Position numbers and translations under genes: made by a program
Origin: a virus
Virus record (IMG/VR): IMGVR_UViG_3300027365_000040
Location: 1-33,816 of that record
Reading direction: 5' to 3' (one strand)
DNA length: 33,816 bases
The notes under the pieces: model-generated
Told to the model about the DNA's origin: nothing
Database searches by the model: none
The model's input: the letters and a program-made list of their open reading frames with translations, nothing else
Part shown: one piece after another, positions 1 through 33,816 of the stretch
Position numbering within the stretch: position 1 is the first letter of the stretch
Layout of the letters: each line of letters starts with the position of its first letter

Positions 1-38
1 ATTATTTATTTAGTAAGTTCTAAGTTCCATTAGTTCTT

Positions 39-90
39 TTATTTATGAGTAGTTATTAACTTCTCTTTTATTAATTATTATTTATGAGTA
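39..90. repeat. Pair of 13-bp direct repeats
   Basis: TTATTTATGAGTA occurs at 39-51 and again at 78-90, a 39-bp period, and in both copies is followed by (A/G)TTA. The flanking DNA is very AT-rich. It lies beyond the 3' side of the putative leftward RNA. It could be a binding-site pair or an AT-rich replication element, but nothing else visible supports either role. Confidence 0.4.
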
Positions 91-130
91 ATTAAGTAGT
101 TGTTAAATAAATAGTGTGCTTAATTTGAGT

Positions 131-523
131 TATTTTTGCTGGCAGGGTTCCGTTACTTCTTATTGCATACCGTCCGCGATTCTCACTTTTAACAGTGACC
201 CTGCATCTTTAATACGGTACTTTTCAAGCGTTAACATCGGCCCGTGCTAACAATTAGAATCCACCGCTTTTCAGTAACTTATTATTATACGGTTTTTAAC
301 TAACCTGCTATCGAACGATGCAATACTGCAACGCGCCCACTTTTGGCTCCACGGTCTACAAAGCGACCAACCAACCGCCGTGTTATAAGCGGTATAATAT
401 AAAGTTATCAAAGTACGGCCGCGTTTTGTTTAGTTACCCTTTTTGTCGCGGGGTTCTACCTTCGCTAAACGGCTTGCATCTATAATAAATCTTTGATGGT
501 TCGCCGTGTCCTTTTTTGACTGT
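131..523 (-). ncRNA. Candidate structured non-coding RNA, leftward, unassigned family
   Basis: This stretch is clearly richer in G+C than its AT-rich surroundings, has no convincing reading frame, and starts just downstream of a perfect leftward sigma70 promoter. Complementary segments (plus-strand positions) include 491-497/407-413, 465-470/428-433, 436-439/451-454, 374-378/389-393, 353-356/365-368, 319-322/327-330, 230-236/245-251, 226-230/265-269, 273-278/152-157, 184-187/194-197 and 214-219/168-173. The 7-bp pairing 198-204/142-148 crosses 214-219/168-173, which makes a pseudoknot. Pairings 447-451/419-423 and 350-354/378-382 could be further tertiary or pseudoknot contacts. The 5' end is inferred from the promoter. 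The 3' end is uncertain: no intrinsic terminator is visible and the RNA may run into the AT-rich 1-130 region. I see no tmRNA, RNase P or group I intron signatures. A large phage ornate RNA (GOLLD or ROOL type) is a possibility I cannot test. Pairings were found by eye. Confidence 0.5.
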
Positions 524-529
524 ACCTAA

Positions 530-558
530 ATTATATAACATTTCTACCTGTTTGTCAA
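530..558 (-). promoter_or_regulatory. Perfect-consensus sigma70 promoter, leftward
   Basis: On the minus strand TTGACA (558-553) is followed by exactly 17 bp and TATAAT (535-530). The predicted start is near 523. It fires into the GC-richer structured segment at 131-523. An ATG at 541-539 opens a 36-codon frame, but it lies upstream of the transcript start and is not expected to be translated. A perfect consensus suggests strong transcription by the host RNA polymerase. Confidence 0.78.
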
Positions 559-581
559 CACTTGAGGTTTGTGTGATGTGC

Positions 582-600
582 TGATATCCCTGTTATATCA
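582..600. repeat. Inverted repeat upstream of the leftward promoter
   Basis: TGATAT (582-587) and ATATCA (595-600) form a 6-bp inverted repeat around a 7-nt centre, 24 bp upstream of the leftward -35 box. It overlaps the stop codon of the possible 49-residue ORF. It may be an operator or a weak hairpin. The support is only its symmetry and position. Confidence 0.3.
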
Positions 601-747
601 ATGGTTAGTGGCTTTTAACTTTACTTTTAGCTGTGGTATCTCCTCAGGTCGCTTTTTATATATTAAGGTTTCTTTTTCTGGAGCCTTTCTTCTACCACCC
701 CCACCCCCCCCAGGTTGCGGTTTCGCCGTTCTTTTATATACAAACAC
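598..747 (-). CDS. Possible small basic protein with poly-glycine stretch
   Basis: This minus-strand frame encodes 49 residues from a GTG at 747. A short N-terminus (FVYKRTAKPQP) is followed by six glycines, then a Lys/Glu/Pro-rich tail (RRKAPEKETLIYKKRPEEI) ending in KATNH. The composition is protein-like, in contrast to the hydrophobic opposite frame. There is no Shine-Dalgarno site and no ATG, so a different start or an upstream frameshift is possible. The frame is closed by a stop codon nine codons before the GTG. The glycines come from a G-rich tract on this strand (plus-strand C run 697-711). If real, it would be read leftward just ahead of the promoter of the structured RNA. I cannot name a function. 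Confidence 0.3.
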   Translation of the reverse strand: MFVYKRTAKPQPGGGGGGRRKAPEKETLIYKKRPEEIPQLKVKLKATNH

Positions 748-750
748 CCA

Positions 751-802
751 AAATATTTTTTAAATTTTAAGAAGTGCTGAAACCCCCCTAAATATTTTTT
801 AA
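751..802. repeat. Pair of 13-bp AT-rich direct repeats in the divergent gap
   Basis: AAATATTTTTTAA occurs at 751-763 and 790-802, a 39-bp period. It sits in the gap between leftward elements (below 748) and the start of the rightward operon (899). A TTGACC at 807-812 could be a rightward -35 box, but no good -10 is found at the right distance. The repeats are candidates for a regulator or UP-element site controlling the rightward operon. Otherwise I see nothing in 748-898. Confidence 0.35.
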
Positions 803-898
803 GAATTTGACCTACCTAAAACTTGGTGTCACTAGAAATAGTTTAAAAAGTTGAAAGAACAAGGAATAAATGGTAATATAGTAATGAAGGAGGTTAAT

Positions 899-1123
899 AT
901 GATAATACAAGGGAAAGAAAACCAAACTAAACTGGCAAAAAAGTTAGAAGTAGGTGAAACTTTTGTTTATGAAGGATTGAAATATATTAGAATTGAAGCG
1001 GATAGTATGGTAAAAGAGGAGTATTCAGATGAAGTATTAGCTTTTTGTTTAGAACATTCGCAAATACACTCTATACCAAGCGATAATGAAGTAAAAGTAA
1101 AACATTTATTTATTTTAATATAA
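899..1123 (+). CDS. Hypothetical small protein
   Basis: This is a 74-residue protein and the first gene of the rightward operon. The start at 899 is chosen because AAGGAGG ends 5 nt before it. An upstream in-frame TTG at 851 lacks such a site. The sequence is charged with predicted alternating strands (VGETFVYEGLKYIRI) and a C-terminal hydrophobic end (HLFILI). It has no recognisable domain. It is followed 13 bp later by a small zinc-finger gene with its own GGAGG, so the two are probably co-transcribed. Confidence 0.65.
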   Translation: MIIQGKENQTKLAKKLEVGETFVYEGLKYIRIEADSMVKEEYSDEVLAFCLEHSQIHSIPSDNEVKVKHLFILI

Positions 1124-1136
1124 TAGGAGGTTATCT

Positions 1137-1298
1137 ATGACCTGCAGACGCTGTGGAGCAGAATACGACAATCCTACGGAAACTATGGCAGAACACGAGT
1201 TATGTATCCTATGTGTTATGGAATGGCACAGAAAAGGCGGTGAGAAGACATTAGAGGAGTTCAGCGAGGAAAGTAGGAAGAGCCACTTTAAAATGTAG
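1137..1298 (+). CDS. Small zinc-finger-like protein
   Basis: This is a 53-residue protein starting at an ATG 6 nt after TAGGAGG. It contains two CxxC knuckles (CRRC at residues 3-6 and CILC at residues 24-27), with His residues at 20 and 32. This arrangement is typical of a small zinc-binding fold. The rest is charged (EEFSEESRKSHFKM). It is the second of five very small genes that lead into the packaging genes. Function is unknown. DNA or protein binding is an inference from the Cys pattern. Confidence 0.65.
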   Translation: MTCRRCGAEYDNPTETMAEHELCILCVMEWHRKGGEKTLEEFSEESRKSHFKM

Positions 1299-1306
1299 GT
1301 GATTAA

Positions 1307-1462
1307 ATGGAAACAGCTAAATATTTATTCAAAAAAAGCAGAGGTTTCACTAAAGAAGAAGCTGAATTATATGAAGAATCACTTGATGAGTTATTTAAAC
1401 CTACTGGTAAACAATTCTATAAAACTCTGGAGGGTGAAAATGCTAAACAGGGAGAAAATTAA
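1307..1462 (+). CDS. Hypothetical small acidic helical protein
   Basis: This is a 51-residue protein with ATG at 1307, 5-6 nt after a TAGGTGAT ribosome-binding site. The sequence is helical and acidic in the middle (KEEAELYEESLDELF). Its 3' end overlaps the next gene by 23 nt, which suggests translational coupling. No domain is recognised. Confidence 0.55.
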   Translation: METAKYLFKKSRGFTKEEAELYEESLDELFKPTGKQFYKTLEGENAKQGEN

Positions 1463-1910
1463 AGAGATAATGGAAAACTACCCAGAAGTAGCAGATATGA
1501 CAATAAAGGAGTATAAGGAGTTTAGAGTTGGCAGAGATGATAAAATACCTTGTATGACGAGTATTTACAAGTATTTCGGTAGATGGGTTAAGTTTAAACA
1601 GCAGTGCTTTGATAATCCGACATTACATAGATGGTGGGAGAATGAGAACAATGTGATAAGAGAGATACTAAAACACCCACAAATAGAGGAAATGACAGAG
1701 TTAGAGTATAAATTATACAGCGAGGATAAGGAATTACCATCAGAAAACACAATAAGAAAATATTTAGGAAGTTTTAAGAGTATGAAAGAGATAGTATTTA
1801 ACGGTATAGGAGATGTAGAAGTGGAGAAAAGACCTACAGAATGCTTTTATTGTTTGGAGAAGGAAGTTTGCGAATATAATTATAATATAAACGAATGTGA
1901 ATATTATTAG
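1440..1910 (+). CDS. DNA-binding protein with two homing-endonuclease-associated repeats and a Cys cluster
   Basis: This is a 156-residue protein. The start at 1440 is chosen because GGAGGGTG lies just upstream. The longer in-frame GTG at 1299 would overlap the previous gene completely. It contains two copies of a repeat of about 50 residues: copy 1 runs from EKIKEIMENYPEVADMT to IYKYFGRWVKFKQ, copy 2 from NNVIREILKHPQIEEMT to TIRKYLGSFKSMKE. The pattern (helix, x-x-E-Y, serine- or threonine-rich turn, I-x-K-Y-[FL]-G-x-[WF]) matches the repeat found beside HNH homing endonucleases, which binds DNA. The C-terminus (CFYCLEKEVCEYNYNINEC) supplies four cysteines for a metal site. There is no HNH nuclease motif, so a role as a DNA-binding regulator is more likely than a nuclease. 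It could also be the remnant of a homing element. Confidence 0.6.
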   Translation: MLNREKIKEIMENYPEVADMTIKEYKEFRVGRDDKIPCMTSIYKYFGRWVKFKQQCFDNPTLHRWWENENNVIREILKHPQIEEMTELEYKLYSEDKELPSENTIRKYLGSFKSMKEIVFNGIGDVEVEKRPTECFYCLEKEVCEYNYNINECEYY

Positions 1911-1919
1911 GAGGTACAT

Positions 1920-2084
1920 ATGAAATTTATCAAAGAGGGAGATAAACACTGCAACCATACGTGGAAGAAGGTTGACGCTGATGATAGTTTCCGTAAGAGA
2001 GGTGCCTATGAAGTGATAAGAAAGAAGTCAAGGTGTTTAAAATGTGGAGCAGAGATAATCAGAAAAGTAAAACGGAGGTATTGA
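1920..2084 (+). CDS. Small zinc-ribbon-like basic protein
   Basis: This is a 54-residue protein with ATG at 1920, 5 nt after AGGAGG. Potential metal ligands are C11 and H13 (HCNHTW) and the CLKC knuckle at residues 39-42. The C-terminus is very basic (IIRKVKRRY). The gene starts 9 nt after the previous stop and ends 1 nt before the next start, as in a tight operon. It looks like a small zinc-ribbon nucleic-acid-binding protein. The exact role is unknown. Confidence 0.6.
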   Translation: MKFIKEGDKHCNHTWKKVDADDSFRKRGAYEVIRKKSRCLKCGAEIIRKVKRRY

Positions 2085-2085
2085 T

Positions 2086-2352
2086 ATGCCAAAATATAGA
2101 AAAAAACCTGTTGTTATTGAAGCTGTTGAATGGACAGGAGCTAACACTTTGATTACAGAAACCTTTATGAATGAATGCGAAGAAACTTATATTGATTATA
2201 ATAAAAAACAATTAGGGCAGATAGTTATACCTACTCTCGAAGGCGAAATGCGAGCAGATGCTGGTGATTTTATAATTAAAGGTGTTAACGGAGAATTTTA
2301 TCCTTGCAAACCCGATATATTCAAAAAAACTTATGAAAAAATAGAAGAATAG
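2086..2352 (+). CDS. Conserved phage protein of the KYRKKPVVIEA family
   Basis: This is an 88-residue protein preceded by CGGAGG. The N-terminus (PKYRKKPVVIEAVEWTG) and C-terminus (GDFIIKGVNGEFYPCKPDI) match a small protein very common in phages of Firmicutes and Proteobacteria, whose biochemical role is not established. The middle (IVIPTLEGEMRA) is also typical. Length agrees with the family. It sits directly before the terminase small subunit gene, but the family occurs in many contexts, so position says little about function. Confidence 0.8.
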   Translation: MPKYRKKPVVIEAVEWTGANTLITETFMNECEETYIDYNKKQLGQIVIPTLEGEMRADAGDFIIKGVNGEFYPCKPDIFKKTYEKIEE

Positions 2353-2363
2353 GAGTGTAAATT

Positions 2364-2972
2364 ATGAACGGAAAAGGTGATGTATTCGACCCTAAGACGC
2401 ATATGACAGAGCGTACAGAGAAAATGCTTGATACATTCTTAGGTAAGAGTGGATATGCTAAGGAGAACAAGGAAGGTGCTTCGTTTAAGAGAGATTTCAA
2501 AGTCATTTGGTCTGTGTTAAGAGAAGAACTTAGAGAAAAGATAGATAACCCTAAAAAAATAGCATATCTAGCTGCCTATTCCATCTTAGGTAACGTAACA
2601 TATTCAGCTAAATGTGCTGGTATATCAACGACAACGGTGTATAACTGGCAAAAGAAAGACCCAGACTTCAAGGAACAGTATGCGATAGCTGACCAGGCTC
2701 ATTTGGATTATATGGAGCTTGAAGCACAGCGTAGAGCAGTAGAGGGAACAACGGAAGATGTTTACTATCAAGGGGAAGTAGTCGGTCAAAAGACCAATTA
2801 TTCCGATACCCTGCTTAAATTCCTGCTTGAAGGTAAAGACCCTGGCAAATATGGTAAGACCAACAAGATAGAAGTTAATAACACTGGTGGAGGCAAGGTG
2901 CAGGTTAACTTTGGAATACCAGAACTATCACAAGAGATAGATACAGAAGAAGTTATAGACGTGGAGGAATAG
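2364..2972 (+). CDS. terS: Terminase small subunit
   Basis: This is a 202-residue protein that recognises phage DNA at the start of packaging and recruits the large subunit. A helix-turn-helix is visible at about residues 75-110 (VTYSAKCAGISTTTVYNWQ followed by a charged helix). After it comes the motif typical of this group: QRRAVEGTTE, a short strand pair, then SDTLLKFLLEGKDPGKYG. The C-terminus is acidic (EIDTEEVIDVEE), consistent with contacts to the large subunit. The gene is followed 3 nt later by the large subunit gene. Confidence 0.85.
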   Translation: MNGKGDVFDPKTHMTERTEKMLDTFLGKSGYAKENKEGASFKRDFKVIWSVLREELREKIDNPKKIAYLAAYSILGNVTYSAKCAGISTTTVYNWQKKDPDFKEQYAIADQAHLDYMELEAQRRAVEGTTEDVYYQGEVVGQKTNYSDTLLKFLLEGKDPGKYGKTNKIEVNNTGGGKVQVNFGIPELSQEIDTEEVIDVEE

Positions 2973-2975
2973 TAT

Positions 2976-4607
2976 ATGAGTGATATATTAACTGGAATGA
3001 AGCCAAGCAGTAAGTCTGGCAACCAGGAATTTAGAAAACAGAGGGCTGCAAGGCACCAAAACGACAGTGTAGATAACGATTTAGAGTTTAATATGAACTG
3101 GTTACCTCAGAAAAGACAGCATAAATTCTTAAAAGCCTGTGGTTTATCACACCCTTTCTCCTATTACCTTGATTTAAAAGATAACGGCAAACCTAAGATA
3201 TTTAGGATACCACCAGAGAAAAGACAGACTGAATATCAGCCACCAGAAGCCCGTATTGTAGGATATGGAGGAGCAGCCGGCAGTGGAAAAAGTGATAGTA
3301 TGCTTATTGGTCTGTTTGTAGAGGTATTATCCAATCCCGGTGCTAAATGTGGGTACTTCAGACGTAAATACAGCCAGTTAGAGGGTGCTGGTGGTGCGAT
3401 AATGCGTTCAAAAGAATTATTCAGCGATTTTCCTGGTGCTAAGTGGAATGGTAAGAATAGACGCTGGACATTTGAGAGTTTAAATGGTGGAATAATAGAG
3501 TTCTGCCACGCAAATAACGAAGATGATGTCTATAACTACCAATCACAGCAGTTTGACGCTGTAGCTTTTGATGAAGCAACCCAGTTTACACGTTTTCAGT
3601 ACAGGTACATAATGTCACGTAACCGTGTAACTGTTAAAGGGGTATCTCCACTGGTTATGATGGGTACTAATCCTGGAGGTGTCGGCCATCGCTGGTTCAA
3701 AAAAGAGTTTATAGATATAGGAGATTTTGAAAAGCCACACGAGGTTGAAGTAGCACCTGGTGCAAAAGAAAAGCATATGTTTATACCAGCTAAACTATCA
3801 GATAATATAATCTTAAACGACCGTGACGAAGGCTATAAGGACAACTTAATGGGTTTAGGAGAAGTAGAAAAAAGAAGATTGTTATTTGGCGATTGGGATA
3901 TACACGCTGGACAGTTCTTCCCTAAATTCGACAGGAATATACACGTTATGGATTCATTTGATATACCAGACTACTGGCGAAGGTTTATTTCTATTGACTA
4001 TGGACTGGATATGTCAGCAGTTTACTGGTATGCGTTGGATAACGAGGGTTTTTATTATGTTTACAAAGAGTTATATCGACCTAATTTATCTTTATCTGAC
4101 CTTGCTGTAGCAATCCACGAGAAGACTACACCTATAGAGCGTGATGTGCTTTCATATACAGTAGCTTCCCCAGATTTATGGAACAGAAGGCAGGAAACAG
4201 GTAAGTCTGGTAGGCAGATACTTGCCGAGAATGGATTGAGTGGTTATGCTTTGAGGAAGGCTGATGATAGAAGGGTTGAAGGTTGGCGAGTTGTACGTGA
4301 ATACCTTAAACCTTTTGACGACCCTATGCACGATGGAGAGGGAGAACCCAAAAAAGTGGCAAGAGTTAGGATATTTGGCGATAGAGTACGTAAATTACAG
4401 AGCCATCTACCTGCTTTACAACACGACGACGATAATCCAGATGATGTTTCTGACACACCTCACGATATAACACACGCTCCAGAGAGCTTTAGATATTTTT
4501 GTATGTCAAGACCTCCTCTAAGGTCGCTAACACCAGCAGATGAGAAAGAAAGTAAGAGGAGAAGAAGTGAAATAATGGCAGGAAAGAACAAATATACAGG
4601 TTATTGA
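2976..4607 (+). CDS. terL: Terminase large subunit (ATPase-nuclease)
   Basis: This is a 543-residue packaging motor that pumps DNA into the prohead and cuts it. The Walker A motif is GGAAGSGKS (about residues 98-106). The Walker B motif with catalytic acid is FDAVAFDEAT (193-202, D199/E200), and the coupling segment contains MMGTNPGG. The nuclease half begins with FISIDYGLDMSAVYWY (D341) and ends with DTPHDITHAPESFRYF, which supplies further metal-binding acids. Length is normal. An intrinsic terminator hairpin overlaps its stop codon. Confidence 0.95.
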   Translation: MSDILTGMKPSSKSGNQEFRKQRAARHQNDSVDNDLEFNMNWLPQKRQHKFLKACGLSHPFSYYLDLKDNGKPKIFRIPPEKRQTEYQPPEARIVGYGGAAGSGKSDSMLIGLFVEVLSNPGAKCGYFRRKYSQLEGAGGAIMRSKELFSDFPGAKWNGKNRRWTFESLNGGIIEFCHANNEDDVYNYQSQQFDAVAFDEATQFTRFQYRYIMSRNRVTVKGVSPLVMMGTNPGGVGHRWFKKEFIDIGDFEKPHEVEVAPGAKEKHMFIPAKLSDNIILNDRDEGYKDNLMGLGEVEKRRLLFGDWDIHAGQFFPKFDRNIHVMDSFDIPDYWRRFISIDYGLDMSAVYWYALDNEGFYYVYKELYRPNLSLSDLAVAIHEKTTPIERDVLSYTVASPDLWNRRQETGKSGRQILAENGLSGYALRKADDRRVEGWRVVREYLKPFDDPMHDGEGEPKKVARVRIFGDRVRKLQSHLPALQHDDDNPDDVSDTPHDITHAPESFRYFCMSRPPLRSLTPADEKESKRRRSEIMAGKNKYTGY

Positions 4608-4627
4608 GTTGCCTGTGTATTTTTTTT
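4590..4627 (+). terminator. Intrinsic terminator at the end of terL
   Basis: An 11-bp stem pairs 4590-4600 with 4612-4622 (one G-T pair, GC-rich at the loop end: ACAGG/CCTGT). It is followed by an eight-T run at 4620-4627. The hairpin includes the terL stop codon. It could lower read-through from the terminase genes into the structural genes, or act with an antiterminator. Confidence 0.6.
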
Positions 4628-4684
4628 ATGCTAACCTACAATTAGAGGAATGTAAATATTTAGTAATTAGGGGGTGTTTTTATT

Positions 4685-4897
4685 ATGCCAGACCCAAGAA
4701 TGGCAGGGCAGGCTCCAGCACCACAGGGTGGACAGCAGCAAGCACAAAACCCTATGCAGCAGGCTCAAATGGAAATAGCACAAATGCCACGACCAGAACT
4801 TGAACAACTTGCAATGCAGTTAATTATGGAACTTCAAGGTGGGCAGCAGCAACAACAGGCTCAAAGACAGCCCCAAGGACAGCAACAAATGAGATAG
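4685..4897 (+). CDS. Small Q-rich protein between terminase and portal
   Basis: This is a 70-residue protein with a ribosome-binding site (AGGGGG) upstream. 24 of 70 residues are glutamine. Two low-complexity Gln/Gly/Ala/Pro arms surround a short helix (PRPELEQLAMQLIMELQ). It follows the terL terminator and ends 9 bp before the portal start. No family is recognised. It may be a minor virion or assembly protein. The composition resembles that of the scaffold and internal proteins encoded downstream. Confidence 0.6.
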   Translation: MPDPRMAGQAPAPQGGQQQAQNPMQQAQMEIAQMPRPELEQLAMQLIMELQGGQQQQQAQRQPQGQQQMR

Positions 4898-4906
4898 CAG
4901 GAGGTT

Positions 4907-6829
4907 ATGAAGGTGGATAATTTAGAGAGAAGGCGATACAGCCAAAGCGAAATTACCCAGGAAATAAAGAATATATTTACCTACTTTGACAGTTATCGTA
5001 AACAATATGAGGAACAGGTAATTGAAAACTACCAAACCTTTATTGGATACCGTGACGAAGCCAAAGAAGAAGGTAAATCAAACCTCCATATACCAAAAAC
5101 TTACGAAATTTTAGATACTATTAGAGCAAGGATTTTAACCACCTTCTTTAATAAACGACCTTATATAGAGTTTGAACCTATGCCTACAGCAGCAGACCTA
5201 TCACATATGGTAGTTAACGAGGAAAAAGCTGAAGTAGCAGCAAGTTTTGTAGATGAACAGCTTGAAAAGAATAATATTAAGTCTGTGTTTTATGATTTTG
5301 TTACTACAATGCTTTTTGCACCAGCAAGTTTCTTATCTGTTGGCTGGAGATATGAGAAAGCTAATGTTAAAAGAAAAACTAAAGTACCAGAATATAACGA
5401 ATTTACACAATCATATACAGGAAGATGGTTCTGGGATACTGTAGAGAGCGAAGAAACTATTTGGGACGATAACGAAATCAACAATGTTGACTTTTTCGAC
5501 TTCTGGGGCGACCCAGATTCAACCAATATAGATGACGCTAGAGCAGTATTTCACAGAGAATGGATAACCAAAAAGCAGTTGAGGGAAAAGTTAGAACTTC
5601 TCCAGAATATCGGTGATGGTATAGTCTATGATATTGATATAGATAAACTCACTGCCCCAGAAAAAGCTGGTGAAGGTAAATACAGACGCCTTTCATCTGT
5701 TGGTATATCATCTGGTGGTTATGACCCTTTCAAATCAAGCAGTAACGAAAACATAAACGATAAAGAAGAATTGGAACTTTTACACTATTGGGAAGACAAT
5801 AGACACGCTATATTAGTTAACAGACAGGAAGTCATCTATGACGGAGCCAATCCTTACTGGCGTCACCGTAAGAAGCCTTTTGTTAAAGCGACATACGACC
5901 AACTACCAAACGAGTTTTACGGCTTATCTGCCGTTCAAATAATCAAACCAATGCAGGAAGAAATAAATACAATGCACAACCAGCGTATGGATAACGTTAA
6001 TATGCTGATTAATAAGATGTGGAAAAGACTTCGTGGCTCTAACATCAAAGACGAGGATTTAATCTCGAAAGCCAACGGTGTTATTGACGTTGATAATATG
6101 GAAGATTTACAGCAGGTACAGATGTCAGATATACCACAGTCAGCCTTCGTGTCAGAGCAGAAATTAACAGGTGATTTACAATCTGCTTTAGGTACTCCTT
6201 CAAATGTTAGGGGTGCTCAATCTAGCGACGACCAATCAGCAACTGAAGCACAGATTGTGGCTCAATCAGCAGGTACGAGGTTTGGTGTTAAGATAGAACT
6301 ATTTGCAAGTGTTGGTCTAAAAAGACTTGCTATGATGATGGATTTAAACAACCAGCAGTTTATCTGTGATGAAAGGGCGGCACGTATTGACCCCGAGGAG
6401 AGAAACTCCTGGCAGTCTATTGCTCCAGATGATTTAATAGGAGAGTTTGATTACAGACCAGCAACTTCTTCTGTCGAGAAGGCAGCCAATAAAGAGTTGA
6501 GAAGACAGCAGTTAACTGAAATATTAGGATTCTTAATGCAGGCACAGGTACCATTCATAAATTACAAGAAGATTATAGAAGAATGGCTGGAAGAATTTGA
6601 TATAACAAACCCAGAAAAGTTTATGATACCAGAGCAGGAATACGAGATGATTAGAAGGCAGGCTATTGAAGAATTTACACAGCAACAGGGTGTACCTGTC
6701 GGAGAGAATGATTTCGCAACTACTGGTAATTTAGGTAAAATGCAGACTAGAAGACCCAAAAAATCAGCAGGTGGTATGAGCAGTATGGGTCAGCCACAGC
6801 CACAACCCTTTAATAACGGAGGTAGGTAG
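4907..6829 (+). CDS. Portal protein
   Basis: This is a 640-residue protein, preceded by GGAGG, that should form the twelve-subunit ring at the unique head vertex. The assignment rests on the position after terL and on typical portal features. These are an N-terminal helical region with KTYEILDTIRARILTTFF, a barrel with YWEDNRHAILVNRQEVIYDG and PFVKATYDQLPNEFYGLSA, and a long helical stem (IKPMQEEINTMHNQRMDNVN). These are followed by SDDQSATEAQIVAQSAGTRF, characteristic of portals of short-tailed phages. The C-terminal tail is Gln/Gly/Pro-rich. Confidence 0.88.
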   Translation: MKVDNLERRRYSQSEITQEIKNIFTYFDSYRKQYEEQVIENYQTFIGYRDEAKEEGKSNLHIPKTYEILDTIRARILTTFFNKRPYIEFEPMPTAADLSHMVVNEEKAEVAASFVDEQLEKNNIKSVFYDFVTTMLFAPASFLSVGWRYEKANVKRKTKVPEYNEFTQSYTGRWFWDTVESEETIWDDNEINNVDFFDFWGDPDSTNIDDARAVFHREWITKKQLREKLELLQNIGDGIVYDIDIDKLTAPEKAGEGKYRRLSSVGISSGGYDPFKSSSNENINDKEELELLHYWEDNRHAILVNRQEVIYDGANPYWRHRKKPFVKATYDQLPNEFYGLSAVQIIKPMQEEINTMHNQRMDNVNMLINKMWKRLRGSNIKDEDLISKANGVIDVDNMEDLQQVQMSDIPQSAFVSEQKLTGDLQSALGTPSNVRGAQSSDDQSATEAQIVAQSAGTRFGVKIELFASVGLKRLAMMMDLNNQQFICDERAARIDPEERNSWQSIAPDDLIGEFDYRPATSSVEKAANKELRRQQLTEILGFLMQAQVPFINYKKIIEEWLEEFDITNPEKFMIPEQEYEMIRRQAIEEFTQQQGVPVGENDFATTGNLGKMQTRRPKKSAGGMSSMGQPQPQPFNNGGR

Positions 6830-6831
6830 AT

Positions 6832-7080
6832 ATGCCCGATAAACCTATAGACGAAACTTTTACAGAAGATGAAGCCCTAGCTTCGTTGCACACAAGTGTG
6901 GGTTGGGGATATATGAAAAGACATTTAGAATCAAAAAGAAAACAGCTTAGGAGAGAGTTTGAAACTGTATCTCCTGGCGATTCTAATAAAATAGCAGCAA
7001 TCCAGGCTAAACTGAAGATGATTAATATAATCATTGATAAGCCTAAGATAAGTTTTGAGAGAATAAAAAATGGAGGTTAA
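6832..7080 (+). CDS. Hypothetical small protein between portal and scaffold
   Basis: This is an 82-residue protein starting 2 nt after the portal stop. A short acidic N-terminus (DKPIDETFTEDEALASL) precedes a helical segment (KRHLESKRKQLRREFETV) and a second helix (NKIAAIQAKLKMINIIID). Small helical genes at this place are common in podoviruses. It may be a head completion or assembly factor. No family is recognised. Confidence 0.65.
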   Translation: MPDKPIDETFTEDEALASLHTSVGWGYMKRHLESKRKQLRREFETVSPGDSNKIAAIQAKLKMINIIIDKPKISFERIKNGG

Positions 7081-7084
7081 ATAA

Positions 7085-8332
7085 ATGAGTGAAATATTTG
7101 GCAAAACTTCTCGCCGTGAAAGCGATAACGAGAATCCTTTTGTCGCAACTCAGACCCGTGAAAAGAAAGAAGAAGAAACTGAAACCAATGAGGAGAATCT
7201 TGAGCAGACCCAAGAGCAAGATGAAGGACAATCTGTTCAGAGTGAACCCGAAGTTGATGAAGAAGTTTCTAACGGACAATCTGATGAGGAAGCTCAATCT
7301 AATGGAAAACTGGCAGGTAAATTTAATGACAGACAATCTTTATTAGAAGGTGTTAAGAATTTAGGTTCTAAGATAGGTAGAAAAGTTGACCCTGTCAAAG
7401 TCGGAAATGCAACCAACTCTGATTTAGAGGAAATATATAAAGACCTTGAAAGTCAGTTAGGTCAAACTTCCGATATTGATAAGACAAGGCAGGAGAATCA
7501 ACAGCTTAAACAGCAGTTAAACCAGTATGAACAACAACTCAACCAGACACGACAACAGATGTCACAAATGCAGAGGTATTTGCAGAATTTGCAGATGAAT
7601 CAACAGCAAAGACAGCAACAACCACAGAATCAACAGTTTAACCAACAACAAAATAATCAGAATGTTAATCAACAAAATAACCAACAACTTCAGCGTGACC
7701 CACAGACTGGTCGGTTCCAGAGAAACCAAAACAACCAGAATCAGGATAATCAGCAGTCTAATGATGTTGACCCAGATAAATGGTTGAGAGATTTCTATAA
7801 AAACCCCGTTGAAGCGATTAAAAAAATAAATAATATGTCGGATAGACAGCAGCAACAGGTTAAAAATAATATGAACCAACAGGAAATTCAACAGTTTCAA
7901 AATCAGCAAAGACAAGTACAACAGCAACAACAAATGCAGGAAGCTCAAAGATACAGACAGCAGTTAAACCAAGAAAGTCAGCAGTTTTTTGCACAGAAAA
8001 GACAGGAATTAGAAAATAAATATGAAGATTTTAAAGACCCAGAAGTAAAAAAAGACGTAGTAAAGTATATGCAAAATCACAAAGCATACCTTAACCCCAG
8101 AATATTTCCAAATGGTCTGGAAAAGGCTTATTTGGAGGTGAAGAAAATGAGGGATAATAAACAACAGGCTGCTAACCAACAGGAAACTAACGACCAGATG
8201 GTTAAACAGAAACAGGCAGCACAACTTCCTCGTTCACAAGGCTCCAATGTAAGAAGCCCAGCTAATGAAAATTATGCTGAACAGACAAAAGATAGAATAT
8301 TTGGGGGTGGAGGTTCAATCTTTGGTAGATAA
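7085..8332 (+). CDS. Scaffolding / capsid assembly protein, Q/N-rich
   Basis: This is a 415-residue protein directly before the major capsid gene, the usual scaffold position. The N-terminal third is acidic and disordered. AGKFNDRQSLLEGVKNLGSK (about residues 77-96) matches the segment found near the start of phage scaffold proteins of T7-like and related phages. A long Gln/Asn-rich coiled coil (about 135-310) follows, then a helical region (FKDPEVKKDVVKYM, AYLEVKKMR) and a C-terminal tail with GGGGSIFGR. Extreme Gln content is unusual even for scaffolds. It is expected to leave the head during maturation or remain as a minor part. Confidence 0.8.
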   Translation: MSEIFGKTSRRESDNENPFVATQTREKKEEETETNEENLEQTQEQDEGQSVQSEPEVDEEVSNGQSDEEAQSNGKLAGKFNDRQSLLEGVKNLGSKIGRKVDPVKVGNATNSDLEEIYKDLESQLGQTSDIDKTRQENQQLKQQLNQYEQQLNQTRQQMSQMQRYLQNLQMNQQQRQQQPQNQQFNQQQNNQNVNQQNNQQLQRDPQTGRFQRNQNNQNQDNQQSNDVDPDKWLRDFYKNPVEAIKKINNMSDRQQQQVKNNMNQQEIQQFQNQQRQVQQQQQMQEAQRYRQQLNQESQQFFAQKRQELENKYEDFKDPEVKKDVVKYMQNHKAYLNPRIFPNGLEKAYLEVKKMRDNKQQAANQQETNDQMVKQKQAAQLPRSQGSNVRSPANENYAEQTKDRIFGGGGSIFGR

Positions 8333-8352
8333 ATATAAGGAGATGAACAACT

Positions 8353-9516
8353 ATGCCTAAGAATATATGGACAGGAACTGACGGAGCCCCGGTCGATTCC
8401 TTTAGAATTGATACTGATAGACGGGATTTGAATGTAGCCGATAGGATATTAGAGCTACAACCTTCAGAAACCCCGTTTTTGGTAATAGGAGATAAGACGT
8501 CTTCTGGTACAGCTAAATCACTTGAGGAAACCTGGTATGATGACGACCTAGCACCTTGGTGGACTGAAGCAGGCAGTGATGGTTTAGCAGGAGATACAAC
8601 TATTACTGTTAATGACGGTAGTATTGTTAAACCTAAAGACTTAATTAAGAATACAACTACTGGTGAGGTAATGTTTGTTACTGATGTATCTGGTAACGTC
8701 TTAACCGTAGAAAGAGCTTACGGTGATGAAACCGATTCTGGTGGTACAGCAGCAGCAGCTATCACAACTGGAGATAACTTTATGAGAATGGGTAATGCTA
8801 TGGAAGAAAATTCCCTTGCTCCAGAAGCAAGAGCAACCCAGCCTAATAAGTTCTACAATTACGTTCAGGTCTTTCGTACGCCATTTTCTGGTTCTTTAGA
8901 AGATATCAACGAACCTAAAGAAACCACTGAAGATGAGAGAACAAGATTAAGACGCAGAAAGGCTATTGAACATAAACTAGACTTAGAAAGAGCTTATGTG
9001 TTTGGTGAAAGAAACGAACACATTAGTGATAAGCGTAGAACTTTAGGAGGTTTATTCCAATTCCTCACTAACCAGTATGATACTATTGGTGGAAATTTAA
9101 CTGAAAGCCTATTCGAAGAAACATTAGAAGATGCTTTCAAATATGGTTCCAAAGAGAAGATTCTAATTACTTCTCCTCGTGTTGGTTCTGTTATCAATAA
9201 GTTTGCTAAAGATAACGTTCAAACAAGAAGTGGAGAAACTTATTATGGTCTTCGTATCGCAGAGTATATCTCTTTCCACGGCACTCTATATGTAGCAACT
9301 TCTCATATGTTTGAGAGAGATTACCAGGGTATGGGAGCAATCCTTGATATGGAAAATATCGATATTATGCCTTATGGTGGATACTCTACAACTCTAAGAG
9401 AGAACTTGCAGGAAACAGATAGATTAGGTTGGAAAGATGAATACCTAACAATGGCAACTCTAAGAGTTAGACTAAACAAAACTCATAGAGTTATGGACGG
9501 AATTACATTCGCATAA
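8353..9516 (+). CDS. Major capsid protein, SU10 type
   Basis: This is a 387-residue HK97-fold shell protein. Family signatures of SU10-like capsid proteins are visible. They are RDLNVADRILELQPSETPFL near the N-terminus, a beta-rich insertion (about 75-135: GDTTITVNDGSIVKPKDLI), and NYVQVFRTPFSGSLEDI. Further on come the segment RRRKAIEHKLDLERAYVFGE, ITSPRVGSVINKFA, and a C-terminus (YLTMATLRVRLNKTHRVMDG) that forms the axial domain. The gene follows the scaffold by 20 nt and has a hairpin after it, as usual for a highly expressed capsid gene. Confidence 0.93.
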   Translation: MPKNIWTGTDGAPVDSFRIDTDRRDLNVADRILELQPSETPFLVIGDKTSSGTAKSLEETWYDDDLAPWWTEAGSDGLAGDTTITVNDGSIVKPKDLIKNTTTGEVMFVTDVSGNVLTVERAYGDETDSGGTAAAAITTGDNFMRMGNAMEENSLAPEARATQPNKFYNYVQVFRTPFSGSLEDINEPKETTEDERTRLRRRKAIEHKLDLERAYVFGERNEHISDKRRTLGGLFQFLTNQYDTIGGNLTESLFEETLEDAFKYGSKEKILITSPRVGSVINKFAKDNVQTRSGETYYGLRIAEYISFHGTLYVATSHMFERDYQGMGAILDMENIDIMPYGGYSTTLRENLQETDRLGWKDEYLTMATLRVRLNKTHRVMDGITFA

Positions 9517-9537
9517 AAACTAATAAAAGTTAAATAA

Positions 9538-9566
9538 AGGGGAGGGCTTATGTCTTCCCCTATTTT
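9538..9566 (+). terminator. Hairpin after the major capsid gene
   Basis: A 10-bp stem (AGGGGAGGGC at 9538-9547 with GTCTTCCCCT at 9552-9561, two G-T pairs) closes a TTAT loop and is followed by a short U-rich stretch (ATTTT). The T tract is weak. The hairpin probably acts as a partial terminator or an mRNA stabiliser. Either would give the capsid mRNA a higher level than downstream genes. Confidence 0.55.
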
Positions 9567-9585
9567 AATATAAGGAGAGGGTTTT

Positions 9586-10029
9586 ATGCCTTATTTATCG
9601 ACAACAGATTTATTTAATAAAATTTTTAACAGTGATAATAATTCAGTCAATGTGTCGCAAAATGGAAGTAATGAGCTAATAGAAAATACTTCCGTAACTT
9701 TTGCAGATGGAGCAACAGTTGACACAGAAAAAGATGTAGATATAGCATTACCTGCTGATTTAGATAGCGATAACTTATATCAATTATTAATACACAATCC
9801 ATCTATTATAACTAATCTTGAAAATCGTGTCAAAATAAAATGGACTGACGCTGATAGTAATATTAGATATTCACAATTGACTTATATCAAAGTTGGCACA
9901 GGAGAAGGAAAAGCGGCATTAGTGCAGGGGAGTATGCTTGGTGAAGGTTTTAGAGTAACCATTTCAAATGATACAGCATTAGGAACAGGCGAAGGTTTTA
10001 CAGCATATCTACAGGTGAGAGAGGTGTAG
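9586..10029 (+). CDS. Putative head-associated structural protein
   Basis: This is a 147-residue protein, beta-rich and low in Cys and Trp, starting after AAGGAGAGGG. Examples of likely strands are NTSVTFADGATVDTEKDVDI, NRVKIKWTDADS and FRVTISNDTALGTGEGFTAYLQV. Its position directly after the major capsid gene and its size suit a capsid decoration or head fibre base protein. I do not recognise a family. Confidence 0.5.
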   Translation: MPYLSTTDLFNKIFNSDNNSVNVSQNGSNELIENTSVTFADGATVDTEKDVDIALPADLDSDNLYQLLIHNPSIITNLENRVKIKWTDADSNIRYSQLTYIKVGTGEGKAALVQGSMLGEGFRVTISNDTALGTGEGFTAYLQVREV

Positions 10030-10033
10030 TAAT

Positions 10034-10705
10034 ATGAATTTAATTACACCAAATAAACAACCTTTTATACAGCCTGAAATATACAATAAGACTAATTATG
10101 CTTTGAGTTTTGATGGTGTTGATGATTATGTGGATATACCTGCTAGTGCTGATTTTGAATTAAATAATATTACTATAGAAGGAAAAGTTAATTTAAATAC
10201 TTATAATAGCAGAATTGATATTCTTTTTCGTGTAGAAGGACAAAATGGTTGGATTTATGAATTAGTTAATTATGGCGGCGGCATAAATTTTTTTATAAAT
10301 GATGGAACAAATAGTTATCAATGTATTGGCTCTAAACCAGCTTTGGATAAAACTGTTCATTGGGCAGGTACTTATGATGGTAATGAATTAAAGGTTTATT
10401 TAGATGGTAATTTAGAAGCAACACTATCCTATACTGGGGGAGTTAATATAAGTGTTGCTAATGTCTTTATAGCAAAAACCGCAAACTTTTATACAGATGC
10501 AATAATTGATGAAGTAAGAGTGTGGAATACAGCAAGAACTCAACAAGAAATCCAAGAAAACATGAATAAAGAATTAACAGGCTCTGAAACAGGTTTAGTA
10601 GCATATTACAAAATAAACGAAGGTAGCGGCTCAACATTAACAGATAGTGCAGGAAACAATGATGGAGAAATTATCGGTGCAACTTGGCAGGAGGTGGATT
10701 ATTAA
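10034..10705 (+). CDS. LamG / concanavalin-A-like lectin domain protein
   Basis: This is a 223-residue protein. Almost all of it is one jelly-roll LamG-type domain. It starts with YALSFDGVDDYVDI (about 22-35), includes WAGTYDGNELKVYLDG, and ends with IIDEVRVWNTARTQQEIQ and GLVAYYKINEGSGSTLTDSA. Such domains bind sugars or proteins, so this is probably a decoration on the head that helps the virion stick to the cell surface. The C-terminal part is very similar to that of the protein at 12749-13957, so they are paralogues. It shares a 1-nt overlap with the next gene. Confidence 0.8.
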   Translation: MNLITPNKQPFIQPEIYNKTNYALSFDGVDDYVDIPASADFELNNITIEGKVNLNTYNSRIDILFRVEGQNGWIYELVNYGGGINFFINDGTNSYQCIGSKPALDKTVHWAGTYDGNELKVYLDGNLEATLSYTGGVNISVANVFIAKTANFYTDAIIDEVRVWNTARTQQEIQENMNKELTGSETGLVAYYKINEGSGSTLTDSAGNNDGEIIGATWQEVDY

Positions 10706-10935
10706 TGCCTTTTCATAAGTTTAATATTACAGCAGAAAGCAAATCAGAAATGAGAAGTTATACAACAAGTAGAGATAAAGAAGAAATACTTGCAGAAATA
10801 GAAGAAGAATTAGCAAATGATAATTACTATGAAATCAAATATCATCTTTGCAATCACGATATACCGAAAAAATGTGGTGATGAAAAAGTGGTTGCGAGCA
10901 AGGGTGAGATACCAGAAGATGATACAATAGCTTGA
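10705..10935 (+). CDS. Hypothetical small protein
   Basis: This is a 76-residue protein. ATG at 10705 overlaps the stop of the LamG gene (TAATG), with GGAGG 10 nt upstream. The middle is a helix (DKEEILAEIEEELANDNYYE). The next part, KYHLCNHDIPKKCGDEKV, has two cysteines and two histidines and could bind metal. The C-terminus is acidic. No known family. Confidence 0.55.
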   Translation: MPFHKFNITAESKSEMRSYTTSRDKEEILAEIEEELANDNYYEIKYHLCNHDIPKKCGDEKVVASKGEIPEDDTIA

Positions 10936-10963
10936 TAATGCGACAGTTTGAGAGTGTGATTTT

Positions 10964-11230
10964 ATGAAAATAATTAGTTTTACTTTGATAATACTATTAG
11001 TTTTTACATTTTCAGCAGGCGCGTTAGAAAAAGATAAAATACTGCACTTTTCAGCAGGTACATTAATCTATTATTACACAGATAATTATACAGATGTTAA
11101 TCCTATGCTTGCAGTTAGTTTAGCAGGCGTAGGAAAGGAATTATATGACAGCCAAACTAATGGCACAATAGAAATAGCAGATGTATTTGCAACTGTGTTA
11201 GGCGGTTTTGTAATAAGTTTTGAGTGGTAA
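10964..11230 (+). CDS. YfiM-like exported or membrane protein
   Basis: This is an 88-residue protein with a clear N-terminal signal peptide (KIISFTLIILLVFTFSAGA) and no lipobox cysteine. The mature part has the pattern DKILHFSAGTLIYY, then a small-residue helix (LAVSLAGVGKELYDS) and DVFATVLGGFVISF. This DKxxHFxxG...GKExxD...D.xATxxGG layout is that of the YfiM/DUF2279 family of envelope proteins, whose function is not established. It lies inside the structural operon, so it could be a virion-associated or host-envelope-modifying protein expressed late. Confidence 0.55.
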   Translation: MKIISFTLIILLVFTFSAGALEKDKILHFSAGTLIYYYTDNYTDVNPMLAVSLAGVGKELYDSQTNGTIEIADVFATVLGGFVISFEW

Positions 11231-11248
11231 TATAAATAGGAGGTAATT

Positions 11249-11656
11249 ATGAACGAAGATAAATTATGTAAGGCTAAAACAAGTGACGGCAGTAGTTGCA
11301 ACAACAAAGCTAAATATCCAAAAGATAACCCTGTTGCCTGTCATTTAAAAAGTCACCAAAGACAGTTAGAAGTTGTAGTCGATAATGAGGAGGAAGAAAC
11401 TATGCCAGAAGAAGAAAAAACAGAAACCAAAGAAGTTGTAGATGAACCACAACTGCATATATTTGCTTCTACATCTTTACATCACGTAGTATTTGTAGAT
11501 ACTGATAAAGAAACTGAAGATGGAGAAAGAGATTATTTCAGAGCAGAATTTGATGGTGGAAGATACGAAACATATGACGACAAAAAGGCTGAACTCTTAG
11601 AGAAAAAAATTAAGCAAATCAAGGCACTAGCTCGCAAGATAACTAAGGTGCAGTAA
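11249..11656 (+). CDS. Hypothetical protein with N-terminal zinc-binding motif
   Basis: This is a 135-residue protein preceded by AGGAGG. The N-terminus has a compact metal-binding pattern (CKAKTSDGSSCNNKA, then ACHLKSH), as in short CxxK-type zinc motifs common in phage proteins. An acidic linker (about 45-70) follows. The C-terminal half contains a conserved-looking beta region (HHVVFVDTDKE, YFRAEFDGGRYETYDDKKAE) and a basic helix. It precedes the head-tail adaptor gene. I infer a minor neck or head protein at low certainty. Confidence 0.5.
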   Translation: MNEDKLCKAKTSDGSSCNNKAKYPKDNPVACHLKSHQRQLEVVVDNEEEETMPEEEKTETKEVVDEPQLHIFASTSLHHVVFVDTDKETEDGERDYFRAEFDGGRYETYDDKKAELLEKKIKQIKALARKITKVQ

Positions 11657-11667
11657 GGAGGTAAGTT

Positions 11668-12237
11668 ATGACCCTCCAGGAATATATAGACCAGGTCAGA
11701 AGGGTTTTAGACGAATATGGTACCGATATAAGTTTCTGGACTGATGAAGAATTAACTCACTGGTTGAACGAAGGTTTAAAAGAAGTATCGAAGATAACCA
11801 AATTCTCAACTGAAAGAGTTTATATTGAGCCAACTGACGAGAATGAGTATCCTCTACCAAATGATTTTATAGATTATTATAGAGTTAAGATAGACGGTGA
11901 TTTTGTTGATTCCATTTCGATAGATGAAGACGGTGAAGAAGAAGGGTTTTACATCTGGGGAGAGAATTTATTCCTCTCTAATGTAGACACAGACGGCAAA
12001 ATAACACTATTTTACTATAATGTAGTACAACCTATGGAAAATACTTTAGATGAAGCTGATATACCACAGCAGTATGAGGAGATAATTATACCTTTCTGCT
12101 TATATAGAGCCTTTATGAAAGACCAGAAATCAGATATGGCACAGCTTAATCAGACGGAATTTTATGAAAGAGTTAAAGTTATGAAACGGAAGTTTAACAG
12201 AGAACCTAATTATACTTCCTGGAAGGTGATTAGATAA
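11668..12237 (+). CDS. Head-to-tail adaptor protein
   Basis: This is a 189-residue protein. The N-terminal helices (LQEYIDQVRRVLDEYG, FWTDEELTHWLNEGLKEVSK) and the following beta segment (YPLPNDFIDYYRVKIDGDFV) match the adaptor (gp4/gp11-like) proteins that sit under the portal of short-tailed phages. The C-terminus has IPQQYEEIIIPFCLYRAFM and a basic end. Its position between head genes and the nozzle gene fits. The stop overlaps the next start (TAATG). Confidence 0.75.
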   Translation: MTLQEYIDQVRRVLDEYGTDISFWTDEELTHWLNEGLKEVSKITKFSTERVYIEPTDENEYPLPNDFIDYYRVKIDGDFVDSISIDEDGEEEGFYIWGENLFLSNVDTDGKITLFYYNVVQPMENTLDEADIPQQYEEIIIPFCLYRAFMKDQKSDMAQLNQTEFYERVKVMKRKFNREPNYTSWKVIR

Positions 12238-12410
12238 TGCCAGAATTTAAATCAAAATTAAAGATAAAAGTTAAAGGTAAACTCAAAGAGAAAGACCCAG
12301 AAACTGGAGAAGTGTTAAGAGAATTTGAGATACCGGAAAATGTAGTTGATGACCCCGAGTTAATGGAAGAATTTATGGAAAGCAGAGGTGCTAAGAATGG
12401 GTCTAATTAA
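12237..12410 (+). CDS. Hypothetical small charged protein
   Basis: This is a 57-residue protein. Its ATG shares one base with the adaptor stop and its 3' end overlaps the next gene by 14 nt. A basic strand (FKSKLKIKVKGKLKEK) is followed by an acidic helix (DDPELMEEFMESRG). No family is recognised. Tight overlap at both ends supports translation. Confidence 0.5.
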   Translation: MPEFKSKLKIKVKGKLKEKDPETGEVLREFEIPENVVDDPELMEEFMESRGAKNGSN

Positions 12411-12741
12411 TGACTTTGCAGAATGGGTAGTAGCCCAAATGAGTGGATATAATTATATAGGTGTTGGAGATAGTAATACTGCTGAAAGCACCTCTGATAC
12501 AGGTTTATTAGGCGTTAACACACACTACGAGCAGGCAGAAGTTGGTTATCCAAACATTGTAGGTAATCAGATAACTAATAAGATTATAGTCGCCCCTTTA
12601 GACGCTCAATTTGCCTGGAACGAGTTTGTTATCTGTGATGGAACTCCCGGTAATGTAGCAAATAGAGTTGTTATTCCTGTTGGTACTAAAGGTAATGTAG
12701 AGTGGGAGTTTGAACTAACTCTGACTATTACAGTAGGATAG
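12397..12741 (+). CDS. Putative tail or neck structural protein
   Basis: This is a 114-residue protein. ATG at 12397 has AGAGGTG 6 nt upstream, while a GTG at 12388 is in frame but less likely. The N-terminal helix (INDFAEWVVAQMSG) is followed by an all-beta body: YIGVGDSNTAEST, FAWNEFVICDGTPGNVANRV, EWEFELTLTITVG. This composition resembles small structural proteins encoded beside tail fibres in Firmicute phages. No named family. Confidence 0.5.
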   Translation: MGLINDFAEWVVAQMSGYNYIGVGDSNTAESTSDTGLLGVNTHYEQAEVGYPNIVGNQITNKIIVAPLDAQFAWNEFVICDGTPGNVANRVVIPVGTKGNVEWEFELTLTITVG

Positions 12742-12748
12742 TGATAAT

Positions 12749-13957
12749 ATGAGCGTTTCGATAAGAGATACAGACACAACCACAGCAGACTTTGCAGAAG
12801 GCACTCTGACTGATGTAGTGGCAGTTAATGATGGGTTGGAGTTGGTTAATAATCCTGCTTTAAGTTTTGATGGGGTTGATGATTATGTAGAAGTAGCTGA
12901 TGCTAATTCATTAGATATAGTTGATCAACTTACTCTAGAAGCATGGTTTTATGTACCTAATGGCGATTTACCGAAAACATATAATACTACATTTCGCTCA
13001 ATTGTTTCAAAAGGGGATACAGTTGCACCTTACAGTATCAACTGGTATGCAGGGTCTAGTGGAACTCCTGATAATCGTTTGCAAAGCGAAATTACAACAG
13101 TAGACCAAGGAAGAGTATCAATAACTGCTTATAGTAAACTTAATTATGGTGCTTGGAATCACAATGCTATTGTTTATGATGGCAATAGTTTAAAAAGTTA
13201 TATCAATGGAGAATTGACAGGTTCAACTGTAGCTAGTGGCGGTATTGTGACTAATACTAAACCATTGTATATTGGCTTTGCAGGCTCTGATAGATATTAT
13301 TGGGGAAATATAGATGATGTAAGAATTTGGAATACAGTGAGAACCCAAACTGAAATACAGGACAACATGAACACAGAACTAACAGGTTCTGAAACAGGAC
13401 TTGTCGCTTATTACAAAATGAATGAAGGTAGTGGCACAACTCTAACCGATAGTGCAGGAACTAATGGTGGAACAATAAATGGCGCGACTTGGACTGTTGA
13501 TAATACTAGATACTTAACAACAGGCACACGCCAATCACCACAACTAGACTTATCTCCAGTAGGTACAGTAAAAAGTGGCAGTATAAATTGGCAGGAAACA
13601 CTTAACTCACAGACTATTACAATAGAAACTAGTGTTGATGGTGGCTCAACTTGGGATACCTGTACTAATGGTGGCTCAATACCCAATATAAGTGGTGCTA
13701 GTACATTAGATGTAAGACAAACATTATCTACTACTGATACAACTGTTACGCCTAGATTAGAGAGTTTAGAAGTAGATATAGACACAGCGGTAGTCAATGA
13801 GGATACAGGAGTATTGCAAGAAACAGAAACTCATACTTTTTATCCATTTAAATTTAACGATACAGGCACATTAATCTCTGATATGGAATATAATCAAGAA
13901 GGTTGGATAACAATTCCTAAAAACACAGCAGATTGGAAAAAGGTTGGAGGTGAATAA
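12749..13957 (+). CDS. LamG domain virion protein with C-terminal beta-sandwich
   Basis: This is a 402-residue protein. A LamG jelly-roll lies at about residues 37-250 (LSFDGVDDYVEV, GDTVAPYSINWYAG, NIDDVRIWNTVRTQTEIQ, GLVAYYKMNEGSGTTLTDSA). It is followed by a second beta-sandwich common in phage tail proteins (about 255-350), with TGTRQSPQLDLS, ETSVDGGSTWDTC and TPRLESLEVDID. The C-terminal 50 residues include FYPFKFNDTGTLISDMEY. It lies just before the nozzle gene and is probably part of the receptor-binding tail. The LamG part is a paralogue of the protein at 10034-10705. Confidence 0.75.
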   Translation: MSVSIRDTDTTTADFAEGTLTDVVAVNDGLELVNNPALSFDGVDDYVEVADANSLDIVDQLTLEAWFYVPNGDLPKTYNTTFRSIVSKGDTVAPYSINWYAGSSGTPDNRLQSEITTVDQGRVSITAYSKLNYGAWNHNAIVYDGNSLKSYINGELTGSTVASGGIVTNTKPLYIGFAGSDRYYWGNIDDVRIWNTVRTQTEIQDNMNTELTGSETGLVAYYKMNEGSGTTLTDSAGTNGGTINGATWTVDNTRYLTTGTRQSPQLDLSPVGTVKSGSINWQETLNSQTITIETSVDGGSTWDTCTNGGSIPNISGASTLDVRQTLSTTDTTVTPRLESLEVDIDTAVVNEDTGVLQETETHTFYPFKFNDTGTLISDMEYNQEGWITIPKNTADWKKVGGE

Positions 13958-13959
13958 CC

Positions 13960-15492
13960 TTGTCAAATAATCAAATATTCAAAGTTTATGATTTTTCTGG
14001 TGGATTAAATGAGAAAGGTCAGAATGTCCACCTTAAAGAAAACGAAACTCCATACTGCAAGAATGTAGTCTTTGATGAATTAGGGGCGTTAGCAAAAAGA
14101 AAAGGTTACTCCAGCCTTTTAGATACTGCAATTGGCATAGACCAACCTATAGATGGTTTATACATCTTCCATAAGAATGACGGTACAAGATATATGATAG
14201 CTGTTGCAGGTGGAGGAGCGTACAGAATAGACGAGGAAAACAGAACTGCAAGTCTATTACAGTATGGTGATGGAACAAGTGTTAATGACCTATCTGATAC
14301 AGATTATGTAGGGTTTACAACGTGGGGTAATACCTGTTATATAGCAAATGGTGTTGACCCTATAATGGAATTTGACGGTACCAGTGTTGTTAAATGGGAT
14401 AGTGCGATACCAAAAGGTAAATACATCACCTCTCACAAGAATATGATATTTTGGGCAGGAGATTCTACTTCACCTTCAGAGTTGTACTTTTCAGAAATAT
14501 CACCACCTGCTGGAAGTCCTGGAAGTTATAAAAGTATTAAATTCCAAACAGATGATGGAGATAAAATAATGAACATCATCAAGCAGCAGGATAATTTGGT
14601 AGTGTTTAAAACAGATAGCATACACGTTTTATACGGCTCTAGCGAGTATAATTTCAGCAAGAGAGAGGTTCAACCTACTATAGGTACGATAGCACCTAAA
14701 ACAGTTACAAACCTCCAGAACAGCATATTCTTCCTCTACAGAGATGGAGTATATATCTTTGACGGCAGTAATACTAAACTTATTTCAAATAAAATAGAAC
14801 CTACGATAATGAGTATATCAGAGCCTAATCAATGTGCAGGAGCAGTTAATAACCAGAAATATTTTTTAGCATATAGTGATGGAATAGTAGGTAGCACCAA
14901 CGATAAAGTAATGGTATTTTCAACTATTCACGGTAGTTGGACAAGGTTTGATAATTACCCTGTTAATATGTGGAATAACTTTGATGGTAGTCAAGATGGT
15001 GCTGTAAACTTAGAGGAATTGTATTTCGGCAGTGCTGAAGAAGGACAAATTTATAAAGTTGGTACAGGTTATGATGATGACGGTGAAGATATATCAGTTG
15101 AGTGGAGAAGTAAATTCTACGATATGGACGCAATAGAGATAGTTAAAACTTTTAGGCACATAATGGTAGATAATTTAACAGTAGGTAGTTTTAAGTTTAC
15201 TTATGATGTTGATAAAGGCACTATTACTAGAAGTTTTGACATAGTTGGATTGATAGATGATGAAAAGTATTTATGGGATAGTCAAGATTGGGCTGATGAT
15301 GATGGCACAATAGAAGATAACGAATTAGTTTGGTCTCCAGATGAAAGTGCTAAAATATTTGGTTCACCTTTACCTTCTGGAACATACGGAAGAAATATAA
15401 GATTTATCATAACTGACAGCAGTCAAGAAAATTTAAAACTTTTTGGAATAACGCTTAATTACAGACCTAGAAGAAAAAGAATTGTGAGGTAG
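13960..15492 (+). CDS. Tail nozzle protein (P22 gp10 / tail tubular B-like)
   Basis: This is a 510-residue protein with a TTG start 8 nt after GGAGGTG. The opening (VYDFSGGLNEKGQNVHLKEN, NVVFDELGALAKRKGY) is the hallmark of nozzle proteins, in which a beta-propeller forms the distal tail tube of short-tailed phages. Repeated propeller-blade motifs include YIFHKNDGTRYMIAVAGGG, WGNTCYIANGVDPIMEFDG, IFFLYRDGVYIFDGS and IHGSWTRFDNYP. A beta-rich C-terminal domain ends in a basic tail (RPRRKRIVR). Confidence 0.8.
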   Translation: MSNNQIFKVYDFSGGLNEKGQNVHLKENETPYCKNVVFDELGALAKRKGYSSLLDTAIGIDQPIDGLYIFHKNDGTRYMIAVAGGGAYRIDEENRTASLLQYGDGTSVNDLSDTDYVGFTTWGNTCYIANGVDPIMEFDGTSVVKWDSAIPKGKYITSHKNMIFWAGDSTSPSELYFSEISPPAGSPGSYKSIKFQTDDGDKIMNIIKQQDNLVVFKTDSIHVLYGSSEYNFSKREVQPTIGTIAPKTVTNLQNSIFFLYRDGVYIFDGSNTKLISNKIEPTIMSISEPNQCAGAVNNQKYFLAYSDGIVGSTNDKVMVFSTIHGSWTRFDNYPVNMWNNFDGSQDGAVNLEELYFGSAEEGQIYKVGTGYDDDGEDISVEWRSKFYDMDAIEIVKTFRHIMVDNLTVGSFKFTYDVDKGTITRSFDIVGLIDDEKYLWDSQDWADDDGTIEDNELVWSPDESAKIFGSPLPSGTYGRNIRFIITDSSQENLKLFGITLNYRPRRKRIVR

Positions 15493-15502
15493 GTGCAGAT
15501 AA

Positions 15503-16600
15503 ATGGGTAGAGTAGATAAAGCAAAAACCTTTGTTGGTGATACAGCAGCTAAGGCGTCAGAAGTTAACACTGTTTTTGATGATATATACAATGAGTTTAA
15601 TGGAAGTGTAGATGAATATAACATAAATTTTGATAGACCAGAATTAATTAATGCTTTATTAACTGCTTTAAAAACAGTAGATGGTGCAGGTAGTGGATTA
15701 GACGCAGATACTGTAGATGGTGATAATTTAAGTGATATACAAACTAAAATAGATACAGCAGAAGCTGATGCTAAAAGTTACACAGATACAGCAGAAGCTG
15801 ATGCTAAAAGTTACACAGATACAGCAGAAGCTGATGCTAAAAGTTATACAGATACACACGAAGGCAAAATAACAGGAGTACACGGGGTAGGAACAAGTAA
15901 TGTAGAAAGCGTAGCTGGCTCACAATCTAAAGTTAATACACACGAAGGCAAAATAACAGGAGTACACGGGGTAGGAACAAGTAATGTAGAAAGCGTAGCT
16001 GGCTCACAATCTAAAGTTAATACACACGAAGGCAAATCAAACCCTCATTCAGATAGCGCTAGTGATACTGAATTTACATCACATAAAAACAATACAGGTA
16101 ATCCTCATTCAGTAGCTGCTAGTCAATTAGGTGCTACTAATATACTAAATGAAGTTAAAACAGTAGATGGTGCAGGTAGTGGGTTAGACGCAGATACTGT
16201 AGATGGAAAAGAATACTTAGATATATTAAAAACAGTTTATCCTGTTGGTTCTATTTATATAAACGCTACAGATGCCACAAACCCAGGTACATTGTTAGGA
16301 TTTGGTACTTGGGAAAGATTTGGTGAAGGTAGAGTATTAGTCAGCCAAGATAGCACAGATGCGGATTTTGATGCAATTGGCGAAACTGGTGGAGAAAAGG
16401 CGCATCAATTAACAGAATCAGAAATGCCATCTCATAGCCACGATTTGCAATGGGTAGGGAGTGGTGGTGGTGCACTTACTGGAAATGGAGACAGTTATGG
16501 AGGACCAAACGGCTCAAGAACTGGAACAACTGGTGGCGGGAATCCCCACAATAACTTGCAACCATACATCACAGTTTACATGTGGGTTAGAACAGCATAG
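15503..16600 (+). CDS. Tail collar fibre protein with internal repeats
   Basis: This is a 365-residue protein. The N-terminus (MGRVDKAKTFVGDTAAKAS) is followed by GLDADTVDG motifs typical of phage fibres, a triple 11-residue repeat (AEADAKSYTDT), and a perfect 28-residue repeat twice (THEGKITGVHG...). The C-terminal 130 residues match the gp10-like collar tip domain: YPVGSIYINATDATNPGTL, GFGTWERFGEGRVLVSQD, and the HxH metal-binding segment LTESEMPSHSHD. It ends in NNLQPYITVYMWVRTA, the usual end of tail collar domains. It is expected to bind the host receptor. Confidence 0.85.
   Translation: MGRVDKAKTFVGDTAAKASEVNTVFDDIYNEFNGSVDEYNINFDRPELINALLTALKTVDGAGSGLDADTVDGDNLSDIQTKIDTAEADAKSYTDTAEADAKSYTDTAEADAKSYTDTHEGKITGVHGVGTSNVESVAGSQSKVNTHEGKITGVHGVGTSNVESVAGSQSKVNTHEGKSNPHSDSASDTEFTSHKNNTGNPHSVAASQLGATNILNEVKTVDGAGSGLDADTVDGKEYLDILKTVYPVGSIYINATDATNPGTLLGFGTWERFGEGRVLVSQDSTDADFDAIGETGGEKAHQLTESEMPSHSHDLQWVGSGGGALTGNGDSYGGPNGSRTGTTGGGNPHNNLQPYITVYMWVRTA
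15752..15850 (+). repeat. Three tandem 33-bp repeats
   Basis: Three head-to-tail copies of a 33-bp unit beginning GATACAGCAGAAGCTGATG (starts at 15752, 15785 and 15818) encode an 11-residue helical repeat in the collar fibre. The copies are almost identical, so the array is young or is kept uniform by recombination. Confidence 0.9.
15853..16035 (+). repeat. Two tandem 84-bp repeats plus partial third
   Basis: An 84-bp unit beginning TACACACGAAGGCAAA is repeated perfectly at 15853-15936 and 15937-16020. The first bases of a third copy continue from 16021. It encodes a 28-residue repeat (THEGKITGVHGVGTSN...). In-frame unit length keeps the fibre gene open whatever the copy number. Confidence 0.92.
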
Positions 16601-16608
16601 GAGGTTAT

Positions 16609-16812
16609 ATGTTTAATATATTTAAGAAAAAGTATCAGTATGCAGAGTTGGTTAATTTGCAAGATAGAGGTTTTGTGCTTTTAACTGATGATGAAGAAAT
16701 TGAAATAGATGAAGAAAGATTAATTAAAGCCTTAAATGTTGTCGGAGAAAAAGGTTGGGAGTTAGTACAGTCAGACAATAAAGTAGGATTTTTATTTAAG
16801 AAGGTGAAATAA
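16609..16812 (+). CDS. DUF4177-like small protein
   Basis: This is a 67-residue protein with GGAGG upstream. The C-terminal pattern IKALNVVGEKGWELV...GFLFKKV matches small DUF4177-type proteins (L-N-x-x-G-x-x-G-W-E-L-V, then F-x-F-K/R). Their function is not known. It overlaps the next gene by 1 nt. It lies between fibre and ejection-protein genes and may be a minor structural or accessory protein. Confidence 0.6.
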   Translation: MFNIFKKKYQYAELVNLQDRGFVLLTDDEEIEIDEERLIKALNVVGEKGWELVQSDNKVGFLFKKVK

Positions 16813-16991
16813 TGGCACATAAATTAATAACGTTCGACAGTGAAGATTTAAATATACAGTTTGGTGAATTGCTAAACAACTTAGAGCCAGAGAATTTCAA
16901 AGAGAACAATCCAATGGTGCGTTCTGACAGTGGCAAGTTGTTTGTAATAGAAGTAGATGATAGCGGCACCCTGTCAACTAGGGAGGTGTAG
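16812..16991 (+). CDS. Hypothetical small acidic protein
   Basis: This is a 59-residue protein whose ATG shares one base with the preceding stop (TAATG). The sequence has an acidic helix (SEDLNIQFGELLNNLEPENF) and a C-terminal strand pair (GKLFVIEVDDSGTLSTREV). GGAGGTG near its end serves as the ribosome-binding site of the next gene. No family is recognised. Confidence 0.5.
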   Translation: MAHKLITFDSEDLNIQFGELLNNLEPENFKENNPMVRSDSGKLFVIEVDDSGTLSTREV

Positions 16992-16994
16992 TTT

Positions 16995-18311
16995 ATGTTA
17001 GGCTCAATATTAGGGAGTGTAGGTAGTTCTCTTATAGGTGGTTTATTTGGTGGTAATGACAGTAGCAATGGTGGAAGCAATGTTCCAGAATTAAATCAGT
17101 TTGATATGAACAATTTACCCAATTTAGAAGGGTTTGATAATCAAAACTTACAAGATTTACAGCAGTTTAATAATGAAAACCTGCCTAACTTAGATGAATT
17201 TAATAACGAAAATTTACCAGAATTTCAACTGGTAAATACAGAAAATGTACCTAATCTAGAAGGGTTTGATAATTCATCTTATAACTTTCAAAATTATTCT
17301 AGTGGTGATTTACCAGAATTAGAAGGTTATGAAGGTAATACTAACGTAGAAACTGGCAATATATTCGACCAAATGCAGAGTAATGTAATGGAACAACTGC
17401 AAGGCAATAACTTAGGTATGTCTGATGAAGAAATGGATACTTATATGAACCAAATTAATTCTAATCTTTCTGAACAGAGAGATGAAGGTGTTAGCCAGCA
17501 GTTAGCACAGATGAATGAAAGAGGGGTATTATCTTCCTCAATGACTGGAGAAGCATTGTCAGATGTCAACGAAAACTTTTCTGACGCTTTAACCAATGCA
17601 CAAGCTAATATGTTTTTAGAAAACGAAGGTATGAAAAGAAACCAGTATAATACTGCTATGGGTCAAGGTATGAATTTATCTCAATATGATACTAACCTTC
17701 AACAAAGGAATTTAGATAATAATTTAAGGGTTAATCAATTTAATAATAATGTAGAACAGCAGGGTTATAGCAATAGATTTAACCAACAGCAAGCTAACAA
17801 TAGTTTAGAGCAACAAAGATTATCTAATGATATGAACACCTGGCAAGCCAATAATAATGTTGCTAGAAGTAATTTCAGCGACCAACTTACAGCATTAGGA
17901 TTTAACAATGATTTATCACAACGTAGTTTCGGCAACGAAATGAATACTTGGCAGGCAAATAATGATGTTGCTCAACAAAACTTTGGTAACCAGTTTAAAA
18001 CTTGGCAAGCTAATAACAACGTTGAACAGCAGAATTTTGGCAATCAATTTCAGACCTGGCAGGCTAATAACAATGTAGCTCAACAGCAGTTCGGGAATAG
18101 AATGAATGCTATGCAGTTTAATAATAATGCTTTAGCTAATCAATATAATATGCAGTCTGGAGAAAGAGCTTATGGTGACCAAAGAAGACGAGAAAGATTC
18201 GGCAGTATCGGTGCAGGTTTCCAGATGGGTTCAGATTTAGGAGAAGGTACTTCACTCGGCTCTGGTTGGGGCGGAGCAATAGGTGGACTACTCGGTGGAA
18301 TATTCGGATAG
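16995..18311 (+). CDS. N/Q-rich repeat protein, putative internal virion (ejection) protein
   Basis: This is a 438-residue protein. Both ends are Gly-rich and hydrophobic with GxxxG-type spacing (GSILGSVGSSLIGGLFGG and WGGAIGGLLGGIFG), suited to membrane insertion. Residues 30-95 hold six 11-residue repeats (consensus LPNLEGFDNEN). A helical region follows (about 120-230, including SEQRDEGVSQQLAQMNERGV). Residues 240-383 hold eight 18-residue repeats (consensus FGNQFNTWQANNNVAQQN). An 18-residue period equals five alpha-helical turns, so these may build one long helix with an Asn/Gln face. The order fibre, this gene, coiled-coil gene, giant polyvalent gene is that of podovirus ejection proteins, which form a trans-envelope channel. 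No sequence family is recognised. Confidence 0.6.
   Translation: MLGSILGSVGSSLIGGLFGGNDSSNGGSNVPELNQFDMNNLPNLEGFDNQNLQDLQQFNNENLPNLDEFNNENLPEFQLVNTENVPNLEGFDNSSYNFQNYSSGDLPELEGYEGNTNVETGNIFDQMQSNVMEQLQGNNLGMSDEEMDTYMNQINSNLSEQRDEGVSQQLAQMNERGVLSSSMTGEALSDVNENFSDALTNAQANMFLENEGMKRNQYNTAMGQGMNLSQYDTNLQQRNLDNNLRVNQFNNNVEQQGYSNRFNQQQANNSLEQQRLSNDMNTWQANNNVARSNFSDQLTALGFNNDLSQRSFGNEMNTWQANNDVAQQNFGNQFKTWQANNNVEQQNFGNQFQTWQANNNVAQQQFGNRMNAMQFNNNALANQYNMQSGERAYGDQRRRERFGSIGAGFQMGSDLGEGTSLGSGWGGAIGGLLGGIFG
17082..17279 (+). repeat. Six 33-nt coding repeats (11 residues each)
   Basis: The region codes for six imperfect 11-residue units in register (VPELNQFDMNN, LPNLEGFDNQN, LQDLQQFNNEN, LPNLDEFNNEN, LPEFQLVNTEN, VPNLEGFDNSS). 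The copies are diverged at DNA level, so selection acts on the protein pattern. Confidence 0.75.
17712..18143 (+). repeat. Eight 54-nt coding repeats (18 residues each)
   Basis: Eight consecutive 18-residue units run in strict register. The conserved Trp codons lie at 17841, 17949, 18003 and 18057, that is, at multiples of 54 nt. Units 5-7 are closest to the consensus (FGNQFKTWQANNNVEQQN). The outer units are degenerate. Confidence 0.8.
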
Positions 18312-18324
18312 GGAGGTGTAATAA

Positions 18325-19869
18325 ATGTCCTTACAATCAATGTGGCAGGGAATGACAGATGTAGCAGGTAGCAGAGAAGGTGCTATGATGGGTCTTAAAA
18401 AAGCCTTCGGACAGTATAATTATGCAGAAGACCCAGAGTACCAGCGTGATATGCAGTTTTTACAGCAGAATCCAACCCAACAGGTAGCAGGAGCTTTTGT
18501 AGAAAAGTGGGGCGACCAACTTGATGGTGTTACAATGGAGAATATAGCAAAGCAACTGCAACCAGTAGAAGGAACTAATCAATGGTATCAAAACCAAATG
18601 AATGATATTCAGTTATCTAACGCTGAATTAGGTTTAGATTATAACCAGTATGCTCAACCATACAAGAAAGAAAACTTACAGTATCAGACACAGCAAAATA
18701 TGTATAATACTGATATTGCTCAAAACAAAGCTAAAGTTTCTAACCAAGTTACACCTTCATCTATCGAAGCACAAATTGCTCAAAATAGATATAACACTGA
18801 ACAGGCACAAGCACAAATGCCTTATGTAGAAGATTTAGCAAGATTAGGGTTTGAACAAGACCAAGCAAGACTTGATAGTATGTTGGGTCAGAATGAAATG
18901 TTACAGCACGAACTGGATATTATGAATCAAACCAAAGATTACAGAATAGATAACGCCAGACTTCAAAATTTATCTAATCAGTTAGGTGTTGACGCACAAA
19001 CTATAGAAAATTATATTTTAGACCAGACTAAGCAAGATAGAATAGACCAGTCTGCTGCTCAACTTGAAAGAATATTATTGGGTAATGAAAACCAAAGAAC
19101 TAATAATATGATTAATAAAGAAACAGCACAAGCACAAATTAACGCTCCATATATTGCTAACAGTGGAGCTATCCTGGCTAATAACTACCAGACAACACAG
19201 AACAGAATCTTAAATGAAAATGCAGACAATATGATAACTCAATCTGACCTGGAAACCGAACTGTTGAGATTGCAACAACAGCAGGCGAAAGATGAATACA
19301 ACTTTATGAAAGGTTTAGATGATAACTTAAGGTTTGGTGTAAACACAGGTAACGGTGGCCCAGCTATAGATATTAAAGAAGTCTTACCAACTCCAGAAGG
19401 TGTACCGCAACTTGCTTTAAATTCTGCAGATACAGTGGTTTATTTAGATAATGGACTACCTTATGTAGATGAAAGTGGCAAATCATATGTAGCAACAACC
19501 GGCATTATGGGAAGCAATAGAGTATTTAAAGCCGTAGACCCTAATAATTATTTATCTGGAGGTTCTGATGTAAGTGACTTTAGAAAAACTGGCGATGGTG
19601 ATGATGAACAAAATTCAATTATAAGTTGGATACAAGGACAAATAAATAATGTAAAAAATAACATTACAGGTGGTGGAAATAATCAAACTCAACAACAATC
19701 TGGTTCAGCACAGGAATTATACCAACAATTTAAACAAAACACACCAACTGATGAACCACTAACACCAAGCCAGATAAAAGAAAGAATCTCATTAATTGAT
19801 GATGAAAGATTCAAGCAAATGTACGGTATTCCAAAATCACAGTTTGAAGACTTCTTAAACAGATTTTAG
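18325..19869 (+). CDS. Coiled-coil internal virion protein candidate
   Basis: This is a 514-residue protein starting after GGAGGTG. It is mostly helical and Gln/Asn-rich, with many short Q-rich helices such as QNRYNTEQAQAQMPYVEDLA and LETELLRLQQQQAKDEYNF. There is a globular beta segment at about 345-410 (DTVVYLDNGLPYVDESGKS). The C-terminal section (about 480-514) has a short helical domain (TPSQIKERISLIDDERFKQM). Its place between two other presumed ejection proteins suggests the same compartment inside the head. No family is recognised by eye. Confidence 0.55.
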   Translation: MSLQSMWQGMTDVAGSREGAMMGLKKAFGQYNYAEDPEYQRDMQFLQQNPTQQVAGAFVEKWGDQLDGVTMENIAKQLQPVEGTNQWYQNQMNDIQLSNAELGLDYNQYAQPYKKENLQYQTQQNMYNTDIAQNKAKVSNQVTPSSIEAQIAQNRYNTEQAQAQMPYVEDLARLGFEQDQARLDSMLGQNEMLQHELDIMNQTKDYRIDNARLQNLSNQLGVDAQTIENYILDQTKQDRIDQSAAQLERILLGNENQRTNNMINKETAQAQINAPYIANSGAILANNYQTTQNRILNENADNMITQSDLETELLRLQQQQAKDEYNFMKGLDDNLRFGVNTGNGGPAIDIKEVLPTPEGVPQLALNSADTVVYLDNGLPYVDESGKSYVATTGIMGSNRVFKAVDPNNYLSGGSDVSDFRKTGDGDDEQNSIISWIQGQINNVKNNITGGGNNQTQQQSGSAQELYQQFKQNTPTDEPLTPSQIKERISLIDDERFKQMYGIPKSQFEDFLNRF

Positions 19870-19881
19870 AGAGGTGCTATA

Positions 19882-22800
19882 ATGAATAACATCTATAATT
19901 TAAACGAACTTACAGAAGAAGAAAAAAATAAATATAATCTTGATGAAATAACAAACACCACTGAAGATAAAAAAGAAGCACCTAACTATAGCAGTCTTAT
20001 GCCTGGAAATACCGATTATGTAAATGATGATAAAAACAATTTCAACCCTGGAGAAGCCTTAAATAAAGTCGGTAGCTTTTTTACTGGCTTATTTTCTCCA
20101 GATGAAAACAAATCATCTATTAAAAGCCAATATGACAGTTATCAAGAAACTAAAGATATAGATACTATTTCTGGAGCAGCACCAGATTATGTTCCAGTTA
20201 GTAATGAGCCAGCATTAAAAGCAGAAGATATACAGAACGTTAATCAAAAAGTAGGTAAAGTAGCAGGTAATGTCTTAAAAACTGTGGCTGGTTCTGGTGC
20301 TTCTTTAGGGTCTGGTGTGGCAAACTCTTTAGATATGCTTGTAGATTTATCTTTTCAAGAAGATAAACAAACTGTTTTTGAAGACTACGGAGAAAGTAGT
20401 CAACAATTTGCAAAGGAACAATTTGAAGCAGGAGCCTGGGAAGATAATCTTAATGTAATGGAGAGTGTAAAACAAGGTAACATAGGTGAAGCAATATCTA
20501 AGTCAGTCCAAGGAGCATTGCAGAACTCTGCTCAACTATTAACCATCACTGGTATGGGTATTTTAGGTGGTGGAGCGGCAGCTGGAGCAGGTGCAGGACA
20601 GGCTTTATCTGCAACAAGTGGTTATTTATCTGGTTTAGGTGCAGCAGCCACTTCGCAGGCACCACTTGCTTTAATAACAGCTTCAGCAGCAGGTAGTAAA
20701 TACGCAGGGCTTGAAGATAGAGAAGATTTATCTATTAATCAGAAAGTGAGTTCTGGGCTTTTATCTGGTGGTTTAGAAGCAGCAACAGAAACGTGGGGTT
20801 CTTTAAGATACTTAAATGAAATTTCTAACAGTGTGCCAGGTGTAGATAAAACTATCAGAAGTGAAGTTATGAGATATGCCAGAGCATTAATTGACCCTAA
20901 AAAATTAGCTGCTAATGGTATTACTGAAGCTAAAGAGGAATATATAACAGAATTTGGTGACGCTTTATTTGACAGTATGTTAGGTATCAGTGATAAAACA
21001 CTGCCAGAAGTATTAGCAGACCAAGAGCCTTACTTAAACAGTGCTGCTATTGGATTCACCAGTGGTTTAGGTATGTCTGGTGCTGCTCAATTATCTAATA
21101 TTAATCAAGTGTCACAAATGAATGAAGATATAAATAACAGGCAACAAAAAGCAGACCAGTTTATGAATTATGTTGAACAATCAAATTTCAATTTACAAGA
21201 AGATACCAAGCAGGCTTTATGGGAAGAAGCAGTAAATATAAATAGACCAAGCGATATGTATAGAATGTTCCAAAACGCTGAAGAATCTATAAAAAATAAC
21301 GATACCATCACTTTTGAAGAAGGCTCTAAAATATTAGATGAAATGATGGTAGATAGAGGAGATTTAAGCACACTCGAAACAACTTTAAATGAGGAAGAAA
21401 CTACAGAACAACCAACTGAAGAAGTAGAAGAACAAACAGAAGAAACAACTAATGTATCAAACCCTCTTGAAGTGTCAGATGAAGATGTAAGTTTAGAAGA
21501 ACCTGCTGAAAGTAATCAGTATTCAGATTTAAACACTGAAGAATTGTTAAGAGTTAGAGAAGGTTTGTTAAGAGAGTTTGAGGTCACACAAAACCCAGAC
21601 GCTTATCAAGAAGCAAGAACTATTGAAAGAATTTTAGATGAACAAGGTGTAGAATATGGAGAGCAAGAAACTACAGTTGAAGAACCAACTACCGAAGAAA
21701 ATGCCGCAGAGCAAACAGAACCACAGCAAATAGAACAGGAAGACACTCAAGAGGTAGAAGAACCTACCGAAGTTGAAGAGGTTATAGAAACTCAACCTCA
21801 GCAGTCTGATGTGGAATTAACTGAAGAAGAATTAATGGAGCCACAAGGACAGAACGCAGTCCAGGATAACGTGCAAGAATTATCAGTTGAAGAAATAGAA
21901 GACAAAATAGATGATTTGTTCTTTGAGTTGGAAGAAGCTGATACTGAAACTGAACAGATTGAAATTAGAGAACAGATTGATAATTTGGAGCGTGAATTAA
22001 ACACTAAAGTAGATGAACAACAAACCACTGAAGAACAAAGTGTTGACACAGAACCCAATACTGCTATTCACTATGGAGATTTAGGTAAATCAGAAAGTCT
22101 TTTATCTATGGAATCAAGTAGAGGAACAGGTCATTTTGGTACAGGAACTTACTTTTTAGGCTCCGAAAAATCTGCTGGTGCTGTAGGTTATGCAGAAGAT
22201 AGACCATCTTATAAAGTTGATTTTAATGAATATAATTTGTATGAACCAGAAACAGCACAAGAAGGTATGGAACTTCACGACTTTTTAAGAGATTTAAACA
22301 GATATGCTTTTCAAGGAGAATTTGCGACTGATGAAATGTCTTTATCAGAAAGCAGATACAAACCATATCAAGATGAATTATTTGAAGCGAAAGATAAATT
22401 GTTTCCAGATATGTCAGATGAAGAATTTATGAGAGAGTTAAATGATTTACGAGGTTATGTTCAAGCACACGAAGGTTTATCAACTGACGAACAATCACAG
22501 TTAGATTCTCCTTCTACAAGATTTATGAAGACTTTAGGTTATGAAGGAATAGATGTTAGAAACTTTGATAGATTAGATACCACTGAATTTGGTAGTGTTA
22601 TATATGATTTAAAAGATGAAAGTGTTATTGAATCACCAGAAACTGCAACTGAGCAGGAAACTACCGAGGAAGAATTATCAGAAGAAGAAATGGTTGAAAC
22701 TAAACCATATGAAGATAGAGATATAATAAAAAGTATGGAACAAGCAAAAGAAGAAAATGTATCAGTTATACCAGAGAGAAAACATTTATGCCAACAATGT

Positions 22801-25800
22801 GCTTATGACAATCTTATGCAAAATGATGTAGGAACATTAGCTCTCGGAACTGTTGAAGGTATAGGTTTTGACGGAAACGTAAAAAGGGTTAGACACGCCT
22901 GGGTAGAATATGAAGACAGTATTTATGACCCTCAATTTGATAGGTATTTCAGCAAAGAACTTTATGGAGAGCAATTAAAACCTAGAGGAGAAAGGGCTTT
23001 TTCTAAACAAGAAGCCAAAGACGAAATAACAATAAACAGAATTACGCCAGAAGAAGTTAAAGCTGAAATAGAAAATCAAACATTAGATACCACTGAAACT
23101 GAAACAGCAGATACACTCAATCTTAACTCTGCTACAATAGACGACCTTACTGAGATTAAAGGAATTGGAGCGTCAACAGCACAGAATATAATTAAATATA
23201 GGGATAGCAAAGAAAATGGTATTGAAAGTGTTGACGAATTGAAGGAAGTTAAAGGTATAGGTTCTGCTACATTTGATAAGATAGCGCCTTCATTTACTGC
23301 TGAACAGGTTGACACAACAAACAGCACAGAAACCATTGAAGAACCAACTGATAGTGATATAGAAACAGATGAAGATGTAGAGAAAGAAGCGAAAAACTTA
23401 GATGTAGATGATGTTATCAAAGACGTAGAGAAAGAAGAAGGTACAACCAGACAAACCAACGAACTCTTATCTGAAGAAGCAAGAGATTTAATGGAGTTTG
23501 AAGACACTGATATAAGAGAATATTTAGATGTCGTGCTTAGAACAAGTTTGAACGACCTGCAAAACGTAACACAGGCTGAAAGAGATAATATTATAGATGA
23601 AATAGAAATGGACGACCCTGACATAGCTGAAGCTATACGGTCAGAGTTAGAAGAAAGAGCCTATGAAACTGATGATTATTATTATAAAAAAACAGACAAT
23701 GCTAAAAATAAAGATGATATAAAAAATGAAGCAGACGCAAATGACACTGACGGAAATTTTGAAGGTGTTAACAAAGCAACCAGACGTGATATAGAAAACA
23801 CTATCAGAGTTGATTTAGGTTTGCCTTTAAGATATGGTAAATTGCAATCAAGAGATTCGGAAGCACAATACGATAGAATTTATAAGGTTGTCAGAACTAG
23901 AGATTATTCTAATATGGAAGTAACTGCTCACGAAGTAGGACATCATTTATCTGATATGTTAGATTTAGATGTTGAAGCCTTCCCAGAATTGGTACAGTTA
24001 TTAGAAGATGAAGGTCTTAAAGATGCTTATGATAAAAGTGTGTGGCACGAAGAAGGTAACTCTGAATTTTTCAAGTATTACTTTAATTATCCAGGACAGG
24101 CTAAAATTAAAGTTCCAGCATATTATGATTATGTAGAGAGCGTTTTACAGGGCAGTGACTTGTATGAACCTGTTAAGCAGTTGCAAAACCAAATGAACAC
24201 CTGGAACAAACAATCTTATGCTGATAGAGTATCTGGTGCTATGTCAAGACAGGATTTAGATATTGCACCACTTATGACTATGAAGGATAAGTTAAATGAA
24301 GCCTTAGTAGATGAAGATGTAGTTTTTAAAAGAGCATTAGAACAGGCTGGTTATGATGTTGAAACTCTTGAAACATATAAGAACCCCTGGAAATTAAAAA
24401 GATTATATTCAAGTGTAAATGATATGGTAGATGTATTCCTTTCCAAAAAATCATTAGACCCACAAGGAAGACCAAATGGTAAGTCACTGCTTGAAATATT
24501 ATCACCTGTGCAGGATTATATAGGTGAAACAGAAGGTAGAGAGTTTGGCGACTTTGAAGTTTACTCACTTGCATTACACGCATTAGAAAGAGAAGCTAAG
24601 TTCCTTGCTAGAGATTTAGAAGCAAGAGGTAATGATAAAGGTAAACTAGCAGCTAAAAGATTAAACGCTGTAATAGATAACGCTAATATCGAAGCATTAA
24701 TCCAGTCGCTAAAAATGGCAGACAATAATCCAGATAACTTGCGCTCATTAGGATTGGAACTACCAGAAGGCGAATACCGTTTTAGAGCAACTGGAATAAA
24801 TATAAATGATATAGCAAATACAGTTAACGAATATGACAGCAAATTATTTAGAGATACACTTAAAGATTTACAGGAATATCAGAATAATCTTGTTGATTAT
24901 GCACAGTATTATGATATGTTAAGCGAAGACGCTGCTGAAGATATTAAAACAGCCTATAATTTTCATATGCCGCTTCATAGATACTTTGGGGAAGAACTTA
25001 TAAATGAAGGACAAGACACTTCAAGATACACTGATTTACCAGATGTTGTTAAATCTGCTTATGGTAGCACAAGAATAATCAAAGACCCTATTAGAACACT
25101 GGTAAGAGATACTTCATATGTGGTTAGACAGGCAAATAAAAATAATATAGTTGTTAAGTTTATGGAAGCACTTGACGCTAAAAGAGATAGTGGTATAGGC
25201 AATTTAGTAGGTAGAGAGATAACTACACCAGAACCAATAGATAAAGAAAACGTAGTATCATACAGAGTTGATGGAGAAATTAAAGCAAGAGTTGTCCACC
25301 CAGATATTTATAGAACTTTGCAGGGTTTAAATAAAGAATCAGAACACGTTTTAAGGACAATGTTGAAACCACTTGAATACTCTAACAATTTATTTAAGAA
25401 GTTTGCTGTTATCAACCCTAAGTTCTGGCTAAACAACTTGGGTCGTGATGAAGTTAGACAGATGATTTATGAAGATTCTAATGGTATAGAAAAATTAAAG
25501 TTGTTTTCTACTATGGTTGACGGTATGTCAGAAGCATTTGGTCTTGAAAAAGCAGACACTGAAGCTATATTTAGAGGATTAGGTGGAGCAAGAGGTGGTT
25601 TTGCACAATACCTTAAAGATATGGATAATCCACAGACACTTGAAGAATTATTAAGAGCAGATAAAGCATCTAAAAACCCTTTAGACTGGCTCGGTGATGT
25701 TGCTCAATGGACAGAGGATACAAGACGTAAAGGTTTGTTTATAAATAAAGTAGGTAGAGATACTGATGTAATGTCAATGGAAGCTGAAGAAGCAGAAAGA

Positions 25801-26937
25801 GTTTTAAAAGAAGCTGCTTATTTTGGTAAAGGAGAAGTGTTGGAAGATTACTCTATCAAAGGTAGATACACAAAAGAATTAGATAGATATGCTGCTCCAT
25901 TCTCTGCTGCTGGTATGACAGGTGGAAGGCACTTATATAACAAATTAAAACAACCTTCAACCTGGGTAAACGGTATAATAAATGTAACAATACCTTCATT
26001 AGCATTTTGGGGGATGAACAGAGATAAGCCAGAGTATCAAGAATTACCAGCGTGGAAGAAAATGCTTTACTTTAATTATGTTAAAGATAACGGAGAAATA
26101 ATATCTTTCCCAAAACCATTTATTACAGGTTATTTCTTTGGTGCTATACCAGAAATGTTAGCACAGGTTGCTTATAATAAAAACGGTAATGAATTAACTG
26201 ATAATCTTAAAACTCTTATCCAGGCTGGTGCTCCAAACTATCAAATGGCTGGAGGTATTGCTGCTGGATATGAAGTATTAACCAACAGAGCAGACCCTTT
26301 AGGTGACGATTATCAGATAGTACCAGATTCAGAAAAATACTTAGACAATGAAGACCAGTACGGAGAATACAACTCTGAAATATCTAAGATGTTAGGTTCA
26401 GCAATAAATGTATCACCACGTATAATAGACCACCTTTTAGAAGGTCAATTTACAGGTACCTACTCTATGGCAACTAATATTACTGATTATGTATTAGGTG
26501 CTAAAGACTTCAAAGAAGCAGTTTTAGGAATAGTTGGAGTTTATTCTGACCCTTTTATTACATCAACAACTGTCAATAAACTCTATAAAGATAGAGAGAA
26601 ATACAACAACTTAATGTCAAGGTTAAGAGAAAAAGATATGCTAAAACAAGAAAAAGGTTTAAATATTAATGAAATAAGAGAGGTTGCAACAAAATATTCT
26701 AAGTTAAATAATATAACTGACACAATGTCTAAATACAGAAAAGTATCTGACATTATAGACACTCTTGATATAGACCCAGAGTTAAAAGAAAATGCTAATA
26801 AATATATTGATATTCAAAATATTAACTTTGCCAGAGAATATTATGATAGAACCAAAATATATCTTGATGATTATATGTCACAAGAAGAATACCAAAGAGT
26901 GCAGGAATTAATTGATTGGATTCAAAGAAATTATTAA
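19882..26937 (+). CDS. Giant polyvalent virion protein (ART, papain-like, HhH, zinc peptidase, LPD38-like)
   Basis: This 2351-residue protein has the multidomain layout of phage polyvalent proteins, which are packed in the virion and injected with DNA. Gly/Ala-rich hydrophobic segments lie at about 130-330 (for example 214-275). An acidic Glu/Thr linker covers about 500-728. An ADP-ribosyltransferase-like domain spans about 728-915, with HYG (H730), GTGHFGTGTYFL (Y757) and TTEFGSVIYDL (E902). A papain-like domain spans about 950-1060: LCQQC (970/973), RHAWVEYED (H1005), IYDPQFD (D1016). A ComEA-like helix-hairpin-helix lies at 1079-1138. A zinc peptidase has HEVGHH at 1350-1355 with probable third ligand E1395 (NSEFFKYYF). 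Helical regions lead to an LPD38-like C-terminus starting INPKFWLNNLGRDEV (1844-1858). Substrates are unknown. The N-terminus may help membrane passage. Domain calls were made by motif, without search. Confidence 0.8.
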   Translation: MNNIYNLNELTEEEKNKYNLDEITNTTEDKKEAPNYSSLMPGNTDYVNDDKNNFNPGEALNKVGSFFTGLFSPDENKSSIKSQYDSYQETKDIDTISGAAPDYVPVSNEPALKAEDIQNVNQKVGKVAGNVLKTVAGSGASLGSGVANSLDMLVDLSFQEDKQTVFEDYGESSQQFAKEQFEAGAWEDNLNVMESVKQGNIGEAISKSVQGALQNSAQLLTITGMGILGGGAAAGAGAGQALSATSGYLSGLGAAATSQAPLALITASAAGSKYAGLEDREDLSINQKVSSGLLSGGLEAATETWGSLRYLNEISNSVPGVDKTIRSEVMRYARALIDPKKLAANGITEAKEEYITEFGDALFDSMLGISDKTLPEVLADQEPYLNSAAIGFTSGLGMSGAAQLSNINQVSQMNEDINNRQQKADQFMNYVEQSNFNLQEDTKQALWEEAVNINRPSDMYRMFQNAEESIKNNDTITFEEGSKILDEMMVDRGDLSTLETTLNEEETTEQPTEEVEEQTEETTNVSNPLEVSDEDVSLEEPAESNQYSDLNTEELLRVREGLLREFEVTQNPDAYQEARTIERILDEQGVEYGEQETTVEEPTTEENAAEQTEPQQIEQEDTQEVEEPTEVEEVIETQPQQSDVELTEEELMEPQGQNAVQDNVQELSVEEIEDKIDDLFFELEEADTETEQIEIREQIDNLERELNTKVDEQQTTEEQSVDTEPNTAIHYGDLGKSESLLSMESSRGTGHFGTGTYFLGSEKSAGAVGYAEDRPSYKVDFNEYNLYEPETAQEGMELHDFLRDLNRYAFQGEFATDEMSLSESRYKPYQDELFEAKDKLFPDMSDEEFMRELNDLRGYVQAHEGLSTDEQSQLDSPSTRFMKTLGYEGIDVRNFDRLDTTEFGSVIYDLKDESVIESPETATEQETTEEELSEEEMVETKPYEDRDIIKSMEQAKEENVSVIPERKHLCQQCAYDNLMQNDVGTLALGTVEGIGFDGNVKRVRHAWVEYEDSIYDPQFDRYFSKELYGEQLKPRGERAFSKQEAKDEITINRITPEEVKAEIENQTLDTTETETADTLNLNSATIDDLTEIKGIGASTAQNIIKYRDSKENGIESVDELKEVKGIGSATFDKIAPSFTAEQVDTTNSTETIEEPTDSDIETDEDVEKEAKNLDVDDVIKDVEKEEGTTRQTNELLSEEARDLMEFEDTDIREYLDVVLRTSLNDLQNVTQAERDNIIDEIEMDDPDIAEAIRSELEERAYETDDYYYKKTDNAKNKDDIKNEADANDTDGNFEGVNKATRRDIENTIRVDLGLPLRYGKLQSRDSEAQYDRIYKVVRTRDYSNMEVTAHEVGHHLSDMLDLDVEAFPELVQLLEDEGLKDAYDKSVWHEEGNSEFFKYYFNYPGQAKIKVPAYYDYVESVLQGSDLYEPVKQLQNQMNTWNKQSYADRVSGAMSRQDLDIAPLMTMKDKLNEALVDEDVVFKRALEQAGYDVETLETYKNPWKLKRLYSSVNDMVDVFLSKKSLDPQGRPNGKSLLEILSPVQDYIGETEGREFGDFEVYSLALHALEREAKFLARDLEARGNDKGKLAAKRLNAVIDNANIEALIQSLKMADNNPDNLRSLGLELPEGEYRFRATGININDIANTVNEYDSKLFRDTLKDLQEYQNNLVDYAQYYDMLSEDAAEDIKTAYNFHMPLHRYFGEELINEGQDTSRYTDLPDVVKSAYGSTRIIKDPIRTLVRDTSYVVRQANKNNIVVKFMEALDAKRDSGIGNLVGREITTPEPIDKENVVSYRVDGEIKARVVHPDIYRTLQGLNKESEHVLRTMLKPLEYSNNLFKKFAVINPKFWLNNLGRDEVRQMIYEDSNGIEKLKLFSTMVDGMSEAFGLEKADTEAIFRGLGGARGGFAQYLKDMDNPQTLEELLRADKASKNPLDWLGDVAQWTEDTRRKGLFINKVGRDTDVMSMEAEEAERVLKEAAYFGKGEVLEDYSIKGRYTKELDRYAAPFSAAGMTGGRHLYNKLKQPSTWVNGIINVTIPSLAFWGMNRDKPEYQELPAWKKMLYFNYVKDNGEIISFPKPFITGYFFGAIPEMLAQVAYNKNGNELTDNLKTLIQAGAPNYQMAGGIAAGYEVLTNRADPLGDDYQIVPDSEKYLDNEDQYGEYNSEISKMLGSAINVSPRIIDHLLEGQFTGTYSMATNITDYVLGAKDFKEAVLGIVGVYSDPFITSTTVNKLYKDREKYNNLMSRLREKDMLKQEKGLNINEIREVATKYSKLNNITDTMSKYRKVSDIIDTLDIDPELKENANKYIDIQNINFAREYYDRTKIYLDDYMSQEEYQRVQELIDWIQRNY

Positions 26938-26990
26938 TAAGGAGGGTTATGGTACTTAAACACTTATAAAAATAAATAGGAGTGTTATAA

Positions 26991-27392
26991 ATGCCAACAA
27001 GTAAGCACGATTGTTATTACAAAGAGGAAATAAAAGAAATGTTAGAGTTTAAAAAAGAAGTCGCAAGAAACTCCAATGAAATAGATAAAATAAAAAGTGG
27101 TGACTGGTATAATAACAAGGAATTGTACGAAATGATAGAGAACCTTAAACAGCAGTTTACAGAGTTTAACGAAAACTTTCATAAATACAATGGTTTGCTG
27201 GATAAACATACTCAATTGCAGGAAAAATTAAAGTCACAGCGTGATGAACTGGAAAAAATAAAAAGAGAACAACAAAAAAAGAAAGCAAGAGAAGAAGGTG
27301 AGCAAGACACCAACTCATTATGGAAAGACAACATAGCCTGGATAATAGGTGTGTTAGGTTTTTTAGCAGGTGTAGCTTCACAGGTTTTATAG
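26991..27392 (+). CDS. Coiled-coil protein with C-terminal membrane anchor (XhlA-like)
   Basis: This is a 133-residue protein. Residues 10-105 form a charged coiled coil (KEEIKEMLEFKKEVARN, LQEKLKSQRDELEKIKREQ). The end is one transmembrane helix (WIIGVLGFLAGVASQVL). This layout resembles XhlA-type haemolysin/holin partners encoded with phage lysins. It is separated by 9 nt from the endolysin gene, which supports a lysis role. Confidence 0.6.
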   Translation: MPTSKHDCYYKEEIKEMLEFKKEVARNSNEIDKIKSGDWYNNKELYEMIENLKQQFTEFNENFHKYNGLLDKHTQLQEKLKSQRDELEKIKREQQKKKAREEGEQDTNSLWKDNIAWIIGVLGFLAGVASQVL

Positions 27393-27401
27393 GAGGTAAT
27401 T

Positions 27402-27914
27402 ATGGATAACTCAATCTTAGAGAAGACTTTACAATTTGAAGGTGGTTATGTTGACGACCCAGACGATAGAGGTGGTGCAACAAATTATGGTATCACTGAA
27501 GATGTAGCAAGAAGCCACGGCTATGAAGGTGATATGAAAGATTTACCTAAATCAAAAGCTGTTGAAATATACAAAGAAAGTTATGTTGACCCACTCTTAG
27601 ATGATATTGATTCAGAGGTTATACAACTATTAGTATTTGACGCTTCAGTTAATCACGGAACTAAGTGGGGTGTTAAATTCCTACAGAGAGCCTACAACAC
27701 ACTCAATTTTGATACAATAGCAGAGGATGGTATATTAGGCAGTCAAACTGTTGGAGCCGTCAATAAGTACACTGACACTCAATCTCTGGCTTTCTGGTAC
27801 TTAATCGTTAGAGGTCAATACTTTAGAGATATAGTTAAAAACTCTCAAAGTCAGAAAAGGTTTATTAGAGGTTGGGGTAATAGAATAAAACATTTGATGA
27901 AGGAAGTGTTATAA
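27402..27914 (+). CDS. Endolysin, GH108-type N-acetylmuramidase
   Basis: This is a 170-residue peptidoglycan hydrolase. The N-terminal motif FEGGYVDDPDDRGGATNYGIT contains the catalytic glutamate (E13) typical of glycoside hydrolase family 108. VFDASVNHGTKWGVKFLQRA and DGILGSQTVGAVNKY belong to the C-terminal peptidoglycan-binding part of the same family. There is no signal peptide, so it needs a holin to reach the wall. The family is found mostly in phages of bacteria with an outer membrane. The stop overlaps the holin start (TAATG). Confidence 0.9.
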   Translation: MDNSILEKTLQFEGGYVDDPDDRGGATNYGITEDVARSHGYEGDMKDLPKSKAVEIYKESYVDPLLDDIDSEVIQLLVFDASVNHGTKWGVKFLQRAYNTLNFDTIAEDGILGSQTVGAVNKYTDTQSLAFWYLIVRGQYFRDIVKNSQSQKRFIRGWGNRIKHLMKEVL

Positions 27915-28156
27915 TGACTGAAGAACAAGAAGTTAATGAAGTTAACCTTAAAGCTGATTCTAATAATAATGAGATACCAGACTGGGTAGAAGCAACAGCC
28001 ACTTATCTTATAGCCACTGTCTGTATATCTTTAGCTGTTGCTGGTTATGTAAGACAGGATTTAGATAATCCAACTATCAAGTGGCTATTAGGTTTTGGTG
28101 TTGTTCTAACTGGTGGTCGTGACGCTATCAAAGGTTTCATTAAGAGGAAGGTGTAA
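27914..28156 (+). CDS. Putative holin
   Basis: This is an 80-residue protein. A hydrophilic acidic N-terminus precedes two transmembrane helices (about 31-46, YLIATVCISLAVAGYV; about 57-70, WLLGFGVVLTGG) and a short basic end (IKGFIKRKV). Size, topology and position after the endolysin gene fit a class II-like holin that opens the inner membrane at lysis time. No named holin family is recognised. Confidence 0.65.
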   Translation: MTEEQEVNEVNLKADSNNNEIPDWVEATATYLIATVCISLAVAGYVRQDLDNPTIKWLLGFGVVLTGGRDAIKGFIKRKV

Positions 28157-28159
28157 CCT

Positions 28160-28516
28160 ATGAAGGTTAAAAAGTGGCACCTATATGTAGTGGGAGCAGT
28201 TATTGTACTTGTTGTATTCTTCCTCGCAGGTAAACAATTAGCAGCAATCTTAGGTGGAGGACTAGCATTTTTAGGTATCGGTAAAGGTGCAATAGATAAG
28301 AAAAGAAAAAAGATAGTCGATGAAGCTGAAGATGAAGAAAAAGTGATGGATAAAGTTAAGGAAGATATTAAAAAAAGGAAAGAAAAAGAAAAAGAATTGA
28401 AGGAAAATGATATAAAAAATGTCGAAACTGCTGAAAAGTTAGAAGAAAAGGACAGGGAATTAGATGAAAAGGCTCAAGATTTGAGAGATAGACTGTCTGA
28501 ACATACAAAGGAGTGA
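28160..28516 (+). CDS. Membrane-anchored coiled-coil lysis protein, possible inner spanin or second holin
   Basis: This is a 118-residue protein starting 3 nt after the holin stop. The N-terminal hydrophobic region (about 7-42) could span the membrane once or twice (LYVVGAVIVLVVFFLAGK, ILGGGLAFLGIG). It is followed by a highly charged Lys/Glu coiled coil to the end. This is the shape of an inner-membrane spanin subunit or of an accessory holin. The choice cannot be made from sequence alone. Confidence 0.5.
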   Translation: MKVKKWHLYVVGAVIVLVVFFLAGKQLAAILGGGLAFLGIGKGAIDKKRKKIVDEAEDEEKVMDKVKEDIKKRKEKEKELKENDIKNVETAEKLEEKDRELDEKAQDLRDRLSEHTKE

Positions 28517-28520
28517 TAGT

Positions 28521-28952
28521 TTGAAGCGTCTAATTATCTTACTGGTTATTTTATCAATCATACTTATACCATTTACAGCCACTGCTCAATCTTTAGACCC
28601 TCCTTCAGACTATGATAGCCTTTTAGAAAAGTATGAAGAAATGTATCAGATAGCACAAGAAGCTATGGATTTAGCTGATGAACGTAAAGCACAAGCTGAT
28701 AAGTGGAAAGGTTTATATGAGAAAGAAAGAGAAGATAAGTTGGAATACAAGAAGTTATACGAAGAAAGTGAGAAAAATTTACAAACTACTATGAAATCTA
28801 ACGAACGACTACAGGATATGATTGACAGACTTGATAACCTACTGAAGGAAAGTTTGAAGAAAAGCGACTTATCACTTAGCACAGGTATAGTTTATACTCC
28901 AATCAATCCAGAGAATACAGGTATCTTAGTTGGATTCCAATACGGGTTTTAA
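28521..28952 (+). CDS. Exported coiled-coil protein with C-terminal beta-strands, possible spanin
   Basis: This is a 143-residue protein with a TTG start after GGAGTG. A strong signal sequence (LIILLVILSIILIPFTATA) with likely cleavage after A22 is followed by a long coiled coil (about 30-115). The C-terminal end, LSLSTGIVYTPINPENTGIL then VGFQYGF, has alternating hydrophobic residues and a terminal Phe, like outer-membrane beta-barrel ends. In this position it may link inner and outer membranes at lysis, as a spanin does. There is no lipobox. The function is inferred from shape and neighbours. Confidence 0.55.
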   Translation: MKRLIILLVILSIILIPFTATAQSLDPPSDYDSLLEKYEEMYQIAQEAMDLADERKAQADKWKGLYEKEREDKLEYKKLYEESEKNLQTTMKSNERLQDMIDRLDNLLKESLKKSDLSLSTGIVYTPINPENTGILVGFQYGF

Positions 28953-28967
28953 TATAGAGAAGAAGAA

Positions 28968-28994
28968 ACCCCACTTTAATCGGTGGGGTCTTTT
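28968..28994. terminator. Bidirectional terminator between convergent operons
   Basis: ACCCCAC (28968-28974) pairs with GTGGGGT (28983-28989) around an 8-nt loop. On the plus strand it is followed by CTTTT. On the minus strand TTTCTTCTTC follows. It lies 16 nt after the last rightward gene and just before the end of the leftward operon, so it can stop both transcripts. Confidence 0.8.
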
Positions 28995-28998
28995 ATGT

Positions 28999-29274
28999 TT
29001 AAAAATCATCTAATGTCATTACTTCTGTCTTTCCAAATGGATACCAAGTTTTATTGTGATAACTTTTAGCTTTAAGTAATTCCCCAGATTTTATTAAGTA
29101 TATATACTTAATAAAACTTTTATATTTATCTTTAGCTGGAGAAATCATATTAATTAAATATCCATTCAAATTAAACTGCTCACTTTCTGGCTCAACTTTG
29201 CTGGGTAATTCTCCGTTTTCAGCAAAATATTCTAATAATCTTTTTACTTTAGGAGATACAATTAAATCATACAT
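28999..29274 (-). CDS. Hypothetical protein, last gene of the leftward operon
   Basis: This is a 91-residue protein. An N-terminal helix (SPKVKRLLEYFAENGELPS) is followed by strands and YKSFIKYIYLIKSGELLKAKS. It overlaps the upstream gene by 8 nt and ends next to the shared terminator. No family is recognised. A small globular phage protein is the most that can be said. Confidence 0.55.
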   Translation of the reverse strand: MYDLIVSPKVKRLLEYFAENGELPSKVEPESEQFNLNGYLINMISPAKDKYKSFIKYIYLIKSGELLKAKSYHNKTWYPFGKTEVMTLDDF

Positions 29275-29557
29275 TATCTACCTCCTTTTCAGCTTTATCA
29301 ATAGCATATTCTAAAATTTCTATAATAGGGCTCGGCTCATTACTCGGTCGGGGAATTGATTTCAATAAAGACAAGGCTTGTTTTGAAGCAACCAACAAAT
29401 CTGGTGCAGCAGTTATCAATTGAGAATTAATATTCATTGAATCCATTTCACCTCCTGTGAATTGCTCTGCATACATTCCAAAACTACAAACAACCATTTC
29501 GTCTTTATCTATTATGTCATTGCCATCATTTACCCACGGTGCATTATATTTATTCAT
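29267..29557 (-). CDS. Conserved phage protein with NxxLIxAAPDLL motif
   Basis: This is a 96-residue protein with AAAGGAG upstream. The middle has NINSQLITAAPDLLVASKQA, a motif found in many small phage proteins (NAxLIAAAPxLLxA) with no assigned function. The N-terminus (APWVNDGNDIIDKDEMVVCS) is also typical of that group. It overlaps both neighbours by 8 nt. Confidence 0.65.
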   Translation of the reverse strand: MNKYNAPWVNDGNDIIDKDEMVVCSFGMYAEQFTGGEMDSMNINSQLITAAPDLLVASKQALSLLKSIPRPSNEPSPIIEILEYAIDKAEKEVDNV

Positions 29558-29897
29558 TTTTATTCTCCTTTGCTAATTTCTGTTCCCTCAACTTGTCTAT
29601 GTCTATATTTCTCTCATTTCTGTGTACTGTTACAACTAAGAACCCTTCCCCTACAAGTAGCACTGCTGCATATAATCCTAACCCTAAGCGTAAAGGCACG
29701 TGAAATGCACCAGTGCTGTCCACTACAAGTCCTTTTCGTATATCCTCTGCTATAGCTTTGGACACAAGTTTGCGTATTCTTCTTATTGTCCAGTCTTTTT
29801 TACCTAGTTCGGTATCTGTTGTATATTCCCAAAACCTCTTGCAGGCGTGAACTGTTAGCTTAGTTATCCTTATATATTTGGTGTACCTAAGAAACAT
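29550..29897 (-). CDS. Hypothetical protein with a hydrophobic segment
   Basis: This is a 115-residue protein. ATG at 29897 is 5 nt after AAGGAGG, and a GTG one codon earlier is also possible. The N-terminal half is basic and helical (YIRITKLTVHACKRFWEY, RRIRKLVSKAIAEDI). The second half has a hydrophobic stretch (LGLYAAVLLVGEGFLVVTV), either a membrane helix or a buried core, then a charged helix. No family is recognised. Confidence 0.5.
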   Translation of the reverse strand: MFLRYTKYIRITKLTVHACKRFWEYTTDTELGKKDWTIRRIRKLVSKAIAEDIRKGLVVDSTGAFHVPLRLGLGLYAAVLLVGEGFLVVTVHRNERNIDIDKLREQKLAKENKNE

Positions 29898-29911
29898 CAC
29901 AACCTCCTTAG

Positions 29912-30313
29912 CTAAAAAGGAATTTCTCCATCAAAGTCATCTTCCAATCCTGGTGGTGTGTATTCTTCTTCATCATTATTTTTAGACTTCTTCTTAATCT
30001 TATTGTTGCCACTAGTTTTGAGATACTCAACCTCTCTTGCTTTACACTGGAGGTTGTAATAAGTCTTACCTTTGTATTCGTTCTTCTTCTGATAACCTAT
30101 TCCAGTAGCAGCCACCTTATCTCCTTTACCAAGATGTTTAGCGTGTGCTTCAGCTTTATCTCCATATGTTACTATCTGTGGATAAGTTGTTTGTTTATAC
30201 TTACCATAACCACTTTCTGCTGCTATCGGAAATACGCATACTGCTGTACCTTTCTCGCTGTAAAACAACTTCGGGTCTTCAGTCAGATTACCTATTAGAT
30301 TCCATTGATTCAT
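29912..30313 (-). CDS. ssb: Single-stranded DNA-binding protein
   Basis: This is a 133-residue protein that coats single-stranded DNA during replication and recombination. The OB-fold start (MNQWNLIGNLTEDPKLFYSE) and core (YPQIVTYGDKAEAHAKHLGK, KVAATGIGYQKKNEYKGKTY) are typical. A disordered linker ends in an acidic tip (DDFDGEIPF), the motif used to recruit replication partners. It overlaps the dCTP deaminase gene by 26 nt. Confidence 0.92.
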   Translation of the reverse strand: MNQWNLIGNLTEDPKLFYSEKGTAVCVFPIAAESGYGKYKQTTYPQIVTYGDKAEAHAKHLGKGDKVAATGIGYQKKNEYKGKTYYNLQCKAREVEYLKTSGNNKIKKKSKNNDEEEYTPPGLEDDFDGEIPF

Positions 30314-30923
30314 TGTTAGCCAACTCCTTTAGTTTGTTTATTATCTCTTTTCTACGCTCTATATTTGCCCTTCTTCTGCGTTTAACCTTCTCGTAATATT
30401 TTGCACCTTCAACGTGTTCAGCCCCCTGGTATCTACCATTATATTCTTTCAGTGGGATATTGGAGTTCTCCATCAATACTAATTGTGCTATCGGCTCACC
30501 TACTTTTAATTCCAGTATAGATGAACCAACATTTTTTAACTCAAGTGTTATTTTGCCAAAATACCCTGGGTCAATCCACCCTGCTGTCTGGTGAACAGTC
30601 AATCCTTTTCTAGCCCAGGTAGATTTACCTGCAACTATCGCTGATAAATTAGCAGGTACTGATATAAATTCTTCAGTGTGTGCTAAACAAAACTCCCCAA
30701 GTTCTAAGTCAATTGTGTCTTCTTTACCTGTTAGTTCAATAACCTCATACTGTGGTACATCATCATAAGAAATTTTTTCTCCTTCATCTTCATAACTTAT
30801 CCAGAGAAATCTCCTACCTAAAGTTAAGTCATAACTTGAAGGTTGTACTAAGTCTGGGTCAAAGGGTATGATTATCTCTTTCTCTATCTGCTCACTGATT
30901 ATATCTCTATCAACTAATACCAT
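30288..30923 (-). CDS. dcd: dCTP deaminase (possibly bifunctional with dUTPase)
   Basis: This is a 211-residue nucleotide enzyme that deaminates dCTP towards dUTP for dTTP synthesis. Motifs are QPSSYDLTLG (27-36), GKSTWARKGL (99-108), HQTAGWIDPGYFGKITLE (111-128, catalytic E128) and GRYQG (163-167). The TAGWID form resembles bifunctional dCTP deaminase-dUTPases as well as monofunctional ones. The C-terminus carries a basic extension (KRRRRANIERRKEIINKLKE) beyond the usual fold, of unknown role. It shares its first base with the end of the RusA gene. Confidence 0.9.
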   Translation of the reverse strand: MVLVDRDIISEQIEKEIIIPFDPDLVQPSSYDLTLGRRFLWISYEDEGEKISYDDVPQYEVIELTGKEDTIDLELGEFCLAHTEEFISVPANLSAIVAGKSTWARKGLTVHQTAGWIDPGYFGKITLELKNVGSSILELKVGEPIAQLVLMENSNIPLKEYNGRYQGAEHVEGAKYYEKVKRRRRANIERRKEIINKLKELANNESMESNR

Positions 30924-31279
30924 TACTCAACCTCCCTAATTTCTATTTCAACTCTCGGATTTTCTTTATCAACTTTGAAAGTGTTGCTCCAGCCTTTATT
31001 CTGCTTCCAACCATCTCCTTCTAATACTCCAGCTTCCATTAATCCGTCATAAATAAACTTCACAGCAGCAGCTATATTATCTGGGTCACGTCTTCTGTTC
31101 TTACAATACCACGTTATATCCAACTCGACAGCTTCGTATGTTGGCAACTGTTTAGCCTGCCAAGCAACTAAGTTGGTGTTCTCCTCTTTCAACTTCCTGT
31201 AAACGTGATAGTGAGATTTAGCAGCGTCAATAATTTTATTTAATCCTGGAAATTCTCCTTCGATAACTAACTTTTCCAA
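30923..31279 (-). CDS. rusA: RusA-type Holliday junction resolvase
   Basis: This is a 118-residue endonuclease that cuts four-way DNA junctions in replication or packaging intermediates. The core NRRRDPDNIAAAVKFIYDGL (61-80) supplies two metal-binding Asp (D65, D67). VLEGDGWKQ provides a further Asp (D89), matching the active site of RusA proteins. The N-terminus (EGEFPGLNKIIDAAKSHYHV) is the phage variant of the family. Length is normal. Confidence 0.9.
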   Translation of the reverse strand: MEKLVIEGEFPGLNKIIDAAKSHYHVYRKLKEENTNLVAWQAKQLPTYEAVELDITWYCKNRRRDPDNIAAAVKFIYDGLMEAGVLEGDGWKQNKGWSNTFKVDKENPRVEIEIREVE

Positions 31280-31282
31280 ATG

Positions 31283-31477
31283 TTATTCACCTCCTTTTAA
31301 CGGACAAATATGTGGCTTCCAGTCGATTGGTTTCTCTCTTAGATAACTTTCCAATCCTTCAGCAACTAACGTAGGTTGTATAAAGTCTAAGTGTTCACAA
31401 AAAACTCTAAGCAATTTATCACCACCAGTATTATCTTTCTCAATTATAGAGTGTTCACAATGCCCATAACATTTCAT
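31283..31477 (-). CDS. Small Cys/His-rich protein
   Basis: This is a 64-residue protein. CYGHCEH, VFCEHLDF and HICPLKGG provide four cysteines and several histidines, likely for a zinc site. The start ATG directly follows the stop of the upstream small gene (TAAATG), with GGAGTG as ribosome-binding site. No family is recognised. Confidence 0.6.
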   Translation of the reverse strand: MKCYGHCEHSIIEKDNTGGDKLLRVFCEHLDFIQPTLVAEGLESYLREKPIDWKPHICPLKGGE

Positions 31478-31594
31478 TTAATCACTCCTTTCCTCCTGTC
31501 TTTTAACCTCCTCTTTAGCTTCCTCAATAAACTTCAGCAGCATGTCCTCGTTAAGTGCAGGGAACTCGTCTTTAAGTTTATCTATCAGTTCCAT
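31478..31594 (-). CDS. Very small helical protein
   Basis: This 38-residue frame starts at an ATG 4 nt after AAGGAGG and ends immediately before the next start. It is one charged amphipathic helix or two (MELIDKLKDEFPALNEDM, LLKFIEEAKEEVKRQEERSD). Good ribosome-binding site and tight spacing support translation. Function is unknown. Confidence 0.5.
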   Translation of the reverse strand: MELIDKLKDEFPALNEDMLLKFIEEAKEEVKRQEERSD

Positions 31595-31680
31595 AGAACC
31601 TCCTTAGAAGTGTCTTCAACAGTTATCACAAACCAAATAACACCACCTATCCCCAACAAATATCTTGCTATCACAGACAT
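31585..31680 (-). CDS. Possible tiny membrane peptide
   Basis: This 31-residue frame has an ATG that overlaps the stop of the upstream HTH gene (TGATG), so it may be translated by coupling. It contains one hydrophobic helix (ARYLLGIGGVIWFVITV) and a short acidic tail. It overlaps the next small gene by 10 nt. No Shine-Dalgarno of its own is visible. Confidence 0.35.
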   Translation of the reverse strand: MSVIARYLLGIGGVIWFVITVEDTSKEVLWN

Positions 31681-31919
31681 CAATGTGCAATCACTTCCCT
31701 AAAAGCATACTTTAATTTCTCCCACCAACTCATTCTCATATAACTATCAAACTCTGTTTCACCTTCCTTCCATTCCATATATCTCTTGCGTACAGTAGAG
31801 GAACTGCAACTAAACTGATTACCTATATCCCTCCAGGTAAATCCATCATTCCTTTTCTCCTCAACCTCTCTCAACTCCTTTTCAGTCAGCATTATCTTTC
31901 TACCTTTTTTAATCATCAT
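31680..31919 (-). CDS. Helix-turn-helix DNA-binding protein
   Basis: This is a 79-residue protein. ATG at 31919 is 5 nt after GGAGG (the adjacent ATG at 31916 is also possible, and an in-frame TTG at 31931 is within that site). LTEKELREVEEKRNDGFTWR then DIGNQFSCSSSTVRKRYMEW forms a helix-turn-helix like those of sigma region 4 or small transcriptional regulators. The rest is a short aromatic helix (SWWEKLKYAFREVIAH). It may regulate the leftward operon or act at the left-end promoters. Confidence 0.65.
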   Translation of the reverse strand: MMIKKGRKIMLTEKELREVEEKRNDGFTWRDIGNQFSCSSSTVRKRYMEWKEGETEFDSYMRMSWWEKLKYAFREVIAH

Positions 31920-32049
31920 TATTCCCTCCAACTTCTTTTTTTATTCTTTCTACTATTTCCTCTGCTGTCATATCACTGGTATCAATTCTAAGTTTAACTT
32001 TTTTGCCGTTCTTTTCATATAAAAATTCCATATATTCTTTATTACTCAT
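31909..32049 (-). CDS. Hypothetical small protein
   Basis: This is a 46-residue protein with GAGGAGG upstream of ATG 32049. It reads EKNGKKVKLRIDTSDMTAEE followed by a helix and an acidic end (GGNNDD). It overlaps both neighbours (8-11 nt). No family is recognised. The strong ribosome-binding site and overlaps support translation. Confidence 0.5.
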   Translation of the reverse strand: MSNKEYMEFLYEKNGKKVKLRIDTSDMTAEEIVERIKKEVGGNNDD

Positions 32050-32437
32050 TATTATCCTCCTCTAACAATTCTGGATTGTCGAACTTATTACCTATAACTT
32101 TTATATTTACATATCTTGAGAGCATTAAATATCTATTCTCACCTATAAATTCTGAATTAGCAAAACCAACTACATCTACACCATTAAACATTTCTGGATT
32201 ATCTGTTGTTTTATATTTATAACCTTCACCTAATACATATTCATACTCAAATATATCTCCTTCATATATTTCTTTGCCATTTTTATCTTTTAAACCGGTT
32301 GACTGCATTAATTCTGCCTTTGCTAAACTTTGAATTTCACCAAACTCATTCCACCATATCAAACCTTGTATATCTTTACCATGATATAACATTTCTTTGC
32401 TTATATCATTCCAAGCTCTAAATTTAATCTCCCTCAT
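32042..32437 (-). CDS. YopX-family protein
   Basis: This is a 131-residue protein. ATG at 32437 after AGGAGGAT is preferred over an upstream in-frame start at 32467. The opening MREIKFRAWNDISKEMLYHG and the central QSTGLKDKNGKEIYEGDIFE are the two signatures of the YopX family, common in phages of Firmicutes, with unknown function. The C-terminal strands (NIKVIGNKFDNPELLEE) agree with the family end. Confidence 0.9.
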   Translation of the reverse strand: MREIKFRAWNDISKEMLYHGKDIQGLIWWNEFGEIQSLAKAELMQSTGLKDKNGKEIYEGDIFEYEYVLGEGYKYKTTDNPEMFNGVDVVGFANSEFIGENRYLMLSRYVNIKVIGNKFDNPELLEEDNNE

Positions 32438-32570
32438 TATCCTCCTCCTGTTCCTTAACCTTATCATTCAGCGACTTAGATTCCTTCTTCTCCATTTGGT
32501 GCAGTTCCCAAAACCCTTCAAGTCCTAACCTTTTAGCTTCTTCTTTACTTAAATTAGACCACCTTGTCAT
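32424..32570 (-). CDS. Hypothetical small charged protein
   Basis: This is a 48-residue protein, ATG at 32570 with GGAGGT 5 nt upstream. It is helical: SNLSKEEAKRLGLEGFWELH followed by Lys/Glu-rich QEEDNEGD end. It overlaps the YopX-like gene by 14 nt, so the ribosome-binding site of that gene is inside this one. No family is recognised. Confidence 0.5.
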   Translation of the reverse strand: MTRWSNLSKEEAKRLGLEGFWELHQMEKKESKSLNDKVKEQEEDNEGD

Positions 32571-32573
32571 TGG

Positions 32574-32738
32574 TTACCTCCTAACATATTTCTTCCTACT
32601 TCCACCAAATCCATTCCTCTTAACACACCTAACAAATGGACAGAAACCAGTCTTTTTACCAGCATTCTTAACAGTATGACTGGTTCCTGTATGCTCAAAA
32701 TACTCGCAATTCTCACAATGTTTGTCACTTACAGTCAT
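32574..32738 (-). CDS. Small zinc-binding protein
   Basis: This is a 54-residue protein. ATG at 32738 with AAGGGGG upstream is preferred over an in-frame ATG at 32804 inside the previous gene. CENC (residues 8-11) and CPFVRC (32-37) give a four-cysteine site. The C-terminus is basic and Gly-rich (NGFGGSRKKYVRR), fitting nucleic-acid binding. Function is unknown. Confidence 0.6.
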   Translation of the reverse strand: MTVSDKHCENCEYFEHTGTSHTVKNAGKKTGFCPFVRCVKRNGFGGSRKKYVRR

Positions 32739-32739
32739 A

Positions 32740-32973
32740 TCAAACCCCCTTCTTATAATTCTCAAAATCCCTTTCATTTGCCTGTTCCTGCCTGTCCATT
32801 TCAAACTTCTCCTCTGTTATAACATCAATTAGATGTTCTACCTCCTGCTTCCATTTGATATACAATTCCTTTCGTGAGTTATTATTTTCTGCTTTGATTA
32901 AAAATTTATATTTCTCCCTAATTTCTCTTAAAGTTTTAACCTTATCATACATACTTATCTTAACTTCACTCAT
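32740..32973 (-). CDS. Hypothetical coiled-coil protein
   Basis: This is a 77-residue protein with GGAGG upstream, overlapping the previous gene by 8 nt. It is nearly all helical and charged (KVKTLREIREKYKFLIKAEN, YIKWKQEVEHLIDVITEEKF). No family is recognised. It could be a small adaptor or nucleic-acid-associated protein. Confidence 0.5.
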   Translation of the reverse strand: MSEVKISMYDKVKTLREIREKYKFLIKAENNNSRKELYIKWKQEVEHLIDVITEEKFEMDRQEQANERDFENYKKGV

Positions 32974-33241
32974 TATTTTCCTCCTCTCTCAACTCAAATA
33001 CATTATGCTCTGGCTTAATCTTACCTCTCCTTGCTAAGTCTAAGAATAACAGGAATACTTCCTCTGGGTGACGTTCATATATACCAGCTATAGTTTCTAT
33101 CGTTGCTCCTCTTTCTACATACTTTATAATCTTTTTGACATCTTTCTTCTTCCAACTGAAGTCTAACTTAGCCAGTGCAATATAATCATTATCCATATTC
33201 TTTTGGTCTGTACGGTGTCGGTACTCTTTGTGTATATACAA
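32966..33241 (-). CDS. Putative helix-turn-helix protein
   Basis: This is a 91-residue protein. TTG at 33241 is chosen because GGAGGGG lies just upstream, and the later ATG (MDNDYIALAK) has no site. VKKIIKYVERGATIETIAGI then YERHPEEVFLLFLDLARRGK looks like a compact helix-turn-helix, in which a helix pair precedes a recognition helix. A basic segment and acidic tail follow. A regulatory role is inferred. Confidence 0.5.
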   Translation of the reverse strand: MYIHKEYRHRTDQKNMDNDYIALAKLDFSWKKKDVKKIIKYVERGATIETIAGIYERHPEEVFLLFLDLARRGKIKPEHNVFELREEENNE

Positions 33242-33254
33242 CCCTACCCCTCCA

Positions 33255-33380
33255 TTAATCTTTTCTCTCTTGATAATATTTTTTTATCCTTAACAGCACA
33301 TCAACAACTTCTTCATTAGATAAATCATTATCTCTTTTTAAATTATCAACACTTTTTAAAACTTCACTAAACCCTTTCAT
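33255..33380 (-). CDS. Very small helical protein
   Basis: This 41-residue frame begins at ATG 33380 with AGAAGGAG upstream, just after the helicase stop. It is helical and charged (MKGFSEVLKSVDNLKRDNDL, SNEEVVDVLLRIKKYYQERK). No family is recognised. Position directly after the helicase gene might suggest a helicase partner, but that is a guess. Confidence 0.45.
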   Translation of the reverse strand: MKGFSEVLKSVDNLKRDNDLSNEEVVDVLLRIKKYYQERKD

Positions 33381-33382
33381 AA

Positions 33383-33816
33383 TTAATTATCTCCTTCCTT
33401 CTTCTTGCTAAGGTACTGTATAGCTCCATTGTTATCATACAGGTAGCCATCTTGAAAAGTTAATATTTCTGGGTACCAAGTGAACGGTACGTTGCCTGTC
33501 CTTCCTGTTCTATTCTTCCCAACAACAATTTCAACATCAGTTTGTATTTTACTTTCCGATTCATCACTATCTTTTAATCTAAAATATTCTGGTCTATGGA
33601 CAAACATTATTTCATCAGCTCGTTCTTCTATCTCACCACTATCTCTAAGGTCGGACAGTTTAGGTTTAGGATTATTCCTTTTATGCAGATTTCTGTTTAA
33701 CTGATGAAGTAGTAGTATAGGCACTTGCAGTTCTTTAGCAAGGTTTCTGATACCTGTTACAGTCTTACCAATAGTCTTATAATTATCTAAACTTTTCATA
33801 TCAATCATAGTTAAAT
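33383..33816 (-). CDS. dnaB: DnaB-type replicative helicase, C-terminal part (5' end outside window)
   Basis: The frame is open to the right edge of the window, so only the last 144 residues or so are present. Visible motifs are LAKELQVPILLLHQLNR and KPKLSDLRDSGEIEERADEI followed by MFVHRPEYF, the H4 region and arginine-finger area of hexameric DnaB-family helicases. The C-terminus has VEIVVGKNRTGRTGNVPFTW, also typical. The Walker A and B motifs must lie beyond the window. It unwinds DNA at the phage replication fork. It is the first visible gene of the leftward operon. Confidence 0.9.
   Translation of the reverse strand, partial: LTMIDMKSLDNYKTIGKTVTGIRNLAKELQVPILLLHQLNRNLHKRNNPKPKLSDLRDSGEIEERADEIMFVHRPEYFRLKDSDESESKIQTDVEIVVGKNRTGRTGNVPFTWYPEILTFQDGYLYDNNGAIQYLSKKKEGDN

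Follow-up and report, generated by a model that had tools for sequence, protein, structure and literature searches.

A conserved structured RNA at the divergence of early and late genes in four related phages: a candidate replication-origin transcript

By comparing four related phages, we identified a segment of about 400 nucleotides that, judged from its pattern of sequence change, encodes a new family of structured phage non-coding RNA. The family has no counterpart in Rfam, exhibits compensatory changes across the four phages and occupies a defined genomic place. By analogy with phage c2, we propose that this RNA may be the transcript of the phage replication origin, working like the PE1-T transcript of c2 (probability roughly 0.45). 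The window, meaning the whole stretch of DNA that was analysed, is a contig of 33,816 nucleotides (IMG/VR virus record IMGVR_UViG_3300027365_000040) and not necessarily a whole genome. The RNA was assigned to positions 524 to 125 of its minus strand on the basis of three homologues, RNAalifold z-scores and pair counts.

A sequence-only reading of this DNA had claimed an exact TTGACA-17-TATAAT promoter and, leftward of it, a GC-richer, non-coding segment, and both claims were upheld. The sigma70-type promoter lies on the minus strand at 558..530 (TTGACA at 558..553, a 17-nt spacer, TATAAT at 535..530) and matches at 12 of 12 positions. Under a Markov-1 estimate for 12/12 sites with a spacing of 16-18, the expected number is about 0.06 for the whole window and about 0.0016 for 900 nt, against two observed in the window. 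The second perfect TTGACA-17-TATAAT is at 9833..9805 on the minus strand, antisense within a late-block ORF (9586-10029), and its conservation could not be checked because similarity between the window and L057, the contig that carries homologue L002, ends near 9673. We placed the RNA start near 523 from the position of the -10 box and the 3' end from the drop in similarity and GC. GC content is 0.37-0.49 within the RNA segment versus 0.18-0.24 on its left (100-nt windows). The longest sense ORFs inside the RNA span 46 codons in the window and 24, 19 and 18 codons in homologues L002, L058 and L010, respectively; these frames differ in position and length, and no sense frame is shared across the four.

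The homologues were reached through relatives of the large terminase in IMG/VR and lie in the same genomic place (L002:3774-4185, L058:4665-5067 and L010:939-1348). By blastn, L002 is 74% identical to the window over 895 bases and L058 is 64% identical over 779 bases; the L010 RNA is too diverged for blastn, yet recognisable by alignment. A promoter is found directly upstream of the RNA in each (12/12 in L002, 10/12 in L058, 11/12 in L010), and the span between the -10 box and the conserved 3' end is 408 nt in the window, 420 in L002, 411 in L058 and 418 in L010. On all four contigs, the RNA sits between leftward genes and a rightward block with the small and large terminase genes.

To define how widely the RNA occurs, we took the relatives whose large terminase is at least 58% identical, which comprise 13 loci plus the window. 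Read by eye, the whole stretch before the terminase genes is present in only five contigs (those of the window, L002, L058 and L010, and L005/L062), of which four carry the RNA; the remaining relatives end before it. L005/L062 has the same layout, with no recognisable copy of the RNA. At the same genomic place (L005:3960-5150), this contig has about 1.2 kb without convincing genes, consisting in order of an AT-rich part (GC 0.24-0.29), about 500 bases at GC 0.4-0.58 and a C tract; positions 4800-5024 fold strongly on both strands (z down to -7.2). Searching 51 sources from among 100 loci and the window with model R1 returned the four training members and two weak matches in L012 (E 0.23 and 3.1), and searching sets of 8 and 10 whole genomes returned nothing at E 0.01, with noise only (best E 0.076). 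A terminase match at E 1e-60 was found in 10 of 398 genomes, and five of those ten regions, read for open gaps, had a different layout. The pattern TTGAWANCTNNATATTANAN{4,9}ATANCA hit 8 stretches in IMG/VR, two of them known members (L018, the contig of L010, and L020, the contig of L002); the other 6 were rejected as the hairpin was absent, and on the same reading all 31 stretches hit in genome_contigs were judged to be chance. A second form of the pattern hit 9 stretches in IMG/VR, 3 of which are known members, and the remainder (L092, L094, L095, L021, L022 and L023) appear to be chance on reading the sequences. The pattern AAAGTGGGCGYGTTNNNTATNGC, with a spacing one base off the element, hit nothing beyond chance, one designed on the upstream element matched no contig except that of L010, and a search with protein A6 yielded no contigs beyond those already known. 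A literature search, with subscription papers mostly outside its reach, found no paper announcing this RNA by title or abstract.

To assess whether the segment has a conserved fold, we compared RNAalifold energies with those of 100 column shuffles that preserve gap pattern and conservation class. The energy was -17.7 versus -6.2 for all four sequences (z -4.1), -50.9 versus -23.4 for the window, L002 and L058 (z -6.5) and -56.4 versus -28.6 for the window and L058 (z -6.1), with 0 of 100 shuffles as good in each case. Second, on plain MAFFT alignments we counted the pairs of one fixed structure, taken from the window. With three sequences, 82.0% of 133 cells were paired and 16 of 45 pairs had changed on both sides, and none of 500 shuffles reached the observed value in any of the five measures; with four sequences, 72.5% of 178 cells were paired and 19 of 45 pairs were double-changed (at most 1 of 500 shuffles). 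Pairing fell to 32-49% when the partners were shifted by 1-3 columns. When registers were fitted by hand, 154 of 168 cells paired and 28 of 42 pairs were double-changed (0 of 2000 random offsets), a count that flatters the structure because the helices were chosen by us from a scan for conserved stems and the registers were fitted by hand. In a fitted-offset control given the same freedom, the helices named P2, P3 and E were significant singly, P4, HA, F and P8 were not, and HG was intermediate. The compensatory changes in related phage contigs thus follow the structure in both RNAalifold and the MAFFT pair counts, and with no conserved protein frame through the region this outcome favours an RNA. 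The earlier idea of a structured, leftward, non-coding RNA comparable to the large RNAs of phages is supported by this comparison. The evidence for structure comes from the homologues; folded alone, the window sequence is no stabler than shuffled versions, 25 of 100 of which were as good (z -0.63). Among single sequences only L010 is unusual (z -4.1, versus -0.6 for the window, +0.7 for L002 and -1.4 for L058), and folding in sliding 150-nt windows showed nothing distinct over the RNA.

The predicted fold comprises several hairpins joined by a long-range helix, all on the minus strand. Hairpin P2 (451..419, pairing 451-447 with 423-419) has standard pairs in 18 of 20 cells, and all five pairs are double-changed: the stem reads CCGCG/CGCGG in the window, CACGA/TCGTG in L058 and GTTAG/CTAGC in L010. 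L002 keeps only 3 of the 5 pairs, with two adjacent A-G mismatches. P2 is misaligned on the plain MAFFT alignments and hence scores poorly there; it passes the fitted-offset control, in which 0.5% of offsets reach both of its counts. Hairpin P3 (393..374, pairing 393-388 with 379-374) pairs in 23 of 24 cells with all six pairs double-changed (0 of 245 fitted offsets reach this), is represented in model R1 and holds a conserved AUARCA in its loop. Just before P3 is a block, CUUUGAUAACUNNAUAUUA (413..395), that looks unpaired and is nearly invariant in all four sequences (alignment A8). Hairpin P4 (369..352, pairing 369-365 with 356-352) pairs in 18 of 20 cells with 3 pairs double-changed. The best-scoring conserved stem is the long-range closing helix HA (325..161, pairing 325-319 with 167-161), in which four pairs were scored: all 16 cells are paired, and 3 of the pairs are double-changed. 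Helix HG (293..263, pairing 293-289 with 267-263) pairs in 19 of 20 cells with 3 pairs double-changed, and a fraction of 0.13 of fitted offsets reach the observed values. No helix could be placed in all four sequences over the 5' part (RNA positions 1-70), and alternative pairings of RNA positions 113-130 with 235-300 were left out as mutually conflicting.

The 3' part of the RNA probably forms a pseudoknot. The sequence-only reading had described one in which 142-148/198-204 crosses 168-173/214-219, and both helices lie exactly there. Helix E (219..168, pairing 219-214 with 173-168) pairs in 22 of 24 cells with 4 of 6 pairs double-changed (0 of 122 fitted offsets reach this), being TACCGT/ACGGTA in the window, TAACTG/CAGTTA in L002 and CACCG/CGGTG in L058, with 5 of 6 pairs in L010; from these exchanges we regard its covariation as real. 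Helix F (204..142, pairing 204-198 with 148-142), which crosses E, pairs in 23 of 28 cells with no double changes in this register; GCAGGGT/ACCCTGC forms 7 of 7 pairs in the window, 6 of 7 in L002 and 5 of 7 in both L058 and L010. As F is nearly invariant, it is a conserved and possible helix, and the pseudoknot is likely but unproven: the half formed by E is borne out by covariation and the half formed by F is not. Inside the pseudoknot is a small hairpin, P8 (197..184, pairing 197-194 with 187-184), which pairs in 15 of 16 cells with all four pairs double-changed.

We then compared the RNA with known families. Scanning Rfam 15 with all families, including GOLLD, ROOL and pRNA, gave no match over the gathering cut-off in the window, L002, L058 or L010, and no match within the window's RNA at E up to 10, consistent with the earlier remark that no family could be assigned. 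GOLLD and ROOL are often found near tRNA islands, and ROOL is longer than this RNA. Here ARAGORN found no tRNA, and by Rfam GOLLD and ROOL are families distinct from this RNA. The likeness is one of large phage RNAs with elaborate folds, as GOLLD and ROOL are described, with many GOLLD RNAs exceeding 800 nt (PMC12286853). One family, HOLDH (RF02997), produced a match in L010 at 16 bits versus a cut-off of 319.4 (E 0.1 with the library, 2.1e-4 with the single small record). HOLDH is similar in length (391 positions), and part of the L010 P2 region resembles its consensus. At E up to 10 it had no match in the other 4 of the five records scanned, including the window, L002 and L058, and matches below the cut-off also occurred in 4 of 14 control genomes. 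The range aligned in L010 begins 72 bases ahead of where the RNA is inferred to start and does not keep register with the promoter, and a DNA pattern from the HOLDH core had no match in the IMG/VR collection. Membership in HOLDH was therefore rejected, given a score far below the cut-off, the wrong register and absence from the other members.

The place of the RNA in the genome suggested the origin proposal. Late genes in the window point rightward as far as a two-way terminator (28966-28991), beyond which are leftward genes for SSB, a dCTP deaminase, a RusA-like resolvase and a truncated DnaB-like helicase. The sign of the GC skew switches near 28.5 kb, and the skew stays positive along the whole rightward block, a pattern confounded with gene direction. 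The RNA had been described as lying at the genome end; this is only the end of the contig, because the DnaB-like helicase gene is truncated at the right end, and leftward genes extend past the RNA in L002 and L058. The RNA in fact opens the leftward early block. Just downstream of it is an AT-rich stretch (1..124), a candidate strand-opening and iteron region that is cut by the contig end and includes the 120 nt with the lowest GC of the contig (0.192). L057 and L058 likewise have their most AT-rich stretch directly behind the RNA, between it and the first gene, and in L010 the lowest GC (0.13 among windows examined over 650-2090) is also downstream of the RNA. L002, L058 and L010 do not share the same first leftward gene behind the RNA, which ties the RNA to the AT-rich stretch and not to any single gene, and this constant link favours an origin. 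Repeats in the stretch are uneven. In the window there are two exact copies of TATTTATGAGTA (40-51 and 79-90; 26 of 100 shuffles as good). L002 has four similar copies with at most 1 mismatch, 39-48 bases apart (0 of 100 shuffles), L010 has AT-rich repeats of another sequence (2 of 100 shuffles), and those of L058 are not above chance (84 of 100 shuffles).

The record of lactococcal phage c2 (NC_001706) has a 611-bp non-coding region between divergent blocks, annotated with the origin and with leftward promoters EP1 and EP2. PE1-T of c2 (Ceduovirus) is described as a non-coding transcript implicated in the start of replication, and the origin types of the c2 group are described as having no sequence in common among themselves (PMC7150918). 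As in c2, the divergent early and late blocks of the phages here are separated by a non-coding region in AT-rich surroundings, and their first early promoter is predicted from sequence to drive a leftward untranslated RNA of a few hundred nucleotides. It is this agreement in placement, orientation, promoter and non-coding character that leads us to propose an origin transcript. In c2, however, a clear second promoter (PE2) follows the RNA; here, a 10/12 promoter-like site after the RNA is only weakly and unevenly present (106..77 in the window, 3755..3726 in L002, 835..808 in L010, absent in L058), and such sites are about as numerous as in the average shuffle. Model R1 had no match in the c2 origin (record region L100), blastn of the window region against phages gave 9 short, chance-like matches, none in Lactococcus, and the L002 and L058 RNAs gave no match.

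The strong host-type promoter is predicted to yield the RNA as the first leftward transcript of the early block, and the comparison supports its folding into hairpins joined by a long-range helix, probably with a pseudoknot. If the proposal is right, host RNA polymerase would transcribe through it into the adjacent, very AT-rich and repeat-bearing stretch. The folded RNA might keep the transcript at the origin, or let its 3' part serve as a primer or R-loop. Replication could then be started by the phage DnaB-like helicase together with a host or phage polymerase, with two forks running along with the two divergent gene blocks. In support of this reading, the RNA and its promoter are at the early/late divergence in L002, L058 and L010, the window's late block ends at a two-way terminator facing leftward replication genes, and AT-rich repeats exceed shuffles in L002 and L010. 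Against it, the repeats do not exceed shuffles in the window or L058 and differ in sequence in L010, L005/L062 has the layout without a recognisable RNA, and no primer or processing site was identified in the RNA. More tentatively, a new class of pseudoknotted RNA with an elaborate fold may be an essential part of the origin in an uncultivated phage lineage unrelated in sequence to c2. An origin transcript of this kind would supply a comparative structure for a poorly understood mode of phage replication start. It would also suggest that phages whose early and late blocks diverge have come to structured origin transcripts more than once, with the general prediction that structured RNAs are to be found where such blocks diverge.

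Should the RNA prove not to be an origin transcript, it would still count as a new structured phage RNA in an early position, and we see an appreciable minority chance that it stands alone and acts in trans in the style of GOLLD, ROOL or HOLDH, for example early on host polymerase, ribosomes or defences. Such an RNA could well have a compact, elaborate fold with a likely pseudoknot and a strongly conserved unpaired core, a strong promoter of its own and no tie to one downstream gene, as is the case here. It would not, however, need to be always beside an AT-rich stretch at the early/late divergence, and our scan for leftward intrinsic terminators after the RNA found none to end the transcript in the window, L002, L058 or L010.

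The RNA opens the leftward transcript, with no terminator between it and the early genes, as expected of a long 5' leader controlling transcription or translation of the early operon in cis, for example as a put-like antitermination RNA or as a riboregulator. We give this reading a slightly lower chance than the trans-acting one. The put RNAs of phage HK022 lie at such a place, at the start of the early transcript, but the RNA here is far larger, and no early intrinsic terminators were seen for it to override. Scanning the early regions of L058 (1-4660) and L057 (1-5780) revealed no leftward intrinsic terminators, which leaves little to read through and argues against antitermination; in the early part of the window, the sole one is at its far end. 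In addition, the first gene differs among homologues, and further promoter-like sites are present within the L057 early block.

We consider it very unlikely that the segment works solely as DNA, be it a promoter, an operator, an origin or cos DNA, with the apparent RNA structure as a by-product. The surroundings do contain AT-rich repeats, a perfect palindrome and a C-rich tract. The palindrome (TGATAT-7-ATATCA, 582..600), upstream of the -35 box, is a candidate operator that is exact in L002, degenerate in L010 and not recognisable in L058; the tract (695..711), between the RNA promoter and the late genes, is similar in L002, L010, L008 and L005/L006. Against a DNA-only element, the compensatory changes are on the transcribed strand, the opposite strand gives a weaker signal (z -2.3, 50 shuffles), and conserved DNA upstream of the promoter gives no fold signal (z -0.6 and +0.5, 50 shuffles each). 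Hardly credible is a packaging RNA analogous to phi29 pRNA, a likeness first suggested, loosely, by the location of the RNA. In its favour, the RNA is leftward and lies within a few kilobases of terminase genes in all four homologues. Against it, pRNA is smaller and had no Rfam match here, the phage has its own small terminase, as had been pointed out, and a large terminase related to those of HMO-2011-type phages, and the RNA is on the early-gene side, about 1.8 kb from the small terminase gene, rather than at an established genome end.

Finally, we note several features of the surrounding genes and DNA. A helix-turn-helix protein from the L002 early block (L002:88-336) could bind the palindrome. 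Adjoining the C tract in the window are two near-identical AAATATTTTTTAA repeats (742-802), partly kept in L010. The large terminase of L058 (L058:6666-9317, plus strand; 883 aa) has LAGLIDADG/homing-endonuclease matches inserted before its terminase match, resembling an intein. On the plus strand of the window, 19882-26937 encodes a 2351-aa protein with a helix-hairpin-helix motif and the Pfam large polyvalent protein domain LPD38.

Follow-up and report, generated by a model that had tools for sequence, protein, structure and literature searches.

A zincin-LPD38 polyvalent protein of 2351 residues as presumed last ejection protein of an SU10-like short-tailed phage

Polyvalent proteins of phages typically adjoin virion genes, and the zincins found in such proteins, described in 12 clades, have been proposed to free parts of the protein before or after delivery or to act on host proteins (Iyer et al., 2017; PMC5512222). 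For the zincin of the N4 virion RNA polymerase (vRNAP), a relationship to ATLF/lethal-factor-type domains was reported in the same study on the basis of HHpred. Polyvalent proteins can end in an LPD38 domain, as in Burkholderia phage JC1, where gp69 carries LT, methylase, helicase-like, LPD3, and C-terminal LPD38 domains in one protein (PMC9144972). In phage SU10, virions contain gp20-24 but have lost them once the genome has been released (PMC9509320). Here we compare with these systems a very long gene from an IMG/VR virus contig.

Gene order and neighboring genes

Within the window, i.e., the whole stretch of 33,816 nucleotides analyzed, positions 19882..26937 of the plus strand hold an uninterrupted ORF of 2351 codons with an ATG start and a ribosome-binding site (GAGAGGTG, at about 19869-19876) located 5 bases 5' of the ATG at 19882. 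As the first-pass annotation had proposed, this LPD38-type polyvalent and presumed ejection protein is a single chain of 2351 residues, the ORF being open throughout. Neither full-length nor domain queries detected close relatives of the gene in IMG/VR, and no match to it occurs in the records of close relatives reached via the capsid protein, all of which are fragments. Used as a query against PHROGs, the whole protein of 2351 residues has no match, and its C-terminal 878 residues match phrog_9854 (8e-28).

The phage is short-tailed and SU10-like, its portal, major capsid protein, and adaptor being of the SU10 type, and the gene is the last one of its plus-strand structural module; gp20-24 are the last genes of the corresponding module in SU10. 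Directly upstream lie genes for two presumed internal virion or ejection proteins, i.e., an N/Q-rich protein of 438 residues with Gly-rich hydrophobic ends (16995..18311, plus strand), assigned by position and composition, and a protein of 514 residues (18325..19869, plus strand), assigned by position; the former has no solid family match and the latter none. The syntenic anchor of the module is a 510-residue tail protein of the nozzle/stabilization type (13960..15492, plus strand), which matches the virion structural family phrog_3287 (9e-30). Searches of IMG/VR with the upstream ejection-type and nozzle-type genes returned no close relatives. In the IMG/VR relatives L040, L034, L027, and L025, a homolog of the nozzle-type protein precedes the LPD38 gene by three to five genes. 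Similarly, the LPD38 genes of HTVC034P and Lederberg follow those for tail tubular proteins A and B and internal virion proteins, which is the place of gp16 in T7.

In this SU10-like short-tailed phage, the gene probably codes for the last and large ejection protein, with a zincin-LPD38 polyvalent protein occupying the gp16-like slot, and it is the position and family of this protein that point to packaging and ejection. Several disparate domains (LPD38, zincin, and helix-hairpin-helix) in one chain with late virion neighbors are what Iyer et al. describe for polyvalent proteins. Domain matches, gene order, the literature, and the approximately 120 records with related proteins support the earlier proposal of a polyvalent virion protein beside two presumed ejection proteins. 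A very improbable alternative is an ordinary late protein that acts in the infected cell and is not part of the virion, e.g., an anti-restriction or lysis-associated factor. The gene does immediately precede lysis genes, a GH108 endolysin with a peptidoglycan-binding domain being encoded soon after it (27402-27914), but its position and family fit ejection proteins, and polyvalent proteins of phages usually lie beside virion genes (PMC5512222).

Other regions of the contig show features of their own. Two segments of 183 bases (10505-10687 and 13310-13492), which are 79% identical, lie in LamG-like genes (10034-10705 and 12749-13957), and in the close relative L002 (94% identical DNA over 7.3 kb) positions 9673-10929 are without matching DNA, so that this LamG-like stretch looks like a swapped module. 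The tail-fiber gene (15503-16600) contains a direct repeat of 50 bases with 98% identity (15671-15720 and 16157-16206), and its product displays repeated KITGVHGVGTSNVESVAGSQSKVN segments. On the minus strand, replication and nucleotide genes (28999-33814) code for SSB, a dCTP deaminase with a C-terminal extension, RusA-like and YopX proteins, and the C-terminus of a DnaB-type helicase that is cut by the end of the contig; a perfect palindrome of 28 bases (29089-29116) is located in an ORF of this strand, close to where the plus-strand block of genes gives way to the minus-strand one.

The C-terminal zincin-LPD38 unit

The C-terminal half of the protein forms a two-part unit, in which a HExGH zincin is followed about 100 residues further on by a helical core of about 850 residues ending in LPD38. 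Alignments and Foldseek comparison with BFVD support the conserved core (aa 1470-2351, 24289..26934, plus strand), and the LPD38-like end noticed previously is LPD38 proper (Pfam PF18857; aa 2050-2205, 26029..26496, plus strand; E = 8e-19, 68.8 bits at a curated cut-off of 27 bits). About 700 residues of it are conserved in alignments with proteins of T7-like Pelagibacter phages, Bacillus phage Pascal, a Vibrio phage, and an uncultured podovirus; identity to LPD38 proteins of phages within the core is only about 20-25%. An AlphaFold model of aa 1299-2351, built from an alignment of 30 sequences, has a mean pLDDT of 70.7 with blocks of 81-96 starting at the HEVGH helix; Foldseek matches it to predicted LPD38 proteins of phages in BFVD (best E = 6e-30) and to nothing significant in the PDB, where no solved structure matches the core.

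The zincin (aa 1305-1470, 23794..24291, plus strand) contains the sequence HEVGH at aa 1350-1354 (23929-23943) and, as candidates for the third ligand, E1391 and E1395. Since the motif sits in a domain common to nine aligned relatives, it is not a chance occurrence; all ten sequences (window protein included) retain the H, E, G, and H of HExGH as well as two glutamates further downstream, which bears out the HEVGH peptidase as a zincin domain. HEVGH and both glutamates lie in helices of the AlphaFold model, in keeping with the arrangement known from zincins of polyvalent proteins, in which HExxH is followed by a second helix that contributes a glutamate ligand. When compared with the PDB, the zincin profile gives weak matches to ATLF/lethal-factor-type domains (E of 0.11 and 0.64). 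Pfam MPTase-PolyVal (PF18818) does not match the window protein at E ≤ 10, which agrees with the existence of 12 zincin clades in the classification of Iyer et al.

Scans of IMG/VR detected 80 loci with the core as query, 13 of them with HExGH, and 48 loci with the zincin as query; as eight records are common to both scans by contig name, about 120 distinct records carry the zincin-core unit or the core. At 45 of the 48 loci found with the zincin, the core resides in the same chain as HExGH, usually beginning about 100 residues past it, and the remaining three are truncated at their 3' end. The core therefore accompanies the zincin, whereas 67 of the 80 core loci lack HExGH, so that processing cannot be a general requirement of the core. 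LPD38 is present in all 26 proteins scanned with Pfam, and the cargo varies among relatives, including zeta toxin and phage lysozyme in the Pfam scan and a methylase-like region; RelA/SpoT and LT are among the names of the fold matches in BFVD. Seven loci (L135, L137, L140, L142, L152, L155, and L157) encode chains of >3300 residues that carry the zincin-LPD38 unit and are open at their 5' end, and L157, the one inspected, resembles DarB-type polyvalent proteins in that its N-terminal region is DNA-methylase-like.

A core that is universal in its family while the cargo varies might also be expected of a purely structural ejection protein, in which the zincin would serve only head or core assembly, the helix-hairpin-helix would bind packaged DNA, and the middle regions, which are matched by no profile, would be filler with coincidental motifs. 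We regard this as possible rather than probable because lysozyme, zeta toxin, RelA/SpoT, LT, and methylase domains recur in LPD38 relatives (PMC9144972) and enzymes are therefore to be expected among the cargo.

N-terminal regions and candidate cargo

Judged by sequence, the only N-terminal domain that is proven is a helix-hairpin-helix (HHH) of the ComEA type (aa 1077-1139, 23110..23298, plus strand), predicted to bind DNA. It matches Pfam HHH_3 (4e-17, 62.4 bits at a cut-off of 27), NCBIfam comE (5e-17), and, in the PDB, 8dfk and ComE operon proteins; according to the NCBIfam and PDB matches, ComEA is its nearest relative. The HHH that had been read from the sequence is thus well founded, and in a single-sequence AlphaFold prediction it forms the stretch of highest pLDDT (about 65-87). 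None of the sampled LPD38 relatives was found to possess an HHH.

Two regions upstream of the HHH are characterized by residue motifs. The ADP-ribosyltransferase (ART)-like region (aa 728-915, 22063..22626, plus strand) displays a suggestive arrangement of H730, Y757, and E902, and the Cys-His-Asp region (aa 966-1050, 22777..23031, plus strand; C970 or C973, H1005, and D1016) reads like a transglutaminase/papain-like motif. Neither full pattern occurs in 20,000 shuffles, but both patterns were devised post hoc from the sequence itself; a short post hoc regular expression for the ART is weak, since outside the window protein its matches were a true ART (F116) and a DNA methylase. The Pfam profile ART-PolyVal (PF18760) does not match the window protein, although in the same scan it recognized four polyvalent ARTs already described, with E values from 1e-10 to 1e-39; applied to the window and 31 records of relatives, it found no ART. 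Comparison of the ART-like region with N4-like ARTs by hhalign was negative, the Pfam PARP model does not match it, and a custom ART HMM ranks it at about position 775 of 2001 among its own shuffles. A weak tblastn match to a plasmid (E of 0.2) was judged to be due to chance. Searches of GTDB, PDB, Pfam, and NCBIfam with the Cys-His-Asp region were all negative, including the transglutaminase-like models PF01841 and PF13471. Across both regions, AlphaFold without an alignment yields pLDDT values of 24-68 and does not resolve a fold. Hence, the residues on which the first-pass annotation had based an ART-like and a Cys-His-Asp domain are present, but neither domain is borne out by profile, database, or fold, and ADP-ribosylation or cysteine-enzyme activity of these regions would be speculative. 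The proposed delivery of a protein-modifying activity, which depends on an ART recognized by no profile, is unproven.

At its N-terminal end, the chain has a Gly/Ala-rich region (aa 120-420, 20239..21141, plus strand), which might interact with membranes as judged from composition and hydropathy. Its richness in Gly and Ala (25% together) is as described previously, but its hydrophobic character is less pronounced than supposed, as the 19-residue hydropathy peak of just 1.33 lies below the usual threshold for a membrane helix. Gly/Ala-rich regions of similar appearance exist in relatives and in SU10 gp24; the relatedness is not significant, and a homologous domain was rejected since the comparison was no better than with shuffles. 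The linker between aa 480 and 720 (21319..22041, plus strand) is strongly acidic with 27% Glu, 11% Thr, and a net charge of -71, so the Glu/Thr-rich linkers are real at least for this segment.

If zincin and motif-only domains were host-directed effectors, the zincin would cut host proteins and the others would modify host factors. There is precedent in T4 Alt, an injected enzyme that ADP-ribosylates proteins of the host, and ARTs are common in polyvalent proteins (PMC5512222); also, the H-Y-E and C-H-D residues exist and the zincin profile weakly resembles ATLF/lethal-factor-type peptidases. However, the Pfam ART-PolyVal, custom ART, transglutaminase, and PARP models all miss, and the zincin is coupled to a structural core across many phages, which fits processing or a structural role better than an individual host target, so that we give this possibility only tentative credit. 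Similarly, of the protein-cutting activity supposed to be delivered with the DNA, the zincin itself is present, but it is widely shared with related phages, and the literature proposes such domains mainly for self-processing and alternatively for cleavage of host proteins. The most far-reaching version, a self-cleaving chain that delivers a DNA-binding module of the ComEA kind plus two enzymes, a divergent ART and a transglutaminase-like cysteine enzyme, each founding a new family of injected effectors, appears doubtful.

Returning to the last ejection protein of an SU10-like phage, which we prefer, the polyvalent protein would be expressed late and enter the head along with the proteins encoded by the two upstream genes, and there the conserved helical LPD38 core probably anchors it. 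The chain would then pass out through the tail, either ahead of the DNA or together with it, and the acidic flexible linkers between domains would suit a one-by-one passage of small domains. The core may assist DNA entry, the ComEA-type HHH may hold or guide the incoming double-stranded DNA, and the zincin might cleave the chain, in the head or once delivered, and thereby free cargo. Host-directed effectors might then be the role of the two motif-only domains.

Comparison with described phage proteins

With LPD38 polyvalent proteins of phages (PF18857; PMC5512222), the window protein shares the C-terminal core, the upstream zincin, the late structural position, and the variable N-terminal cargo. 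Zincin and core are conserved in the domain order of relatives, whereas the HHH and the two unrecognized middle domains were found only in the window protein among the LPD38 relatives sampled. Its exact domain order, suggested to be possibly new, is indeed absent from all of these relatives, although variable N-terminal cargo is normal in the LPD38 family. Among T7-like Pelagibacter phages, HTVC034P gp44 (1229 aa) and Lederberg gp8 (1254 aa) possess the same core in the same slot after internal virion genes, but are about half as long, lack HExGH, and have no reported HHH.

The N4-like virion RNA polymerase (e.g., RPP1 CBX87992) is likewise a giant multidomain protein that is packaged and contains HExxH motifs, to which RPP1 adds an ART (PMC5512222); it differs by its RNA polymerase and by an ART that matches Pfam, whereas the ART-like region of the window protein does not. 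SU10 gp24 (PMC9509320) is also large, last in its module, and Gly/Ala-rich in its N-terminal region; it was rejected as a homolog, and because it lacks LPD38 and any detectable similarity, the equivalence is positional only. T7 gp16 (PMC8954989) offers a functional likeness as a large last ejection protein after two internal proteins; it was not matched by PDB sequence profiles or Foldseek, and the Pfam scan revealed no transglycosylase domain in the window protein.

These comparisons place a phage whose head and tail are SU10-like in the LPD38 group and present the zincin-LPD38 core as a portable carrier, occupying a gp16-like slot in short-tailed phages as different as SU10-like, T7-like, and Pagevirus members. 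If the HHH and the two unrecognized domains were active, the repertoire that phages inject would grow by a DNA-holding module and two effector families. The protein thus belongs to an already known kind, the polyvalent ejected class (Iyer et al., 2017), and what is unusual is its cargo, a ComEA-type HHH and two unrecognized domains absent from the relatives sampled.
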